This document shows positions 1 to 64,000 of a DNA stretch of 64,000 bases, piece after piece. Source of the DNA: Enterococcus moraviensis ATCC BAA-383 (GTDB lineage Bacteria > Bacillota > Bacilli > Lactobacillales > Enterococcaceae); the NCBI RefSeq assembly GCF_000407445.1, contig NZ_ASWB01000004.1, positions 62,001 to 126,000 on the forward strand. Reading direction: 5' to 3'. A program made the translations under genes and the position numbers. Each line of letters begins with the position of its first letter. Position 1 is the first letter of the stretch. Under the pieces are notes generated by a model. The model had not been told where the DNA came from and did not search any database. It saw only the letters and a list, made by a program, of their open reading frames with translations.

Positions 1-1929
1 GTCTATACCGCACAAGTTGATGCCACTGCTAGTTCTAAACTATTAAAAACAAAGGCTACTCCCAAAGGACTAAATCCTGATAATTCAGTAATTTCTGTGC
101 CAAATACGGAACATTTACTAAATGTTTTGGATGTTGAGCCACCAATTGCTACAGCCAAGTTGACGAAGGTCGCGTTAAATGATGCGGAGGCAATCATTGG
201 CTCAAATGTTGATTTGAAAAGCTTTTTTACAACCGTATCCGATAATGTTTCATCAAAAGAAAAAATTACGGCAAAACTTTTAACAACGGATATTCCATCA
301 TTAGTTTCAACTGTGGGCAAAAAAACAATCAAGATTCGTTTAACGGATGAAGCTGGAAATTCAGCTGATTACGATACATTTATTTATGTAGTTGATGATT
401 CTTACCATTGGGGAGAAGACGGTATTATCAAGGGAACTGACTTTAGAATGGATTACAGTGATTGGCCTAGCGAAGAGCAACGACCTCTAGTTATCACTAA
501 CGGAAAGGTTGAAGCATGGCAGTTTGTTAAAGACGAAACAGGAAATATCATTGATGTGACGGATGTAACGGCAGATGAAACATTATTTGGCATCGATATA
601 TCTAAAGTAACAAACGCTGAAGAAGTTGCCCATGTTATAACATTAAAGTTGAAAGACACAACAAAGATGATCTCAGTCACGTTCAATGATCGGACCAAAC
701 CAACTGGGACAGGTAAGCTAACATTTGTTGATTTAGGGGACAATGCGTCTATCGAAAATGCAACCGACTATACCGCTTATCTAACAGACTGGTCAGACAA
801 TGTTTCGGCTAAAGATAAAATTGCTGTAACGCTAAAACCAGGTCAAAACCTAGTGAATACAGTTTCAAAAGTAGGACCAGCTAGTTTTGTAGTGATCTTA
901 ACGGATGAGGCTGGAAATGCAGAAGAAGTGACTGTTCCGATTTTTGTCAAAAATGATGAGATGATAACGAGCAATAAATATGTATTAGATGGACGGGATT
1001 TCAGTATCGCTGCGAAAGATTATCCGACTACAGAAGAAGCTATTTTAACTATGATACGTGAAAAAGGGAAACTAGCACTTTGGGAAATCGATGATGTCAC
1101 GGTTACTGCACTTGATGCGTCCAAAATTTCTATTGATAAAGGGACTTTACCGGGACCCGCAACACCTGGAACGCCAGTTGCCAGTGGTGATTATCAAGTA
1201 ACGCTAAGTTATGGTGAAGGGCCTGCTAAAGTTGAGAAGAACATCAAAGTAACAATCATTAAAAGCGTTTCGACAGTCAATGTAGAATTTGTCGATGATA
1301 CAGGTAAAAAAATTCATGACACCGTTCCTGTCAGTGGAAATATTGGTGGAACAGTTGATTTATCAAAGAACTTAGATGTCAAAGAGGTATTGAATACGTT
1401 AAGCGGCCAAAATTATCAAATTCAAAAAACGCCAGTACCAGAAAATGCTATCCCTGTGAATGAAACAGAATATGCAGTTCAGTACGTTTTTTCTGGGACC
1501 TTGTTTATCTATTCTGCCCCTCAATCTATTGATTTTGGTTTACGGGATGCCGGTATTTTTGGTGTTCGTGTAGAGAAACCTGCGTACGATAAAGAGTTGA
1601 TTATCTGGGATAATCGAACAAAGTTAACGAATTGGACGCTAGATGCGAAATTAGAGTCTTACTTAACAAGTAATGATGGTGAGGGAGCAAAAATCTTACC
1701 TGAAGCTATTCGCTATCGAACAGGTGAGGGAAAAGAAAGCGAGATTATTTTGAATAATGAGAATCAGCCGATTGTTGAAGATTCGCATACGACAACAGGT
1801 CAATACGATGTCAGTGACAAATGGAAGACCGGTGAGCGAGGATTCAAACTAGATGTTCCAGCTGGTGCGGTTCGTGAATTAGGGAAATATAAAGCGACGA
1901 TTGTTTGGACTGTTGGAGCAACACCATAA
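1..1929 (+). CDS. Large modular WxL-domain surface protein (5' end outside window)
   Basis: The frame is open from base 1, so the start codon and signal peptide lie upstream; GTG at 97 is an internal valine. Two tandem Ig-like units of about 180 residues are visible, each with a DNVS-x-K-x-KI segment and an LTDEAGN segment (about bases 140-690 and 697-1260). A MucBP-like stretch follows (VEFVDDTGKK, about 1280-1500) and then a C-terminal WxL domain with the paired motifs NWTL and VWTV. WxL domains bind peptidoglycan or a WxL-interacting partner at the cell surface. This gene heads an operon-like run of nine same-strand genes (1-9981). Very likely an adhesin or surface scaffold; its ligand cannot be told from sequence. 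Confidence 0.85.
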   Translation, partial: VYTAQVDATASSKLLKTKATPKGLNPDNSVISVPNTEHLLNVLDVEPPIATAKLTKVALNDAEAIIGSNVDLKSFFTTVSDNVSSKEKITAKLLTTDIPSLVSTVGKKTIKIRLTDEAGNSADYDTFIYVVDDSYHWGEDGIIKGTDFRMDYSDWPSEEQRPLVITNGKVEAWQFVKDETGNIIDVTDVTADETLFGIDISKVTNAEEVAHVITLKLKDTTKMISVTFNDRTKPTGTGKLTFVDLGDNASIENATDYTAYLTDWSDNVSAKDKIAVTLKPGQNLVNTVSKVGPASFVVILTDEAGNAEEVTVPIFVKNDEMITSNKYVLDGRDFSIAAKDYPTTEEAILTMIREKGKLALWEIDDVTVTALDASKISIDKGTLPGPATPGTPVASGDYQVTLSYGEGPAKVEKNIKVTIIKSVSTVNVEFVDDTGKKIHDTVPVSGNIGGTVDLSKNLDVKEVLNTLSGQNYQIQKTPVPENAIPVNETEYAVQYVFSGTLFIYSAPQSIDFGLRDAGIFGVRVEKPAYDKELIIWDNRTKLTNWTLDAKLESYLTSNDGEGAKILPEAIRYRTGEGKESEIILNNENQPIVEDSHTTTGQYDVSDKWKTGERGFKLDVPAGAVRELGKYKATIVWTVGATP

Positions 1930-1947
1930 CAAATGGAGGAAAGAATA

Positions 1948-2301
1948 ATGAATCAAAAACATTTAGTTTCAGCCTTCTTTGTCTCTGTAGTTGCGGTTGC
2001 CCTATTTTTCAGCTATCCATTGTTTGGAATGGCTGAAGAAAATGGTGGAGCGGTTCAGACAAATGGCGGAATTACCTTTTACGAAGAAACTACATCTAGT
2101 AGCTCGACCGAACAAAGTACGACACCCCCAACCCCATCAAAGCCGACGAGTCCAAAACCTGTTGGGAGATATCCATCAACAGGAGAATTGGTGAAAGCCA
2201 GTCTTGGAGTCAGCGGGGCTGTGTTGGTTGCAATTGTTTTGATCCTGTTCTATTTGAAACGTAAAAAAGAGCGCGAAAACACTGAGGAAAAGGGGGCTTA
2301 A
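1948..2301 (+). CDS. Small sortase-signal-type membrane/cell-wall protein
   Basis: 117 residues. An in-frame ATG at 1933 exists, but GGAGG at 1935-1939 sits 8 nt before ATG 1948, so 1948 is the start. Order of parts: signal peptide (about residues 1-30), mature N-terminus with the strand TNGGITFYEE, a Ser/Thr/Pro-rich linker, then YPSTGE, a hydrophobic helix and a KRKKERE tail. This is the architecture of an LPXTG-anchored protein, but the first motif residue is Tyr instead of Leu. Small proteins of this kind recur in WxL clusters; their exact role is unknown to me. The gene lies 18 nt after the large WxL gene and 4 nt before the next, so it is surely co-transcribed. Confidence 0.75.
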   Translation: MNQKHLVSAFFVSVVAVALFFSYPLFGMAEENGGAVQTNGGITFYEETTSSSSTEQSTTPPTPSKPTSPKPVGRYPSTGELVKASLGVSGAVLVAIVLILFYLKRKKERENTEEKGA

Positions 2302-2305
2302 CAGA

Positions 2306-3106
2306 ATGAAAAGAATAAAAATGAGTCCTCTATTGCTGTTGCCGCTTTTCTTAGTGATGCTCTTGAAAGGTTCAGTACCTGTATACGCAGAAACAACTGG
2401 ACAAGGAACAGGAAAAATTCAGTTTGAAGGAGAATATAATCAAATAATCAAAGATCCAGAACACCCAGAAAATGAAGCAGATCCAGGAGATAGCCCGTCT
2501 ACAAAGGGGGATTTGAGAATTGATTTTGTTCCTCAGTTTGAATTTTGGCAAAACGAGAAAACCACAACGGATGCTGTGTATTTAGGAAATGCTCAACTGT
2601 TCCATGGACAACTTGGAGCTAGAGGTAATTTTGTCCAAGTGTCTGATTATCGTGGGACTGGTAAAGGGTGGAATTTACAAGTTCGTCAAGAAACACAGTT
2701 CAAAAATGATAATACTAAAAACAAAGAATTAAACGGTGCCGTGATTTCCTTAGATCAATCGTGGGCAAATTCAACTAGAAGTAAAGAAGAAGCACCACTT
2801 GTACAAAAAGATGTGATTCGTATTGACAATATTGGGCAAACTTATAATTTAGCTGAAGCTAAGCCTGGTACTGGAGAAGGTACTTGGTCCATTATATTTG
2901 GTGCTTCTGCCGAAAATGCTCAGGGAAAAAAGGAGTCATTAACACCGCGTTTAGACAAAGAAGGCAATCCAATCATGGACCCGAACTTTGATAACAAACC
3001 AATGTATAAAAATGAAGCATTGAAGTTGTCCATACCGGGGGCAACGAAAAAAGATCCGGTAACTTATCAAACGGTGATAACTTGGATTTTATCCGAGCTA
3101 CCATAA
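2306..3106 (+). CDS. Secreted WxL-domain protein
   Basis: 266 residues. Signal peptide about 1-28 (cleavage after VYA). The mature N-terminus has the G-K-I-x-F strand typical of small WxL proteins, then an acidic Pro/Asp linker and a WxL domain that starts near LRIDFVPQFEF. The two signature motifs are GWNL and, near the C-terminus, TWIL. No membrane anchor follows, so retention would be by non-covalent wall or partner binding. The start has a GGGGG Shine-Dalgarno just upstream. It is followed after 29 nt by a second small WxL gene. Confidence 0.85.
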   Translation: MKRIKMSPLLLLPLFLVMLLKGSVPVYAETTGQGTGKIQFEGEYNQIIKDPEHPENEADPGDSPSTKGDLRIDFVPQFEFWQNEKTTTDAVYLGNAQLFHGQLGARGNFVQVSDYRGTGKGWNLQVRQETQFKNDNTKNKELNGAVISLDQSWANSTRSKEEAPLVQKDVIRIDNIGQTYNLAEAKPGTGEGTWSIIFGASAENAQGKKESLTPRLDKEGNPIMDPNFDNKPMYKNEALKLSIPGATKKDPVTYQTVITWILSELP

Positions 3107-3135
3107 ATAGTCCAAAATATTAGGAGGAAATACAA

Positions 3136-3894
3136 ATGAAAACTACACACAAATTAGCAAGTGCTGCATTATTAGCAGCAGTCGGCGTAGGTCTTGCAAT
3201 GCCATCAGCAACAAAAGCAGCACCTGAACAAAAAGGAAAAGGAAATATTGAATTCCAAACAGATTTAACAACAAATCCAACGAATCTACCACCCGGTGAA
3301 TCATCAGGTGATGAATTAACAGAACCAACTCAAAATCCTGATCCATCTGCATTGAAAATCGTGTCAGTAACAGATATGGATTTTGATAAGCACGATATTA
3401 TTGCAAATGATTCTGAAAAAACATACAAAGCATTACCATTTACAGATGGTACTCAAACAACTGCTCACTTTGTACGTTTCAGAGATGTTCGTGCCAACGT
3501 TGCTGAAAACTTCTACAGTATTTCCGTTGCACTGACAAAACAATTTACAAGTACAGGAGCAGTTGCTTCTGAATTAACTGGTTCAAAATTAACATACAAC
3601 AATGTTTCTTTAGTAACAGGTACAAATAGCGCTACTTTGCCAACTTCAGCAGCTGTAAAAGCAGTTTCTGATTTAGAATTTGCTGAAGATGGTTCAAAAG
3701 CACAAACAATGTTGACAAATGATCAAAAAGGTAAAGGGTTTGGTGTGTTTGAATTAATGTTTGATACAAACGAAAATGCCAAAGCTGGTAAAGATACTTA
3801 TGATGGTGTGACATTGAAAGTTCCTGGGGACAATGTTTTGAAAGAAGCTAAATACGAAGCTGAAATCACTTGGGCAATCACTGCTGCGCCATAG
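3136..3894 (+). CDS. Secreted WxL-domain protein with degenerate first motif
   Basis: 252 residues. Signal peptide 1-28 (ATKA/AP), a mature strand GKGNIEF, a Pro/Asn/Glu linker, then the WxL domain beginning at LKIVSVTDMDFDKHD. The C-terminal motif is intact (ITWAITAAP), but the first motif, normally W-x-L, reads FYSIS with no tryptophan. AGGAGG lies about 8 nt before the ATG. The codons are strongly biased (GCA, ACA, AAA), unlike some neighbours, suggesting high expression. A stem-loop follows before the partner gene at 4089. Confidence 0.85.
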   Translation: MKTTHKLASAALLAAVGVGLAMPSATKAAPEQKGKGNIEFQTDLTTNPTNLPPGESSGDELTEPTQNPDPSALKIVSVTDMDFDKHDIIANDSEKTYKALPFTDGTQTTAHFVRFRDVRANVAENFYSISVALTKQFTSTGAVASELTGSKLTYNNVSLVTGTNSATLPTSAAVKAVSDLEFAEDGSKAQTMLTNDQKGKGFGVFELMFDTNENAKAGKDTYDGVTLKVPGDNVLKEAKYEAEITWAITAAP

Positions 3895-4015
3895 AGAACT
3901 GTTTTAAAGAATAGGCTAGAGAGGATAATGTGAAAGAGGAGACTGAGGTATAACGCAATCTCAAGGTTAAACACTTTTATCTCATTCTCTTTTCACTAGT
4001 CTTTTATCAATAGTT

Positions 4016-4064
4016 AGAGGGTGAAACAAAACGAATTGATCGTTTTGTCCCACCCTCTTATTTT
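4016..4064 (+). terminator. Stem-loop between WxL and WxL-interacting genes
   Basis: An inverted repeat pairs AGAGGGTG...AACGA (4016-4034) with TCGTTTTGTCCCACCCTCT (4040-4058), with two A/C mismatches, followed by a short T-rich run (TTATTTT). It lies inside the cassette, so it may terminate partially or stabilise the upstream WxL mRNA. Confidence 0.65.
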
Positions 4065-4088
4065 CAAGAATAGAAAGAGGGATTTTTA

Positions 4089-5186
4089 ATGCTAAAAAAA
4101 GTAGCAATCAAACTACTGGGTTTACTATACATAGCTGCAATTATCGTTGTTTCTGCAGAATCAGTTCAGGCAGAAGCGTCGAAAGGAAGTCAAAATTCTG
4201 GTGGTTTCTCTTATGAAGTCATACTTCCGGAAAACCAACATAATCCCGAAGCGGGATACTTTGATTTGAAAGTAACACCAGGACAAAAACAAAAACTTCA
4301 AATCAAAATGAGAAATACTGCGGAAAAGGAGACAACTGTTTTAGTCAGCTTAAATGGCGCCAAAACCAATAGTAATGGCGTTATTGAGTATGGGGAAAAT
4401 AAAATGAAAAACGATGCCTCTTTAAAATATGATTTTAAAGATATCGTAACAGGACCAAAAGAAGTGGTTTTAGCGCCAAAAAGTGAAAAGATGTTGGATT
4501 TAGAAGTGACAGTACCTGACGCTTCTTTTGAAGGGTATATTACAGGCGCGGTCAGTTTGTCAGAAAAAGATCAAGAGGGACTGGACTCTAAATCGGATGA
4601 AGGGATGATCAAAAATAAATTCGTTTATCAAACCGGTATTCAATTAAGTGAAGGGGATACAGATCAAATAAAACCAGATTTAAAACTGAATAAAGTTTAC
4701 CCTGAGTTAAATAATTATCGTAATTCAATATTCATTAATTTTTCAAACATTCAGCCAATTTATGTGAATGATATGACCGTAGAGGTTCAAATCATGGGGA
4801 AGGGCTCAGATGAAGTTTTATACGATACTAAAAAAGCCAAAATGCGGATGGCCCCCAATACATTGATCGATTTCCCAGTATCAATGAACGGTGAAAAAAT
4901 GGTGCCAGGAGATTATCGGGCAAAAATTTTAGTAACGACAAAAGCTGGTGATCGTTGGCAGTGGGAACAAGGATTTAAAATTACAGATGAAGATGCGGAT
5001 AAATTTAATGAACAAGATTTGACTCTAGTTCAAGAATCAGGCATCGATTGGGTACTGATCGCAAGCGTTGTGGGTGGTATTTTAGCTTTAGTGTTCATTA
5101 TTTTCATTTTGATTCGTCTGATGAAAAAAAATACTAAGAAGAAAAAAAGCAAAAGAAAAACTTCATCACCAAAGAAGAAAAAGTGA
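4089..5186 (+). CDS. WxL-interacting protein (DUF916 + DUF3324)
   Basis: 365 residues. Signal peptide about 1-30, then the DUF916 domain (WxL-interacting protein peptidoglycan-binding; it starts at SYEVILPENQ and contains GYFDLKV and FEGYITGAVS). The DUF3324 domain follows (WxL-interacting protein host-binding; RMAPNTLIDFPV, GDYRAKI). The C-terminus has one transmembrane helix (about 320-343) and a cytoplasmic Lys-rich tail. The family is always found with WxL proteins and anchors or presents them at the membrane/wall interface. Two paralogues occur in this window at 33241 and 41669. Confidence 0.9.
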   Translation: MLKKVAIKLLGLLYIAAIIVVSAESVQAEASKGSQNSGGFSYEVILPENQHNPEAGYFDLKVTPGQKQKLQIKMRNTAEKETTVLVSLNGAKTNSNGVIEYGENKMKNDASLKYDFKDIVTGPKEVVLAPKSEKMLDLEVTVPDASFEGYITGAVSLSEKDQEGLDSKSDEGMIKNKFVYQTGIQLSEGDTDQIKPDLKLNKVYPELNNYRNSIFINFSNIQPIYVNDMTVEVQIMGKGSDEVLYDTKKAKMRMAPNTLIDFPVSMNGEKMVPGDYRAKILVTTKAGDRWQWEQGFKITDEDADKFNEQDLTLVQESGIDWVLIASVVGGILALVFIIFILIRLMKKNTKKKKSKRKTSSPKKKK

Positions 5187-5211
5187 TGAGTACTAGAGGA
5201 GGCATAGAAAA

Positions 5212-5877
5212 ATGGAAATATTAGATTGGTTATTTATTGGGTTACTTTCCTTAGCTATCCTCTGTTTTGTATTTATGCTGATCTTTTTGGTCGTGACAAT
5301 ACTAACTGGTAAAAAAATTCGTCGACTGAAAGTCAAGAAACCAAAACGTAAGCCTAAACTAAAAAAATGGAAAAGAGCTTTCCGTACGTTGATGAAAAAA
5401 CGCAAACAACAAATTCGTTGGGTGCTTATCTTTTTAGTGATAGGAATCATCGGAATGAGTGGGGCGTTTTACAGTCGCTATTATCAAGCAACTAATCTAG
5501 GGAAAAAAGATTCGGATGCGTTGGTTCAAGGCTACTTTTTAATTTCAAGTATCGAGGAGCAACTAAACCAAGTGCAGGGGACAGATAACCCTAAAAAAGT
5601 TCAAGGAACGTTATATGACTTGTCGGCGCGGCTTGCCAGTTACGGGGCACATTCTGCAAATGGGCGTTTATCTGAAGAAGGGCAAAAACAATTGAATCGC
5701 TTATATTCAAACATGAAAGAATTAGGAGTGAATATGGGAAGTCAAACGGTAGAGTCATTAAATGACCAAGAAACATTAGACGGGTACAAAGCAGACTTGA
5801 AGAAAACCCAAGACAACCAGAAAAAAGTATTAAAGTATTTCCGAATCAACGAAGCGTCTTTAAAAGGAAAGAAATAG
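5212..5877 (+). CDS. Two-helix membrane protein of WxL cassette, function unknown
   Basis: 221 residues. One transmembrane helix at 5-30, a very basic stretch (KKIRRLKVKKPKRKPKLKKW), a second helix at about 69-88, then a soluble helical C-terminal part of about 130 residues that would face outside if the N-terminus is also outside. No enzymatic motif is recognised. AGAGGAGG lies upstream of the ATG. It sits between the WxL-interacting gene and the signal peptidase pair, which suggests a role in export or assembly of the cassette's products; that is inference only. Confidence 0.6.
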   Translation: MEILDWLFIGLLSLAILCFVFMLIFLVVTILTGKKIRRLKVKKPKRKPKLKKWKRAFRTLMKKRKQQIRWVLIFLVIGIIGMSGAFYSRYYQATNLGKKDSDALVQGYFLISSIEEQLNQVQGTDNPKKVQGTLYDLSARLASYGAHSANGRLSEEGQKQLNRLYSNMKELGVNMGSQTVESLNDQETLDGYKADLKKTQDNQKKVLKYFRINEASLKGKK

Positions 5878-5909
5878 TCATTTTCTTGCACGTTAAGGAG
5901 GGCTCTTTG

Positions 5910-6608
5910 ATGAGTAGACATAAGCCAAACGCTCTTCAACATAAAAAAGGTAGAAATAGGAAAAGAAGCCATCCAACTCATCCTACTTCTAAAAAATCTG
6001 TGAAACAACAACATTTTAGGAAACAATCATTGAAACAAAGAAAAAAAAGGCAGCGAAAAAGAGCTAAGAAAATACTTTTAGAGTTGATTTCTAGTCTTAC
6101 AATAGCTGTGTTGGTCATTTATCTAGTTTCTTTGTTTACCTTTGTGATTCCGCAAATAGAAGGTTTTGGAATGGCCCCGAATTTGAAAGAACCGAATCGT
6201 ATTTTCGTTAACCGCTTAGGAGAAGTCAAACGATTTTCCCTCGTTTATTTTCATGTGCCAAAACGTTCCAAAGAAGTTTCTACGCGTAGGATCATTGGTC
6301 TACCAGGAGAAAAGATAGCATACAAAGAGGATACGCTGTTGATTAATGGACAAGAACAAGTGGAACGTTTTTTAGCTGAAGAGTTGCAAAAAGCTAAAAA
6401 AGAAGGGTATCAATTAACCGAAGATTTTAGTACAGAAGAGATAGCAGGAACAGAATTAGGCAGGATACCCCAAGGGAAATATTTAGTTTTAGGAGATAAT
6501 CGTTCTTTCGCAACCGATAGTCGATATTATGGGCTAGTTGATGAGAAGGAAATCATAGGTGTTGCCACAATGAAACTACTCCCACTTCATGAAATGATGA
6601 AATTGTAG
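5910..6608 (+). CDS. Signal peptidase I paralogue lacking both catalytic residues
   Basis: 232 residues. The start is ATG 5910, set by AAGGAGG at 5895-5901. It has a very basic N-terminus (1-54), one transmembrane helix (about 55-80), then an S26-type signal peptidase fold. The box that carries the catalytic serine (GxSMxP) reads GFGMAP, with Gly87 in its place. The general-base lysine box (KRVIGLPGD) reads RRIIGLPGE, with Arg126 in its place. The later box GDNRS...DSRYYGLV is well kept. The fold is therefore preserved but proteolysis is not expected. The next gene is an intact paralogue. SipA proteins of streptococcal pilus loci are a known precedent for such pseudo-peptidases acting in assembly. 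Confidence 0.82.
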   Translation: MSRHKPNALQHKKGRNRKRSHPTHPTSKKSVKQQHFRKQSLKQRKKRQRKRAKKILLELISSLTIAVLVIYLVSLFTFVIPQIEGFGMAPNLKEPNRIFVNRLGEVKRFSLVYFHVPKRSKEVSTRRIIGLPGEKIAYKEDTLLINGQEQVERFLAEELQKAKKEGYQLTEDFSTEEIAGTELGRIPQGKYLVLGDNRSFATDSRYYGLVDEKEIIGVATMKLLPLHEMMKL

Positions 6609-6626
6609 AAAAGATAGGTAGATGAT

Positions 6627-7337
6627 ATGGGTTCTAAAAGAATAAATAAAGAACAGCAAAAAGAAGTATATAAGGGAAATCGAAAAAGTCCATATCCTCC
6701 GAAAAAAAGAAAAAGACGATCATCTGTGAAGAAAAAGCAACTTCAGCGTTCCAAAAAGAATAAAAGAATGGAGAAAAATAAACGAGCGAAACGGGCCAAT
6801 TATTTAGAAACGATCGCATTTCTAATTTTCGCTATTCTATGTATCAATTTTATTCTGAACTATCGTGCTCATTTTGTGGATGGTCATTCAATGAATCCAA
6901 CTTTTCAAAATGGAGACCGTTTGCTTATTCATAAAAGTAAAAAAGTTGAACGCTATGACATTGTGACTTTTGAGCCTAAAGATGAGCCGGGTGAATCGTA
7001 TGTCAAACGTGTGATTGGACTACCTGGAGATCGTATCGTTGTGAAGAATGATCGATTGTATCTAGTTGAGCATCTAGATAAAAATGTAGATCTTTCCCGA
7101 TGGATCGATGCTGGCGTTTTACCAGATAGCACTGTAGTGGTGAGAATTGCACAGGAATCTATTTTGCACTTATTAAGTAATGTAGAAGAAATTCCGAAGG
7201 ATCATTATTTTGTTTTGGGAGATAACCGTTCCAATTCTAAAGATAGTCGTTCGATTGGATTTGTGAGCAATGATCAGATTGAAGGAGTGGTTACCTTTAG
7301 ATTTTACCCATTCAATCGATTTGGATTTGTTCATTAA
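6627..7337 (+). CDS. Signal peptidase I (active-site residues intact)
   Basis: 236 residues. A highly basic cytoplasmic N-terminus (1-57) is followed by one transmembrane helix (about 58-78) and an S26 serine/lysine-dyad peptidase domain. Catalytic Ser88 is in GHSMNPT and Lys127 in VKRVIGLPGD; the GDNRSNSKDSR box is present. It would remove signal peptides from Sec-exported proteins on the outer face of the membrane. It starts 18 nt after the catalytically dead paralogue and is probably dedicated to the WxL cassette, the housekeeping enzyme being elsewhere. Confidence 0.88.
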   Translation: MGSKRINKEQQKEVYKGNRKSPYPPKKRKRRSSVKKKQLQRSKKNKRMEKNKRAKRANYLETIAFLIFAILCINFILNYRAHFVDGHSMNPTFQNGDRLLIHKSKKVERYDIVTFEPKDEPGESYVKRVIGLPGDRIVVKNDRLYLVEHLDKNVDLSRWIDAGVLPDSTVVVRIAQESILHLLSNVEEIPKDHYFVLGDNRSNSKDSRSIGFVSNDQIEGVVTFRFYPFNRFGFVH

Positions 7338-7356
7338 ACTGTAAAGTGAGGTTCGT

Positions 7357-9981
7357 ATGAGAAAGAAAATTCATTTATTTATTAAAGACAACGGACTTTA
7401 TATGTTATTAAGTCTAGCGTTGCCTGTGCTGATCATGATTATTGTATATGCAAAAATCGGTATTTATCCAGGAAGTGAGCATCGAACTATTTTAGCAAGT
7501 GATGCTTTTTCTCAATATGTTAATTTTTATGCTAGTTTAAACAACGTATTTAAAGGCGATCAGAGTATTTTTTATACATGGAATAGTTCGATGGGGTTGA
7601 ATTATTGGGCCTTTATTGCGTATTATTTAGGCGGAATATTTAGTCCGCTGGTTCTCTTCTTTTCAAGTCTTCAGCTTCCAGATTTTCTTTATTATCTGAC
7701 TTTGCTGAAAATCGGTAGTTTGGGCGGAGCATTTTGGATTTTTTCTTATCAAACGTTCCGTTTACCTAAGTGGAACCATGTTGTATTGAGTGTTTCATAT
7801 GCATTGATGTCGTTTGTTATTGCATACTCTGAAATTCTTATGTGGTTAGATGCTATGGTTTACCTGCCTTTGATTGTTTTGGGAATCCATCGTTTAATGG
7901 ATAAGAAAAAGCCAGTACTTTTGTTTATTAGCTATTTTCTGTTATTTGTGTCGAACTTTTATATGGCATTTATGGTTGGCTTGTTTACGTTTGGCTATTT
8001 TATCGCACGTTTGTTGACGGATCGTTCAACGTATTTGCAACGTTTTCCTATGTATTTGATCACGTCATTCTTGGCAGGTGGGGCATCGATGGTGATGGTT
8101 TTGCCGACTTTACTGGATTTGAGAAACAATGGTGAAGCGCTTAGTAAAATCGTTCGATTAAAAACAAAAAACACTGGACCTTGGGATTTAGTGATCAAAA
8201 ATATGGTAGGAATCTATGATAGTACGAAGGTTAAGTCCACTCCTTTTATTTATATCGGGTTGTTGGCTGTTGTTTTTTGTTTGTTCTTCTTTGTGACGAA
8301 GAAAGTAACATTACGCCAAAAGATTTGCTATGGCAGTCTACTGCTGGTCTTAGTGGCGAGTTTCTATTTAGAACCGTTAAATCTCTTTTGGCAAGGGATG
8401 CATACGCCAAACATGTTTAATTTTCGATTTAGCTTTTTGTTTTCTTTCTTGGTATTAGTGCTAGCGGGTTATGGTTTTGAAAAATTTAAGCCTGATGATT
8501 TTGATCAGTTGGTAACCATTGTTTTGGGTGTGATAGGTACGTATATGGCTGTAAAATTTATTACGGGTCAAGGTGGTTATAACTATATTAAATCAATCAA
8601 TTTTATTTGGACACTCGTTTTTTTAATCAGCTACTTGTTCCTTTTTGCTTTAGTAAAAAGAAAGAACGGTTTTAGAAGAGGGATTGGGGTCTTTTTTATT
8701 CTATTGGTTTGTGTAGAGGCAGGACTTAATAGTTATGGTATCGTTGAGGGAATTCAAACGGAGTGGCATTATCCGGCTCGAAAATACTATGCAGATCCCT
8801 ATCAACCAATCAAAGAACTAGTGGATCAAACGAAAGATGATAATGACACGTTCTATCGTTTAGAGAATTTGAATCCTGTGTCACCCAATGATGCGTTTAA
8901 TTATGGTTATAGCGGCGTCAGTATGTTCTCTTCTATTCGAAATCGTCATTCGTCTTACTATTTGAATGCATTAGGGTATCGGTCGTTGGGAACGAACTTG
9001 AATATTCGTTATGCCAATAATACTCTTTTGATGGATTCATTAGTAGGCATAAAATACAATCTAGCGAAAGAGGATGTTCTGAAATTTGGCTATAGTAAAA
9101 TCTCTGAAAAAGGAGAGTATGCACTTTATGAAAACAAGTATGCATTGCCTTTAGGGATGTGGACAGATGATGCAATCTATGAACCTGGTGCAGTCGAATC
9201 TCAAGCAACACTCTTGAATCATTTAGCGAAAACAAACGAAAATTTCTTCACGTTTAGTGACTTGGAACAAGTGAATACGGTGAACACGCATGAAGAAAAG
9301 GGACGAATCAATCAAACGGATATTGTGACCTACAGTCCTCAAAAGCAAAATGAGCCGATGGTGTTGGAATGGACAGTAGACGTGCCAGCTAATAAACAAG
9401 CATATGTCAGTATTTTTCCAGTAGAGTATAGAACCTTTGGGAGCCCCGCGTTGACGTTAGAAGTAGATGGTGTGGTGTATGACAGTTCCGTTAGTGAGAC
9501 TGGGCAGTATTACTCGTTAGGTTACCATAAAGAAGCCAAAAAAGTCTCATTTAAAATAACTATTTCTAATGTTAAAAAGAAAGATGTTTTTCAAATCGTT
9601 CAACCCGATGTTGCTTTGTTAGATGCTGATAAATTCAGTCGATCTATTGAAGCAATCAAGGCCAACGGGGTAGAATTTAAAGTAAAAGGGCGTAGAGCCA
9701 AAGCGAAAGTGTCACTGGATCAAGATCAAGTCCTCTTCACTAGTATCCCGTATGATAAAGGTTGGAAAGCCTATATTGATGGGAAGAAAGTGGCTATTCC
9801 TACTTTTAAACAGGCCCTTTTGACGTTACCAGTAAGTGCTGGCGAACATGAAATTGAATTTGTTTTTTTACCGCAAGGATTTTTGACAGGCGTTGCGTTA
9901 CTGATTATATGTATGGGTAGTTTTATTGGCTATGTTTGGATAGTGCGTAAGAAAGAGACAGATCCTTTTTATATGGAGTAG
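7357..9981 (+). CDS. YfhO-family polytopic membrane protein (GT-C-like)
   Basis: 874 residues. It has about a dozen transmembrane helices in the first half (residues 15-450) and one at the C-terminus (about 845-865). A large soluble domain carries the YfhO signatures (GYSGVSMFSS, YDKGWKAYIDGK). YfhO in Bacillus is a GT-C-fold protein that transfers sugar from a lipid carrier to lipoteichoic acid on the outside of the membrane, with a CsbB-type partner; no such partner is adjacent here. It is the last gene of WxL cassette 1, which suggests glycosylation of a wall polymer or of exported proteins. The family call is firm, the substrate unknown. Confidence 0.85.
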   Translation: MRKKIHLFIKDNGLYMLLSLALPVLIMIIVYAKIGIYPGSEHRTILASDAFSQYVNFYASLNNVFKGDQSIFYTWNSSMGLNYWAFIAYYLGGIFSPLVLFFSSLQLPDFLYYLTLLKIGSLGGAFWIFSYQTFRLPKWNHVVLSVSYALMSFVIAYSEILMWLDAMVYLPLIVLGIHRLMDKKKPVLLFISYFLLFVSNFYMAFMVGLFTFGYFIARLLTDRSTYLQRFPMYLITSFLAGGASMVMVLPTLLDLRNNGEALSKIVRLKTKNTGPWDLVIKNMVGIYDSTKVKSTPFIYIGLLAVVFCLFFFVTKKVTLRQKICYGSLLLVLVASFYLEPLNLFWQGMHTPNMFNFRFSFLFSFLVLVLAGYGFEKFKPDDFDQLVTIVLGVIGTYMAVKFITGQGGYNYIKSINFIWTLVFLISYLFLFALVKRKNGFRRGIGVFFILLVCVEAGLNSYGIVEGIQTEWHYPARKYYADPYQPIKELVDQTKDDNDTFYRLENLNPVSPNDAFNYGYSGVSMFSSIRNRHSSYYLNALGYRSLGTNLNIRYANNTLLMDSLVGIKYNLAKEDVLKFGYSKISEKGEYALYENKYALPLGMWTDDAIYEPGAVESQATLLNHLAKTNENFFTFSDLEQVNTVNTHEEKGRINQTDIVTYSPQKQNEPMVLEWTVDVPANKQAYVSIFPVEYRTFGSPALTLEVDGVVYDSSVSETGQYYSLGYHKEAKKVSFKITISNVKKKDVFQIVQPDVALLDADKFSRSIEAIKANGVEFKVKGRRAKAKVSLDQDQVLFTSIPYDKGWKAYIDGKKVAIPTFKQALLTLPVSAGEHEIEFVFLPQGFLTGVALLIICMGSFIGYVWIVRKKETDPFYME

Positions 9982-9993
9982 CGCACTGATTGA

Positions 9994-10056
9994 AACGATT
10001 TTCAACTTAGTATCTTCTGGAATTGAGGAGTGAGGAAGTTGAAAGTCGTTTTTTGG
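9994..10056 (+). terminator. Terminator of WxL cassette 1
   Basis: AACGATTTTCAACTT (9994-10008) pairs with AAGTTGAAAGTCGTT (10036-10050) with one wobble and a 27-nt loop, followed by a T run. It comes just after the YfhO gene. Confidence 0.7.
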
Positions 10057-10126
10057 GATCATCCACTAAGAAAGAGCGTTTAGTTGCTAATTACATGAAT
10101 AATTTAAAATAATTGAATACTATTCA

Positions 10127-10155
10127 TTGACATTTACAAGAAAACGCAGTAAGAT
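10127..10155 (+). promoter_or_regulatory. Promoter of the Rrf2 regulator gene
   Basis: TTGACA at 10127-10132, a 17-nt spacer and TAAGAT at 10150-10155. The dyad at 10162-10178 lies just downstream of the -10, where bound protein would block transcription. Confidence 0.65.
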
Positions 10156-10161
10156 TTAAAT

Positions 10162-10178
10162 GTAACTTATATTGTTAC
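10162..10178 (+). promoter_or_regulatory. Candidate Rrf2 operator 1
   Basis: GTAAC-N7-GTTAC inverted repeat between the -10 and the start codon of the Rrf2 gene. The same half-sites and spacing recur before the divergently unrelated enzyme gene at 10650-10666, so this is probably the regulator's own site. Confidence 0.5.
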
Positions 10179-10198
10179 TAAGAGTTGGAGTGATAGAC

Positions 10199-10621
10199 AT
10201 GGCCATGTCGACAAAATTAAGTGTGGCGATCCATATCCTCAGTTTGATCGAAATCGGACCACCGGATCGTGTCAATTCTGAATTGATCGCTGCCAGTGTC
10301 AATACAAATCCAGTCGTTGTTAGAAGACTGATGAGTAAGCTAAAAAAAGCTGGACTCATTCATACAAGCAGAGGTGCCACACAAACGTATCTTTTGAAAG
10401 AACCGGAAGATATTTCTCTCTATGATATTTATGAAGCAGTTGAATTAGAACATGAAGTATTCAATATTCACCAAAATCCTAATCCAAACTGTCTAGTCGG
10501 AGCAACGATCCAAACAGCTTTGGAAGTGCAATATGCAAAGGTTCAGCAAAGCATGGAAGCAGAACTAAAAGAGATTGTTTTGTCGGATGTGATCCATCAA
10601 ATCAAGCAACAAGAGACGTAA
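10199..10621 (+). CDS. Rrf2-family transcriptional regulator (YwnA-like)
   Basis: 140 residues. The start at ATG 10199 is set by GGAG at 10187-10190; an ATG two codons later is possible. The N-terminal winged helix (residues 1-65: KLSVAIHILSL, VNTNPVVVRRLMSKLKKAGLI) is typical of Rrf2. Only one cysteine is seen (NPNCLVG), so an Fe-S cluster of the IscR/NsrR type is not supported. The next gene is an NAD(P)-binding protein, the same pair as ywnA-ywnB in Bacillus. It is likely an autorepressor that senses a small molecule or redox state; the signal is unknown. Confidence 0.85.
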   Translation: MAMSTKLSVAIHILSLIEIGPPDRVNSELIAASVNTNPVVVRRLMSKLKKAGLIHTSRGATQTYLLKEPEDISLYDIYEAVELEHEVFNIHQNPNPNCLVGATIQTALEVQYAKVQQSMEAELKEIVLSDVIHQIKQQET

Positions 10622-10649
10622 ACAGTCTCTTCTCTTTTTAAAATAAAAT

Positions 10650-10666
10650 GTAACAAAATTAGTTTC
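10650..10666 (+). promoter_or_regulatory. Candidate Rrf2 operator 2
   Basis: GTAAC-N7-GTTTC, one mismatch from the dyad at 10162-10178 and with the same 7-nt spacer. It lies 26 nt before the start of the NAD(P)-binding gene. Confidence 0.5.
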
Positions 10667-10692
10667 ATTAGGAGAAAGAAAGGAAGATCATC

Positions 10693-11316
10693 ATGAAAGT
10701 AGCAATTTTAGGAGCAAATGGAAAAGCAGGTTCAGAAATTTTGAAAGTAGCAAAAAAACGAGGACTAGATGTGACCGCTATTGTTCGTGATGCAGCTAAA
10801 ATCACAGATGGCACGCCTGTAATCGAAAGAGATGTGTATGCCTTAACGACAGAGGATGTTAAAGACTTTGACGTCTTAGTCAGTGCCTTAGGTTTCTGGG
10901 GTGATGTGAGTGAATTTACAGGGTCAACACAACACTTGATCGATATTTTAACAAATCAAAAAACGCGTTTATTCGTTGTTGGTGGAGCTGGAAGCTTATT
11001 TGTAAATCCAGAACACACGGTTCGTTTAAGCGAAACACCCGATTTTCCTGAAGCCTTTAAACCATTAGCGACTGCAATGGGCAAAGGATTAGATTTATTG
11101 GAAGCATCTAAAGGATTGAATTGGACCTATATTAGTCCAGCAGCAGAATTTGATGCAGAAGGTCCAGCTACAGGTAAATATGTGATAGCTGGCGAAGAAT
11201 TAGAGGTAGATAAAGACGGTAAGAGCTATATTTCATACGCTGATTATGCGAGTGCAATGGTGGATGAAATCGAGAAGAATACACATCCGAACCAACGTTT
11301 TAGTGTTCATCAATAG
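10693..11316 (+). CDS. NAD(P)-binding Rossmann protein (YwnB-like)
   Basis: 207 residues, an atypical short-chain dehydrogenase/NmrA-type protein. The N-terminal nucleotide-binding loop reads GANGKAGSEI (residues 7-16), followed by a second strand ending in AIVRD, where the Arg would favour NADPH. VVGGAGSLF and NWTYISPAAEF are conserved features of the YwnB/flavin-reductase-like group. It is probably a soluble oxidoreductase or quinone/flavin reductase; the substrate is unknown. It lies downstream of the Rrf2 gene with a matching operator and so probably belongs to one regulon. Confidence 0.8.
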   Translation: MKVAILGANGKAGSEILKVAKKRGLDVTAIVRDAAKITDGTPVIERDVYALTTEDVKDFDVLVSALGFWGDVSEFTGSTQHLIDILTNQKTRLFVVGGAGSLFVNPEHTVRLSETPDFPEAFKPLATAMGKGLDLLEASKGLNWTYISPAAEFDAEGPATGKYVIAGEELEVDKDGKSYISYADYASAMVDEIEKNTHPNQRFSVHQ

Positions 11317-11335
11317 AAAAGAACGTTCATTAGAA

Positions 11336-11381
11336 GTGTTCAAACAAAGTTGTGAAAGATTTTGTTTGAATGCTTTTTTTT
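11336..11381 (+). terminator. Terminator
   Basis: GTGTTCAAACAAA (11336-11348) pairs with TTTGTTTGAATGC (11361-11373), followed by eight T. Confidence 0.8.
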
Positions 11382-11494
11382 GAGCGATCGTTTTTGAATG
11401 ACAAAATTGAAAGGTTCTTGAAAGGTGATTCTAAGGCGGAAATGAACTGTTTATTTTATAATATGTTAGGTTAATAAGTAAGGAGCGTATCAAA

Positions 11495-12283
11495 ATGAAC
11501 AGTTTAAGAATTGGTAAGTTTAAGGGTTTCACGACATTTGATTTGAAAATAATAGGAATTATTTTAATGTTTATTGATCATATTCATCAAATGTTTGTTC
11601 CGATGGGTGCACCAAATTGGTTAGACTGGTTTGGAAGACCTGTTGCAACGTTGTTCTTTTTTGTTAGTGTGGTTGGTTTTAGCCATACAAGAAGCAAAGA
11701 GAAGTATATGTTGCGTTTATATATTGGGATGGTGCTCATGGCATTAGGAAGTTTCTTCATACAAATGATCGTTGGATATGAAGAAGTTCAGCTGATGAAC
11801 AATATTTTTAGAGATCTTACAGTAGGAACCCTAATGATGTATGGAATTGATAAAATTTCTGAAGGACGGTTGAATAAAAACGTTGGTAAAATAGTAGCTG
11901 GTATCGCCATGATACTATTTCCGATTCTTTCTTCGGTGATTTTACTTTCGTTTATGTCCAATCCAGATACGGTTATGGCAGCAGTATGGGGTGCAAATTT
12001 CATTCCATCATTAGTATTTACTGAAAATAATTTCATGGTACTATTGATTCCCTTGATGTACTTAGCTAGAAATAGTCGTTGGTTGCAATGTGCATTGATT
12101 GCTTTAGTGGCAGCATTTTTCTTTACGCAAGGGTCTACACAATGGATGATGCTATTTGCTGTGATTCCTATTTTATTATTTAATGGAGAAAAAGGAAGAG
12201 GTATGAAAAACTTTTTCTATTACTTCTATCCACTTCATATTTGGCTACTGTATCTAGTCTCTGCATATATAGCGATGCATTGA
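11495..12283 (+). CDS. TraX-family membrane protein
   Basis: 262 residues, with about seven or eight transmembrane helices and few loops. The TraX signature is at the N-terminus (FDLKIIGIILMFIDHIHQ) and near the C-terminus (FFYYFYPLHIWLLYL). TraX acetylates F pilin in Escherichia coli; chromosomal Firmicute members are acyltransferase-like membrane proteins of unknown substrate. It is monocistronic, with a hairpin on each side, and has a good Shine-Dalgarno (AAGGAG). There is no conjugation gene nearby, so a pilin role is not supported here. Confidence 0.8.
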   Translation: MNSLRIGKFKGFTTFDLKIIGIILMFIDHIHQMFVPMGAPNWLDWFGRPVATLFFFVSVVGFSHTRSKEKYMLRLYIGMVLMALGSFFIQMIVGYEEVQLMNNIFRDLTVGTLMMYGIDKISEGRLNKNVGKIVAGIAMILFPILSSVILLSFMSNPDTVMAAVWGANFIPSLVFTENNFMVLLIPLMYLARNSRWLQCALIALVAAFFFTQGSTQWMMLFAVIPILLFNGEKGRGMKNFFYYFYPLHIWLLYLVSAYIAMH

Positions 12284-12300
12284 GCTCCCAAACGAAAAAG

Positions 12301-12333
12301 GACACTTCCAGTTTTAGGAAGTGTCTTTTTTTT
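12301..12333. terminator. Bidirectional terminator between convergent genes
   Basis: GACACTTCC (12301-12309) pairs with GGAAGTGTC (12317-12325), with T8 on the right and an A run on the left, so it can serve both the TraX gene and the gene on the minus strand. Confidence 0.85.
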
Positions 12334-12355
12334 GTTAGAGAAAATGTCGTGAAGC

Positions 12356-13528
12356 TTAAAAACATTTAGAACAAGGTGTTAGGCCTCTCGCTTGTGCTTC
12401 TTCTAATGTGGCTGGAGTATAGGTTCCGTTTCCGCATTTTCGATTATGATATTTTTGTCCTGTTGGGGTAACTAAGACAGATGTACTGACAGCTTGTGTA
12501 TCAGGTGCCGGAGTTTCAGGTGTTTGGGCAGCAACGGCGGCTTGTGCTTGCTGTTGTTCAGCCGCTTGAGCTTCTTGTTCTGCTTTTTTTTGTGCTTCGG
12601 CAACTTTTTTCGCTTCTTCTTTTTGCGCTGTTAATGTTTGTTTGACATTATTTGCTCTATTGCTTAAATCTGGATGGCCATTAGGTAGTTCTTTGATGCG
12701 AGCGATTGCTTGATTGTAATGGTCATCTGTGGGTTCTTGTTCGGCTTTTTCAACCGCTTCGCGTGCTGAAGCGAGTTGTTTTTCAGCGGTTTCTTTTGCA
12801 GTAACTTTTTGTTGAACCGTTGTCAAACGTTGTAATAATGAATCTTTGTTTAAGGTTGCTTTGGCCACTAAGGCAGTTGCTGAGTCGATATGTTCCTTTG
12901 TTTGTTTCGTTTCGGCTAGCTCAACTGCTTCATAAATAGGAATATTGTCTTTTATGATGGCTAAGCGTTTCATAAACTCCTTTTGTTCTTGTGTAAGTGA
13001 CGTCACGCGTGTTGAGGCTTCATCATAATTTTTTTGTGTAGGTTGATTCTCTGCTAAAGCTAACGCTGTCTCAGCATTTTTTAGTGCTTCTTGATCTTGT
13101 TCTTCTTCATTTAAGAAAGCGACAAAGGCTTTTGATGGTTTGACTTCGATTGTTTCGGCTTTGTCTTTATCCCCAATGGAAGCAACGAAGGTCAATTTTT
13201 GTGGTTGATCGTCTTTTAAAGTTACTTTGTATGAAAAAGTGCCCTCTTTTGTTTTGACTTTTTCACCAGCAACGGTGATTGTGCTTTGTTCATTTGTTTT
13301 TCCTTCAATTACGGCGATTCCATGGTCGTTTGTTTCAATGGATTTTTCAGCCAGTTTGATGTGTGGTGTTGTAGGCGTTAAGGTAAGAGCTGCAAGCATT
13401 ACAATAAAGCTACCAGCAGTTATAAGCAAAGCGTTCCTTTTGGGCTGCTTTTTTAAAACGGCTTTTAATGAAAAAATTCCTCCAATTATGATTCCTACAA
13501 AACTTAGTAGTCCAATAAATGCTACCAT
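12356..13528 (-). CDS. Membrane-tethered helical-repeat protein with C-terminal Cys motif
   Basis: 390 residues. Two N-terminal transmembrane helices (about 1-24 and 32-52), an Ig-like domain (about 55-130, NEQSTITVAGEKVKTKEGTF), then three helical units of about 55 residues (patterns like ALAENQPTQKNYDEA). An Ala/Gln/Glu-rich coiled coil and a C-terminal YHNRKC...GLTPCSKCF module follow. That last module resembles the Ada-like zinc-binding tails on some secreted nucleases, but no nuclease domain is present. AAAAGGAGG lies 12 nt before the ATG, a long gap. It converges on the TraX gene and diverges from cinA. Function unknown. Confidence 0.7.
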   Translation of the reverse strand: MVAFIGLLSFVGIIIGGIFSLKAVLKKQPKRNALLITAGSFIVMLAALTLTPTTPHIKLAEKSIETNDHGIAVIEGKTNEQSTITVAGEKVKTKEGTFSYKVTLKDDQPQKLTFVASIGDKDKAETIEVKPSKAFVAFLNEEEQDQEALKNAETALALAENQPTQKNYDEASTRVTSLTQEQKEFMKRLAIIKDNIPIYEAVELAETKQTKEHIDSATALVAKATLNKDSLLQRLTTVQQKVTAKETAEKQLASAREAVEKAEQEPTDDHYNQAIARIKELPNGHPDLSNRANNVKQTLTAQKEEAKKVAEAQKKAEQEAQAAEQQQAQAAVAAQTPETPAPDTQAVSTSVLVTPTGQKYHNRKCGNGTYTPATLEEAQARGLTPCSKCF

Positions 13529-13700
13529 ATCGATTTTTTTCCTCCTTTTAACTCAATAGACAAATTGTATCATATTATTATTCAAATGATAAATTTTTCA
13601 CTTTTTCAAAAAATAAAAACGTTCATTAGCGATAAAAAAATTTCCTGTGATAAAATGAAATAAGAATCATTTACGTATCTTATTAGAGAAGAGGAGAAAA

Positions 13701-14948
13701 ATGAAAGCAGAGATCATAGCAGTTGGTACAGAGTTGTTATTAGGACAAGTTGTCAATACAAACGCGACATTTTTATCAGAAGAACTAGCAGATTTAGGAA
13801 TTGAGGTGTATTATCATACAGTTGTAGGGGATAACCCTAAACGTTTGGAAAACTTGTTAGGCGAAGCGGATCATCGGAGTGACCTGATTGTATTATGTGG
13901 AGGCTTAGGACCAACAGATGATGATTTAACAAAAGATACTGTTGCGGCACACATTCACCATACACTCGTCCAAGATGAGCAGGCGTTGGCTCGGCTCCAT
14001 GAATTTTTTACTTTCTCAAACAATGCAATGACAGAGAATAATTTGCGGCAAACATTAATGATCGACGGAGGAATTGCGATTCAAAATCCTACTGGACTAG
14101 CCGTGGGGACGTTGATCACGAAAAATGAAACAACCTATCTGTTGCTACCAGGCCCTCCTAACGAATTAAAGCCTATGTTTCATCACAATGTACGCCCATT
14201 GTTAGAGGAACGTTTTCCGCAAGCAGAGCAGTTGATATCAAGAGTGTTGAGATTTTATGGTATTGGAGAATCGCAGTTAGTGACAGAACTTAAAGACTTG
14301 ATCGATAACCAAACAAATCCAACGATTGCGCCTTATGCCAAACCGAATGAAGTAACCTTACGTTTAACTGCTAAAATTGCGGACGAAATGGCTGGACAAC
14401 AGTTGTTAGATGATTTAGAAGCGAAAGTCATGGACACAGTAGGGGACTATTTCTATGGATATGGCGATGACAACAGTTTAGTAAACGTTACAGTGGAAGC
14501 GTTGAAAGAACATGGGAAAACTGTAACGGCAGCCGAGAGCCTGACAGCAGGTCTTTTCCAGAGTACTTTAGGGGACATTTCAGGTGTCTCAAAAGTTTTT
14601 AAGGGCGGTTTTGTCACTTATTCAGTTGAGACAAAAGAACAGTTTTTAGGGATAGATCCTCTATTGCTTAAAAAAGAGGGGACTGTTAGCGAGGCCTGTG
14701 CAATCGCGATGGCAGAGCAAGCAAGAAAATTAGCTGATGCGGATATTGCTGTATCGTTCACAGGCGTTGCAGGCCCGAATGAATTAGAAGGACAACCAGT
14801 TGGAACAGTTTGGATAGGGCTAGCAGAAAAAGGGCAGCCGACTGTCGCTGTGTGCCAACAGTTTAATCGTGATCGACGTTACATTCGTCAAAGTGCTGTA
14901 ATGAAAGGCTTAGACCTGATTCGAAGAGCGGTCGTTAAGAAAAAATAA
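13701..14948 (+). CDS. cinA: CinA, competence/damage-inducible protein
   Basis: 415 residues, the usual full length. The N-terminal MoCF-biosynthesis-like domain (1-170: [29 protein letters not shown]) has been linked to ADP-ribose pyrophosphatase activity. The C-terminal CinA domain (about 250-410: [31 protein letters not shown]) acts as nicotinamide-nucleotide amidase in pyridine nucleotide recycling. The active-site segment commonly written AESCTGG reads AESLTAG. AGAAGAGGAG lies upstream of the ATG. recA follows 107 nt later, an order conserved in Firmicutes. Confidence 0.95.
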
Positions 14949-14953
14949 AAAGG

Positions 14954-14967
14954 CGAATGTTTGTTCG
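14954..14967 (+). promoter_or_regulatory. LexA (DinR/SOS) box of recA
   Basis: CGAATGTTTGTTCG matches the Gram-positive SOS box CGAAC-N4-GTTCG with one change in the left half. It lies just upstream of the recA -35 element, so recA is expected to be damage-induced. Confidence 0.6.
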
Positions 14968-14975
14968 TTTTTCTC

Positions 14976-15004
14976 TTGCTTTTTTTAAATAAACCAGTTA
15001 TGAT
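14976..15004 (+). promoter_or_regulatory. recA promoter
   Basis: TTGCTT at 14976-14981, a 17-nt spacer and TATGAT at 14999-15004, about 50 nt before the recA start. Confidence 0.6.
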
Positions 15005-15055
15005 GTATTTATTGAAAAGGAATTTAAATCGTTTATATATAAGGAGGATTATCGA

Positions 15056-16108
15056 TTGGCAGATGATCGTAAAGTGGCCTTAGATGCCGCACTAAAAAAA
15101 ATCGAAAAGAACTTTGGTAAAGGTTCAGTAATGAAATTAGGGGAAAAGATCGATCAACAGATTTCGACTATTCCTAGTGGTTCTTTAGCACTGGATGTTG
15201 CATTAGGCGTAGGTGGATATCCTCGTGGAAGAATCGTAGAAGTGTATGGACCAGAGAGTTCAGGTAAGACAACCGTTGCATTGCACGCTATTGCTTCTGT
15301 ACAACAACAAGGTGGAACAGCTGCATTTATCGATGCAGAGCACGCTTTAGATCCTCAATACGCGCAAGCATTAGGCGTGAATATCGATGAATTGTTGCTT
15401 TCACAACCGGATACAGGTGAACAAGGATTAGAAATCGCTGATGCATTAGTTTCCAGTGGTGCAATCGATATCGTTGTTATTGACTCTGTCGCAGCCTTAG
15501 TACCTCGTGCAGAGATCGATGGTGAAATGGGTGCTAGTCACGTCGGACTACAAGCTCGTTTGATGTCACAAGCTTTACGTAAGCTTTCAGGCTCAATCAA
15601 CAAGACGAAGACAATTGCGATTTTCATTAACCAAATTCGTGAAAAAGTCGGAGTTATGTTCGGGAATCCTGAAACAACACCTGGTGGACGTGCTTTGAAA
15701 TTCTATGCGACTGTTCGTTTAGAAGTAAGACGTGCAGAACAATTGAAGCAGGGAACAGATATTATTGGTAACCGCACAAAAATTAAAGTTGTTAAAAATA
15801 AAGTAGCACCTCCATTTAAAGTAGCCGAAGTGGATATCATGTACGGTCAAGGGATTTCTCAAGAAGGAGAATTACTGGATATGGCCGTTGAAAAAGACAT
15901 CGTCGATAAGAGCGGTGCATGGTATAGCTATAAAGAAGAACGAATTGGCCAAGGCCGTGAAAATGTTAAAGTTTACATGACGGAACATCCAGAAATGGTA
16001 GAAGAAGTTTCTAAACGTGTTCGTGATGCATTTGGAATCGGCGATGGAACAGCTGTCGTTGAAGAAGAACAAGCGCAAGAAGAACTTCTTCTTGATGATG
16101 AGGAATAA
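15056..16108 (+). CDS. recA: RecA recombinase
   Basis: 350 residues. The start is TTG 15056, 8 nt after AAGGAGG (15041-15047), and gives the expected [21 protein letters not shown]-terminus. The Walker A loop is GPESSGKT (65-72); Walker B is [10 protein letters not shown]; loop regions and the acidic C-terminal tail are present. RecA forms filaments on single-stranded DNA, drives strand exchange and triggers LexA self-cleavage. It has its own promoter and SOS box, so read-through from cinA is not needed. The following gene is rny. Confidence 0.98.
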
Positions 16109-16121
16109 ATAGAAGAAAACA

Positions 16122-16170
16122 CAAACCAATGAGTGCTGTAAAAAAGCATTTTATTGGTTTGTTTTTTTGT
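16122..16170 (+). terminator. recA terminator
   Basis: CAAACCAAT (16122-16130) pairs with ATTGGTTTG (16153-16161), with further pairing of AGTGCT/AGCAT inside, followed by T7. Confidence 0.8.
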
Positions 16171-16227
16171 ACAATGATAATTCTTTCTGATGTATGAGCT
16201 GTTTCAGTCAGAAAGGGCTTTTTTAAG

Positions 16228-16256
16228 TTGACACACTGGTGCACAAACATTAGAAT
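16228..16256 (+). promoter_or_regulatory. rny promoter
   Basis: A near-consensus promoter: TTGACA at 16228-16233, a 17-nt spacer and TAGAAT at 16251-16256. The leader to the rny start is about 100 nt. Confidence 0.75.
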
Positions 16257-16366
16257 AAAGTTGTGTGCAAAACACGTATGCAAGTAGGCATATTGATAAT
16301 TGATTATAGTTTATCAGAAAACTACATGAATATTGAAAATTTGAAGATAGTACGGAGGTGGAAACA

Positions 16367-17923
16367 ATGGTTTTAGGAATTCTCCTCGCTATCATCGGTT
16401 TAGTTGTCGGTCTTGGTTTAGGGTTAGTCGTTGCAAAATCACGTCATGAAAAGGCTATAGATGGTGCAAAGTCCTCTGCAGAAGGCATAATTGAAAGTGC
16501 GAATAAAGAAGCAGAGACTCTGAAAAAAGAAGCTTTATTAAAAGCTATGGAAGAAAACCAGAAGTATCGGTCAGAAATTGAAAGTGAGTTGAAAGAAAGC
16601 AAAGTAGAACTTAAATCTCAAGAAAATCGTTTATTACAAAGAGAACAAACATTAGATCGCAAAGATGACTCTCTTGAAAAACGTGAAAACTCACTGGAAG
16701 AAAAAGAAGAGAAACTTGGTGCTAGACAGCAATTAATTGATGAGCGAGAAAAAGATGTAGAAGAACTAGTTGAAAAGCAACATCAAGAAATAGAACGTAT
16801 TGCTTCACTATCTAAAGATGAAGCAAAAGATCTCATCATGAAATCTACAGAAGAAGAACTAAGTCATGAATTAACAGTAATGGTTAAAGAATCTGAACAA
16901 CGCGCTAAAGAAGAATCAGATCGTAAAGCTAAAAATTTACTTTCTCTTGCAATTCAACGTTGTGCAGCGGATTCAGTTTCTGAAACAACTGTTTCTGTTG
17001 TGAGTTTACCAAACGATGAAATGAAAGGAAGAATTATCGGCCGTGAAGGACGTAACATTCGTACATTAGAGACCTTGACAGGAATCGACTTGATTATTGA
17101 TGATACGCCGGAAGCAGTAGTCCTTTCTGGATTTGATCCGATTCGTAGAGAAATTGCTCGTATGACGCTTGAGAAATTGATTCAAGATGGCCGGATTCAT
17201 CCAGCCCGTATTGAAGAAATGGTTGAAAAATCTCGTAAAGAAATGGATGAACGTATTCGTGAATACGGTGAACAAGCAGCCTTTGAAGTTGGTGCTCACA
17301 CATTACATCCAGATTTAATCAAGATTTTAGGTCGTTTACGTTTCCGTACAAGTTATGGCCAAAACGTATTGAACCACTCGATCGAAGTAGCAAAATTAAC
17401 AGGTGTCTTGGCAGCAGAAATAGGCGAAGATATTCAATTAGCCAAACGTGCTGGTTTACTGCATGATATTGGGAAAGCACTGGATCATGAGATAGAAGGT
17501 TCACACGTTGAGATTGGTGCAGAATTAGCTGCTAAATACAAAGAAAATTCAACAGTTATCAATGCAATTGCATCACATCATGGCGATGTAGAAGCAACTT
17601 CTGTTATTTCAGTATTAGTTGCAGCAGCAGATGCGCTATCAGCGGCTAGACCAGGTGCTCGTAGCGAATCGATGGAAAATTACATTCGCCGTTTAGAAAA
17701 CTTAGAAAATATTTCTAATGGATTCGAAGGCGTTGAATCTAGTTTTGCCGTTCAAGCTGGTCGTGAAGTACGTGTCATGGTTAAACCAGATGAAATCACA
17801 GATTTAGAAGCTGTTCGTTTAGTTCGAGATATTCGTAAGAAAATTGAAGATGACCTTGATTACCCAGGTCACATCAAAGTAACGGTTATTCGAGAAACAC
17901 GTGCAGTTGATTATGCAAAATAG
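16367..17923 (+). CDS. rny: Ribonuclease Y
   Basis: 518 residues. ATG 16367 is chosen over GTG 16358 because GGAGG occupies 16354-16358. It has an N-terminal membrane helix (1-24), a long coiled coil (about 30-195), a KH RNA-binding domain (about 205-270, [15 protein letters not shown]) and an HD phosphohydrolase domain (about 330-430, [12 protein letters not shown] and ASHHGD). It is the membrane-bound endonuclease that initiates mRNA decay. In Bacillus ymdB follows rny directly and ricA lies nearby; here ymdB is about 17.7 kb away. Confidence 0.97.
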
Positions 17924-17930
17924 TAAAAAA

Positions 17931-17959
17931 GCAATACGCTGAAGCGTATTGCTTTTTTT
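17931..17959 (+). terminator. rny terminator
   Basis: GCAATACGC (17931-17939) pairs with GCGTATTGC (17944-17952) around a 4-nt loop, followed by T7. Confidence 0.9.
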
Positions 17960-17972
17960 GTTTATATTAGAA

Positions 17973-17987
17973 AAAGTTCAGAATATT
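17973..17987 (+). promoter_or_regulatory. Possible CodY box upstream of oppA-like gene
   Basis: A 15-mer matching 12 of 15 positions of the CodY consensus AATTTTCWGAAAATT (centre TTCAGAA). Oligopeptide-uptake genes are common CodY targets. AT-rich DNA makes chance matches likely. Confidence 0.3.
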
Positions 17988-18078
17988 CTTAATAAAGCTG
18001 TCGCATGGTTTTAATAGAGATGAAAGGAGAAGTTTGCTATATTCTTTATAGCTTTTATTAAAATTGGGGGTTTTTTAT

Positions 18079-19731
18079 ATGAAATTAAAGAAAAGTGCCT
18101 TACTAGGTTTGGTCGCAGTATCAAGCATTGCTCTAGTAGCATGTGGTGGAAACTCTAAAGATGCCAGTGGCGGATCCGATAGTGGTGAAAAAGTATTTAG
18201 ATTTATTGAAAGACAAGAAATGCCTAGTGCAGATCCTTCACTAGCAACAGACGAAGTGAGTTTTGTAGCATTGAATAATGTCTATGAAGGAATTTATCGT
18301 TTAGATAAAGATAGTAAACCTCAACCAGCTGGAGCTGCTGAAAAAGCAGAAGTTAGCGAAGATGGCCTAACATATAAAATTAAATTAAGAGAAGATGCAA
18401 AATGGACAGATGACGAACCTGTAACAGCTGCAGACTATGTTTATGGTTGGCAAAGAACGGTTGACCCAGCGACTGGTTCAGAATATGCATACATGTTTAA
18501 CTCTGTAAAAAATGCTGAAAAGATTTCTAAAGGCGAAATGAAAAAAGAAGAGCTTGGAATAAAAGCGGTTGGTGACTATGAATTAGAAATCACCTTAGAA
18601 AAAGCAACACCTTATTTTGATTATTTATTAGCATTCCCTTCATTTTTACCACAAAGACAAGATATTGCTGAGAAATATGGAAAAGACTACACAACTGCAA
18701 GCGATAAATCGGTCTACAATGGTCCATTTACCTTAACGGATTTCGACGGACCAGGAACAGACACAAGTTGGTCTTATACTAAAAATGATAAATATTGGGA
18801 CAAAGATACAGTTAAATTGGATAAAGTAGCAATCGATGTTGTGAAAGAAGCACCAACATCATTAAACTTATTCCAAGATGGACAAGCAGACGAAGTACCT
18901 TTATCAGGTGAATTAGCGCAACAAATGAAAAATGAACCGAATTACATCATTTTAAAAGGTGCCTCAACGTTCTACCTTGAACCAAACCAAATAGAAGACA
19001 ACTCACCCTATCGTAATGTGAATTTACGTAAAGCATTATCATATGCAATTGATCGTAAAGCGTTGGTTGAACAAATCTTAGCAAATGGTTCAGCTGTTCC
19101 AACTGGGTTAGTACCAGAAGGACTAGCAGCAGATCCTAAAACAGATGAAGATTTCGCTAAAGAATCAGGAAACGAGATCGTTTATGACGTTGCAAAAGCA
19201 AAAGAATCATGGAAAAAAGCAAAAGATGAATTAGGGGTCTCTACTTTATCTGTAGATTTATTGATTGATGATACTGATAATGCGAAAAAAATGGCGGAGT
19301 ATTTACAAGGGTCATTATCTGACACGTTAGATGGCTTGAAAGTATCTGTTAGCCCAGTTCCGTTTTCTGTTCGTTTAGATCGTTCAAACAAAGGGGACTT
19401 CCAAATCGCTGTTAGCGCTTGGGGTGCCGATTATGCAGATCCAAGCAGTTTCTTAGATTTGTTTACGACGGGTAATTCTTATAACCGAGGACACTATTCA
19501 AATCCTGAATATGATAAATTGGTAGAAAGTGCTGCAACAACTAATGCTAACAACCCAGAAGCACGTTGGAAAGATATGCTAGATGCAGAAAAAGTAATAA
19601 TGGATGACATGGGTGTTATTCCTTTGTATCAAAAAGCTGAAGCGCACCTTCGTTCTGAGAAAGTCAAAGACGTTGTGTACCATTCAACTGGTGCAAAATA
19701 TGACTTCAAATGGACATATATCGAAGATTAA
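18079..19731 (+). CDS. Oligopeptide-binding lipoprotein (OppA family), copy 1
   Basis: 550 residues. The start is ATG 18079 after GGGGG at 18066-18070. It has a lipoprotein signal peptide with lipobox LVAC (Cys22), then a type II solute-binding domain of the SBP_bac_5 family (NNVYEGIYRLD, REDAKWTDDEPVTAADYVYGWQR, NLRKALSYAIDR). It captures peptides outside the membrane for an Opp-type importer. No permease or ATPase gene is adjacent, so it is an orphan binding protein. A close paralogue lies at 49820, with a near-identical terminator. It could also bind pheromone-type peptides as PrgZ/TraC do; specificity is unknown. Confidence 0.92.
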   Translation: MKLKKSALLGLVAVSSIALVACGGNSKDASGGSDSGEKVFRFIERQEMPSADPSLATDEVSFVALNNVYEGIYRLDKDSKPQPAGAAEKAEVSEDGLTYKIKLREDAKWTDDEPVTAADYVYGWQRTVDPATGSEYAYMFNSVKNAEKISKGEMKKEELGIKAVGDYELEITLEKATPYFDYLLAFPSFLPQRQDIAEKYGKDYTTASDKSVYNGPFTLTDFDGPGTDTSWSYTKNDKYWDKDTVKLDKVAIDVVKEAPTSLNLFQDGQADEVPLSGELAQQMKNEPNYIILKGASTFYLEPNQIEDNSPYRNVNLRKALSYAIDRKALVEQILANGSAVPTGLVPEGLAADPKTDEDFAKESGNEIVYDVAKAKESWKKAKDELGVSTLSVDLLIDDTDNAKKMAEYLQGSLSDTLDGLKVSVSPVPFSVRLDRSNKGDFQIAVSAWGADYADPSSFLDLFTTGNSYNRGHYSNPEYDKLVESAATTNANNPEARWKDMLDAEKVIMDDMGVIPLYQKAEAHLRSEKVKDVVYHSTGAKYDFKWTYIED

Positions 19732-19744
19732 TAAGAAGAGAATG

Positions 19745-19793
19745 AAAGAACCTGAAACGTAACTTTTTTAGTTATGTTTCAGGTTCTTTTTTC
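19745..19793 (+). terminator. Terminator of OppA copy 1
   Basis: GAACCTGAAACGTAACT (19748-19764) pairs with AGTTATGTTTCAGGTTC (19770-19786), followed by T6. The core is shared with the terminator at 51544-51590. Confidence 0.9.
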
Positions 19794-19794
19794 T

Positions 19795-19816
19795 CTATAT
19801 GACATTTGTCATATAG
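19795..19816 (+). promoter_or_regulatory. Palindromic operator upstream of ABC/two-component operon
   Basis: A perfect 22-nt palindrome with half-site CTATATGACA and a TT/AA centre. It is placed about 40 nt upstream of a TAAAAT -10-like element (19858-19863) that lacks a good -35. This position fits activation by the NarL-type response regulator encoded at the end of the operon; DesR/YvfU-type regulators use TGTCAT-like half-sites. Confidence 0.5.
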
Positions 19817-19890
19817 AACCATGACAAGATCATCTAACCATGCCCTCTGTATTCAGATAAAATAGGTACATAAGCAAAGGGGAGAAAGAA

Positions 19891-20775
19891 ATGATTGCAA
19901 TAACTAAACTTACCAAAATAATTAATAAAAAAACAATTTTAAACAATATTTCACTCGACGTGAATAAAGGGGAAATCATCGCCTTAGTTGGGCCAAATGG
20001 TGCGGGGAAAACCACACTAATCAATTGTTTAACGGGGTTGATCCACCCAACAACTGGTGAGATAAGTTTATTTGGAACGAACCCAAAACAGAAAAAAATC
20101 AAAAGTAAAATAGGTGTGATGCAACAAGAAAGCACGACATTAGAAAATGTTAAAGTCAAAGAGCTATTGACCCTTTTTCAAAGCTTTTATCCTAATCCGC
20201 TTACGTTAGAAGAGTTGTTGGCAATTACAGGCTTACAAAAGCATCAAGATACGTATACAACTAAATTATCTGGAGGTCAAAAACGTCGCTTAACTTTTGG
20301 TCTATCGATTATTGGTGACCCAGAGTTACTTATTTTAGATGAGCCTACAACAGGGATGGATGTAACGAGCCGTAAGCTCTTTTGGGAAAAGGTGACTGAG
20401 CTGAAAGAACAAGGAAAAACAATTATTTTAACAACGCATTACCTAGAAGAGATTGAACAGGTTGCGACTAGAATTTTATTAATGAAACAAGGCGCAATCG
20501 TTCATGATGGTACATTAGAAAGTATTCAGTCTGAAATGCTGCAAAATAAACTAAGCTTTCAATTACTAACGGATCATGATGAAGCAAAACTTGGTAATTT
20601 ACCTTATATCTCATCTATCGAAAAAGAGGGAACAAAAGTAATTCTTTATACGTCAAATAGCGATGAAACACTCATAGAATTATTCGCAGCAGAAATCAAA
20701 TTTAAGGATTTATTGATTATTCCAGGTAACTTAGAAACAGTTTTTAATACCTTAGTCGAGGAGGAGAGCAAATGA
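19891..20775 (+). CDS. ABC transporter ATP-binding protein (YvfR-like)
   Basis: 294 residues. Walker A is GPNGAGKTT, the signature LSGGQKRR, and Walker B LLILDEPTTGMD; the switch histidine is in TTHYLEE. The C-terminal extension (about 215-294) is typical of drug/antibiotic exporter ATPases. It powers the permease encoded next, whose ATG overlaps this stop codon (ATGA), so translation is coupled. A sensor kinase and regulator complete the operon, the same order as yvfRSTU in Bacillus. It is likely an exporter for an antimicrobial or lipid-active compound; the substrate is unknown. Confidence 0.92.
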   Translation: MIAITKLTKIINKKTILNNISLDVNKGEIIALVGPNGAGKTTLINCLTGLIHPTTGEISLFGTNPKQKKIKSKIGVMQQESTTLENVKVKELLTLFQSFYPNPLTLEELLAITGLQKHQDTYTTKLSGGQKRRLTFGLSIIGDPELLILDEPTTGMDVTSRKLFWEKVTELKEQGKTIILTTHYLEEIEQVATRILLMKQGAIVHDGTLESIQSEMLQNKLSFQLLTDHDEAKLGNLPYISSIEKEGTKVILYTSNSDETLIELFAAEIKFKDLLIIPGNLETVFNTLVEEESK

Positions 20776-21524
20776 ACGCATTAGTCGTACAAACGAAAAC
20801 AGATTTAAATCGCTCTTTATTTAGAAGTAAACCTTTTATCTTTTTTTCATTAGGAATGCCAGTGGGCTTTTATCTGTTGTTTACCAAAGTATTCAATATG
20901 GGCGTGCCAGCAGAATATATGGCTGTTTTTTATAAAGACAGTATGATTCAAATGGCAACCTATAGTGTAATGATCAGTTCATTATTTTCCTTTTCAATGA
21001 CCTTGATCGAGGACCGTAAGCAAGGGGTGAAGCAATTTTTACGATTGTCACCAATGCCAGAAAGTATTTATTATGCCAGTAAAATTTTGACTCAGTTTTT
21101 GATCAATAGTTTATTGTTAGTTGTCATTTTTTTTGTGGGGCATTTTGTGAATGGGGTTCAGATGGATTTTAGTGCGTGGCTAACTAGTGCTTTGTGGATT
21201 TTGTATGGTTGTTTACCAATTGTCGCATTAGCTACGATCGTAAGTCTTGTGAAAGATCCAAATACGGCTAGTGTACTGAACAATATGATCTTGATGCCGC
21301 TTGCGATCGTAAGTGGGTTGTGGTGGCCGATTGATATGTTTCCTGAAGTGATTCAAAAAATAGCGGCAGGTTTACCGACCTTTTATGCAGCACAAGGAGC
21401 AAAGCAGTTAACCGCAGGACAATTACCAGATGGTAAAGGAATATTTGTCATCTTCATTTATTTTGTAGGATTTATGGTATTATCAATATATCTGAATGGT
21501 CGTAAAGAAGAAGTAAAACGTTAG
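20772..21524 (+). CDS. ABC-2 type transporter permease (YvfS-like)
   Basis: 250 residues with six transmembrane helices. The first is near 24-44, and a conserved cytoplasmic segment EDRKQGVKQFLRLSPMP is followed by further helices to about 242. It belongs to the ABC-2 membrane family and pairs with the ATPase encoded just upstream, overlapping it by 4 nt. It probably exports the compound or pumps it from the membrane that the downstream kinase senses. Confidence 0.9.
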   Translation: MNALVVQTKTDLNRSLFRSKPFIFFSLGMPVGFYLLFTKVFNMGVPAEYMAVFYKDSMIQMATYSVMISSLFSFSMTLIEDRKQGVKQFLRLSPMPESIYYASKILTQFLINSLLLVVIFFVGHFVNGVQMDFSAWLTSALWILYGCLPIVALATIVSLVKDPNTASVLNNMILMPLAIVSGLWWPIDMFPEVIQKIAAGLPTFYAAQGAKQLTAGQLPDGKGIFVIFIYFVGFMVLSIYLNGRKEEVKR

Positions 21525-21533
21525 GAGTAAGTT

Positions 21534-22649
21534 ATGATTGGCAAGTTTAGGTTGTATCCAAAAGAAGATGGGTTTGTTTCATTTATATGGTTGATTTTTA
21601 TTTTGATCCCGATCATTGCAATGTATCCATATGATAATTTTGATAAGCAGTTAGCACTTTTTACACTAGGAATTTTCGTAGTGACCTATCGAAATTGTTT
21701 ATTTAATGGGAAATGGTTTCCGTTTTGGATGGCGTTGATGTACGGAATATCATTGTTTTACACACTGTACTTTGGTTATATTTACTTGTTTATTTATCCA
21801 GCATGGATGATTGGTTTTATTCCGATGAAGAAACAAGCGTTTAAGTATTATTATATTGCGCTATTATGCACACTGACACCTGTGCCATTTAGTTTAAGTC
21901 GTTTGCCAGAATATGTGACACAAGATTTAAAAATCACGATTTTTGTCTATGGTTTCTTTATCTGCGCAGCACCTTTTGCAGGTCGTTCAATTCGTAAACA
22001 AGCAGAGTTGCGTAAACAAATGTATCAGTCTACCCAACGAATGGAATATGTGATTAAACAAGAAGAACGTTATCGAATCGCTAGAGATCTACATGATACG
22101 CTAGGTCAATCGTTATCGATCATGACAATCAAAACGGAATTAGCTGGGAAGTTGTTAGACAAGGATCGTGAGCTAGCAAAAAAAGAAATTGCAGAAGTCG
22201 CAGAAACCTCGAGAGATACTTTGCAAACAGTTCGGGAAATCGTTTCAAGTATGCGTCATGTATTGATTGCGGAAGAAATGATCACAATCGAAAAAAGTTT
22301 ACGTGCTGCAAAAATCATCTTATCTACAGAGGGTGAAGCGTTAGCGAGAGAACTAGCTACAGATATTCAAAATACTGTGAGTTATTGTTTACGTGAAAGT
22401 GTGACGAATGTCATTCGACATAGCAAAGCGAGTCACTGCAAGATTACGATTGTAAAAGATGCTGATTCTTACTGTTTTATAGTGGAAGATGATGGCAAAG
22501 GAATGAACGGTTCTGTATGTGGTAATGGACTGACAGGATTACAAGAACGGATCGAAAGTGTTCGTGGGAAACTTGAATTTACTCAAAAAAATGGCACGAA
22601 GGTTCTCTTTACTGTACCTGTGGATATAAAAGAAGGAGACGTTCAATGA
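21534..22649 (+). CDS. Sensor histidine kinase (DesK/YvfT-like)
   Basis: 371 residues. Four to six N-terminal transmembrane helices (about 15-155) with almost no extracellular loop point to sensing within the membrane. HisKA_3 dimerisation helix with phospho-acceptor His187 in RIARDLHDTLGQS, then a HATPase_c domain with the N box around SVTNVIRHSKASH and the glycine box DDGKGMNG. It phosphorylates the response regulator whose gene overlaps the stop codon by 4 nt. It follows the permease gene after 9 nt. Confidence 0.92.
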   Translation: MIGKFRLYPKEDGFVSFIWLIFILIPIIAMYPYDNFDKQLALFTLGIFVVTYRNCLFNGKWFPFWMALMYGISLFYTLYFGYIYLFIYPAWMIGFIPMKKQAFKYYYIALLCTLTPVPFSLSRLPEYVTQDLKITIFVYGFFICAAPFAGRSIRKQAELRKQMYQSTQRMEYVIKQEERYRIARDLHDTLGQSLSIMTIKTELAGKLLDKDRELAKKEIAEVAETSRDTLQTVREIVSSMRHVLIAEEMITIEKSLRAAKIILSTEGEALARELATDIQNTVSYCLRESVTNVIRHSKASHCKITIVKDADSYCFIVEDDGKGMNGSVCGNGLTGLQERIESVRGKLEFTQKNGTKVLFTVPVDIKEGDVQ

Positions 22650-23245
22650 TTAAATTAATTATTGCAGAAGACCAAGGGCTGTTATCCTCAGCTTTGGCAA
22701 TGATTTTAGGATTAGAAGAGGATCTTGAAGTGGTGGGGATTGCTAAAAACGGTGTGGAAGCATTGGAACTTATTGAAAAACATAAACCAGATATTTGTTT
22801 AACAGACATTGAAATGCCTTTAAAAACAGGATTAGATTTAGCCGAAGAATTAAAAAATCAGAAACCAAACGTCATCATTTTGACGACATTTGCAAGAGAA
22901 GGCTATTTTGAACGTGCGGTCAAAGCGAACGTCTCAGGGTATCTTTTAAAAGATACCCCAACAGATGAGCTGATTGAAAATATTCGTGCTGTGATGAAAG
23001 GGAAAAAATTCTATTCACCTGAACTGGTAACAGGACTGATTTCACAACAAGATAATCCTTTGACTGAACGAGAGCAAGAGGTCTTGATCGCAGTCGGTGA
23101 AGGATTGTCTTCTAAAGAAATTGCAGAGAAATTATTTTTGACTGCCGGAACGGTAAGGAATTATATGTCTGAGATTTTGAGTAAATTAGATGCAAAAAAT
23201 CGAATCGAAGCGGTAAGTATTGCAAAGGAAAAAGGCTGGATTTAA
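22646..23245 (+). CDS. NarL-family response regulator (DesR/YvfU-like)
   Basis: 199 residues. Receiver domain 1-120 with phospho-acceptor Asp54 (TDIEMP) and acidic pocket EDQG; LuxR-type helix-turn-helix 135-199 (LTEREQEVL, SSKEIAEKLFLTAGTVRNYMSEIL). It is translated by coupling with the kinase gene. It most likely activates its own operon through the palindrome at 19795-19816. Confidence 0.93.
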   Translation: MIKLIIAEDQGLLSSALAMILGLEEDLEVVGIAKNGVEALELIEKHKPDICLTDIEMPLKTGLDLAEELKNQKPNVIILTTFAREGYFERAVKANVSGYLLKDTPTDELIENIRAVMKGKKFYSPELVTGLISQQDNPLTEREQEVLIAVGEGLSSKEIAEKLFLTAGTVRNYMSEILSKLDAKNRIEAVSIAKEKGWI

Positions 23246-23377
23246 TAAGTGAAACAATAATAATATTAAAAAACACTTTTTATTGATTAATTTTTTAATA
23301 AATATAGTTATACCAATTTTTTTTATGTATATATTCTTTTATTATATGAAAGTACCTACATAAAAAGGAGCTTATTC

Positions 23378-24847
23378 ATGAAAAAGACAATCATTAGCTT
23401 ATTTATTTTAGCTATGGCTATATTCTTATTGCCATTATCAAGCGACGCAGCCCAACTTAATTTTTACGATATTGATACGCTCAGTCCACAGGAACATGCA
23501 GCTATTATCAAAGACAGACCATCCATAAGTTTAGAACATGAGCAATATAATCTCATCTACCAAAAAGTTACTGATGTTTCTGAAATTGGTAAATCTTCAG
23601 AATCAGGAGATCAGATTGAGCAGAAAATTCTAAATTCAAAACCGAAGAATCAGACTAAATTGCCAAAAGCGGGGGAGCTTGACCAAACTAGGTTGTTATT
23701 ATATGGGAGTGCTTTTATTACCATTAGTGTATTTGTTTTATACAAACGGAAAAAGTACAGTAAATTATTGCTTCTCATTATTATTCCGACAGCGATAGGC
23801 ACGGCTTCAATAACGGCACTAGCAAAAGAAGAATCATTGATTCCAACACAGAATGTCTCGGTTTCTAAGGACGAGATAAAAGCAATTGATCCGGTTGTAA
23901 TAGAAGGATACCAGTACGTCGGGTACTACCCGAACTTTGAGATGATCCCTCCGTCAGTCGAATCTACGGTCACAATTCTTTATCTAGATGAAAATAGCAA
24001 TGCGCTTCACGAAGCAAAAACAATCAGTGGAACGGTCGGGGAAGCATATGATGTATCTACTGAACAATTTAGATTACCGATAGCCGACTATACCTTGAAT
24101 GAGGACAAACTACCAAATAATTCAGTTGGTACCTTTAAAAAAGAGCCGCAAACGGTCATTTATGAATATAAAAAAGAACCTGCTGTAGAAAATGGAAAGG
24201 TAACGATTCAATACTTAGATCTGAATGGGACAGAGATTCAAACGCCTGACATCTTAAGTGGTGAGCTAGGGCAAGCATTTCACATTGAGCAAAAAGAAAT
24301 TGCCAACTACCTTTTCGACCATAAATCGGGCGAATTAGAGGGCATATTTTTAAAGCAAGAACAAGTGGTTCAGTTCTATTATACGGATGAAGTAAAACTC
24401 ACCATTCATTATCTAGATAAAACAAGCAAACAGCCGCTTTCTTTAAACTCACTGCCATTTTACGCGCCTTATTTAAAACCTGACGTGAGTGATATAGATG
24501 AGTACTATTATACAAATTCATACAATGGGAAAACATATGAACAAGGTGCTGTTGTGCCAACAGATCAACTCACTGTGAAAGTAGGGACGACTTATACACT
24601 TCCCAAAGAAATCAGATTTTTAATAACAAAACCGACTGGTGAGACAATGAATTCTTTTCAATTTCCAAAACCAGTTTCACCAGTGGGAGGTGGTCTGATC
24701 ATGGCTATTGATAGCTATTCAAATTTCCTATACTTTCATGAAAAACCTGAATACATTCCTGTAAACTATACAGGAACTGCAGATCAGCTGGAAATAGATG
24801 TTACGTACGAATTAGCGTATATCCCTACTGCTATTCCCGAGCCATAA
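23378..24847 (+). CDS. MucBP-repeat surface protein with internal sortase-like signal
   Basis: 489 residues. A signal peptide (1-25) leads to a mature strand AQLNFYD and a short exported segment. Then LPKAGE (95-100), a hydrophobic helix (105-122), KRKKYSK (123-129) and a second hydrophobic helix (130-148) follow, like a complete small cell-wall-anchor protein fused to a new signal peptide. The rest holds MucBP-type modules (about 197-265, 273-340, and a diverged third at about 342-420), usual mucin- or glycan-binding units. No WxL motif or terminal anchor is seen. It stands between the two-component operon and a convergent MucBP/LRR group. No clear promoter was identified. Confidence 0.7.
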   Translation: MKKTIISLFILAMAIFLLPLSSDAAQLNFYDIDTLSPQEHAAIIKDRPSISLEHEQYNLIYQKVTDVSEIGKSSESGDQIEQKILNSKPKNQTKLPKAGELDQTRLLLYGSAFITISVFVLYKRKKYSKLLLLIIIPTAIGTASITALAKEESLIPTQNVSVSKDEIKAIDPVVIEGYQYVGYYPNFEMIPPSVESTVTILYLDENSNALHEAKTISGTVGEAYDVSTEQFRLPIADYTLNEDKLPNNSVGTFKKEPQTVIYEYKKEPAVENGKVTIQYLDLNGTEIQTPDILSGELGQAFHIEQKEIANYLFDHKSGELEGIFLKQEQVVQFYYTDEVKLTIHYLDKTSKQPLSLNSLPFYAPYLKPDVSDIDEYYYTNSYNGKTYEQGAVVPTDQLTVKVGTTYTLPKEIRFLITKPTGETMNSFQFPKPVSPVGGGLIMAIDSYSNFLYFHEKPEYIPVNYTGTADQLEIDVTYELAYIPTAIPEP

Positions 24848-24895
24848 AGATAAAGTTTAGCCATGACAATTCGTCGTCTGTTCATACAAGAAATA

Positions 24896-24953
24896 AATCA
24901 AAGAGAAAGAAGCTTCTTCAAGGTATTTTGAAAAAGCTTCTTTCTCTTTGATT
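24896..24953. terminator. Bidirectional terminator between MucBP genes
   Basis: A perfect 20-bp stem, arms at 24896-24915 and 24934-24953, core GAAAGAAGCTT/AAGCTTCTTTC, flanked by A/T-rich sequence. It separates convergent genes. Confidence 0.85.
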
Positions 24954-24961
24954 GAGATCAT

Positions 24962-25300
24962 TCAAGGGCGTGGAGAACCAAATAAAAATAGCCCAGATAC
25001 AATAAGTAATAGTTTTCCATATTGAGTGGCATGATTTCTACTTTTTGAACGAACTGTTGTTTTGCTGTTAAGTGTTACAAATTGAATAGGTGCGAGCAAG
25101 GTTTTTTTTCGATAAACAAAGATAATTTCTTGTGGCTCGTCAGTGAATTTTCCCTCCTGACTCGATGTGTTATTAAGTAACTCCCAAGGATGAGCAGTAT
25201 CATTTTTTATGTAATAAATAATGGATGCAGGTTGAAAGATCAATAATACAATCGAAAATAAGATCATCATATATAAACTAAAAAATTTCATTTTTTTCAT
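24962..25300 (-). CDS. Small MucBP-remnant membrane protein, probably degenerate
   Basis: 112 residues. ATG 25300 has AAGGGAG 7 nt upstream; TTG 25306 is an alternative. It has an N-terminal helix (about 5-27), then a MucBP domain that appears to lack its middle: the first strand (IIYYIKND) runs straight into the closing half (WELLNNTSS, GKFTDEP, IIFVYRKK). The C-terminus (HATQYGKLLLIVSGLFLFGS) looks like an LPQTG sorting signal with motif residues lost and no basic tail. It overlaps the upstream regulator gene by 23 nt. Possibly a decaying fragment of a larger wall protein. Confidence 0.45.
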   Translation of the reverse strand: MKKMKFFSLYMMILFSIVLLIFQPASIIYYIKNDTAHPWELLNNTSSQEGKFTDEPQEIIFVYRKKTLLAPIQFVTLNSKTTVRSKSRNHATQYGKLLLIVSGLFLFGSPRP

Positions 25301-26708
25301 TTTCAAACTCCCTTAGTTCGATGACAATATCAGCAAATCTCGCCCAATCTGAAGGAGTAGGTGGCTGTTTCCAGATGATTTGTCGGCATGTGAGTTCTGT
25401 TATTTTATAATCTGAGATGGAGAGCTGAGTATCATTATTAAATCTAGTTTGAATAACGATATTCAAGTCACGAAAACGGTGTAAACTTTGGCTGATATAT
25501 TCTGTGTAAGCATTCCCATGAGAAAAATCAATATAAATCGTGATCGGCTTACCTAATTGAGAAGACTCTAAGCACGATAAAATAGAAAACATAAAATCAT
25601 AATAAAGTTTCGCTTGTTCATTTTTCGAAAGGTCTAAAGCTAAACAAAACTGATTTTTCCGAATAAACCTTAAAATCAGTTTATGTAATGGATTGTAAAC
25701 TTCTGAAAAGTAGCTATATGCTGAGACATCTACAAAGGTTGTATAATTTTGCCTGAAAATAGATAAACCTAAGACTTTTTTTAAAAATAAGTGGTATAAA
25801 TGTTTTCCCTGCTGTTTAGTTAATTGGAAAGAATTCGATAAGTGAGCGACTAATGCTTTAGCAGTTTCTTTTGTTTCTAATAATAAGTCATCATTGAATA
25901 GTAAGTCACAATCAAACATATCAGATACGAATAAGAATAGTAAAATATAATTGCTTTCTCCTTCTCCCTCTGAAGATTGCATCAGAACTTTTTTAAGCAT
26001 TGCTATCTGAGAACCGAATTGTCGTTGTGTTTTTTCTCCTACTGTACAAAAATTCTCTTGTAAATGATGGTGATTTAATCTTCGATTTTGCATGATCTGA
26101 AGAAATAAAGCAAGTTTTCTTTTTTGAAGAAAACTTAAATCTAAATTGAAATAAGTGATCAACTGCTGTAATAATTGTTGTATTTTTTGTTCAGAATTGG
26201 TAAAAGGATAACGCTCCCCAAAGTAAAAATAGGAGATAATATCAAAAATGACCGAACGTACGCGTGTTTCAGGTCCCATTAATTTATTTTTCCGGATAGA
26301 TAAACCTGCTTCTTTTAAATTAGCTAACACCTTATTTCGAATTTGATAAAAAGTCGTTTTAGCAATATGCTGTTCTGTTTGGAATTTTTTAATTGATTTT
26401 TCTTCTACCAATACTTCAATAAAAAAGCGGAATTTAGAAGATCTTTCGGCATAGCGATATTGCAATTCTTGAATCATATCATTTGATATTGGTTGAAAAA
26501 CGATTTCATCGTAATATTCTTCAGAAATTCGAAGTTGAGGAAATTCGTTGTTTAACTCAACTAAATATCGTTCTAACAAAAATCTAGATAGGCTGGTTAA
26601 TTCAAGCAATTTTTTCTTACTTAAAAATTGTTCGTTATACAGCTGTAGTATTTTTAACAATTGGGCTTTTTCTTTATCATCATCTTCTAAAAAATCTAAG
26701 TATTTCAT
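25278..26708 (-). CDS. Mga/AtxA-like transcriptional regulator
   Basis: 476 residues. N-terminal paired helix-turn-helix regions (about 15-60, LLELTSLSRFLLERYLVELN; and about 105-150, QHIAKTTFYQIRNKVLANLKEAGL), then PRD-like helical parts and a C-terminal EIIB-like segment. This is the layout of Mga, AtxA and MafR virulence regulators. GAGGTGAAATA lies before the ATG. It sits 39 nt downstream of the LRR/MucBP gene on the same strand, so it may be co-transcribed and control this surface-protein group. Confidence 0.75.
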   Translation of the reverse strand: MKYLDFLEDDDKEKAQLLKILQLYNEQFLSKKKLLELTSLSRFLLERYLVELNNEFPQLRISEEYYDEIVFQPISNDMIQELQYRYAERSSKFRFFIEVLVEEKSIKKFQTEQHIAKTTFYQIRNKVLANLKEAGLSIRKNKLMGPETRVRSVIFDIISYFYFGERYPFTNSEQKIQQLLQQLITYFNLDLSFLQKRKLALFLQIMQNRRLNHHHLQENFCTVGEKTQRQFGSQIAMLKKVLMQSSEGEGESNYILLFLFVSDMFDCDLLFNDDLLLETKETAKALVAHLSNSFQLTKQQGKHLYHLFLKKVLGLSIFRQNYTTFVDVSAYSYFSEVYNPLHKLILRFIRKNQFCLALDLSKNEQAKLYYDFMFSILSCLESSQLGKPITIYIDFSHGNAYTEYISQSLHRFRDLNIVIQTRFNNDTQLSISDYKITELTCRQIIWKQPPTPSDWARFADIVIELREFENEKNEIF

Positions 26709-26747
26709 TATTTCACCTCAAAATCTACTATTAAAATGTTAGTACCA

Positions 26748-28604
26748 TTAATGTGCTATTTTTGCCGTAACTGAGAAAGAATCTCCAATCTTGCCATGTA
26801 GTGTCGTTGATGAAGCTATTTCGCATCCGTTCTCGTCTACATATTTTACTGTCACAGTTCCAGCTTTTTTTTTGCTTTTCTGTTTTTTCAATGAACTTGG
26901 TTCAATGACAACTGCCCCTTGATTTTCTCTAAACGTATCTGGGAGTTCAAGAGTAGTGAACAATGGATTATTAGAGGTGGTCGCTTCCAATGATGACATG
27001 AACTCACTAGTGAAAAGAGTTAAATAGGGGCTAGGCGCAGGAGTATGTATCGATTCGCCAGATAAGGTATCGGAATTGAGTAAATTCTTTGTTCTTTCTT
27101 CTTCGTAGCAATAGGTTACTGTTTGCTGTTGCTCCCTAAAAGTCCCTTTACTATTTGTTGGTATCTCTTTTAGCAACCAATTGTCAATGGATTTAGCACT
27201 TGTTTCATAAGTCTCATTTAGGTTTCCTTCTAATATTTCTGACGCGAGTAATTTTTGCCCATGAGTATCAAGATACTCAATAACAACAGGCGCACCAGCT
27301 TTTTTAGTATAGGTGAAAATGATTTGATCGGTTTGATCAGTAAAAGTTCCACTCTGATTGTTAGGAGCATGTAGCAAGCGCCAACCTGAAATCTTCTTTT
27401 CCGTTGCTAAGTAGTGTTCACCGATAGTTCCTGTCAATACTTCTTGCGGTGCGATCTCGCTGCCATTCTCATCTAGATAATATACGCTGACAGGTGCTCC
27501 AGGTTTTGGTGCATCGATAATACTAAATGTATGGCTGTAAATGCCATTAGAAATAGAATAAAACGAATACCCGGCAGGTTGTATATAAGAGCCAGCTGGA
27601 TTATTCATACGTGCATTGAAAGTCAGGTTAGATAATTGCTCAAACGCTTCTTGAGACACATTTGAAATGAAAAGACCATCCTCTGTGACTTGTATGCGAT
27701 CAGGGGTTATTTGGACATTATTTAATGTGAGTATCATATTATTTGTAGCAGTAGACGTTGTGAACGACGGTAGATAGCCATCAAAATTCGTTAGTCTGTT
27801 TGGCATAATGGTAAAAGGGATAAAGAGTGTTTGCACATTAGGACGATAGCTTAATTCTGTTCGATCGATCGTACTGGGACTGAGCTTTCCTCCAATATTT
27901 TGTCCGTGAGCTCCTAAAATAGTTAAGGATGGAAAGTCATTAAGCACTGTAAAATCAGCAACCCCATCAAATTGAATATACAGTGTTTTTAAGTTGGTTA
28001 AGACATTCAACGGAGTGATCGTTGTAATATTTTCGTTGTATTCAATAAAAAGTTTTTCCAAAGACTTTAGAGGAGTCAGCTTATCAAAAATCTGGTCATC
28101 AACACCCGCTCCAGTTAAGGAAATTAAGTTTATAGACAAGTTATTTCTCAGGTCAGGAAAATTTTCATTAGTAACATTATCACCTTGAAGTCGAACATAA
28201 CTTAACTTTGTAAGTTTTTCCAAAGGACTAAAATCGGTTACGCGAGTTGTAGTCATCATATTCAGATTCTCTAAATTAACAGCGTATTCTAATCCAGAAA
28301 AGCTAGTGATTTGCTCCGCAGGTTCTCCAGCTAAATATAGAGAAGTCAACTGTTCTAGATCAGTTTTCGTTAGCTGTTCATTTGCAGTTTTTCCTATGCT
28401 AGATAAAATGAATGTTTTTAACGATGAATCCATCTGATCGATTGTTTCAAGAGCAGTTCTTTGTATATTACCATCTGAATGTAGACTAGAGGTAAGGTCA
28501 TCTTCTTTAACTGCAAGAGTTTGGGATGTAGCGAATAAAGTTGTATAGGTTAAAGCACTTAGACATAGTAATAAAGTACCCATTCCTTTTTTTAAAGTCT
28601 TCAT
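26748..28604 (-). CDS. Internalin-like LRR and MucBP surface protein, C-terminally truncated
   Basis: 618 residues. ATG 28604 has GAGG 8 nt upstream; the GTG at 28613 overlaps that site. A signal peptide (about 1-31) is followed by a leucine-rich-repeat region (about 80-240: LENLNMM, LSYVRLQGDN, LEKLFIEYN, LKTLYIQFD), an Ig-like linker (to about 370) and two full MucBP domains (about 370-435 and 437-500). A Ser/Lys-rich linker leads to a third MucBP domain that stops halfway (TVKYVDENG ... SFSVTAKIAH, stop). There is no sorting signal, so the protein may be secreted or the gene may be truncated. Confidence 0.75.
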   Translation of the reverse strand: MKTLKKGMGTLLLCLSALTYTTLFATSQTLAVKEDDLTSSLHSDGNIQRTALETIDQMDSSLKTFILSSIGKTANEQLTKTDLEQLTSLYLAGEPAEQITSFSGLEYAVNLENLNMMTTTRVTDFSPLEKLTKLSYVRLQGDNVTNENFPDLRNNLSINLISLTGAGVDDQIFDKLTPLKSLEKLFIEYNENITTITPLNVLTNLKTLYIQFDGVADFTVLNDFPSLTILGAHGQNIGGKLSPSTIDRTELSYRPNVQTLFIPFTIMPNRLTNFDGYLPSFTTSTATNNMILTLNNVQITPDRIQVTEDGLFISNVSQEAFEQLSNLTFNARMNNPAGSYIQPAGYSFYSISNGIYSHTFSIIDAPKPGAPVSVYYLDENGSEIAPQEVLTGTIGEHYLATEKKISGWRLLHAPNNQSGTFTDQTDQIIFTYTKKAGAPVVIEYLDTHGQKLLASEILEGNLNETYETSAKSIDNWLLKEIPTNSKGTFREQQQTVTYCYEEERTKNLLNSDTLSGESIHTPAPSPYLTLFTSEFMSSLEATTSNNPLFTTLELPDTFRENQGAVVIEPSSLKKQKSKKKAGTVTVKYVDENGCEIASSTTLHGKIGDSFSVTAKIAH

Positions 28605-28978
28605 TTTTTTCACCTCATAACATTTATAAGAAACCTTTTATCTTAAACCTTTAAAATTATAACTTAATTTTTCGAAAAAAACTCTTATTTTTCAAAAAAT
28701 ATATATTATTTATTTGTTTTTGAGAGGGTTAAAAAAGTCTGAAAATAAAATAGTCGTTACTAAAGATACTACTATTTAAACTAAAGTGAATCCATAGTGA
28801 TTAAACTTGTTTTTCCGTTTTTTTTTCTTTTTTTCGTAAATATTCCGAACTTTTGCAATAAATAAGTATTTTTTTTACTTGTACTTGGTTGTTTAGAATC
28901 CCGAATTGCTTGAATATATAGAAGTACCAATAAGAGATAAAAAAGATCTAATTGAGTTTTGAGAAAGGAGCTGTTTTG
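28605..28978. other. AT-rich divergent intergenic region
   Basis: 374 nt between the LRR/MucBP gene (minus) and the winged-helix regulator (plus). It is very AT-rich with many A and T tracts. No gene, clear consensus promoter or terminator was identified; it must hold divergent promoters. Confidence 0.5.
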
Positions 28979-29686
28979 ATGAGCTCTAAATTAGTTGTTG
29001 AAATCATTAATCTTCCAAAAAACTTCGATAATGAGCGATTAAGCGAGCTGGATAATACGGAAATCTCTATAAGTTACACTCAAACTTATTTGAAACCTAC
29101 CAATAACGTAATAAAAAAGCATGTCGATTTTTTTCTTATCATAGAAGATCAGTTGAGCTTTATGGAAGTATTTGAAATCACCACAGCCATAAGAAAATCA
29201 GAACAAGCAGTGATTTTCTTATTAATTGAGCCAGAACATGAAGTAAACAAACTATTCTATTTAAAAATAGGAGCAGATATAGTAGTGAAAATTGATGAGT
29301 CTTTCGATGTTTTGAAATGTATGATGTTAAATTTGGGACGGTTAAAAGTACAGGGAAAACCTAGCCTGCTTAAAAATAAACAATTCACTTTAAATGAGTC
29401 CAACCTAAGCACCACTATTGCTGATAAGGAAATTTTCTTAACGAAAAATGAGTTTCGTTTACTAAGTCTGTTAAACAAAACACCCAATGTCACAATAAGC
29501 TATCGCCAAATCAATGAGTATCTTTGGGGTAAAAAGGAGAATACTCAAGCTGTCAATATTGCAAATATTGTTTTTAAGTTGCGGGAGAAATTGAAGCAAA
29601 TTGAGGGTGTTGATAAATGTTTAATAACTGTTCGTTCTAAGGGGTATATGTTGGATATCACAAAAGACCCTACTAAGATACTGTGA
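28979..29686 (+). CDS. Winged-helix regulator with degenerate receiver domain (WxL cassette 2)
   Basis: 235 residues. The start is ATG 28979, 8 nt after AAAGGAG (28964-28970). Residues 1-125 resemble a response-regulator receiver (strand FFLIIED, YLKIGADIVV) but with Glu56 at the place of the phospho-acceptor Asp. Residues about 140-230 form an OmpR-type winged helix (LTKNEFRLLSLL, YRQINEYLWG, VNIANIVFKLREKL, TVRSKGYML). No kinase gene is near. It ends 20 nt before the large WxL gene of cassette 2 and probably controls it. A paralogue with the same layout is at 62758. Confidence 0.8.
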   Translation: MSSKLVVEIINLPKNFDNERLSELDNTEISISYTQTYLKPTNNVIKKHVDFFLIIEDQLSFMEVFEITTAIRKSEQAVIFLLIEPEHEVNKLFYLKIGADIVVKIDESFDVLKCMMLNLGRLKVQGKPSLLKNKQFTLNESNLSTTIADKEIFLTKNEFRLLSLLNKTPNVTISYRQINEYLWGKKENTQAVNIANIVFKLREKLKQIEGVDKCLITVRSKGYMLDITKDPTKIL

Positions 29687-29706
29687 AAGGAGGTGACAAT
29701 GAAAAA

Positions 29707-31953
29707 ATGAGAAAGAAAAGGCAACTGTTATTAGTGCTTGGTACGCTCGTTTTGTTTCTAGTACTGATGTTAAATTTCTTTCATTCAACTGATAAAAAGA
29801 TATTAGCCGAGGATCAAACAAAAGAAACCACAACAAATCCCATTAATTCTTATTTCACGTGGAAAAATGACTGGCAAAAAAATAATGCGGTTAAAGTGAC
29901 TTCCATCAGAAATGAAAATAAAACGATCAATCCTCCTACACTTTATAATCGAGCAATTGCGAACGCTTTTAGTTTTGATCTTTTAGAAGGAGATACGAAA
30001 CCTGTATTAAACTCTTCTGCCTATACGTTTGGGCTGGTTACACCAATTGAAGCTATAGAATGGCCTGTATTTCAATCAGTTGATCCGACCGTCTACTATG
30101 AATACAGTAACCCCAGCTATTGGAAAGGACTGCCAGAAAATGTGGATGGAAAATTTACATCCAGCAAGAGTAATTGGCCAAATGTGGCTCATTGGAGCGG
30201 ATGGCCAAATGGACAGGTGAAAACAACCGCTTATGTTGTTTACCCTAAAGGTCCAACCACAAATGATTGGCTCTCCTATACATTCTCAGATGAGGTACCA
30301 AATAATGTTACGATGGAGATTTCTACACAAGTAAAGGTGGACGATTCCTATGAAAAACCAGTAGCGCCTCAAGTGTCATGGCTGTGGGGCTTAGGTTGGA
30401 ATATTGAAATCCCCCAAGTCGTAAAAGCTGTGTTTAAGGATGTCGACGATCCAAATGGGGCATCGATTTCGGCAGATGAAGTTTTAGGTTATGGTGGTGA
30501 AATGGCAGATTCGGTTGTTTTAAAAAACAAAGAACTAGTTGGTTATCATTTTGTATCATCACAAGTAGTTTTGGGCCCAACAATTAATTCAAGTAGTTTT
30601 GGTACAGGAATTAGAGAACCAAGCTCTTTTTACTACGATGAGAAAACGAGCTCGATCAAAGAGCCAACAGCAGATACGAGCTGGACAACAACGATAGATA
30701 AGCAGCAAAAAGGTATCGTATTCTGGTATAAAAAGAAAGCACCTGCTATTACATTGGATAAAAAAGTGAATCAGTCGTCCGCAATGCTCGGAGACGAATT
30801 AACGTATACATTGACAATGGAAAATAAAGGTGATGAGGCATTATTGAAGGGAACCATAAAAGATAGCTTACCAGCTGGGTTAGCTAAGCCAAATAGGCTC
30901 CTATTGGGTGATAAATCATTACCAGAAGGAACGGCTAATAGTGAAGGACACTATTTCACCTGGAATAGCGCTACACGTGAGTTAACTGTTCATGTAGGAA
31001 CTATTTTAGAAAATGAAAAGAAACAACTGACCTATGAAACAAGCATTACTACAGGAGTATCTGGAGAGGAAATGGTGAATACGGCCATTTTGACGGGGGA
31101 AAACACCACTCAAAAGCCACAAGGACAAGCGACAGTAACGATCGTTGATCCGTGGAAAGTGACGTTTGAATCAAATGGTGGAAGTAGTATTCCAGAACAA
31201 CGTGTGAAAGACGGTGAATTGGCCCAACAGCCAAATGATCCAAGTTATCCTAATAAAGTGTTTGTAGGCTGGTTTGAAGACAGTCCCCTAACCACACAAT
31301 GGAATTTCACAACGCCTGTGACACGAGATATCACGCTTTATGCAAAATGGCGCAGTAAGATAGTGGACCCAAATAATGGGGTTGATCCATTAACACCGAT
31401 TGACCCTAAAGATGAATCAGACAAGCCAACGAATCCAACGAGAGAAGATTTGCGAATTGAATATGTATCCGATTTTGATTTTGGTACTCACAAAAATACT
31501 GCAAGTAAATTGGCATTAAAATCAGCGGGAGATCATGGCAAAGCAGCAAACGATACAACTAAGACCGTGCCGTCATTTGTCTCCATTATTGATGACCGAC
31601 CAAATAATAATACAACTAGTTGGTCGTTACAGGCGAAAGCTTCTACTTTTAAAGATGAGAAGGGTGAACCCTTGAAAGGGGCAAGACTTCTTCTTTCAGA
31701 CTTGAATTATGCAGACAATGGAAAAGAGAGACCGTGGGTAACAAAGGATGTTGTTGATTTATCGGGAGACTATGTTCCGATAACGGATACTTTAGGTAAA
31801 AAAATAGGTAATGGGACTTGGTCTTTAGCCTTTGGCAAGTTAGATTCTAATCAGCGCTCAACAGGGGTAACGCTTGATATCGCACAAGGATACGGCAAGA
31901 AACAGGCAGAATACTCAACAACTATTGATTGGGAGTTAGTAGTCGAGCCATAA
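29707..31953 (+). CDS. Large modular WxL-domain surface protein (cassette 2)
   Basis: 748 residues from ATG 29707. GGAGG at 29689-29693 is 13 nt away, and an out-of-frame ATG at 29699 encodes Met-Lys-Lys-stop overlapping this start. Signal/membrane segment about 5-25; an unrecognised adhesin-like region to about 355; a DUF11/isopeptide-type repeat (about 360-480, LDKKVNQSSAMLGDELTYTL); an InlB-type repeat (about 485-550, VTFESNGGSSIPEQ, GWFEDSPL, LYAKW); a Pro/Asp linker; and a C-terminal WxL domain with motifs SWSL and DWEL. A probable adhesin held at the wall through its WxL domain. Confidence 0.85.
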   Translation: MRKKRQLLLVLGTLVLFLVLMLNFFHSTDKKILAEDQTKETTTNPINSYFTWKNDWQKNNAVKVTSIRNENKTINPPTLYNRAIANAFSFDLLEGDTKPVLNSSAYTFGLVTPIEAIEWPVFQSVDPTVYYEYSNPSYWKGLPENVDGKFTSSKSNWPNVAHWSGWPNGQVKTTAYVVYPKGPTTNDWLSYTFSDEVPNNVTMEISTQVKVDDSYEKPVAPQVSWLWGLGWNIEIPQVVKAVFKDVDDPNGASISADEVLGYGGEMADSVVLKNKELVGYHFVSSQVVLGPTINSSSFGTGIREPSSFYYDEKTSSIKEPTADTSWTTTIDKQQKGIVFWYKKKAPAITLDKKVNQSSAMLGDELTYTLTMENKGDEALLKGTIKDSLPAGLAKPNRLLLGDKSLPEGTANSEGHYFTWNSATRELTVHVGTILENEKKQLTYETSITTGVSGEEMVNTAILTGENTTQKPQGQATVTIVDPWKVTFESNGGSSIPEQRVKDGELAQQPNDPSYPNKVFVGWFEDSPLTTQWNFTTPVTRDITLYAKWRSKIVDPNNGVDPLTPIDPKDESDKPTNPTREDLRIEYVSDFDFGTHKNTASKLALKSAGDHGKAANDTTKTVPSFVSIIDDRPNNNTTSWSLQAKASTFKDEKGEPLKGARLLLSDLNYADNGKERPWVTKDVVDLSGDYVPITDTLGKKIGNGTWSLAFGKLDSNQRSTGVTLDIAQGYGKKQAEYSTTIDWELVVEP

Positions 31954-31967
31954 GGGAGAGGAGAAGC

Positions 31968-32306
31968 ATGAAAAAATTGTTTTACAGTATTTGCTTTGGC
32001 TTGTTCTGTTTCTTGTTCGTCAGTGGACCGGTTGTTAGTCAAGCTAACGGCATTACCTCAAATGGAGGGATTAGCTTTACACCTGCTCCAAAAGAGCAGA
32101 CACAAAGCAGTCAAAGTGAACCACAAAAGTTAGATCCCACAATGGAAACAAAAGTAGAAACAGGAGCTAAGGATTCTAACACGAGTAAAGGAATCTTTCC
32201 TAAAACTAACACAGAGAATAGCCACTTGAAGATTTATTTGGGAATAGGACTATTAGCTCTGTACCTAGTAATAAGTGTTATAAGGAAGAAGCGATTAAAA
32301 AATTAG
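31968..32306 (+). CDS. Small sortase-signal-type protein (cassette 2)
   Basis: 112 residues. The start is ATG 31968 after GAGAGGAG; the frame is open further upstream but overlaps the WxL stop. It has a signal peptide (about 1-27), a mature strand SNGGISFTPA, a Gln/Ser/Glu-rich linker, then FPKTNTE, a hydrophobic helix and an RKKRLKN tail. It has the same layout as the protein at 1948, but the motif is FPKTN, with Phe for Leu and Asn for Gly, so ordinary sortase A cleavage is doubtful. It starts 14 nt after the large WxL gene. Confidence 0.7.
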   Translation: MKKLFYSICFGLFCFLFVSGPVVSQANGITSNGGISFTPAPKEQTQSSQSEPQKLDPTMETKVETGAKDSNTSKGIFPKTNTENSHLKIYLGIGLLALYLVISVIRKKRLKN

Positions 32307-32362
32307 ATATATTGTAATCCATTTACTTTATATAAATCGAAAAACGAGAGAGGAAGACAAAA

Positions 32363-33148
32363 ATGAAATTAAAAAAAGTGATTATTGGCAGTACTTTAGC
32401 AGCAACTATCTTAGGAGGACTAGGTGCTCAAACCGTACAAGCGGCTGAATATCCGTCTGCAACAGAAGCTAAAAGTGAAGGGAAAGTAACGTTTACAGAA
32501 GGTGGTCCTGAAATCGTTGACCCAACTGATCCAGATATCCCTATCGCACCAGTTGATCCAACGGACCCAACAAATCCAACAAAACCTATAAATCCAGGGA
32601 AAGCGGATTTAATGATTCAATATGTATCGGATTTTGATTTTGGTACACATTCAAATAGTCTAAAAGCATTGAAAGCAAATGCAAAACCAGATTATGCGTT
32701 TGCGCTAGATGCACAAGGCAATCGAACAGGTGATTTATATGCGGTGCCATCGTTTGTTTCAACGAAAGATGTTCGTGCCGAAAGAACAGGATGGGAGTTA
32801 ACAGTAACTGCTTCTAAATTCACCTCTTCAAAAGGAACAGAATTAAAAGGAGCCGAGGTTACACTTAAAGACCTAACATATAATACACCAACAAATCCTA
32901 TTGGGACTGCACCAACAGCAGCAACTGGTAATAAAATCCTAACACCTGCAACTGAAACAACTGTTGCAACGGCAGGTGATAATAGTGGGATTGGTTCATG
33001 GTCACTAGGTATGGGTGCATTATCAACAGATGAAAAGGCAGTTCAAGGGGTTGAGTTGAATATCCCTCAAAACTCTTTAAAAGAGAATGACACGTATAAA
33101 GCAACCTTTGACTGGGAATTAAAAGCTGATCCAACTGTGGCGCCGTAA
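32363..33148 (+). CDS. Secreted WxL-domain protein (cassette 2)
   Basis: 261 residues. Signal peptide 1-28 (VQAA), mature strand EGKVTFTEGG, a Pro/Asp/Thr linker built from DPTDP-like units (about 50-80) and a WxL domain (ADLMIQYVSDFDFGTH) with both motifs intact (GWEL and DWEL). It resembles the WxL domain of the large protein upstream more than those of other cassettes, suggesting matched binding to the same partner. AGAGAGGAAG precedes the ATG. Confidence 0.88.
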   Translation: MKLKKVIIGSTLAATILGGLGAQTVQAAEYPSATEAKSEGKVTFTEGGPEIVDPTDPDIPIAPVDPTDPTNPTKPINPGKADLMIQYVSDFDFGTHSNSLKALKANAKPDYAFALDAQGNRTGDLYAVPSFVSTKDVRAERTGWELTVTASKFTSSKGTELKGAEVTLKDLTYNTPTNPIGTAPTAATGNKILTPATETTVATAGDNSGIGSWSLGMGALSTDEKAVQGVELNIPQNSLKENDTYKATFDWELKADPTVAP

Positions 33149-33175
33149 TTGATGTAAACTAATTCAACAAATAAG

Positions 33176-33222
33176 AGATCGTTAAGATTCAGATAGTCAT
33201 ACGAATCTTAACGGTTCTTCTT
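33176..33222 (+). terminator. Stem-loop between WxL and WxL-interacting genes (cassette 2)
   Basis: CGTTAAGATTC (33180-33190) pairs with GAATCTTAACG (33203-33213) with weaker pairing outside, then a TTCTTCTTTT tail. It occupies the same place in the cassette as the hairpin at 4016-4064. Confidence 0.65.
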
Positions 33223-33240
33223 TTAGAAAGGTGACAATAA

Positions 33241-34329
33241 ATGAAAAGAAAATGGTTTCTCTACTTATTCGGCCTTTTCTTTCTTTCAAGCCTATTTTTC
33301 ATAACAGCTGTTGCTGATGAACCAAAAGAAGAGGCGAATAAAGGAACAGGTGCCGCATTTAGTGTATCCCCGATATATCCAGAAAATCAAAAAAATGGGA
33401 AAAATGGGTATTTTGAACTGAATGTCTTGCCAAAACAAAAACAAGTTTTACAGATCGAACTACAAAACTACTCGGAAAAAACGATCACCGTGGATGTCGA
33501 GGCAAATCGTGCTACAACAAGTGACGCAGGAATAACTAGCTATAAAAAAAGTACGCGAGAAAAGGAGGAGAGTCTAAAAGTAGATTTTGAGTCTTTGGTG
33601 CAGATAGAAGAACAAGCAATCACCTTACATGCGAAAGAAATAAAAAAAATCAATATTACGCTGCAAATGCCAGAAGAATCTTTTAATGGTCAAGTATTAG
33701 GTGGGATTCATTTTTCTCAAAAGCCTGACGAAAAAGAGAAAAATGAAAAGAAAAATGCTGTATATAATACATTTTCCTATAGTATTGCTGTACTTTTAAC
33801 AGAGAATAAGCAACAAGTGGAAAACGAATTAAAATTGGTTGATGTATTTGCAGATCAAAGAAATTATCGTAACTTTATTGAAGCAAGCATCAAAAATACT
33901 GCACCAATAATGATCAAAAACTTAGCAATCAAAGCAGAAATATACAAGAAAAATTCTACAAAGATTGCTTATCAAGCAAATAAAAGTGCACTCAGAATGG
34001 CTCCTAATTCAATGTTTAATTTTGGGCTGGATTTACAAAATACAGAATTGATTTCAGGGGATTATACGTTAAAAATGACCGCGAATGCAGACGGAAAGGA
34101 ATATAATTTTTCAAAAGACTTTAAAATCAGTCGAAAACAAGCAAATGAACTCAATGATCAAGCTGTTTATATAGAAAAAAAGGATAATAAACAATTATAT
34201 CTGCTTATTGCCGGTATTATTATTGTATTGGTCGTAATACTTATTTTAATAAAACGAAACAGAACCAAAAAGGCGGAACTACAAAGAAAAAAAAGTAAAA
34301 ACAAGAAAAGAAAAAAGAAGAGAAAGTAA
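33241..34329 (+). CDS. WxL-interacting protein (DUF916 + DUF3324), cassette 2
   Basis: 362 residues. Signal peptide about 1-26; DUF916 (FSVSPIYPENQ, GYFELNV, FNGQVLGGIHFS); DUF3324 (NYRNFIEASIKN, LRMAPNSMFNFGL, GDYTLKM); one transmembrane helix (about 318-336) and a strongly basic cytoplasmic tail. It presents or anchors WxL proteins at the membrane. AGAAAGGTGA lies just before the ATG. It is the last intact gene of cassette 2; a glycosidase fragment follows. Confidence 0.9.
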   Translation: MKRKWFLYLFGLFFLSSLFFITAVADEPKEEANKGTGAAFSVSPIYPENQKNGKNGYFELNVLPKQKQVLQIELQNYSEKTITVDVEANRATTSDAGITSYKKSTREKEESLKVDFESLVQIEEQAITLHAKEIKKINITLQMPEESFNGQVLGGIHFSQKPDEKEKNEKKNAVYNTFSYSIAVLLTENKQQVENELKLVDVFADQRNYRNFIEASIKNTAPIMIKNLAIKAEIYKKNSTKIAYQANKSALRMAPNSMFNFGLDLQNTELISGDYTLKMTANADGKEYNFSKDFKISRKQANELNDQAVYIEKKDNKQLYLLIAGIIIVLVVILILIKRNRTKKAELQRKKSKNKKRKKKRK

Positions 34330-34443
34330 AGACTCACTTTTTGTATCAAAAAATACATAGCCTGTTAAAGGTAGAGTGAATATCAAATGATGTAAGTAGC
34401 GTGAATCATAGCGGGCACTTGCATCATTTATTTTACATTCTTA

Positions 34444-34731
34444 TTGCCAGTTGTCAAAAATGAAATGAATCTACCAAACAACTCCCAAATTCCTCTCAAA
34501 AAAAATTTTATGAGGAGCATTCTCTTAGTAATTGTTCAAGATGGGATAGAGATTTTTTGTTTCTGTCCGTGGTCATTTATTGACTTGGTTAGTACCACGA
34601 GTGGTTTTAGAAAACGGTATGGATTTGTTTATGTGGATCGGACGGATACTGTGTGCTTAGAGAATAGACATCGAAAAGACAGTTTTTATTGGTCTCAAGG
34701 AGTTATTAGGAGTAATGGAAAAGTGTTGTAA
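34444..34731 (+). pseudogene. C-terminal fragment of a family 1 glycosidase (6-phospho-beta-glucosidase)
   Basis: About 95 residues matching only the C-terminal end of GH1 enzymes: PWSFIDLVSTTSGF, KRYGFVYVDR, RKDSFYWSQGVIRSNG. The N-terminal 350-400 residues and the acid/base region are missing; a possible relic of the nucleophile loop (VVKNEM for VVENG) is at the start. No Shine-Dalgarno is visible. A rho-independent hairpin follows at 34747, as expected for a real gene end. It is a remnant left by deletion or insertion of cassette 2. Confidence 0.75.
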
Positions 34732-34746
34732 CTATAAATAAAAAAA

Positions 34747-34786
34747 GATCAGATTCTATTTGTGGGAGAATCTGATTGGTTTTTTG
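34747..34786 (+). terminator. Terminator of the glycosidase remnant
   Basis: ATCAGATTCT (34748-34757) pairs with AGAATCTGAT (34767-34776), followed by a T-rich tail. Confidence 0.75.
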
Positions 34787-34841
34787 AGTTAGCGGGCATT
34801 CTTTAATAGACAAGGTCACTCTATAGCTGAGAATCTCCCGG

Positions 34842-35038
34842 TTAATTCTCATTAAAAATATCTGTCACTTTCTTCCCCAATGAAGTAGCAATATTAAGTG
34901 CTAGAGAATCAGAAGGTTTGTATTTTCCCTTTTCTATACTTTAAATCGTTTGGATCGAAACATTTACTTTATTCGCAAGCTCCTCTTGAGTCAGCTCTTG
35001 ACTAGTTCTAGTTTCTTGTAAATTATTTTTGTTTTCGA
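34842..35038 (-). pseudogene. Broken XRE-family (YozG-like) DNA-binding regulator
   Basis: Translation of the minus strand gives a small Cro/C1-type helix-turn-helix protein: NLQETRTSQELTQEELANKV, then VSIQTI, an in-frame TAA (34941-34943), SIEKGKYKPSDSLALNIATS and VTDIFNEN. The usual start position carries ATC instead of ATG. Two lesions mean it is dead. Intact relatives are about 65-70 residues and often pair with small membrane proteins. Confidence 0.7.
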
Positions 35039-35658
35039 TATTTTTTTCATAGCATGATACTCTCTTTTTTATCGTTATTTTTCGTAATAAATAGTGATCG
35101 TAAAATAAAAAAAGTAAAATCTAATTATAAAATATATACTAAAAATCTCTTTTTTTTATATTTAGTGCTTAACATTAAGCTGCGCCTAAAGAAATTGCAT
35201 TCTTTCCTAAACGACTTCTAGCATGAATAACTTCCCCAAATTTCATGATTGCTAGGAGTTGTTTCATTTAAGTCTCATATGCTCATACTAAGGTTGCAAA
35301 AACTGTTTTCTTCTAACAGATTGTCTAATAACAAGATTTGTTGGGGATAATAAATGCTTCTTAATATATAATATAAGATATTCCAATTTTAAAGAACATA
35401 TTATTCGACTATTTGTAAATAATGAATGATATTTCTTGTGCTATTTTAGTAAAAAAATGAAATGAAGTGTAAAGCTAGCGCCGGAGCTGTTAAAATCGGC
35501 TGAATAAAAATACTGTTTTATTTATATTTGCAAAAAATATTAGTACTTGCTCTTACTGTTTTTAACTTTTCCACGTTAGGATCAATGCCCGCCTCTTCCT
35601 TTCCTTGCTAAAAACCTCTATAATAAAAATAGAAATCAAAAGAGAAGAGGAAGATTTT
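35039..35658. other. AT-rich non-coding stretch before ymdB
   Basis: 620 nt with no supported gene. A 30-codon minus-strand frame (35175-35267, ending LGKNAISLGAA) lacks a convincing ribosome site and may be another relic. The stretch contains no good terminator. Together with the two pseudogenes to the left it forms a decayed zone between WxL cassette 2 and ymdB. Confidence 0.5.
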
Positions 35659-36456
35659 TTGCGTATATTATTTATAGGCGATGTAGTAGGTTCATTAGGC
35701 CGAGAGACGATAACGACTTATTTGCCAAAGTTAAAGAAAAAGTATCGCCCACAGGTAACGATTGTTAATGGAGAAAATGCTGCTTCAGGCAGAGGCATCA
35801 CTGGAAAAATCTACAAAAAGTTTTTACAAGATGGTGCAGATGTGGTTACTTTAGGGAATCATACTTGGGATAACAAAGAAATTTTTGAATTTATCGATGA
35901 TGCAAAAAAAATGATCAGACCTGCTAATTTTCCTGAAGGCACACCTGGACAAGGAATGGTATTTGTCAAAGTGAACCAGTTAGAGTTGGCTGTGATCAAC
36001 ATGCAGGCCCGTGTTTTTATGGCTGATATCGATGATCCATTCCGTAAGGCAGAAGAATTGATTGTAGAGGCACGTAAGCGAACACCGTTGATTTTTGTTG
36101 ATTTCCATGGAGAAACGACAAGTGAGAAACAAGCAATGAGTTGGTTCTTAGATGGAAAAGTCAGTGCAGTAGTAGGGACTCATACCCATGTGCAAACCAA
36201 TGATGCTCGAATTCTACCCGAAGGAACAGCCTTTTTAAGTGATGTTGGTATGACAGGACCTTATGATGGTATCTTAGGGATGAAGCGTGGTCCTGTAATT
36301 GAGAAATTTAGAACAGCTTTACCAAAACGTTTTGAGGTTGTCGAAGAAGGACGAAGTTTATTATCTGCTTGTATCATTGATATCGATGATCAAACAGGAC
36401 AAGCGAAAAAAATCGAAGCGATCCAAATCAGTGAAGATCGCCCTTTTGAAGAATAA
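35659..36456 (+). CDS. ymdB: YmdB-family metallophosphoesterase
   Basis: 265 residues. The start is TTG 35659, 8 nt after GAGG (35647-35650), giving the conserved N-terminus RILFIGDVVGSLGRET. Metal ligands are visible in GD (Asp8), NGENAASGRG, LGNHTWDN, FVDFHGETTSEK and GTHTHVQTND. The family is a cyclic-nucleotide phosphodiesterase / global regulator (YmdB of Bacillus) acting with RNase Y in mRNA turnover and biofilm decisions. In Bacillus it adjoins rny; here rny is at 16367 and about 17.7 kb of surface and transport genes lie between. Confidence 0.93.
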   Translation: MRILFIGDVVGSLGRETITTYLPKLKKKYRPQVTIVNGENAASGRGITGKIYKKFLQDGADVVTLGNHTWDNKEIFEFIDDAKKMIRPANFPEGTPGQGMVFVKVNQLELAVINMQARVFMADIDDPFRKAEELIVEARKRTPLIFVDFHGETTSEKQAMSWFLDGKVSAVVGTHTHVQTNDARILPEGTAFLSDVGMTGPYDGILGMKRGPVIEKFRTALPKRFEVVEEGRSLLSACIIDIDDQTGQAKKIEAIQISEDRPFEE

Positions 36457-36483
36457 ATAGTTTTTTATTCTACTAAAAATAAG

Positions 36484-36542
36484 AAGAGACAGTAGCTTCA
36501 AGCTCCAAGCAATCAGTGGAGAAGCTATCTGCCTCTTTTTTG
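36484..36542 (+). terminator. ymdB terminator
   Basis: An imperfect long hairpin: AGAGACAGTAGCTTC and CTCCA on the left pair with TGGAG, GCT and CTGCCTCT on the right, followed by T6. Confidence 0.65.
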
Positions 36543-36698
36543 TGCGAACCTTTGAGCTTTTATGAACAGAAGGATAGCATTTTGCATTATAATGGATGCA
36601 AGAATCAGAGTGAAAAAGCGGATGTCAGTTTTGGATACACCTGTTTATTTTTCTAGAAGAAACGATCTACGCTAAACTCAGACTACAAGGAGGCGCAT

Positions 36699-38207
36699 AT
36701 GCGGAATTCTTTTATGGGAAAAAAAGAACGACTGAAATTTGAATTATTCAAGTCAATCATTTTCTCAAGAAATGGGCTAAGTTTTAATGAATTGATGCAA
36801 AAGCATAATCTTACGAAAAGCACGCTAAGTCGGTATATCCATGAGTTGGGACAAGAAGTTGAACTGGCATTTTCAGGTGAAACAAATTTGATCCAAAATC
36901 CTAAAACAGGTACGTATCAGCTTCAAACAAAAGCGCCTTACAGCTTAGGTTATTTGATTGATTATATTCATTTGTTTTATGTAAACAAAAGCGGCACTTT
37001 TTTTATATTAGATGCACTGTTGAAAAATCATTATAGTACGATCGAGGCGATGGCGTTAGATTTACACATGAGTAGCTCGTCTGTTTATAAACAACTAAGA
37101 GCGCTGAAAGAGATGTTGATTCCTTTTGGTGGCAAGATTTCATTTGAACAAGGGGCCAGTCCACTAAGAGGAGATGAATTAGGCGTTCGTCTTTTTTCAT
37201 TTTATTCTTACTGGTCTGTCTTTAAATCAACAGAATTCACTAGCAATGGTTATCCCGAATCATGGTTGAACATAGAAAGCATTGAGGCTTATTTCGACCA
37301 TACGCGTTCCTTGTCAGAATCACAACAAGCAAAATTGCGTTTTATTCAGTTGATTACATTGAAAAGAGTTCTCCGACAGAAAAAAAATATCGAGCTTTCT
37401 GATAGTTTCATAGAGGATACTGCTTTTTTTGATACCAAAGACACAGAAGTGTTACCGCTATTAAAACAACGATTGCCAGATAAGCTTTATCAAGCGGAAC
37501 GTGCGCTATTACTTTATGCCACTAGAGGGTTAGTTTACAATTTAGATTCTTTAGAGACAAAAAAGAAGATCGTTCAAAATTATGAAAAGTCTTCCCTAAC
37601 AATTGCAATATATACAACGAGGTTGATGCGACAAGTACAGGAGGAATTTAAGCTAGCCTATACTGAAGAAGGGTATATCAATTTTTATTTCTACCTGATC
37701 ATTTTGTTGATTTATATTAAACACATCAATATCGATATTTTAGGGTATTATAAAAATGAGCTTTCATTCCATTCAATGATCGACTACGATGAAACAAATT
37801 TAGACATTTTTCAAAAAATCACAACAATTATCGAACAGCAGGAATTTTATTCTAAAATAAACAAGGAATCGCTAAAAGGGGTCATGTCAATTCTTTCTTT
37901 GACGATCTATTCAGGTATTTATTTAAATAAAAAATCTGGAAACATATCGATTTGTGTTATTTTCAATAATAATTTGATTTTGGCAGATGGCATTAAAAAG
38001 GTTATTCTAGATATTTATAATCCAGATCGAATTATTTTTACGAATGATGTCACAATGGCAGATTTTGTTATTTCAGATTCTTATGAGATGGTAAATCCAG
38101 AAACAGACTATTTTTATTTTGATGATCAACTAAATCCAAAACAATGGGAACTTATGATTGATGCAATCAATCAGATGTTTTATAAGACAATTTTTCTAAG
38201 GCTCTAG
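36699..38207 (+). CDS. Mga/AtxA-like transcriptional regulator (WxL cassette 3)
   Basis: 502 residues. ATG 36699 follows AAGGAGG by 5 nt. N-terminal helix-turn-helix (about 25-60, FNELMQKHNLTKSTLSRYIHEL), a second (about 110-150, LDLHMSSSSVYKQLRALKEML), PRD-like helices and a C-terminal EIIB-like domain ending DFVISDSYE ... FDDQLNPKQWELM. The same C-terminal pattern occurs in the regulator at 60969, so they are paralogues. It lies directly upstream of the large WxL gene at 38477 and is followed by its own terminator. The likely role is control of cassette 3. Confidence 0.78.
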   Translation: MRNSFMGKKERLKFELFKSIIFSRNGLSFNELMQKHNLTKSTLSRYIHELGQEVELAFSGETNLIQNPKTGTYQLQTKAPYSLGYLIDYIHLFYVNKSGTFFILDALLKNHYSTIEAMALDLHMSSSSVYKQLRALKEMLIPFGGKISFEQGASPLRGDELGVRLFSFYSYWSVFKSTEFTSNGYPESWLNIESIEAYFDHTRSLSESQQAKLRFIQLITLKRVLRQKKNIELSDSFIEDTAFFDTKDTEVLPLLKQRLPDKLYQAERALLLYATRGLVYNLDSLETKKKIVQNYEKSSLTIAIYTTRLMRQVQEEFKLAYTEEGYINFYFYLIILLIYIKHINIDILGYYKNELSFHSMIDYDETNLDIFQKITTIIEQQEFYSKINKESLKGVMSILSLTIYSGIYLNKKSGNISICVIFNNNLILADGIKKVILDIYNPDRIIFTNDVTMADFVISDSYEMVNPETDYFYFDDQLNPKQWELMIDAINQMFYKTIFLRL

Positions 38208-38260
38208 GCAAAACGTATGTATCAATTTATAACGAAAAAATATCGAAAATATCTCTGTTT

Positions 38261-38310
38261 AGAGGTAGGAACAAAAAAACTGGTTTTTTTTGTTCCTACC
38301 TCTTTTTTTT
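38261..38310 (+). terminator. Terminator of the cassette 3 regulator
   Basis: AGAGGTAGGAACAAAAAAAC (38261-38280) pairs with the T-rich arm ending TTGTTCCTACCTCT, followed by T8. The GGnnGGAACAAAA stem type is also seen at 53342-53392. Confidence 0.85.
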
Positions 38311-38476
38311 GAAAAAATGCTGAATTGACGGAATCAGAAAGTGTTGTTTTTAAAATGTGAAACGAATTGTTTCATAATTATGTAAATATTTTCTGAAAAA
38401 GATTGTATTATTTCATAGAAGAAGAAAGTTCTTTACGCAAACGTCGCTAAATGAAATAAGTAAATAGGAGAAATCG

Positions 38477-40882
38477 ATGAAAAAGTATGTTTTGAGTCTA
38501 TTCGCTTTATTTTTTTGCCTATTAAATACAGTCGTTTTAACGGATAAAGCATTTGCTGACGCAACGTTTCCACCTGTAAACTCCCCACTTGGAGTATCGA
38601 CTAAAACAAATTTGACTGCTGGTGGGACTCTTTATTTTGACACCAATCAATTGCAATCAAAACAGCTTGTTGGTCAATTTTTAGCAAGAAATATAACTTC
38701 TAACGGTTCTTCTGGACTATCAAAAGGTAGCTTTCAAAATTATCAAAATTCACAACCACTATTGGATTTTGAGCAAATTGACCCAGCAGTAGTTTCGGAA
38801 ACCATTACGGGTAAAGATACTATTCAGTGGTTTGCCAATGATACAAGTTTTCACTATGTCAATAACGAAGACCTCCATTTCTATATAGAAAATCAGCCAA
38901 CGGAACAAGAAATAAATGATGCGTTACAATACTATCCTGGGTTAAGTGATAACTTTTCGAAACGATTGTATCCAGGATCATTAGAATCATTTCCAGCATT
39001 TGTTGATAACGGTATTTCTACTTTTTCTCAAGTGACGGAAAATATTCAGAACGTGAGTGATTATTATGCCTCTTTAACCCATTCAAATCAAACCACCCTT
39101 TATAATTCAGCGGTTCAAGCTGCTGAGGTGAATACAGAGAAAAAAGTAGTCAACCCAAATGATTGGGGCGGACAATCAACGATTCAAATCAATATTGCAT
39201 TAAAAAAAGGGACAACAGAACAAGCGGTTGTAATTGTGGATGTAGATGGGCGAATCGATCATTTTAAAAATGCTCAAGATATTTCGATCAATTATACCAA
39301 TTATGATCCGGATACTATGTTACCGCCGTATCTTTTTATCAATTATAAACATTTCTCATCATTTAACTTCACTGGTAGTACATTCTTTCATGCAGCAGCA
39401 TACCCAAGTTTACCTAATGATGAAGAATATGACTTTGAAGGAAATAGTGGAGTGTTTTTTGAAGGAAAGTATGCAGATAGAGAAATTCCTTTGGTGAAAT
39501 CCGATAGTCATACAGTATCAGATGAGTTGAAAGATAAAACATACAAGGTAGCTACGCATCTTGTTCATAATTTTAATGATGAAAAAAACGAGATTCAATT
39601 TGAAAGTAATGCTTCTTTATTTATAGGGACAGTTTTAGCGCCACGGACCTCTGTTAATATTGACGACACACAAGGACGCGTATTGGGAAGTGTGATTTCT
39701 GGTTATGATATCCATACCAATATGTCGATCAATGCTGAAGAAAGTAATGCTAGATTTGATTACGAAGACTTTCCAGGGCTGGGAGATACGACTGGCGAGG
39801 AAGAAATTGAGGCACCAGTTAAAGTTGGGGAACAGTTTAATTACACTGGAAAAGAGAAACGACGACTTTATACGATTACGCAAAAAATACCAGCCTACTC
39901 TTCTGAATTTCCGATTCAATCGATAACAATCAACGATCCTATGTCTGATTCATTAGCGATTGTAAAGGAAGACGTTTTGATCACAGATGAAGCAGGAACC
40001 AATGCAACTGATTATTTTACGATTCGTAATGAAGAAGGGAATACACTGACGATTGAGGCAACTCCAGATAGTTTGCTGGATGAATCCTTTTATGGAAAAA
40101 CATACACGATTGAATTAAATGGAACACTAAATGTAACGCCAGAAGAAGTAGCAGATCCAAACATTCGTCAGATTACAATACCAAACACCGTAACGACAAA
40201 GATCAATGACAAAATAAAAACGAGCAACGAAGCTTTACTTGAAGCAACTCTTATTCAAGGAGAAGCGGTCACTGTCCGTTATCTAAACGAAGATGAACAA
40301 GAAATAGCACCAGCTGAAATTTTGGTTGGAAAAATCGGTCAGCCGTATCAATCCAAAGCAAAAGACATTTTAGATTATATCTTAGTAGGTACTCCAGAAA
40401 ATCAGACAGGCACTTTTTCGGACAAAGAACAAACAGTGATCTATCGGTATCAAGGACACTTAACATTTTCATCTATACCAACGCAACTGTCTTTTGGAAC
40501 GCACACCTTATCGAATAAGGACGAACATTACAAAGTTGAATCTAAAGACAAAGACATCGTTGTAAAAGATACTCGAAAACGTGGTTCAAACTGGCAATTA
40601 AGAGCAACTTTGGACAAAGAATTGATTGGAAGCAAAACACAGCATGTGTTGACAGACACTTTATTTTATGTGAAAGAGGGTCAGACATTTCCAATCACTA
40701 CCAAGGGATCGACTATCATTGAATCAGGGGTCACGACGACACATAATGAATGGAACATAACAGAAGATTGGACAACATCAGACGATGGATTGAAACTATC
40801 AGTGAAGCCAGGAGATGCGTTGGCTGATCAATACTCAGGCGAAATCAGCTGGGAATTATATGATGTTGTCGAGAATGAATAA
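38477..40882 (+). CDS. Large WxL-domain protein with choice-of-anchor-A-like adhesin region (cassette 3)
   Basis: 801 residues. Signal peptide 1-28 (AFA/DA). A long N-terminal region (about 30-430) ends in FIGTVLAPRTSVNID ... GRVLGSVISG, the signature of choice-of-anchor A domains. Then an isopeptide/DUF11-like domain (about 440-595, YTITQKIPAYSSE), one MucBP domain (about 597-662, TVRYLNEDEQEIAP) and a C-terminal WxL domain (motifs NWQL and SWEL). It combines adhesin modules usually found on LPXTG proteins with a WxL anchor. Upstream is the Mga-like regulator, downstream a small WxL gene. Confidence 0.85.
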   Translation: MKKYVLSLFALFFCLLNTVVLTDKAFADATFPPVNSPLGVSTKTNLTAGGTLYFDTNQLQSKQLVGQFLARNITSNGSSGLSKGSFQNYQNSQPLLDFEQIDPAVVSETITGKDTIQWFANDTSFHYVNNEDLHFYIENQPTEQEINDALQYYPGLSDNFSKRLYPGSLESFPAFVDNGISTFSQVTENIQNVSDYYASLTHSNQTTLYNSAVQAAEVNTEKKVVNPNDWGGQSTIQINIALKKGTTEQAVVIVDVDGRIDHFKNAQDISINYTNYDPDTMLPPYLFINYKHFSSFNFTGSTFFHAAAYPSLPNDEEYDFEGNSGVFFEGKYADREIPLVKSDSHTVSDELKDKTYKVATHLVHNFNDEKNEIQFESNASLFIGTVLAPRTSVNIDDTQGRVLGSVISGYDIHTNMSINAEESNARFDYEDFPGLGDTTGEEEIEAPVKVGEQFNYTGKEKRRLYTITQKIPAYSSEFPIQSITINDPMSDSLAIVKEDVLITDEAGTNATDYFTIRNEEGNTLTIEATPDSLLDESFYGKTYTIELNGTLNVTPEEVADPNIRQITIPNTVTTKINDKIKTSNEALLEATLIQGEAVTVRYLNEDEQEIAPAEILVGKIGQPYQSKAKDILDYILVGTPENQTGTFSDKEQTVIYRYQGHLTFSSIPTQLSFGTHTLSNKDEHYKVESKDKDIVVKDTRKRGSNWQLRATLDKELIGSKTQHVLTDTLFYVKEGQTFPITTKGSTIIESGVTTTHNEWNITEDWTTSDDGLKLSVKPGDALADQYSGEISWELYDVVENE

Positions 40883-40997
40883 TCGCCGTAAGAACGGTTG
40901 GTTTGAAAGAGAGAGTCAGTACTAACTAGAGTATCCATTCAGTTATTTAAACTGGGATGATATCATACAGAATTTTAACAACAAGGAGAGAATTTAG

Positions 40998-41582
40998 ATG
41001 AAAACAAACAAAATTTTAGCAGGATTGGCAACAATTGCCATCGTTTTTAGTTCAAGTACACTTGCAAATGCAGAAGAAGTTGCAAGTCAAGGGTCAAAAA
41101 GCAATGTCGGATTTACATCACCGACTGAGGGGGCACTAACATTAGTGAATGTCGCTGATTTTGATTTCGGTTCTCATCCGATCTCAGCTCAAAATGAAGT
41201 ATATAAAAGCCAAACAGATACTGTGACAACGATTCAAGACATCCGTGGTACAGAATCTGGCTGGACTGTACAAGTTGCTCAAAACGGACAATTTAAAGTA
41301 GATACAGATGAATTAACAAATGCGCAAATCACATTGAAAACACCAACGATTTCGAGCGATTCAACAGGATCAGCTACCGTTAAAACAGATGTCGTTTTAA
41401 ATACAGATGGGTCAAGCGCAACGATTTTGGATGCAGCAAATGGATTAGGTAACGGGGTAACGATCGAACGCTTTGCAAAAGATGCCGCTACTTTAGATGT
41501 ACCGGGAAAAACAGTTAAAGTCGCAAAACAATATGAAACAACATTGACATGGACATTGTTGGATCAACCAGGAAATAATTAA
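40998..41582 (+). CDS. Secreted WxL-domain protein (cassette 3)
   Basis: 194 residues, the shortest WxL protein here. Signal peptide 1-26 (ANAE), mature strand KSNVGFTSP, almost no linker, then the WxL domain (LTLVNVADFDFGSHPIS) with motifs GWTV and TWTL. ACAAGGAGAG precedes the ATG. Synonymous codon choice is strongly biased, as in the WxL gene at 3136, which suggests high expression. A stem-loop follows before the WxL-interacting gene. Confidence 0.88.
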   Translation: MKTNKILAGLATIAIVFSSSTLANAEEVASQGSKSNVGFTSPTEGALTLVNVADFDFGSHPISAQNEVYKSQTDTVTTIQDIRGTESGWTVQVAQNGQFKVDTDELTNAQITLKTPTISSDSTGSATVKTDVVLNTDGSSATILDAANGLGNGVTIERFAKDAATLDVPGKTVKVAKQYETTLTWTLLDQPGNN

Positions 41583-41595
41583 TACAAATATAGAA

Positions 41596-41632
41596 ATGGA
41601 GCGGGACGACAATGTATGTTAGACCGCTCCAT
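41596..41632 (+). other. Intra-cassette stem-loop without T-tract (cassette 3)
   Basis: ATGGAGCGG (41596-41604) pairs perfectly with CCGCTCCAT (41624-41632). No T run follows, so it is more likely an mRNA stabiliser or processing site than a terminator. It has the same cassette position as the hairpins at 4016 and 33176. Confidence 0.6.
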
Positions 41633-41668
41633 AACGTGTACATAGCGATAAAAAATGGAGGGATTTAT

Positions 41669-42727
41669 ATGTTGAAATATCCACATAAAGTTCTAGTAGC
41701 GTTGCTCTTTTTGCTGTTCGGGTGTTTGGTAGTACCTGTTAGTGTTCAAGCTCAAGATGCAGAGTATGAAGTAAAAGCAATTCCTTCAACCAAACAAGTA
41801 GATCAAACGAAGACCTATTTTGATTTACGCCTTGATCCTGAAGAAAAACAAACCATCACAGTGAGAGTAACAAACAAAGTAGATCATGAAATAACCATCA
41901 ATACCGATGTGAAAACGGCCACAACCAATACGAACGGTATAGTCGAGTATAGCAACAGTGACCAAAACCAATCGATCGGGTTGCCCGCTGATATAAGTAA
42001 ACTCGTCAAAGCGAATGCCTCTAAACTTACATTAGCACCACATGAGTCAAAAAATGTTGATTATACTATTTCAATGCCTAAAGAAGAGTTCTCGGGAGTC
42101 TTATCTGGTGGTATTATTTTTACAAGTGACGTCTCAAAAACGAAATCTACGGATTCAACAGCAGATGTTGCAATCAATAATCAATTTGGCTATGTAATCG
42201 CGCTTATTTTACGTGGAGACAAGGACGTTTCGCCCGATTTGCAATTCCCAGAAGTTAGTTTAGGACAAATCAATAACAGAAATACAGTCTTTGCCCATTT
42301 AGCTAATCCTAATGCGGCATACTTAAACAAGCTAAATGTGGATGTTAAAATCAAAAAGAAAAATTCAGATAAAATTCTTTATGAAGAAAAGAAAAAAGAC
42401 ATGCAAATGGCACCAAATTCAATCTTTAACTATCCCATCAGTTTACAGGAAACGGAATTTAAACCAGGCAAATATACACTGAGTGTTCATGCAGAATCAA
42501 AAGGCAAAACATGGGATTTTGACAAAGAATTTGAAATCAAAGCAAAAGAAGCAAAGAACTTAAATAAACAGGCATTTATCCATCAAAACAAAACAAACTA
42601 TCTCCTTTATTTAATCCTATTTTTAGTGTTCTTATTAGGGATTCTCTTGTTTATTATCTATAGAAAAAGACAACAAAAAATTAAAGCACTAGAAGACCAA
42701 CTAGCAGAATTAAAGAAAAAAGAGTGA
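41669..42727 (+). CDS. WxL-interacting protein (DUF916 + DUF3324), cassette 3
   Basis: 352 residues. ATG 41669 follows GGAGGG (41657-41662); the frame is open further upstream but would run through the stem-loop. Signal peptide about 1-29 (VQAQ); DUF916 (YEVKAIPSTKQ, YFDLRLDPEEKQ, FSGVLSGGIIF); DUF3324 (MQMAPNSIFNYPISL, GKYTLSVHAE); one transmembrane helix (about 309-328) and a short cytoplasmic coiled tail (KIKALEDQLAELKKKE), unlike the poly-basic tails of the other two copies. Confidence 0.9.
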   Translation: MLKYPHKVLVALLFLLFGCLVVPVSVQAQDAEYEVKAIPSTKQVDQTKTYFDLRLDPEEKQTITVRVTNKVDHEITINTDVKTATTNTNGIVEYSNSDQNQSIGLPADISKLVKANASKLTLAPHESKNVDYTISMPKEEFSGVLSGGIIFTSDVSKTKSTDSTADVAINNQFGYVIALILRGDKDVSPDLQFPEVSLGQINNRNTVFAHLANPNAAYLNKLNVDVKIKKKNSDKILYEEKKKDMQMAPNSIFNYPISLQETEFKPGKYTLSVHAESKGKTWDFDKEFEIKAKEAKNLNKQAFIHQNKTNYLLYLILFLVFLLGILLFIIYRKRQQKIKALEDQLAELKKKE

Positions 42728-42769
42728 CAAACAACTAGCTCTTGCAAAAAAAAATTACTGCCTAAAAGA

Positions 42770-42808
42770 ACAGAGCAACCAAGATGAACGGTTGCTCTGT
42801 TTTTTTTA
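42770..42808 (+). terminator. Terminator of WxL cassette 3
   Basis: ACAGAGCAACC (42770-42780) pairs with GGTTGCTCTGT (42790-42800), followed by T8. Confidence 0.92.
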
Positions 42809-42916
42809 GTTATATAAGGCATTAAAAAAGGCAAACTGTTGATTCTGTTGGAATTATGTTAAAATAAATAGACCTGTTTTACAACAAAATCTTACCGAGA
42901 ATAAAGGTGTGAAATC

Positions 42917-43285
42917 ATGGAGCCATCCATTACAGATAAAAAAATAAATGAAGAATTAACAAAATTATTATCTTTATTAGGCGAAGACGAATTGATCAAG
43001 CGTTATAAAGAATTAGAAGAAAAAGTTGAACATAATGAAAAGCTTACGGATTTGGTAGAGCAGATAAAAGCAGCGCAAAAAGATGCGGTCCAATTTGCAC
43101 ACTACGATAAGCCAGAAGCAGAAAAAGCAGCAATCAAGCGAGCGGATGACCTAACAAAAGAATTTGATGAACATCCTTTAGTTGTGGCCTATAGAGAACA
43201 ATTAATAGAAGCAAATGACCTCTTACAACACGTCACAGACATGATCCAATATAGAATCAATGAAGAACTAGAGAAGGAAGGGTAA
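42917..43285 (+). CDS. ricA: RicA/YmcA-type YlbF-family regulator
   Basis: 122 residues, all helical ([66 protein letters not shown]). YmcA (RicA), YlbF and YaaT form a complex in Bacillus that modulates RNase Y and phosphorelay activity. Its place 2 nt before mutS matches the conserved ymcA-(cotE)-mutS-mutL order, and supports RicA rather than YlbF. Confidence 0.8.
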
Positions 43286-43287
43286 CA

Positions 43288-45855
43288 ATGCCTCAAAAAA
43301 CGAAAAACACACCAATGATGGAACAATACTTAGCAATCAAAGAACAATATAAAGATGCGTTTCTCTTTTATCGATTGGGCGACTTTTACGAAATGTTTTA
43401 CGAAGATGCAGTTAACGCATCGCAATTATTAGAATTGACATTAACTAGTCGTAATCGGAACGCGGATGATCCAATTCCAATGTGTGGAATACCTCATCAT
43501 GCAGCGCAAGGCTATATTGATACATTGATCGAAAAAGGCTATAAAGTAGCAATTTGTGAACAAGTAGAAGACCCTAAGACGACAAAAGGCATGGTCAAAC
43601 GTGAAGTCGTTCAACTGATCACACCAGGAACGGTGATGACTAGTAAAGGCTTGGACGCCAAAGACAATAACTATTTGACTGCTATCGTTGAAGAGGATGG
43701 CAGCTTCGGTTTAGCTTATGTCGATTTAAGTACAGGGGAACTGAAGACAGCTGTATTAGGCGATGAAGACGGTGTGATCAACGAAGCATCGGCATTGCAA
43801 ACCAAAGAAATCGTATTAGGGAGTGCAATATCTGAAACATTACAGCAAACGCTAAAAGATCGGTTGAACATTATCTTTTCTGAACAACAACAAGCAGAAG
43901 AAAATGCAGAATTTAGCTTTTTAACAAGTGAATTGACGCATCCGTTAGAAGTTGAAGTGACTGGGAAATTACTCACTTATTTAACTGTGACTCAAAAACG
44001 TGGATTGTCACATATTCAAAAAGCCCTAGAATATCAACCAGATCATTTTTTAAAAATGGATCACTATTCTAAATTTAATTTGGAATTAACACAATCGATT
44101 CGTACAGGCTTAAAAAAAGGTACATTACTATGGCTATTAGATGAAACCAAAACGGCAATGGGCGGCCGTTTGTTAAAACAATGGCTCGATCGTCCATTGA
44201 TCCAGGAAAAACAAATTCAAACAAGACAAGAAATGGTTCAATCGTTATTGAATGCCTATTTTGAACGAGTTGATTTACAATCAACACTAACGAAAGTGTA
44301 TGATTTGGAGCGTTTAGCTGGTCGTGTTGCTTTTGGGAATGTAAACGGACGTGATTTGATCCAACTGAAAACGTCCTTAGAACAAGTACCACTGGTTCGT
44401 GAGCTAATTGTCGGAATCAACCAAGGTGAATGGAATGATTTATTATTAGATTTAAATCCAGCCGAAGATATTGTCGAACTAATCAATAATGCAATCAATG
44501 AAGAAGCACCACTTGCAATCACAGAAGGTAATATCATCAAAGATCAGTACAATGAAAAATTAGATGAATACCGCAACGCGATGCGTAATGGGAAAAAATG
44601 GTTAGCAGAATTAGAAGCAAAAGAACGTCAAGAAACGGGAATCAAAACGCTGAAAGTTGGGTTTAACCGAGTATTTGGGTATTACATCGAGGTGACTAAA
44701 TCTAATTTAGCTAACCTAGAAGAAGGCAAATACGAGCGTAAACAAACCTTAGCAAACGCAGAACGTTTTATTACTCCAGAGCTAAAAGAGATGGAAACCT
44801 TGATTCTTGAAGCGGAAGAGAAATCTGTCGATTTAGAATATCAATTATTCCTAGAAGTCCGTGAGCAAGTCAAAGCCAATATTGAGCGATTACAAAAATT
44901 AGCGAAAACAATCAGTGCGGTCGACGTCTTACAAGCATTTGCAACAGTGAGTGAAAGATATCAATACGTGCGCCCAACACTAAAGAGCAATAGCAAAGAA
45001 CTGCATATTGTGGAAGGACGCCATCCTGTTGTAGAAAAGGTTTTAGGACATCAAGAATATATCCCAAATAGTGTGCATATGAGTAAAGAAGACATTATTC
45101 TATTGATCACAGGGCCAAATATGTCTGGTAAAAGTACGTACATGCGTCAATTAGCATTAACGGTCGTAATGGCTCAAATTGGCTGTTTTGTACCAGCTGA
45201 ATCGGCTGAACTTCCTATTTTTGACCAAATATTTACACGAATCGGTGCGTCAGATGATTTGATTGCAGGTCAAAGTACGTTTATGGTGGAAATGATGGAA
45301 GCCAATCAAGCGTTGCGTCATGCGACACCGAACAGTTTGATATTATTCGATGAATTAGGTCGAGGAACTGCGACTTATGATGGAATGGCATTGGCACAAG
45401 CGATCATCGAATACATTCATAGAGAAGTTAAAGCAAAAACACTATTTTCAACACACTATCATGAACTAACGGTGCTAGATGAAAACTTAACTGGTTTGAA
45501 AAATATTCATGTTGGAGCAGTTGAAAAAAATGGTGAAGTTGTTTTCTTGCATAAAATGATGGATGGTCCAGCAGATAAAAGTTACGGTATTCATGTTGCC
45601 AAAATTGCAGGCTTACCAAGTGATTTATTAGAACGGGCAGCAACGATTTTATCTGCTTTAGAAGCAGATGAACAACCGCTAAAACAAGTAGAATACAAAG
45701 ATGAAATCAAAGAAGATACAGAACAATTATCTTTATTTAAAGAAGTGTCCACCGACGAATTAGGTGTGATCGATACATTGAAGAAAATTAATTTATTAGA
45801 AATGACACCAATGGATGCCTTAAATAAACTACACGAACTACAAAAAAGAATTTAA
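43288..45855 (+). CDS. mutS: DNA mismatch repair protein MutS
   Basis: 855 residues, full length. The mismatch-recognition motif [10 protein letters not shown] is at about 32-41; connector, lever and clamp domains follow; the C-terminal ATPase has Walker [10 protein letters not shown] (about 611-619), Walker [11 protein letters not shown] and the helix-turn-helix region. It detects mismatches after replication and recruits MutL. It starts 2 nt after ricA and is followed by mutL after 46 nt, one transcription unit. Confidence 0.97.
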
Positions 45856-45901
45856 CTTTCAGAAATAAAAAAGAAGACTGAGCAAGGAAAGGATCGTACC
45901 G

Positions 45902-47995
45902 ATGGGAAAAATTCAAGAACTATCAGAACAGCTAGCCAATCAGATCGCTGCTGGTGAAGTAGTAGAACGTCCTGCTTCAGTTGTAAAAGAGCTTGTGGAA
46001 AATGCGATTGATGCTGGAAGTACACAAATCGATATTTTTATTGAAGAAGCAGGACTCAAAACGATTCAAGTCATTGATAATGGTGAAGGAATCGCAAAAG
46101 AAGACATATTAAATGCATTTAAACGTCATGCAACTAGTAAAATTCATACACGTGACGATTTATTCCGAATTCGAAGTCTGGGTTTTCGTGGAGAAGCCTT
46201 ACCCAGTATTGCATCTGTGTCTGAGATTACAGTTGAAACTGCGGTTTCAGACGAAGGAGAAGGCAGCTTTATTCAAATGAAAGGCGGAGTGATCGAAGAA
46301 CACCGCCCAGCAGCTCTAAGAAAAGGAACAAAGCTTACTGTCTCTAACCTATTTTATAATACACCTGCTCGTTTAAAATATGTTAAAACGATTCAAACTG
46401 AGTTAGCGAATGTTGGCGATATCGTCAATCGTTTAGCCCTAAGCCACCCCAAAATTGCATTTCGTTTGGTTCATGACGGCAATAAGATGATGAATACTGC
46501 TGGGAATGGTGATCTGAAGCAAACCATTGCCGGGATTTACGGGATCGGTACAGCGAAAAAAATGTTGAAAATCGAAGCGGAAGATTTAGACTTTAAATTG
46601 ACTGGTTATGTTTCGTTACCAGAAGTTACTAGAGCAAGTCGGAATTATTTATCTACCATCATCAACGGACGATACATCAAAAACTTTGCGTTGAATAAAG
46701 CGGTTGTTGAGGGATATGGTTCTAAGTTAATGGTGGGACGTTTTCCTCTGGCTGTATTGGAAATTGACATGGACCCGTTACTCGTAGATGTCAATGTGCA
46801 TCCTACAAAACAAGAAGTCCGTTTAAGTAAAGAAAAAGAATTGATGACGTTGATCAGCGAAGCGATTCGAGACGTATTGAGTCAAGAACAATTGATTCCA
46901 AATGCTGCAGATAATCTTCGTTTTAAAAAGAAAGTAGAACAACAGCCTAAGGTAGAGCAAATGGAAATCCCGTTGAGTGAACCGGAAGAAGCAACACGTC
47001 CTACTAGAAAACCGAGTAGTCTGGGGTATGATGCAGCGAGTGGTAATTTCTTTGTCAAAGAATCCTCGCCAGAATTTACAGCGACAACGCCGCCCAACAA
47101 CTGGACAAAAGAAGAGAAACCGCAAACGAAAGAGGAACTCGAAAAAGAGGCCTTGATGGCTTATGCATTTAGTTCGCCAGAAAATGTGGAAGAAGAAGTA
47201 TCTTCTGATAACCAGCAACCGACTGAACAAACAGAATCAGCAGTACTTACTGAAAATGATCACCCTGTAGAGCATAAAACGGTGGAGGAGCAAGTATACG
47301 AAGAAGAATTGAGCCATCATCCTGAGTTTGATTTTTCAGCAACGGGTGCTCAAAATGATTTAAATAAAGCGCTGAACAAGCTATCAGATGAACGTCCTAA
47401 AGAACGGTTTCCTGAACTAGAATATTTCGGTCAAATGCATGGAACGTACTTGTTTGCACAAAGTAAAGATGGGCTGTATATCATCGACCAACATGCAGCG
47501 CAAGAACGAATTAAATACGAGTATTTTAGAGAAAAAATTGGTGAAGTGACGAATGACCTACAAGAATTGCTAGTTCCAATTGTGATCGATTATCCGAATA
47601 GTGATGCTTTAAAAATCAAAGAACAAAAAGAAACACTTGAAGAAGTGGGCATTCATTTAGAAGATTTCGGGCAAAATAGTTTTATTGTTCGTGCGCACCC
47701 AACTTGGTATCCAGCGGGAGAAGAAGAAACGATCATACGTGAAATGATCGATATGTTCTTGACTACAGGTTCAGTCAGTGTGAAAAAATTCCGCGAAGCT
47801 ACAGCAATCATGATGAGTTGTAAACGGTCGATCAAAGCCAATCATTATTTGAATGAACAACAAGCCCGTGTTCTATTAAAAGACCTCGAAACATGTGAGA
47901 ATCCTTTTAATTGTCCGCACGGCCGACCTGTTTTGATCCATTTTACAAACTCAGATATGGAAAAAATGTTTAAACGAATTCAAGATCCGCATTAA
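45902..47995 (+). CDS. mutL: DNA mismatch repair protein MutL
   Basis: 697 residues. N-terminal GHKL ATPase (about 1-330: [26 protein letters not shown]), an acidic unstructured linker (about 340-500), and a C-terminal dimerisation/endonuclease domain with [12 protein letters not shown] and the CPHGRP motif. These motifs mark an endonuclease-type MutL, as expected in organisms without MutH. AAGGA precedes the ATG. Confidence 0.97.
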
Positions 47996-48022
47996 AAACG
48001 ACGGAAGAAGGTTTTTATTCTA

Positions 48023-48577
48023 ATGAAAGTTATTTTAGCATCTCAATCTCCACGCAGACGTGAATTATTGAGTCGAATTATAGCGGATTTTGATGTCGTA
48101 CCCGCTGATATCAATGAAGAAGTCAAAAGTTATTTTACCCCGATGGATTATGTTTTAACGATGGCTGCACAAAAAGCGGCGTATATCGCAAAACAATATC
48201 CGGACGATTTAGTGATCGGTTCGGATACTATTGTAACGATCGATAATGAAATACTAGGAAAGCCAACTTCTAGAGAACGAGCTTTTCAGATGTTACGACA
48301 ATTAAGTGGTAGAACGCATAAAGTCTATACGAGCGTTGTCTTGATGAAGGACGATCAAGAATCTTCTGCAACGGTTCCAGCGTCTGTCGAATTTTATGAT
48401 TTGACCGATGAAGAAATCAATCGCTATCTAGATACAAATGAATATGTAGACAAAGCTGGTGCTTATGGTATTCAAGAACAAGGCGCTCTGCTGGTGAAAA
48501 GTATTCAAGGTGATTACTACGCAATCATGGGGCTGCCGATAGCCACACTTTATCGAATGCTACCTGATTTTGATTAG
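48023..48577 (+). CDS. maf: Maf/YhdE nucleoside-triphosphate pyrophosphatase
   Basis: 184 residues. The N-terminal phosphate-binding motif is [13 protein letters not shown] (residues 4-16) and GSDTIV the second; [12 protein letters not shown] is typical of the family. It hydrolyses dTTP/UTP and modified nucleotides to monophosphates and is linked to septation control in Bacillus. It is 27 nt after mutL and probably part of the same unit. Confidence 0.92.
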
Positions 48578-48608
48578 TCACTGAACATAGAAAGAAGGAA
48601 ATAAAATA

Positions 48609-49103
48609 ATGAAATGTTCTGAAACAAGAGCAATCCAAACACATATGATTACTTATCCACACTTAAATCTTCATAAAACATTATTTGGCGGTCAATTAAT
48701 GGCGTGGTTAGATGAAACCGCTGGACTTTCCGCTGTCAGAGTATCCAGAGCCGCAATCGTAACAGCATCAGTCGATCATTTAGATTTTCTAGCGCCATTA
48801 AAAGTTGATCATGCTGTCTGTATTGATGCATTTGTCTCTGGTGTGGGCACACGCTCAATGGAGATATTTGCTAAGGTGATCGGTGAAGATTTATTTACAG
48901 GAGAACGCTATTTAGCGGGAACATGTTTTATGACCTTTGTGGTACCTAAAGGAGCTTGCTTGCCAGAACTAATTGAGCCTGAGACAAAAGAAGAGCAATT
49001 TATTTGCCAAGGCTACGAAAAGAGAAAACAAATTAGATTAGCTAAACGTCAAGAAAGTATTGATCTTGCCAATAATATTGATTTAGCTATTCCTTGGAAC
49101 TGA
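48609..49103 (+). CDS. Hot-dog acyl-CoA thioesterase
   Basis: 164 residues. A single hot-dog domain of the YciA/BFIT type: NLHKTLFGGQLMAWLDETAGLSA holds the catalytic Asp/helix region, followed by TASVDHLDFLAPLKVDH. It hydrolyses acyl-CoA thioesters in the cytoplasm; the chain length cannot be told. It is 31 nt after maf and ends the mutS operon before a hairpin. Confidence 0.88.
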   Translation: MKCSETRAIQTHMITYPHLNLHKTLFGGQLMAWLDETAGLSAVRVSRAAIVTASVDHLDFLAPLKVDHAVCIDAFVSGVGTRSMEIFAKVIGEDLFTGERYLAGTCFMTFVVPKGACLPELIEPETKEEQFICQGYEKRKQIRLAKRQESIDLANNIDLAIPWN

Positions 49104-49113
49104 TTTAAATGCT

Positions 49114-49153
49114 AAAACACTGATTTTCTAAACAGAAAATGAGTGTTTTTTTC
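49114..49153 (+). terminator. Terminator of the ricA-mutSL-maf unit
   Basis: AAAACACT and ATTTTCT pair with AGAAAAT and AGTGTTTT around a 4-nt loop with one G/G mismatch, followed by T7. Confidence 0.8.
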
Positions 49154-49202
49154 TTAATGATGCTATGATAAGACTAACAAAAAAGCGAAGGTGTGATTTG
49201 TT

Positions 49203-49640
49203 ATGGAAAAACCATCAAAAGAAGAGTTGAAAGAAACACTATCTGATATTGAATATGCTGTAACCCAAGAAAATGCTACAGAACGCCCCTTTACTGGCAA
49301 ATATGACGATTTTTACCAAGAAGGAATTTATGTAGATATTGTCAGTGGTGAACCGCTCTTTAGTTCAACAGATAAATATGATGCAGGCTGCGGCTGGCCA
49401 GCGTTTACTAAACCAATTGAAAAACAGGGAATCAAAGAAAATTCGGATTTTTCATTAGGAATGCGTCGGGTCGAAGTGCGCAGCAAAGAAGGGGATTCTC
49501 ATTTAGGGCATGTTTTTACGGATGGACCAAAAGATCAAGGCGGCTTACGTTATTGTATCAATGCCGCAGCCTTACGATTTATTCCAGTTGGAGAACTTGA
49601 GAAAGAAGGATATGGGGAATACAAATCCCTGTTCGAATAG
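49203..49640 (+). CDS. msrB: Peptide methionine (R)-S-oxide reductase MsrB
   Basis: 145 residues. SelR fold with [31 protein letters not shown] and the catalytic cysteine in [11 protein letters not shown]. The two CxxC zinc sites of many MsrB proteins are absent, which is common in lactobacilli and enterococci. It repairs oxidised methionine in proteins. It is monocistronic, with terminators on both sides; no msrA is adjacent. Confidence 0.95.
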
Positions 49641-49644
49641 GAAA

Positions 49645-49689
49645 AAAGCCTATCTAAACAGATTATTTTTGTTTAGATAGGCTTTTTTT
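49645..49689 (+). terminator. msrB terminator
   Basis: AAAGCCTATCTAAAC (49645-49659) pairs with GTTTAGATAGGCTTT (49671-49685), followed by T. Confidence 0.92.
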
Positions 49690-49731
49690 GTTTAAAAGAA
49701 TAAACGTTATTTTATTTGGCTATAAAATTGA

Positions 49732-49760
49732 TTGCTATTTAGGAGAATTTCTAGTATTAT
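49732..49760 (+). promoter_or_regulatory. Promoter of OppA copy 2
   Basis: TTGCTA at 49732-49737, a 17-nt spacer and TATTAT at 49755-49760; the leader to the start codon is about 55 nt. Confidence 0.6.
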
Positions 49761-49819
49761 AAAAACATTCATAAAATTAGAATTTAGAAAGAAAATAATT
49801 ATTTATTAAGGAGAAATAG

Positions 49820-51496
49820 ATGAAAAAGACGAATATGAAGAAATTAATCAGTGTGATGATGTTATCTACTTTGGTATTGGCAGCTTGTGGTGGTGGCAGT
49901 GGTAAAACTGATGCTACCGATAGCGGCAAAGACGATAAAAAAGCTAGTGGGGAACAGCTTTTTAAACTAGTCGTTCAACAAGAAATGCCAAGTGCAGATT
50001 TATCAGTAGCGACAAATACAATCAGTTTTTCGGCATTGAACAATGTCTATGAAGGACTCTATCGCTTAGACGATAAAAGTAAACCACAACCAGCTGGAGC
50101 AGTTGAATTGGCGAAGAAAAGTGACGATGGCTTAACGTATACATTTAAGCTTAGAGAAGATGCCAAGTGGTCAAATGGCGATCCTGTGGTAGCAGAAGAC
50201 TATGTTTATGGATGGCAACGTACAGCGGATCCAAAAACTGCTGCGGAATACGCCTATATGTTTGAATTAGTTAAAAATGGTGCAGATGTTTCTGCTGGAA
50301 AAAAAGGACTAGAGGAGTTAGGGATCAAAGCAACAGGCGATCATGAACTAGAAGTAACCTTAGAACAAGAAACACCGTACTTTGATTACTTGCTAGCATT
50401 CCCATCGTTTTTCCCGCAAAATAAAAAAATAGTTGAAGAAAAAGGCAAAGATTATGCAACAACTAGTGATGCATCTGTTTATAATGGACCATTTACATTA
50501 ACTGATTTTGATGGACCTGGTACAGATACAGAATGGTCTTACACAAAAAATGAGCAATATTGGGACAAAGATGCTGTTCAATTAGATAAAATCGAAGTAA
50601 CAGTTGTGAAAGAAGCGCCGACATCATTGAATCTATTCCAAGATGGACAAGCCGATGATGTGATCTTGAGTGGGGAATTAGCAAAACAAATGGCGGATGA
50701 CCCAGAACTTGTCATTGAAAAAGATGCGCGTACATCATATCTTGAATTTAACCAAAGAGATGAAAAGTCACCTTATCGTAATGCGAACCTAAGAAAAGCG
50801 ATCTCATATTCAATTGATCGTGACGCATTAGTGGAACGGATTTTAGGAGATGGTTCGATTGCTTCAACTGGACTTGTTCCAGCAGGGATGTCATTTTCAC
50901 CAGAAGGCAATAAAGACTTTGCTGACGAAAATAAAAATGTATTGACTCATAACACAGAGAAAGCAAAAGAATATTGGGAAAAAGCCAAAAAAGAACTAGG
51001 AATCGATTCATTTAAATTTGACATTGTCGGTGATGATACAGATTCCACTAAAAAAATCTTGGAATATATTCAAGGTGCTGTCAAAGAAACATTAGACGGC
51101 GTGGACGTAACGGTTACCAATGTACCGTTTACAGTTCGTTTAGACCGCGGTAAAAATGGTGACTTTGAAGTAATCATGGGCGGTTGGGGAGCGGATTATG
51201 CAGACCCAAGTAGCTTTACTGATTTGTTCCTAACTGGTGGTTCTTATAACAGAGGTCGTTACTCAAATGAAAAATACGATCAATTAGTAAATGATTCTGG
51301 CAGTAAAAATGCTGCAGATCCAGAAAAACGTTGGACAGATATGGTAGATGCTGAAAAATTATTGATGGACGATATGGGTGTTGCACCTGTTTATCAAAAA
51401 GCAGAAGCTCATATGCGTAGTAAAAAAGTCCAAGGCGTTGTCGCTCACGGAGCTGGTGCACGATATGATTATAAATGGACTTACATTTCTGAATAA
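49820..51496 (+). CDS. Oligopeptide-binding lipoprotein (OppA family), copy 2
   Basis: 558 residues. Lipobox LAAC (Cys23), then an SBP_bac_5 domain that follows copy 1 (18079) almost segment by segment (NNVYEGLYRLD, DYVYGWQRTADP, VYNGPFTLTDFDGPGTDT, VVKEAPTSLNLFQDGQAD). TAAGGAG precedes the ATG. No transporter genes are adjacent, so it must share an importer encoded elsewhere. The two copies differ mostly in charged surface positions; they may offer different peptide preferences. Confidence 0.92.
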   Translation: MKKTNMKKLISVMMLSTLVLAACGGGSGKTDATDSGKDDKKASGEQLFKLVVQQEMPSADLSVATNTISFSALNNVYEGLYRLDDKSKPQPAGAVELAKKSDDGLTYTFKLREDAKWSNGDPVVAEDYVYGWQRTADPKTAAEYAYMFELVKNGADVSAGKKGLEELGIKATGDHELEVTLEQETPYFDYLLAFPSFFPQNKKIVEEKGKDYATTSDASVYNGPFTLTDFDGPGTDTEWSYTKNEQYWDKDAVQLDKIEVTVVKEAPTSLNLFQDGQADDVILSGELAKQMADDPELVIEKDARTSYLEFNQRDEKSPYRNANLRKAISYSIDRDALVERILGDGSIASTGLVPAGMSFSPEGNKDFADENKNVLTHNTEKAKEYWEKAKKELGIDSFKFDIVGDDTDSTKKILEYIQGAVKETLDGVDVTVTNVPFTVRLDRGKNGDFEVIMGGWGADYADPSSFTDLFLTGGSYNRGRYSNEKYDQLVNDSGSKNAADPEKRWTDMVDAEKLLMDDMGVAPVYQKAEAHMRSKKVQGVVAHGAGARYDYKWTYISE

Positions 51497-51543
51497 AAAT
51501 AAGATGAGCTATAGATAAAAGTGATCGTTTATTCGGATACTAA

Positions 51544-51590
51544 GAGCCTGAAACATAACTTTTTTAGTTATGTTTCAGGCTCGTTTTTTT
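51544..51590 (+). terminator. Terminator of OppA copy 2
   Basis: A perfect 17-bp stem, GAGCCTGAAACATAACT with AGTTATGTTTCAGGCTC, followed by a T run. The core is the same as at 19748-19786 after OppA copy 1. Confidence 0.92.
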
Positions 51591-51639
51591 ATTTAATAAG
51601 ATACGCTTTTTCAAGCTACTGATTTTCTTGAATTTGTGC

Positions 51640-51660
51640 TAAAATAGAAACATATGTGCG
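51640..51660 (+). promoter_or_regulatory. ruvAB -10 element with LexA-like box
   Basis: TAAAAT (51640-51645) is followed by GAAACATATGTGCG (51647-51660), 11 of 14 matches to the SOS box CGAACATATGTTCG. ruvAB is SOS-controlled in many bacteria, and the position would block the promoter. Confidence 0.5.
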
Positions 51661-51698
51661 TGTAAAGCATAAGCAAGGTTTATGAGAAAGGTGAATGT

Positions 51699-52310
51699 AT
51701 GTACGAGTATATCATTGGTAAAGTGACATTTATCAGTCCCTATTATATTGTAGTAGAAACAAATGGTATTGGTTATCAGATTTCTGTAGGAAATCCGTAT
51801 CGTTATTCTGGTAAGACGGATCAACAAGTCAAAATCTATCTACATCAAGTTGTTCGCGAAGATGCTCATTTGTTGTATGGATTTGGCGATTTAGATGAAA
51901 AGCAACTCTTTTTAAAACTAATCAGTGTTTCTGGAATCGGTCCTAAAAGCGGGCTAGCGATCATGGCGTCAGAAGATCACGGAGGATTGATCAATGCTAT
52001 CGAAAGTGAAGATGCTGCTTATTTAACCAAATTTCCAGGTGTAGGCAAAAAAACAGCGCAGCAAATGGTTCTTGATTTAAAAGGAAAACTAGGAGAGTTG
52101 GAAGCATCAGAAGCAGCGGTCGAAGCAATGGCGAAAACACCATCAAACCAATCGGCGAATCAGTCATTAACAGAAGCCTTAGAAGCATTAAGTGCGTTAG
52201 GCTATAGTGATAAAGAAATCAAGCGAATCACACCGAAATTAGAAGAATTAGGCGAACAAAAAACCGACGAATACTTACGCAATGCACTGAAATTTATGAT
52301 GAAACGTTAA
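51699..52310 (+). CDS. ruvA: Holliday junction DNA helicase subunit RuvA
   Basis: 203 residues. N-terminal OB-fold ([20 protein letters not shown]), tandem helix-hairpin-helix motifs ([34 protein letters not shown]) and the C-terminal domain III that contacts RuvB. RuvA tetramers bind the four-way junction and load RuvB. AAAGGTGA lies upstream; the ATG at 51699 is in frame, whereas the one at 51695 is not. ruvB follows 12 nt later. Confidence 0.97.
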
Positions 52311-52322
52311 GGAGGAATAGCA

Positions 52323-53333
52323 ATGACAGAAGATGAACGACTACTTTCCGCTCAAACAAGCGAAGGGGAAGAGTCCTTAGAAAAATCTCTGCGTCCTCAA
52401 TTTCTCGAACAATATATTGGTCAAGATAAAGTCAAACAAGAGCTTACGATCTATATCGAAGCTGCGCGTAATCGGGAAGAAGCTTTAGACCACACTCTTT
52501 TATATGGTCCTCCAGGACTTGGTAAGACAACTATGGCAATGGTGATTGCCAATGAAATGCATGTCAATATCCGTACGACTAGTGGACCTGCGATCGAACG
52601 AGCTGGTGATTTAGTGGCCATTTTAAATGAACTAGAGCCAGGCGATGTTTTATTTATCGATGAAATCCATCGTTTACCTCGTGTAGTAGAAGAAATGCTC
52701 TATTCTGCAATGGAAGATTTCTACGTAGATATTATGGTAGGCCAAGGAACGACAGCACACCCAGTTCATTTTCCTCTACCACCATTCACATTGATCGGTG
52801 CAACGACTCGAGCTGGAATGTTATCTGCTCCATTGCGGGACCGATTTGGGATTATTTCTCATATGGAGTATTACGAAACAAAAGATTTGAAGGAAATCGT
52901 ATTACGTTCAGCAGATATTTTCCAAACAGAAATCGTAGAAGAAGGTGCCTTTGAGATTGCGCGGCGTTCCCGTGGTACACCGCGTATAGCGAACCGCTTA
53001 TTAAAACGTGTTCGTGATTTTGCCCAAGTACAATCAAACGGTACGATTGATCGAGGGATTGCAGATCAGGCATTGACCTTATTGCAAGTTGATCATCAAG
53101 GTTTAGATTACGTGGACCAAAAATTATTAAAAACAATGATTGAACTATACGGCGGTGGGCCTGTTGGGTTAAGTACGTTAGCTGTTAATATCAGTGAAGA
53201 GACAGAAACGGTCGAAGATATGTACGAACCGTATTTGATTCAAAAAGGTTTTATCAAGCGAACGCCAAGAGGGCGGATCGCAACGGCTTTAGCTTATGAA
53301 CATTTTGGCTATGAATCGTATTATCAAGAATAA
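52323..53333 (+). CDS. ruvB: Holliday junction branch migration ATPase RuvB
   Basis: 336 residues. Walker [11 protein letters not shown], Walker B FIDEIHRL, sensor GATTRAG, arginine finger region LRDRFG, and the C-terminal winged helix ([24 protein letters not shown]). It drives branch migration with RuvA. AAGGAGG precedes the ATG. No ruvC is present, as expected in Firmicutes, where RecU resolves junctions. Confidence 0.98.
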
Positions 53334-53341
53334 TGGAACGA

Positions 53342-53392
53342 AAATAAGGATGGAACAAAAGTGCGGGTTACTTTTGTTCCATCCTTATTTCT
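53342..53392. terminator. Bidirectional terminator after ruvB
   Basis: A perfect 21-bp stem (53342-53362 with 53370-53390; core GGATGGAACAAAAGT). A-rich and T-rich flanks allow use by ruvB and by the convergent Rgg gene. Confidence 0.9.
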
Positions 53393-53447
53393 TTGTTTTT
53401 ATTATGAGATCAATCAAACTGTGAGTGTAAATCTGCGTTCACTAAAT

Positions 53448-54335
53448 TTAACCGTTTTCCTGTCCTTTAAAGGTAGTAAAGAAAGCGTCTAGCTCAACGG
53501 CAATATCCGCTTGGTCTAGTATTTTCAGTGTATTCAATGCCCAATGAACTTTTTTTTCTCCAGCGATAGCGTCTCCCTGACAAATAGCAAACAATCCACT
53601 GTAATAGATAAACATGATCCGAAAAAAGCTGTTGATAAATTCTTTACTAAGTTCTTCCAACCAATCTAGCGCCTGTGAAATGTCAGCCCACTCTTGCTTG
53701 CGAAACAATGTCGGCAATATGTTAGCGAGTAGAGCACCATAGATTGGCACTGCTCGATCATATGAACGGTAGTGAGGAAGGGATTTTAGTAGTAGCTTAA
53801 AAAAGAAAATTTGTTGTTCTTGATTAAACATATCAGCATTGTTACTAAATAAGAGAATCTCCTGCAATGTCCAACTTTGTACATCCATCAAATAGCTACT
53901 AAGGATTTGGATATCCTTTGGATTACTTTGCCAATTTTCAAACGTTTTATGGTGCTCAAAATAGGTGAGAGACTGAATTCTTAAACGTAGTTCAGCCTGA
54001 CGTACAAGGGTCAAAGCAGTAGGTTTAGTATGGTGTAATTGAGTTTGGTACATTTTTTCTAATGCTTGAATATCATGGCGATTGGCTGCGTGAGAAAAAT
54101 TGTTGATATAATCGTTTTCTTCCTGTAGGTGGTACTCATTGTGAATATAAAAAAATTCATCAATATCTACCCTTAATCGGTCTAAAATCTGCCTAAATAA
54201 AAAAAGTGAGATATCATGCTTTCCTTGTTCAAATTCAATGGCATAGGATTTTGTGATGATCTCGTTGTACACTTCTTTTTGACGATAGCCTTTATTTAAA
54301 CGAATTTGTCTAATTGTCAGTCCATAATTTTTCAA
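53448..54335 (-). CDS. Rgg/GadR/MutR-family regulator
   Basis: 295 residues from TTG 54335, placed 10 nt after GGAGG; reading upstream to the next in-frame codon would translate through the Shine-Dalgarno. N-terminal XRE helix-turn-helix (about 5-60: TIRQIRLNKGYRQKEVYNEI, KSYAIEFEQGKHDISL), then a TPR-like helical domain (about 75-295) that in Rgg proteins binds short peptides. No convincing SHP-type peptide gene was found beside it. It diverges from a CPBP protease gene and converges on ruvB. Confidence 0.82.
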   Translation of the reverse strand: MKNYGLTIRQIRLNKGYRQKEVYNEIITKSYAIEFEQGKHDISLFLFRQILDRLRVDIDEFFYIHNEYHLQEENDYINNFSHAANRHDIQALEKMYQTQLHHTKPTALTLVRQAELRLRIQSLTYFEHHKTFENWQSNPKDIQILSSYLMDVQSWTLQEILLFSNNADMFNQEQQIFFFKLLLKSLPHYRSYDRAVPIYGALLANILPTLFRKQEWADISQALDWLEELSKEFINSFFRIMFIYYSGLFAICQGDAIAGEKKVHWALNTLKILDQADIAVELDAFFTTFKGQENG

Positions 54336-54555
54336 TTCGTCAGCACCTCCTAGCGTTAGTTTAACTTGTTTTTTTACAGGTATCAAAAGGTTGGACTCAG
54401 TCAGGTCTTATATATCAGACCAAATCAATGAAACGCTTAAAAAGTGGTTATTATCTAAACAGCAGAAGTGTTGTGCTTGTATACTAGGCGAATCACTTGT
54501 TTACTACAAAGATAGAAATTATACTAAAGAAAATAAACTTGAGGGTGTGGAGAAG

Positions 54556-55233
54556 ATGCAAGAATTATTTGATCGAAAAGTAAAATTAGTCCCAGCGATT
54601 GTCTCATTAGTGTTATTGGGTGGTGCATTTTACTCATTATTGAATACGGCATTTATATTGAATTTTTGTATTATTCTTGTTGCAGGATTAATAGGTATGT
54701 ACTTGATGTATGGGGTGGAAGGAATTAAAAAGCTGTATTCTCCGCTGAAAAAAGGCTCAGTTAAAATCATATTGATTGCCTATGTTTTAAGTTGGGTAAC
54801 GGCTCTTTTAGCAAAATTTTTAGCTGAGGTCATTGGTCAACCTACTGCTGATAATCCAATCGTAAATCAATTCGGACAAGGATTACTACCAGCACTTACC
54901 TTACTAGTAAAAACACTATTTATGCTTGCTGGAGAAGAAATCATTACGACGATTCCGTTGATCTTGCTGGTTCATGTAGCGTTACGCTATAAAGTTGAAC
55001 GAAAAACAGCGATTATTGGTTCTGTTATATTGACTAGTCTGATGTTTGGCTCGTTACATTTAACGACGTATGATTGGAATTGGTTTCAGTGCTTAGTGGT
55101 GATCGGTTTGACTCGGATTCCATTTACATGGGCGACGTTAAAAACAAATTCAATCTGGGCGGGTACGATCATTCATATCGCATTTGATTGGTTGATTTTT
55201 ATTGGTGTGATGCTTTCTACATTAGCTCATTAA
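54556..55233 (+). CDS. CPBP-family intramembrane protease
   Basis: 225 residues from ATG 54556 (GTG 54547 in frame is an alternative; the frame is open much further up without a ribosome site). Six to seven transmembrane helices. CPBP (Abi/Rce1-like) motifs: AGEEIITTIP, FGSLH and IIHIAFD, giving the Glu-Glu, His and His/Asp residues of the glutamate protease site. Such proteins act in bacteriocin immunity or membrane peptide processing. It is encoded divergently from the Rgg regulator, so control by it, or a role in peptide signalling, is possible. Confidence 0.8.
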   Translation: MQELFDRKVKLVPAIVSLVLLGGAFYSLLNTAFILNFCIILVAGLIGMYLMYGVEGIKKLYSPLKKGSVKIILIAYVLSWVTALLAKFLAEVIGQPTADNPIVNQFGQGLLPALTLLVKTLFMLAGEEIITTIPLILLVHVALRYKVERKTAIIGSVILTSLMFGSLHLTTYDWNWFQCLVVIGLTRIPFTWATLKTNSIWAGTIIHIAFDWLIFIGVMLSTLAH

Positions 55234-55274
55234 CAATAGGAATCAGTAAAAATTTTCTGCTATTAAAAATACAA

Positions 55275-55318
55275 TGTTAGAGCTATACCATTTCGAGGTA
55301 TGGCTCTAACATTTTTTT
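55275..55318 (+). terminator. Terminator of the CPBP gene
   Basis: TGTTAGAGCTATACC (55275-55289) pairs with GGTATGGCTCTAACA (55297-55311), followed by T7. Confidence 0.92.
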
Positions 55319-55464
55319 GTTTTATATGCAAATCATAGCCCCTTTTAAAAAAAAAGTGAGTATTTGATTAGAAAAAAAATCGTATCATTTGCACTAAATT
55401 TTTTATGCTCTTATAGTTGATAGTATACCAATTAGTAAAAATAATAAACGAAAGGATGGAAATT

Positions 55465-56523
55465 ATGGAAAAGAATACGAGAAAAAAAGGTTTTGTATCA
55501 TACTTAACAACGCAAGATGAAGCAGGGGCAAATATCTCTTGGGGGGCAATTATAGCAGGATTAGTTTCCTTCTTTGCAATTTTCTTTACTTTAAGTTTGA
55601 TCGGTTCAGCCATTGGTTTTGGGATCGTTAAACCAACATCGGATAATCCGTTGGACGGTGTGGGAATGGGACTTATTATTTGGACAGTGGTGACATTTGT
55701 TCTTTCATTATTTTGTAGTGGATTTATTGCAGGAGTAGCAGCGCGCAGAGTGGGCTTAGTTCATGGTTTTCTAACGTGGGCAACAAGTGTCTTGGTGCTA
55801 TTAGCTGTACTTTCATATACAGCAATCGGTGCATTTTCAGCGATCGGTTCGTTATTTGGGAATATTGCTTCAGCGACTGGCAACACTGTGGAAACTGTAG
55901 CTTCAGGCACATCTGATGTGATCAGTAAAGGATTTGATAAAGTTACAGATGGAGTTCAATCAGTAGATACAACAGAGCTTCAAGGACAAGTAAAAAAAGT
56001 ATTATCGGATACTGATGTGAAAGAATTACAACCAGACTATCTAACAGATCAAATGAAAGAAGCCACAGATGAAATCACGAATGCTGGAAAAGAAATCGTC
56101 AAAAATCCTGATAACTCGGATAAAATCTTCAAAGATACTGCAGATTCATTAGAAGCAAAAGCAAAAAAAATCGGTGATTCAATCGATCGCCCAGCAATCG
56201 CGAATGCAGTAGCAAAAAATACAGATTTATCGCAAGAAGAAGCAGAACAAGCAACCAATAATATCTACAATGAATTACAAAAGGCATCTAAAGAAACACA
56301 AACACAAATCGAAAATGCAAAAACAAGTTTGGAAGATGCCAAAGAAGACTTAGATAAAAATATCAAAGAAGCGAGACAAACAGCAGAAGATACGTCAAAC
56401 ACAGTAGCTAAAGCGTCTATTTGGGGCTTTGTTGCAATGGTTTTAGGTATGGTCATCACTTCTCTGGCTGGTTTGTGGGGCTCTAATTTAGTGAAAGATC
56501 CTGTGACTGAAAGTAAATTGTAA
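55465..56523 (+). CDS. Four-helix membrane protein with coiled-coil insert (YrzE-like)
   Basis: 352 residues. ATG 55465 follows AAAGGA; an ATG at 55456 overlaps that site. Three N-terminal helices (about 22-50, 65-90, 103-135) carry small-residue motifs (ISWGAIIAGLVSFFA, GFIAGVAARRVG). A soluble Lys/Glu/Asp-rich coiled coil of about 170 residues (about 140-315) follows, then a final helix (about 322-343). The N-terminal part resembles YrzE-type membrane domains. There is no enzymatic motif. Possibly a stress-related membrane scaffold; function unknown. Confidence 0.65.
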   Translation: MEKNTRKKGFVSYLTTQDEAGANISWGAIIAGLVSFFAIFFTLSLIGSAIGFGIVKPTSDNPLDGVGMGLIIWTVVTFVLSLFCSGFIAGVAARRVGLVHGFLTWATSVLVLLAVLSYTAIGAFSAIGSLFGNIASATGNTVETVASGTSDVISKGFDKVTDGVQSVDTTELQGQVKKVLSDTDVKELQPDYLTDQMKEATDEITNAGKEIVKNPDNSDKIFKDTADSLEAKAKKIGDSIDRPAIANAVAKNTDLSQEEAEQATNNIYNELQKASKETQTQIENAKTSLEDAKEDLDKNIKEARQTAEDTSNTVAKASIWGFVAMVLGMVITSLAGLWGSNLVKDPVTESKL

Positions 56524-56553
56524 AATCATATAGCAATGAATCAGTTTTAAAGA

Positions 56554-56580
56554 GGTATAGCGAGGCTATGCCTTTTTTTA
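56554..56580 (+). terminator. Terminator
   Basis: GGTATAGC (56554-56561) pairs with GCTATGCC (56565-56572) with one wobble, followed by T7. Confidence 0.8.
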
Positions 56581-56667
56581 CTTTCCGTTAAAATTCCCTC
56601 AAAACCTTATATTTTCCACTCATTTTTTGGTATGATGAACCTATCTAGAAAAAGCGAGGAAAATAAC

Positions 56668-57243
56668 ATGAGCGAATCACAAATTACGAAAAAAGCTATT
56701 TCGGCTGCGTTGATCGAATTATGCGATCGAAAATTATTCAGTAAAATTAGCGTCCAAGATATCACGAAAGAAGTTGGGCTAAATCGTCAAACGTTCTATT
56801 ATCATTTTACGGACAAACAAGATTTATTACGTTGGATTTACACTCATGATGCATTGATTTATTTAGATTCACCAGATGTTTCAATCGACAACTGGGAAGA
56901 ACAGGCGTTAAAAATGCTAAAAGCGATTCAATCTAAAAATGATTTCTATTATAATACCGTTAGTTCTGATTCCGATATTTTAAGAACGTGTTTTTCAACG
57001 ATCACTAATAAATTGTTTATCAATCTATTTGACCAAATGGACAAAGAAAACCAATTGCTTCCAGAAGATAAAGTCTTCTATGCACGCTTCTTTTCATATG
57101 GCTGTAGCGGTGTCTTGATTGACTGGATTCTGGGTGGTTACAAAGAATCACCGCTTGAAATTGCAACACAGCTATTCCGATTAGCGAAAGATACTGAGTT
57201 TTTCTCTTATCGTCTCTACGCGCAAGAAAATGAACTATTGTGA
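56668..57243 (+). CDS. TetR-family regulator (DhaS-like)
   Basis: 191 residues. ATG 56668 follows GCGAGGAAAA; an upstream in-frame ATG (56632) lacks a ribosome site. N-terminal TetR helix-turn-helix (about 8-55: AISAALIELCDRKLFSKISVQDITKEVGLNRQTFYYHFTDKQDLLRW) and the C-terminal domain seen in DhaS and related proteins. It lies 108 nt before oleate hydratase on the same strand, so it may regulate that gene in response to fatty acids; this link is inference. Confidence 0.88.
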   Translation: MSESQITKKAISAALIELCDRKLFSKISVQDITKEVGLNRQTFYYHFTDKQDLLRWIYTHDALIYLDSPDVSIDNWEEQALKMLKAIQSKNDFYYNTVSSDSDILRTCFSTITNKLFINLFDQMDKENQLLPEDKVFYARFFSYGCSGVLIDWILGGYKESPLEIATQLFRLAKDTEFFSYRLYAQENELL

Positions 57244-57351
57244 CAAATTGTCCATTGTGTCTAAAAAGAAGACGGAATGGAAAGGCTATCACAAGACATT
57301 TATAAGAAATCATTGTACGCTTGGTTCATAAATTGAATCGGGGGGATTCTC

Positions 57352-59046
57352 ATGAAAAAAAGACATATTGGATTAGCAGCAGCAGGTGCCTTAGGTGCGG
57401 CCTTTCTAGCGAAAAAAGTATCCAGCGAAAAGAAAGTAGAAAAAGTTGCTGAAATCGAAGAAGAAATCAATAGTCGTTATTATGGAGATAAACAGGTCTA
57501 CTTAATCGGTGGGGGAATTGCCACAATGGCTGCAGCAGCCTACTTGATTCGCGATGCGAACTTCAGTGGAAAGAATATCCATGTGATCGAAGGCATGAAA
57601 ATTCTCGGCGGAAGCAATGATGGGATCGGGACCAATGAAAAAGGCTTTGTCGCTCGTGGTGGGCGGATGTTAAATGAAGAAACGTACGAAAACTTCTGGG
57701 AATTATTTAGCAGCATTCCATCATTAGAATGGCCTGATCACAGTGTGACGGATGAAATTTTAAATTTTGACCATTTACATCCAACACATGCGCAAGCACG
57801 TTTAGTGACAAAAGATCAAGAAATCCTTGATGCTCATACAATGGGCTTTGATAATGAAGACCGCTTAGCGATGACAAAATTATTAGCTGCTTCAGAAGAA
57901 AGTTTAGATGGTGTAACAATTGAAGAATGGTTTGGACCACATTTCTTTGAAACAAATTTCTGGTATATGTGGCAAACAACATTCGCTTTCCAAAAATGGA
58001 GCAGTGCTTTTGAATTACGTCGTTATATGAATCGAATGATTTTAGAATTTTCTCGAATCGACACATTAGAAGGCGTTACTCGTACACCGCTAAATCAATA
58101 CGATAGTGTGATTTTACCTTTGAAATCATTTTTAGAAAAACATGGGGTCGATTTTACCTTGAATGAAGATGTAGTCGATTTAGAATTCAAACCAGGTTCT
58201 GAAATCACGGTTACTGCGTTGAAACTTGGTAATGGCGAAACAATCGAGCTGAATGAAGAAGACGTTGTGATCATGACTAACGGAACGATGACAGATAGTT
58301 CTACAGAAGGTGATTGGAGCACTCCAGCACCGGTAGTTACCGAAGAATCTCGCTCTGCCCGCCTGTGGCGTAATATTGCGAAGAAAAAAGTAGGATTAGG
58401 AAATCCAGAACCATTCTTTGGCAATGAAGCTGAGACCAATTGGGAAAGCTTTACTGTAACATGTCGTGGTGACAAACTATTAAAACGAATCGAAGAATTT
58501 TCCGGCAACATTCCTGGATCAGGTGCTTTGATGACGTTGAAAGATTCAAGTTGGTTAATGAGTACCGTTGTGGCGGCGCAACCTCATTTTAAAAACCAAG
58601 ATCCTGATACGACAATTTTCTGGGGATACGGCATTTACACAGATAAAGTCGGCGATTATGTGAAAAAACCAATGCGTGATTGTACTGGGGAAGAAATTTT
58701 GTACGAATGGATTTGCCAAATGGGGTGGCAAGCAGATTGGGATGAAATCGTTAAAGATGTGGTGAATGTGATTCCTGCCTACATGCCATACATTGATGCA
58801 CAATTCCAACCACGTAAAATGACGGATCGTCCCCAAGTGGTTCCAGAGGGCAGCACGAACTTTGCAATGGTCAGTCAATTTGTGGAAATTCCGAAAGATA
58901 TGGTCTTCACGGAAGAATATTCAGTACGTGCGGCGAGAATTGCTGTTTATACGTTATTTGATATTGATAAGGAGATTATTCCGGTTACGCCATATAATCG
59001 TGATCCGAAAGTGTTAGCTAAAGCTGCACAAACGATGTTTAGATAA
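57352..59046 (+). CDS. ohyA: Oleate hydratase
   Basis: 564 residues, family length. A short hydrophobic/basic N-terminus (1-25), then the FAD-binding Rossmann motif YLIGGGIATMAAAAYLIRD (about 51-70), ARGGRMLNEETYENFW and NFWYMWQTTFAFQKWSSAFELRRYM, all typical of oleate hydratases (MCRA family). It adds water to the cis-9 double bond of oleate, giving 10-hydroxystearate, which detoxifies host unsaturated fatty acids. GGGGG precedes the ATG. Confidence 0.95.
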   Translation: MKKRHIGLAAAGALGAAFLAKKVSSEKKVEKVAEIEEEINSRYYGDKQVYLIGGGIATMAAAAYLIRDANFSGKNIHVIEGMKILGGSNDGIGTNEKGFVARGGRMLNEETYENFWELFSSIPSLEWPDHSVTDEILNFDHLHPTHAQARLVTKDQEILDAHTMGFDNEDRLAMTKLLAASEESLDGVTIEEWFGPHFFETNFWYMWQTTFAFQKWSSAFELRRYMNRMILEFSRIDTLEGVTRTPLNQYDSVILPLKSFLEKHGVDFTLNEDVVDLEFKPGSEITVTALKLGNGETIELNEEDVVIMTNGTMTDSSTEGDWSTPAPVVTEESRSARLWRNIAKKKVGLGNPEPFFGNEAETNWESFTVTCRGDKLLKRIEEFSGNIPGSGALMTLKDSSWLMSTVVAAQPHFKNQDPDTTIFWGYGIYTDKVGDYVKKPMRDCTGEEILYEWICQMGWQADWDEIVKDVVNVIPAYMPYIDAQFQPRKMTDRPQVVPEGSTNFAMVSQFVEIPKDMVFTEEYSVRAARIAVYTLFDIDKEIIPVTPYNRDPKVLAKAAQTMFR

Positions 59047-59140
59047 GAATATATAGATTGTTTATCCTTAAAAAGTTTAGAATTAATAAATCTAAACTTT
59101 GTATTGAAAAATATGTATCGTGTTATATGAAATAGTCAAA

Positions 59141-59185
59141 GAGTAAAAGATAAATCAAGGAGTGATTTATCTTTTACTCTTTTTT
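59141..59185 (+). terminator. Oleate hydratase terminator
   Basis: GAGTAAAAGATAAATC (59141-59156) pairs perfectly with GATTTATCTTTTACTC (59164-59179), followed by T6. Confidence 0.92.
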
Positions 59186-59423
59186 GATATTCTATTTTCC
59201 AGAAAAAAATCTAAAATAGATTTTTGGATTTTAATATCTTTTTTTGGGACGAAAATTTCTAAAAAAAAATAATAAAAAATATGTGAATTACTGCATAATA
59301 GTTTTAATCTAATCGAATTATTTCTTTTTTTGCTGAAAAAAGAGTAAAAAAAGAAATGAAAAACGAGGAATAAAGGATATATTTATTGAAATAGAGTACT
59401 TTTTTTATTTTTAGGAGGGAATA

Positions 59424-61007
59424 ATGAGAGCTTTTTTGGATGAAACATATGATAGGCAATTAAAAATTTTAAGTTATATAGATAATAAAAAAAAGGTAGT
59501 CACGATAAAACAAATTTCTGATGATACTAATCTTTCAGAGAAAACAGTATTACAAATAATCAGAAGGTTCGAACAAGATCGTGATTTCCAAGAACCTCAG
59601 TTTCAGATTATTCATTCCAATAAATCAATTAGAGGAATTTATGCAGAAAACCTAGACTTGATGAGAATCTCATCAGGGTATGTAAAAAAATCTGTCCTTT
59701 ATAAAATGATCCGTAATATTTTTTTATATGAAAAAGTAGATGTTAAAAAATTTTGTGAGTTAGAATATATAAGTCCTCCAACATTTTCTCGCTATCGGCA
59801 ACGGCTAGTTACTATCTTAAAACAGTTTGGTTTAAGGTTATCCCGTGAAAACCAAATTCATGGAGATGAAATGAAGATCAGAAACTTCTTTTACCAGTTT
59901 TTCTCTCAATCATCAAGTGAATGGGAATTTAGCTTACAAGAATATCGTGAAATTGAAACGTATATTTATAAGCAAATCAACACTTGGCAAGCTAACAACA
60001 AAATCAAACAACGAAAAATTTGCCTGCTTGTTTATATCAGTAACGTTCGTTCTTCGCAAAGACACTATTGTGAAAATAATATAATGACTCAACTAACAAA
60101 ACAGCTTAATATGGATTATCATTCAGACTACAAATATTTAAGTGGATTATTTGGTTATTTTTTATCAAAGAAAAATAGAACATTGGAGCAAGTTTGGAGT
60201 GAGTTAGCTTTCATACAATTGTTTTTATACATAGAAGATTTAAGTGATGAAACAATCGACTACGACAATTATGAAGCATATTTTAGTGAACAGAACTTTT
60301 CTTTTATTAAACAAAGTAATTTATTAACAGAAACAATCATTACGACTTTTTTTTCAGAAATTGATACGACCGATAAAAAACTATTTTTACAAATCAGGCA
60401 AGAAATAGATAAAATGCATCTAGTATTATCTGAATTTTATATCGATTCGCGCATATTTTATTATGTTTATGATCCAGTCAATTTTTATTACCGTGATTCA
60501 TTTGAAGGTAAAATTTTTGAGCAGGTAAAGCAAATCGTGGCTGAACTGATTGAAGAACCTAAATATCAATATTTATGGAGTCAATTAAAAAGAAATACGA
60601 ATGAAGAAGCCTTTGTAAATTACCTGTATTTAATCGTTTATGCTCTTTTGAGCAAGCTTCAACAGTATACATATAAAACAGTCAAAGTGATGATCCAAAA
60701 TTCAAAATTATTTATAGAAGGTATTATTTCCAATAAATTGAGGTTGATTTTTGGAGATAGAATTCAATTAGTAGATGGGTTTCGAAATAATCCTGATATT
60801 TTGATTACAGATGTATATTTACCTGACACACCAAAGCAAACCAAAGAACTATTCGTCAGTTCCTTCTCCGACCTCGTGGATTTTAATAGCGCTGTTGATG
60901 GAATAAAAAAGGAAATCATCAATCAATATGACCAACGAGTAGTTAAAAAAAATTCAATCAATGTTCATTTAGAAGTAGCCAGTCTGAATTCTTGTGCTTA
61001 CGAATAG
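59424..61007 (+). CDS. Mga/AtxA-like transcriptional regulator
   Basis: 527 residues; AGGAGGG precedes the ATG. N-terminal helix-turn-helix (about 25-50, TIKQISDDTNLSEKTVLQIIRRFEQ), a second Mga-type helix-turn-helix (about 108-140, FCELEYISPPTFSRYRQRLVTIL), PRD-like helical middle and a C-terminal EIIB-like end (IRLIFGDRIQLVDG, ILITDVYLP). It is low-GC, with many ATA/AAA codons. Its 3' end overlaps that of the convergent regulator at 60969 by 39 nt. Confidence 0.75.
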   Translation: MRAFLDETYDRQLKILSYIDNKKKVVTIKQISDDTNLSEKTVLQIIRRFEQDRDFQEPQFQIIHSNKSIRGIYAENLDLMRISSGYVKKSVLYKMIRNIFLYEKVDVKKFCELEYISPPTFSRYRQRLVTILKQFGLRLSRENQIHGDEMKIRNFFYQFFSQSSSEWEFSLQEYREIETYIYKQINTWQANNKIKQRKICLLVYISNVRSSQRHYCENNIMTQLTKQLNMDYHSDYKYLSGLFGYFLSKKNRTLEQVWSELAFIQLFLYIEDLSDETIDYDNYEAYFSEQNFSFIKQSNLLTETIITTFFSEIDTTDKKLFLQIRQEIDKMHLVLSEFYIDSRIFYYVYDPVNFYYRDSFEGKIFEQVKQIVAELIEEPKYQYLWSQLKRNTNEEAFVNYLYLIVYALLSKLQQYTYKTVKVMIQNSKLFIEGIISNKLRLIFGDRIQLVDGFRNNPDILITDVYLPDTPKQTKELFVSSFSDLVDFNSAVDGIKKEIINQYDQRVVKKNSINVHLEVASLNSCAYE

Positions 61008-62462
61008 AGATAGAGCTTCCCAAGTAGCCGAATTGAAAGGATCATCAAAGAAGAAAAAGTCTTGATTACTAATATCCCCTTCATAACTGTCAGAAATGAC
61101 TAAGTTTGCTTGCTGAATATCTGAAGTAAAATGAATGACTCGCGTTCCCAAGGTAGTTAATAAGTATTTTTTGATCTTATCTCCAATATAAAAATTTTTT
61201 GAGTATTGGCAAAAAATATACAACGGTTCTATATTTCGAGCACTATCTATTATGCAATAAAGCAAATTGGTCATATAAGTAACTAATCCTTTATTAGTTA
61301 TTTTTTTTAAGAATGAATCGGTTATAGAAAATTGTACTATTAGATTATCAATTTCTTTTTCAATTTTTGAAAAATTCTGCCCATCATTATCTAGGAAAGT
61401 AAGTCGATCCTCATTCTCTAAAGTAGAATGATAATCAACGTTGATGTAGTGCACATAAAGTAAAGCAATCATTAAATTGTAGTAATAGAGAAGATATTCT
61501 TCTGAATTCATGACTAAATCATATTTTACTTGTATTAACTCTAGTAAATCAGTACAGCTTTTAGTTAAAGCTAGTTGTGAATTGATCAATCGTTGAGCTG
61601 TTTTTTGTTTGGTCTTTTTTGTATCAATATCAGAAATAAAAAAACGGCTTAAAAAACCAAAATAAACTTGTTCATTTTTTAGTTCTTCCAAGGTCAGTGT
61701 ATTGTTGAAGTCAATAGTAAATGTTGTCGGATTTTCTGTTTCTAAAATAATTAAGTAAGACAAAAATTCCTCTGTAATCGAGATTTTTTCTTGTAAATAT
61801 AAGCTTCTCCAGTAAGTAATATTTTGATGGTAACGTAGTCGTGTATGTTGAGATGGGGCTAATATCGTGTTGATTGGCAAAGGCAACTGCTTGAAATAAT
61901 CTGGGGATTTGTTGAATGGCCAGACGATCCCTTTATTTGTATTCCAATACATGTAAAAAAGAAAAAAGCGAATATCAGCCTCAGCCCCATAAACATTAGA
62001 TTTGCGAGAAAAATCGCCAAAAGCAATTTTTACTCTGAAGTAACTAAGTTGCTGATTGATTGTATTCAAACTTTTGTATGTATATGAGGGGCTCAAGTTA
62101 ATGCTTTGAGCAAGTGACTCTAAAGAAGCATGATTTTTGTTAGCCGCCGCCGCAAAAATCAAAATTTCGGACGAAATATAGATATAGCTAAGTCTCACTT
62201 TATCAAGCACAAAAGCAATGTTTAACAAATCAGGTAGCACAACATAAAATGTTGTGTTTTTTTGCTGTATCTGGATGGGTGTTTTAGTGAATAGAAGGCT
62301 TAGATCTTCATTTAACTGTTTAATATAGCGATAGATAGTACTTTTAGATTCTTGACTATCGGTGATGATTTCTTGAATGCCAAGACCTTGTTTACTATAT
62401 AGAAGTTTTTTTAGAAGCTCAAATTTATTGGCTTCATTTTTTTTCATAAATTTTTTATTCAT
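60969..62462 (-). CDS. Mga/AtxA-like transcriptional regulator
   Basis: 497 residues from ATG 62462. The in-frame ATG at 62474 directly abuts AAAAGGA with no spacer, so the second ATG, 12 nt away, is preferred but not certain. Helix-turn-helix near 20-50 (IQEIITDSQESKSTIYRYIKQL) and near 105-140 (AQSINLSPSYTYKSLNTINQQL), PRD-like middle, and an EIIB-like C-terminus with NLVISDSYEGD ... FFFDDPFNSATWEAL, matching the cassette 3 regulator at 36699. It is convergent and overlapping with the regulator at 59424 and divergent from the winged-helix regulator at 62758. Confidence 0.75.
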   Translation of the reverse strand: MNKKFMKKNEANKFELLKKLLYSKQGLGIQEIITDSQESKSTIYRYIKQLNEDLSLLFTKTPIQIQQKNTTFYVVLPDLLNIAFVLDKVRLSYIYISSEILIFAAAANKNHASLESLAQSINLSPSYTYKSLNTINQQLSYFRVKIAFGDFSRKSNVYGAEADIRFFLFYMYWNTNKGIVWPFNKSPDYFKQLPLPINTILAPSQHTRLRYHQNITYWRSLYLQEKISITEEFLSYLIILETENPTTFTIDFNNTLTLEELKNEQVYFGFLSRFFISDIDTKKTKQKTAQRLINSQLALTKSCTDLLELIQVKYDLVMNSEEYLLYYYNLMIALLYVHYINVDYHSTLENEDRLTFLDNDGQNFSKIEKEIDNLIVQFSITDSFLKKITNKGLVTYMTNLLYCIIDSARNIEPLYIFCQYSKNFYIGDKIKKYLLTTLGTRVIHFTSDIQQANLVISDSYEGDISNQDFFFFDDPFNSATWEALSLFVSTRIQTGYF

Positions 62463-62757
62463 ACTATCATACATTCCTTTTGTATTAAAAAAACGATTTT
62501 TTTATTTTTATTATTATGGAAATATAACATAAAAAACTGAATTAGTTAAAAGGTAAACACTGTAATTCAAGTATATTTCAACTATTTTTCAAAAAAAACG
62601 GGAAAAATAGTAATTTTTGTAATTTTTATTAAAAATCAAAAGATATAATTTAGGAGAAATGAATATCTGTTTTGAAACAAAAAACATTTTTTTATTTTAT
62701 TTTTGAAATTATTTGACAGAGTCATTTTATTATTTCTTAAAAAGAAAGGAAAATAAT

Positions 62758-63483
62758 ATGTACAACATAGGGATTATACCAGTAGAAGAATTAAAGAACA
62801 GTACATATACTGAGCAGTTTAGCAAAACAAGGTATCGATTATATTCTTTAACAAAGGCTGAAATATGCACCAAAGCTTCACAAATGGATGCCTTAATAAT
62901 AGAAGAGTCTCCATTAGTTGGGCTAAAAAATACCTGTGAGTTAATTTTAGAACTTAGACGTAATGCTAAATCCTTGATTTGGGTGGTATCCAAAGCAGTG
63001 ACTAAAACAAGTAAAATTGTTTATCTTCAGTTAGGTGCAGATGGTGTAGTAGATACAGAAACAGAGAAAGAAGAATTTTTATTACAATTTTCCAATATAT
63101 TAAGCAGATTTACGAATGAACAAAAAACGGAAAATAAAACATTTTCATATGCTGGACAAGAGTCATTCCAAAGGCAGCTAAAACTCATCCCGAGTAACCT
63201 AAGTATTGTTGTGGAAGGAAAAGAAATTAGTTTAACCCAACTTGAATTTCAAACAATCGCGCTTTTACTAGAAAACAGAGGGAAAGCCGTGACCTATGAA
63301 GAAATCTTTACAACTGTTTGGCAAGATAAATATGCCGATACACAATTAGAGAATAAGCAATATCGAATCAGCAACCTAATCTTTCATTTACGGAAGAAGA
63401 TGGAAATAGACACTGGACATCCTAACTATATCAAAACGGTCCGCTCAAAAGGATATATGTTAGTAAATACAAAAAATGCATAA
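62758..63483 (+). CDS. Winged-helix regulator with degenerate receiver domain
   Basis: 241 residues; ATG 62758 follows AAAGGAAA. Residues 1-120 resemble a receiver fold (DALIIEESP, YLQLGADGVV) with Glu49 in the position of the phospho-acceptor Asp. Residues about 150-240 form an OmpR-type winged helix (LTQLEFQTIALLL, TYEEIFTTVWQ, YRISNLIFHLRKKM, TVRSKGYML). It is a paralogue of the regulator at 28979, which heads WxL cassette 2. It lies 99 nt before a SipW-type peptidase gene and probably controls the cassette that continues beyond the window. Confidence 0.8.
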   Translation: MYNIGIIPVEELKNSTYTEQFSKTRYRLYSLTKAEICTKASQMDALIIEESPLVGLKNTCELILELRRNAKSLIWVVSKAVTKTSKIVYLQLGADGVVDTETEKEEFLLQFSNILSRFTNEQKTENKTFSYAGQESFQRQLKLIPSNLSIVVEGKEISLTQLEFQTIALLLENRGKAVTYEEIFTTVWQDKYADTQLENKQYRISNLIFHLRKKMEIDTGHPNYIKTVRSKGYMLVNTKNA

Positions 63484-63582
63484 AATTCTAATTAATATGT
63501 TGGCATACCAGAAACAAGCTGACCGTTAGTATATAAATCTATTAAATATAAAGCTAGTAAAAAAACGATAGAGGATGAAATG

Positions 63583-64000
63583 ATGAGTAAAGAAAAAGTA
63601 AAAGGTTCTGCAAAAAAAAAGAAAGCGGGAAAGACTAACTCTGATCATACTCGTAAAGCTAAAAGTAAAGTAAGAAGGTCTGGATCACCCACTAAAAATG
63701 GTGTGGTAAATCGAAAAAAGAAAAAAAAATCTCCAATTTCAACTTCAAAAGGACACAGAGTATTTCTCTTTATTTGGAATTTTATTTTCTATGTTTTAAT
63801 GCTGAGTCTATTGGTAGGTTCCAGCTTAATGGCGATGATGCAGCAACAAGATAAAGCATTAAACGGTTATCGAATGTTTGGCGTTTTAACGAACTCAATG
63901 GTCTCGCCAGACAATACATTAAAAAATGGTGGATTTCGAGCGGGCGACATGTTGATCATCAAAGAAGTTCCAGATAATCAAGTAAAAGTTGGGGACGTAA
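63583..64000 (+). CDS. SipW/Sec11-type signal peptidase I (3' end outside window)
   Basis: The first 139 residues of an open frame cut by the window end. ATG 63583 is chosen for spacing from GAGG (63571-63574); ATG 63580 is possible. It has a very basic N-terminus (1-57), one transmembrane helix (about 60-84), then FGVLTNSMVSP, the catalytic Ser of archaeal/ER-type signal peptidases (SipW group), and FRAGDMLIIKEV. SipW-type enzymes process biofilm or surface-fibre subunits such as TasA. This enzyme differs from the two bacterial-type paralogues in cassette 1. Confidence 0.82.
   Translation, partial: MSKEKVKGSAKKKKAGKTNSDHTRKAKSKVRRSGSPTKNGVVNRKKKKKSPISTSKGHRVFLFIWNFIFYVLMLSLLVGSSLMAMMQQQDKALNGYRMFGVLTNSMVSPDNTLKNGGFRAGDMLIIKEVPDNQVKVGDV

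Follow-up and report, generated by a model that had tools for sequence, protein, structure and literature searches.

A subfamily of signal peptidase homologues without the Ser-Lys dyad in enterococcal WxL cassettes: candidate assembly factors

In Enterococcus moraviensis two homologues of type I signal peptidase (family S26) are encoded side by side, and the first of them lacks both residues of the catalytic dyad. This raises the question of whether the first gene is a broken copy of the second or encodes a protein with a role of its own. We refer to the protein without the dyad as dead S26 and to its canonical neighbour as live S26. In the window (the whole stretch of 64,000 nucleotides that was analysed) the surrounding cassette has the order WxL, LPXTG, WxL, WxL, WxLIP, O6, dead S26, live S26 and YfhO, as assigned with Pfam and NCBIfam:

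97..1929, + strand: large WxL protein, C-terminal part with MucBP and WxL domain (Pfam WxL 33.3 bits, MucBP)
1933..2301, + strand: short LPXTG protein, EF2685/EF0750 family (NCBIfam NF053819, 94.3 bits, cut-off 47)
2306..3106, + strand: small WxL protein (Pfam WxL 146.4 bits)
3136..3894, + strand: small WxL protein (Pfam WxL 85.3 bits)
4089..5186, + strand: WxLIP with PGBD, HBD and transmembrane segment, basic C-terminal tail (Pfam WxLIP_PGBD, WxLIP_HBD)
5212..5877, + strand: O6, small membrane protein of 221 residues (no Pfam match)
5910..6608, + strand: dead S26, putative non-catalytic signal peptidase of 232 residues (Pfam Peptidase_S26 127.4 bits, cut-off 22.9)
6168..6170, + strand: Gly87 codon, column of the nucleophile Ser (alignment; codon by eye)
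6285..6287, + strand: Arg126 codon, column of the general-base Lys (alignment; codon by eye)
6510..6512, + strand: Ala201 codon, column of the box E Ser, E. coli Ser278 (alignment with the E. coli stretch)
6627..7337, + strand: live S26, canonical signal peptidase I with Ser88 and Lys127 (Pfam Peptidase_S26 136.6 bits)
7357..9981, + strand: YfhO-family membrane protein, glycosyltransferase-like (Pfam YfhO 736 bits)

The open frame of the large WxL gene continues upstream past the window edge, and the protein has 1276 residues in the genome. Genes for WxLIP and for WxL proteins of both sizes, small and large, occur together, which identifies the locus as a WxL (csc) cassette, and the WxL, LPXTG and WxLIP genes upstream of the S26 pair agree with the placement proposed in the first-pass annotation of this DNA. 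No pilin or sortase family was found by Pfam and NCBIfam among the nine window proteins scanned. A good Shine-Dalgarno sequence (taaggaggg, by eye) lies ahead of the ATG of the dead S26 at 5910. No terminator-like site was found on the + strand from 4257 to 7630, which is in keeping with a single operon at the level of a scan that performs no better than chance (promoters and terminators were no richer than in shuffles, 33 vs 32.1 and 7 vs 6.8). Two further WxL/WxLIP loci of the window (31363-34155 and 40445-42568) have no O6 or S26 match, and the same genome therefore has cassettes with and without this module.

Published WxL (csc) clusters share small and large WxL, WxLIP and LPXTG genes, whereas O6, S26 and YfhO are not given as cluster members in the available text of PMC9772566, PMC10599100 and PMC1534035. 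The word peptidase is absent from the available text of the first two; in that of the third, signal peptidase occurs twice, on each occasion as the processing enzyme of cluster proteins. For the WxL, WxLIP and LPXTG core these texts name neither an export factor nor an assembly factor. Nothing on dead signal peptidases in Enterococcus or in WxL loci was found in the open-access literature searched, which agrees with the first-pass annotation, where no such description was known for WxL loci.

Loss of the catalytic dyad

The pair of adjacent paralogues was described correctly from the letters alone: both frames match Pfam Peptidase_S26, and an alignment with 151 relatives places Gly87 and Arg126 of the first protein in the Ser and Lys columns, with the GDNRS box retained, and Ser88 (6888-6890) and Lys127 (7005-7007; codons by eye) of the second protein in the same columns. 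The box E Ser is also replaced in the dead S26, by Ala201; according to the available text of PMC4049620, the corresponding Ser278 of E. coli helps to stabilise the catalytic Lys. The dead S26 thus belongs to the S26 family by profile and has neither the Ser-Lys dyad nor the box E Ser. The NCBIfam equivalog sigpep_I_bact also matches it (126 bits, cut-off 47). Judged by these residues, peptidase activity of the protein is very improbable, and automatic annotation of 5910..6608 as signal peptidase I is very probably wrong.

Dead S26 was present in all 22 genomes of the genus set, each of which has 12-27 S26 homologues among the matches listed. The survey covered 100 loci, of which 10 belong to the own genome and 90 were selected among the matches listed for the genus; as the selection went by similarity to the dead protein, it is biased towards it. 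These loci and the window contain 153 S26 reading frames, which are Ser/Lys in 56 cases, Ser/Arg in 46, Gly/Arg in 36, Ala/Arg in 10 and Met/Arg in 5. Chance is excluded, as Arg occupies the Lys column in 97 of the 153 and the other 56 are all Ser/Lys. The dead subfamily was represented by 142 distinct members (differing in their last 150 residues), and none of them has Ser and Lys together. The box E Ser is found in 49 of the 142, compared with 86 of 87 other S26 proteins. As read from these alignments, it is the replacement of Lys by Arg that is conserved, and the Ser column shifts between Ser, Gly, Ala and Met; since this column is variable, the Gly/Arg pair of the window is one state among several. 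Conservation of Gly and Arg beside WxL genes, proposed as a check in the first-pass annotation, therefore held for the dyad loss and the Arg and failed for the Gly, with Ser retained at the nucleophile column in 77 of the 142. Compared with ordinary type I signal peptidases (S26A; SpsB, EF3073), dead S26 proteins lack the dyad, usually have a changed box E Ser and carry a long polybasic tail.

Genomic neighbours and distribution

Arg-type S26 genes of the genus set have O6 directly upstream in 95 of 97 cases, WxLIP in 92 and a WxL gene within the fetched stretch in 91. Missing neighbours are accounted for by two loci with a WxL gene between O6 and S26 (L095 and L132, identical with L190 and L209) and otherwise by short stretches. 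The search was repeated with an alignment of O6 and 40 further places were fetched, which works against part of the sampling bias; the cassettes used to build the O6 profile contain the dead gene, and the repeated search therefore removes selection on the dyad and leaves selection on the cassette. Over all loci there are 177 distinct O6 genes (differing in their last 120 residues), of which 173 have an S26 gene at most 1300 bases downstream, three have it behind an inserted gene and one has none in the stretch. The inserted gene is a WxL or other long gene (L190 and L209 of E. rivorum, and L277), showing that the pairing of O6 and dead S26 survives separation.

The dyad is absent from 172 of the 173 distinct first S26 proteins downstream of O6. 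Written as the residues of the Ser and Lys columns, their states are SR (95), GR (48), AR (16), MR (6), SQ (2) and AK (2), with AM, GV, SK and S-gap (the gap reads Leu by eye) found once each. In the 25 distinct cassettes reached by the O6 search alone, the states are SR 13, GR 6, SQ 2, MR 1, AR 1, SK 1 and none 1. The single SK protein (L314) is a partner-type enzyme, scoring 180 bits with the live profile and 106 with the dead one. In this locus (G018:C5, 2089-6013) the dead gene is absent and O6 is followed only by live S26 and YfhO. Ser/Lys orthologues, which the first-pass annotation had named as a sign of local mutation, thus number 0 of 142 in the subfamily, and 1 of 173 at the first position, where the exception is of the partner type.

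The own genome has 15 matches to S26, 34 to WxL, 16 to WxLIP and 7 to YfhO (one of them weak and partial). Seven of the 15 S26 proteins are of the dead type, each encoded behind one of seven full-length O6 genes; four of the seven are followed by live S26 and YfhO and three are not. Four Ser/Lys S26 genes lie outside WxL cassettes (L049-L052). Nine of the 16 WxLIP matches are unaccompanied by O6 or dead S26, from which it follows that WxL assembly as such can dispense with both.

Of 105 genomes sampled from 17 genera of the family, 32 (five genera) have O6, and in 31 of these 32, and in no others, the dead-type profile matches at E <= 1e-54. Elsewhere in the family there are genomes with many S26 proteins and no O6 or dead type, such as those of group g3, with up to 23 S26 matches per genome (23 in G027) and zero O6. 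Dead-type S26 is present in 75 of 80 loci named by species, including loci from Enterococcus plantarum, crotali, caccae, ureasiticus, quebecensis, termitis, rivorum, ureilyticus, larvae, canintestini, dispar and phoeniculicola and from Vagococcus allomyrinae. The five named loci without it (L246, L248, L250-L252) have Ser/Lys enzymes and no WxL gene, and E. faecalis does not appear by name among the 80. Outside the family the stretches L262-L275 and, from the class sample, L253-L258 were examined. Here ordinary Ser/Lys enzymes of the order and class samples reach 184-199 bits with the dead profile, and its score was accordingly discarded as a test, reach being judged by residues and neighbours only. 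The same order of WxLIP, O6 and dead S26 occurs in a second family of the order, including the V. allomyrinae genome, with the states SR, GR and GV. Ten stretches of further families (L254-L258, L270-L272, L274, L275) have Ser/Lys enzymes and no WxL genes. Four of them, from another family of the order (L270, L271, L272, L275), contain tandem Ser/Lys S26 pairs outside WxL loci.

The live S26 is a less regular neighbour. In the genus set 52 of the 97 Arg-type genes are followed by live S26 and then YfhO, 43 by neither and two by YfhO alone, and YfhO accompanies live S26 in all 52 cases. Four named loci (L219, L221, L242, L244) have the pair followed by other genes, showing that the tie of live S26 to YfhO is not strict everywhere. 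We read live S26 and YfhO, from their co-occurrence, as one optional module, perhaps for glycosylation and processing of a cassette protein. The window YfhO is related to PgfM1/PgfM2 and falls far below their cut-offs (NCBIfam PgfM1 256.5, cut-off 1400), and for this reason glycosylation is only a guess; no paper treating WxL and YfhO together was found in the open-access literature searched. Downstream of YfhO in seven loci (L043, L044, L045, L188, L196, L208, L237) are genes of about 325 and about 245 residues with lipoprotein-like starts, both present in six of the loci and only the second in L045. The window has different reading frames at this position, without these lipoprotein-like genes.

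The first-pass annotation had suggested that the dead protein binds its active paralogue, and a heterodimer of this kind could tune or target cleavage by the live enzyme. Its support is that the arrangement seen at 5910-7337, a dead gene with a Ser/Lys S26 gene directly after it, recurs for 92 of 172 dead genes, with gaps of less than 50 bases in 46 of 52 pairs of the genus set; both proteins also carry basic tails, and a housekeeping S26 could act as the partner where no live gene is adjacent. However, 80 of the 172 have no live neighbour (for 78 the sequence continues for at least 700 bases, and two lie within 500 bases of the stretch end), and in the genus set the live S26 is tied more closely to YfhO. 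Nor do distance correlations single out the two proteins: for 45 of 48 full cassettes, r is 0.74 for dead and live S26, 0.78 for dead S26 and O6 and 0.79 for dead S26 and WxL, within a range of 0.70 to 0.88 for all 15 pairs of the six families. Since the values are similar across all pairs, they indicate co-inheritance and not contact, and the approach is uninformative as a search for a contact partner. Pairing with a live paralogue is thus common and not constant; by gene order the constant partners of dead S26 are WxLIP and O6. Given this inconstancy, the constancy of O6 and WxLIP and the two old clades described below, we consider the binding of the active paralogue an unlikely function.

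Descent and selection

In a tree of 47 rows that excludes the dyad columns, the dead S26, the live partner S26 and the other S26 proteins form separate groups, with support of 100/99 for the dead clade and 100/100 for the live partner clade; its rows were picked by hand, and the odd members AK, AM, SL and L244 were left out. Larger trees of 136 and 81 rows were built from representatives with less than 60% identity within a dyad class, again with the two dyad columns removed and leaving out rows with fewer than 130 aligned residues and loci L143-L164. The quick tree of 136 rows is less clear. Its Arg/Lys label requires two changes (with the AK protein of L247 counted as R), and nine housekeeping rows fall inside the Arg set with support of 80, so that this tree alone does not show a single origin of the dead group. 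Within the dead group, changes between Ser and other residues number at least 17 on the best tree of 81 rows (16-18 over bootstrap trees), of which eight are forced by supported branches. The plainest history to fit these sequences would be a single early loss of Lys, after which the nucleophile position drifted freely between small residues and Met; for the two AK members, either Lys would have to have returned or their branch would have to be an early one.

These trees bear on whether the proteins that keep Ser are still proteases, using Arg or another base. The 77 Ser-keeping members speak for altered catalysis, and in these residual or changed activity is compatible with the sequences. Against it, Ser has interchanged with Gly, Ala and Met many times over, and the helper Ser of box E is lost in 93 of 142. 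Arg is moreover unworkable as a general base. We consider altered catalysis very unlikely as an account of the subfamily.

Decay of a duplicated gene can be judged on the same data. Both catalytic residues are gone from the window protein and one cassette lacks the dead gene (L314), as might be expected if it were a dying copy of the live gene. However, the dead gene is found throughout the genus set, in further genera and in a second family, it forms a separate old clade, and its dN/dS relative to the E. plantarum orthologue is 0.166, which indicates that it is maintained under purifying selection (0.198 for live S26 and 0.05-0.08 for O6, WxLIP and YfhO). The window protein is 90% identical to its E. 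plantarum counterpart. Decay is thus barely credible. A local mutation is ruled out by the 22 of 22 genomes, the dN/dS value, the repeated changes of the Ser column and the separate clade. A recent tandem duplication is ruled out by the separate clades and by identities of 20-33% between dead and live proteins within 52 pairs.

A candidate assembly factor for WxL complexes

If not a broken enzyme, the dead S26 may be compared with inactive signal peptidases that are already known. In Staphylococcus spsA and spsB are adjacent genes, an arrangement that the dead and live genes of the window share; SpsA is, to our knowledge, not part of any surface-protein cassette, and its substitutions differ from those of the WxL dead S26. 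By description, SpsA is likewise an inactive signal peptidase paralogue that coexists with an active one, missing two conserved catalytic residues and dispensable, while SpsB is the essential active enzyme (PMC12445088, available text). SipA of Streptococcus pyogenes pilus loci is alike in having an S26 fold (here a predicted one) without the dyad. According to the available text of PMC4049620, SipA has no detectable activity, keeps its cleft and is essential for pilus polymerisation, and mutations of Asp and Lys at or near the former active site have no visible effect. The sites differ, being Asp48/Gly85 in SipA (same text) and Ser, Gly, Ala or Met with Arg in WxL dead S26 (Gly/Arg in the window), and SipA comes from pilus loci, unlike the window protein, whose cassette has neither pilin nor sortase among the proteins scanned. 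In sequence, dead S26 is also nearer to an ordinary Gram-positive signal peptidase I than to SipA, the profile scoring 158 bits against 4me8 and 37 against 4n31. Dead signal peptidases are therefore already known from SipA and SpsA, and it is the WxL setting and the wide spread that are new.

The dead S26 consists of a long polybasic N-terminal tail, one transmembrane segment and an outer S26 domain, in which the signal peptidase fold is predicted to persist. Its tail has a median of 64 residues and a net charge of +25 (n=97), compared with 42 residues and +12 in live S26 (n=51) and with 5-6 residues and +1 to +4 in three short housekeeping S26 proteins of the own genome. O6 is predicted to have a pair of hydrophobic helices at its N-terminus, joined by a polybasic loop, and another part composed entirely of helices (AF2 pLDDT 91.3); it has zero PDB matches at E <= 0.001, which does not in itself make the fold a new one. 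The O6 loop has a charge of +19 (n=90) and the WxLIP tail one of +10 (n=92). From hydrophobicity and charge, the basic segments of all four proteins are inferred to be cytoplasmic. In E. faecalis basic tails are tied to focal membrane sites, as for sortase C. Basic tails of LPXTG proteins are mentioned in passing in the available text of PMC10107303. One Ser/Lys S26 encoded outside any WxL locus (L049, 6975-7826) has an N-terminal tail of 100 residues with a net charge of +32 and groups within the partner clade in the tree of 136 rows; a basic tail is thus not special to WxL cassettes.

Such segments, common to the membrane proteins of the cassette, would suit a dead S26 that acts as a membrane spacer, in which the tail, the transmembrane helix and a contact with O6 matter and the outer domain is a passive wedge. 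Glu58 at the edge of the transmembrane helix is conserved in 90 of 97 dead S26 proteins, Lys45 and Lys49 of O6 are nearly invariant, and as a guess these could pair. The invariant residues of dead S26, however, all lie in the outer domain, which leaves the spacer a small chance. A role for the outer domain as a protector of signal peptides, competing with the active peptidase for preproteins and delaying their release until the complex is built, is a narrower form of the assembly role set out below with the opposite effect on processing. The predicted retention of the fold, the conservation of Met88 (97/97) and Gly85 (92/97) and the four secreted precursors of the window, with ordinary-looking signal peptides and small-x-Ala sites (by eye), are in its favour; the aromatic residue before the Ser column (Tyr in 125 and Phe in 16 of 142) could block a peptide rather than hold it. 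We regard this protector role as improbable.

The reading that we favour, and hold to be somewhat probable, is that dead S26 resembles SipA in its role, helping to assemble WxL complexes without catalysis, and that polybasic tails keep it in a membrane hub. Of the proposal of a chaperone or assembly factor in the first-pass annotation, the SipA-like part thus remains the best reading and the binding of the active paralogue a minority one. At the sequence level a subfamily with dyad loss, conservation, cassette membership and charged segments is apparent, with a predicted fold; from these, and by analogy for the assembly role, we infer the lack of activity, the holding of peptides, the formation of a hub and the hand-over to WxLIP. 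The protein of 5910-6608 would belong to an old and distinct S26 subfamily that has kept the signal peptidase fold, lost the Ser-Lys chemistry and works as a fixed component of a WxL secretion and assembly unit. Its strongly basic cytoplasmic tail and transmembrane helix would place it with O6 and WxLIP in an anionic membrane patch, where the outer domain may hold, uncut, the signal peptide or fresh N-terminus of WxL and LPXTG proteins and hand this cargo to WxLIP; gene order is what suggests both cargo and receiver. Cleavage would fall to a signal peptidase of the ordinary kind, be it the live paralogue that roughly half of the cassettes have together with YfhO or a housekeeping one.

We know of no established account of how WxL complexes are assembled on the cell wall. 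The dead S26 subfamily is a concrete candidate for an assembly factor, with seven copies in this genome, and O6, as yet unnamed, is a second membrane partner, encoded ahead of it in nearly all cases. Because so many copies are conserved, dead S26 is probably a helper for surface complexes and not a broken enzyme. As a more tentative proposal, enterococci and their relatives possibly have a multi-copy WxL assembly machine of WxLIP, O6 and pseudo-signal-peptidase, with live S26 and YfhO as optional parts and no pilus sortase, in which basic segments would cluster the parts and dead S26 would capture signal peptides or N-termini and pass the cargo to WxLIP. As in SipA, the family profile is kept without the dyad, here in a system that has neither pilins nor a pilus sortase, so that the idea of a general chaperone role for dead signal peptidases becomes open to test. 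If the assembly role is true, pseudo-signal-peptidases would be general, repeatedly evolved secretion chaperones, serving pili as well as WxL complexes, and not odd relics.
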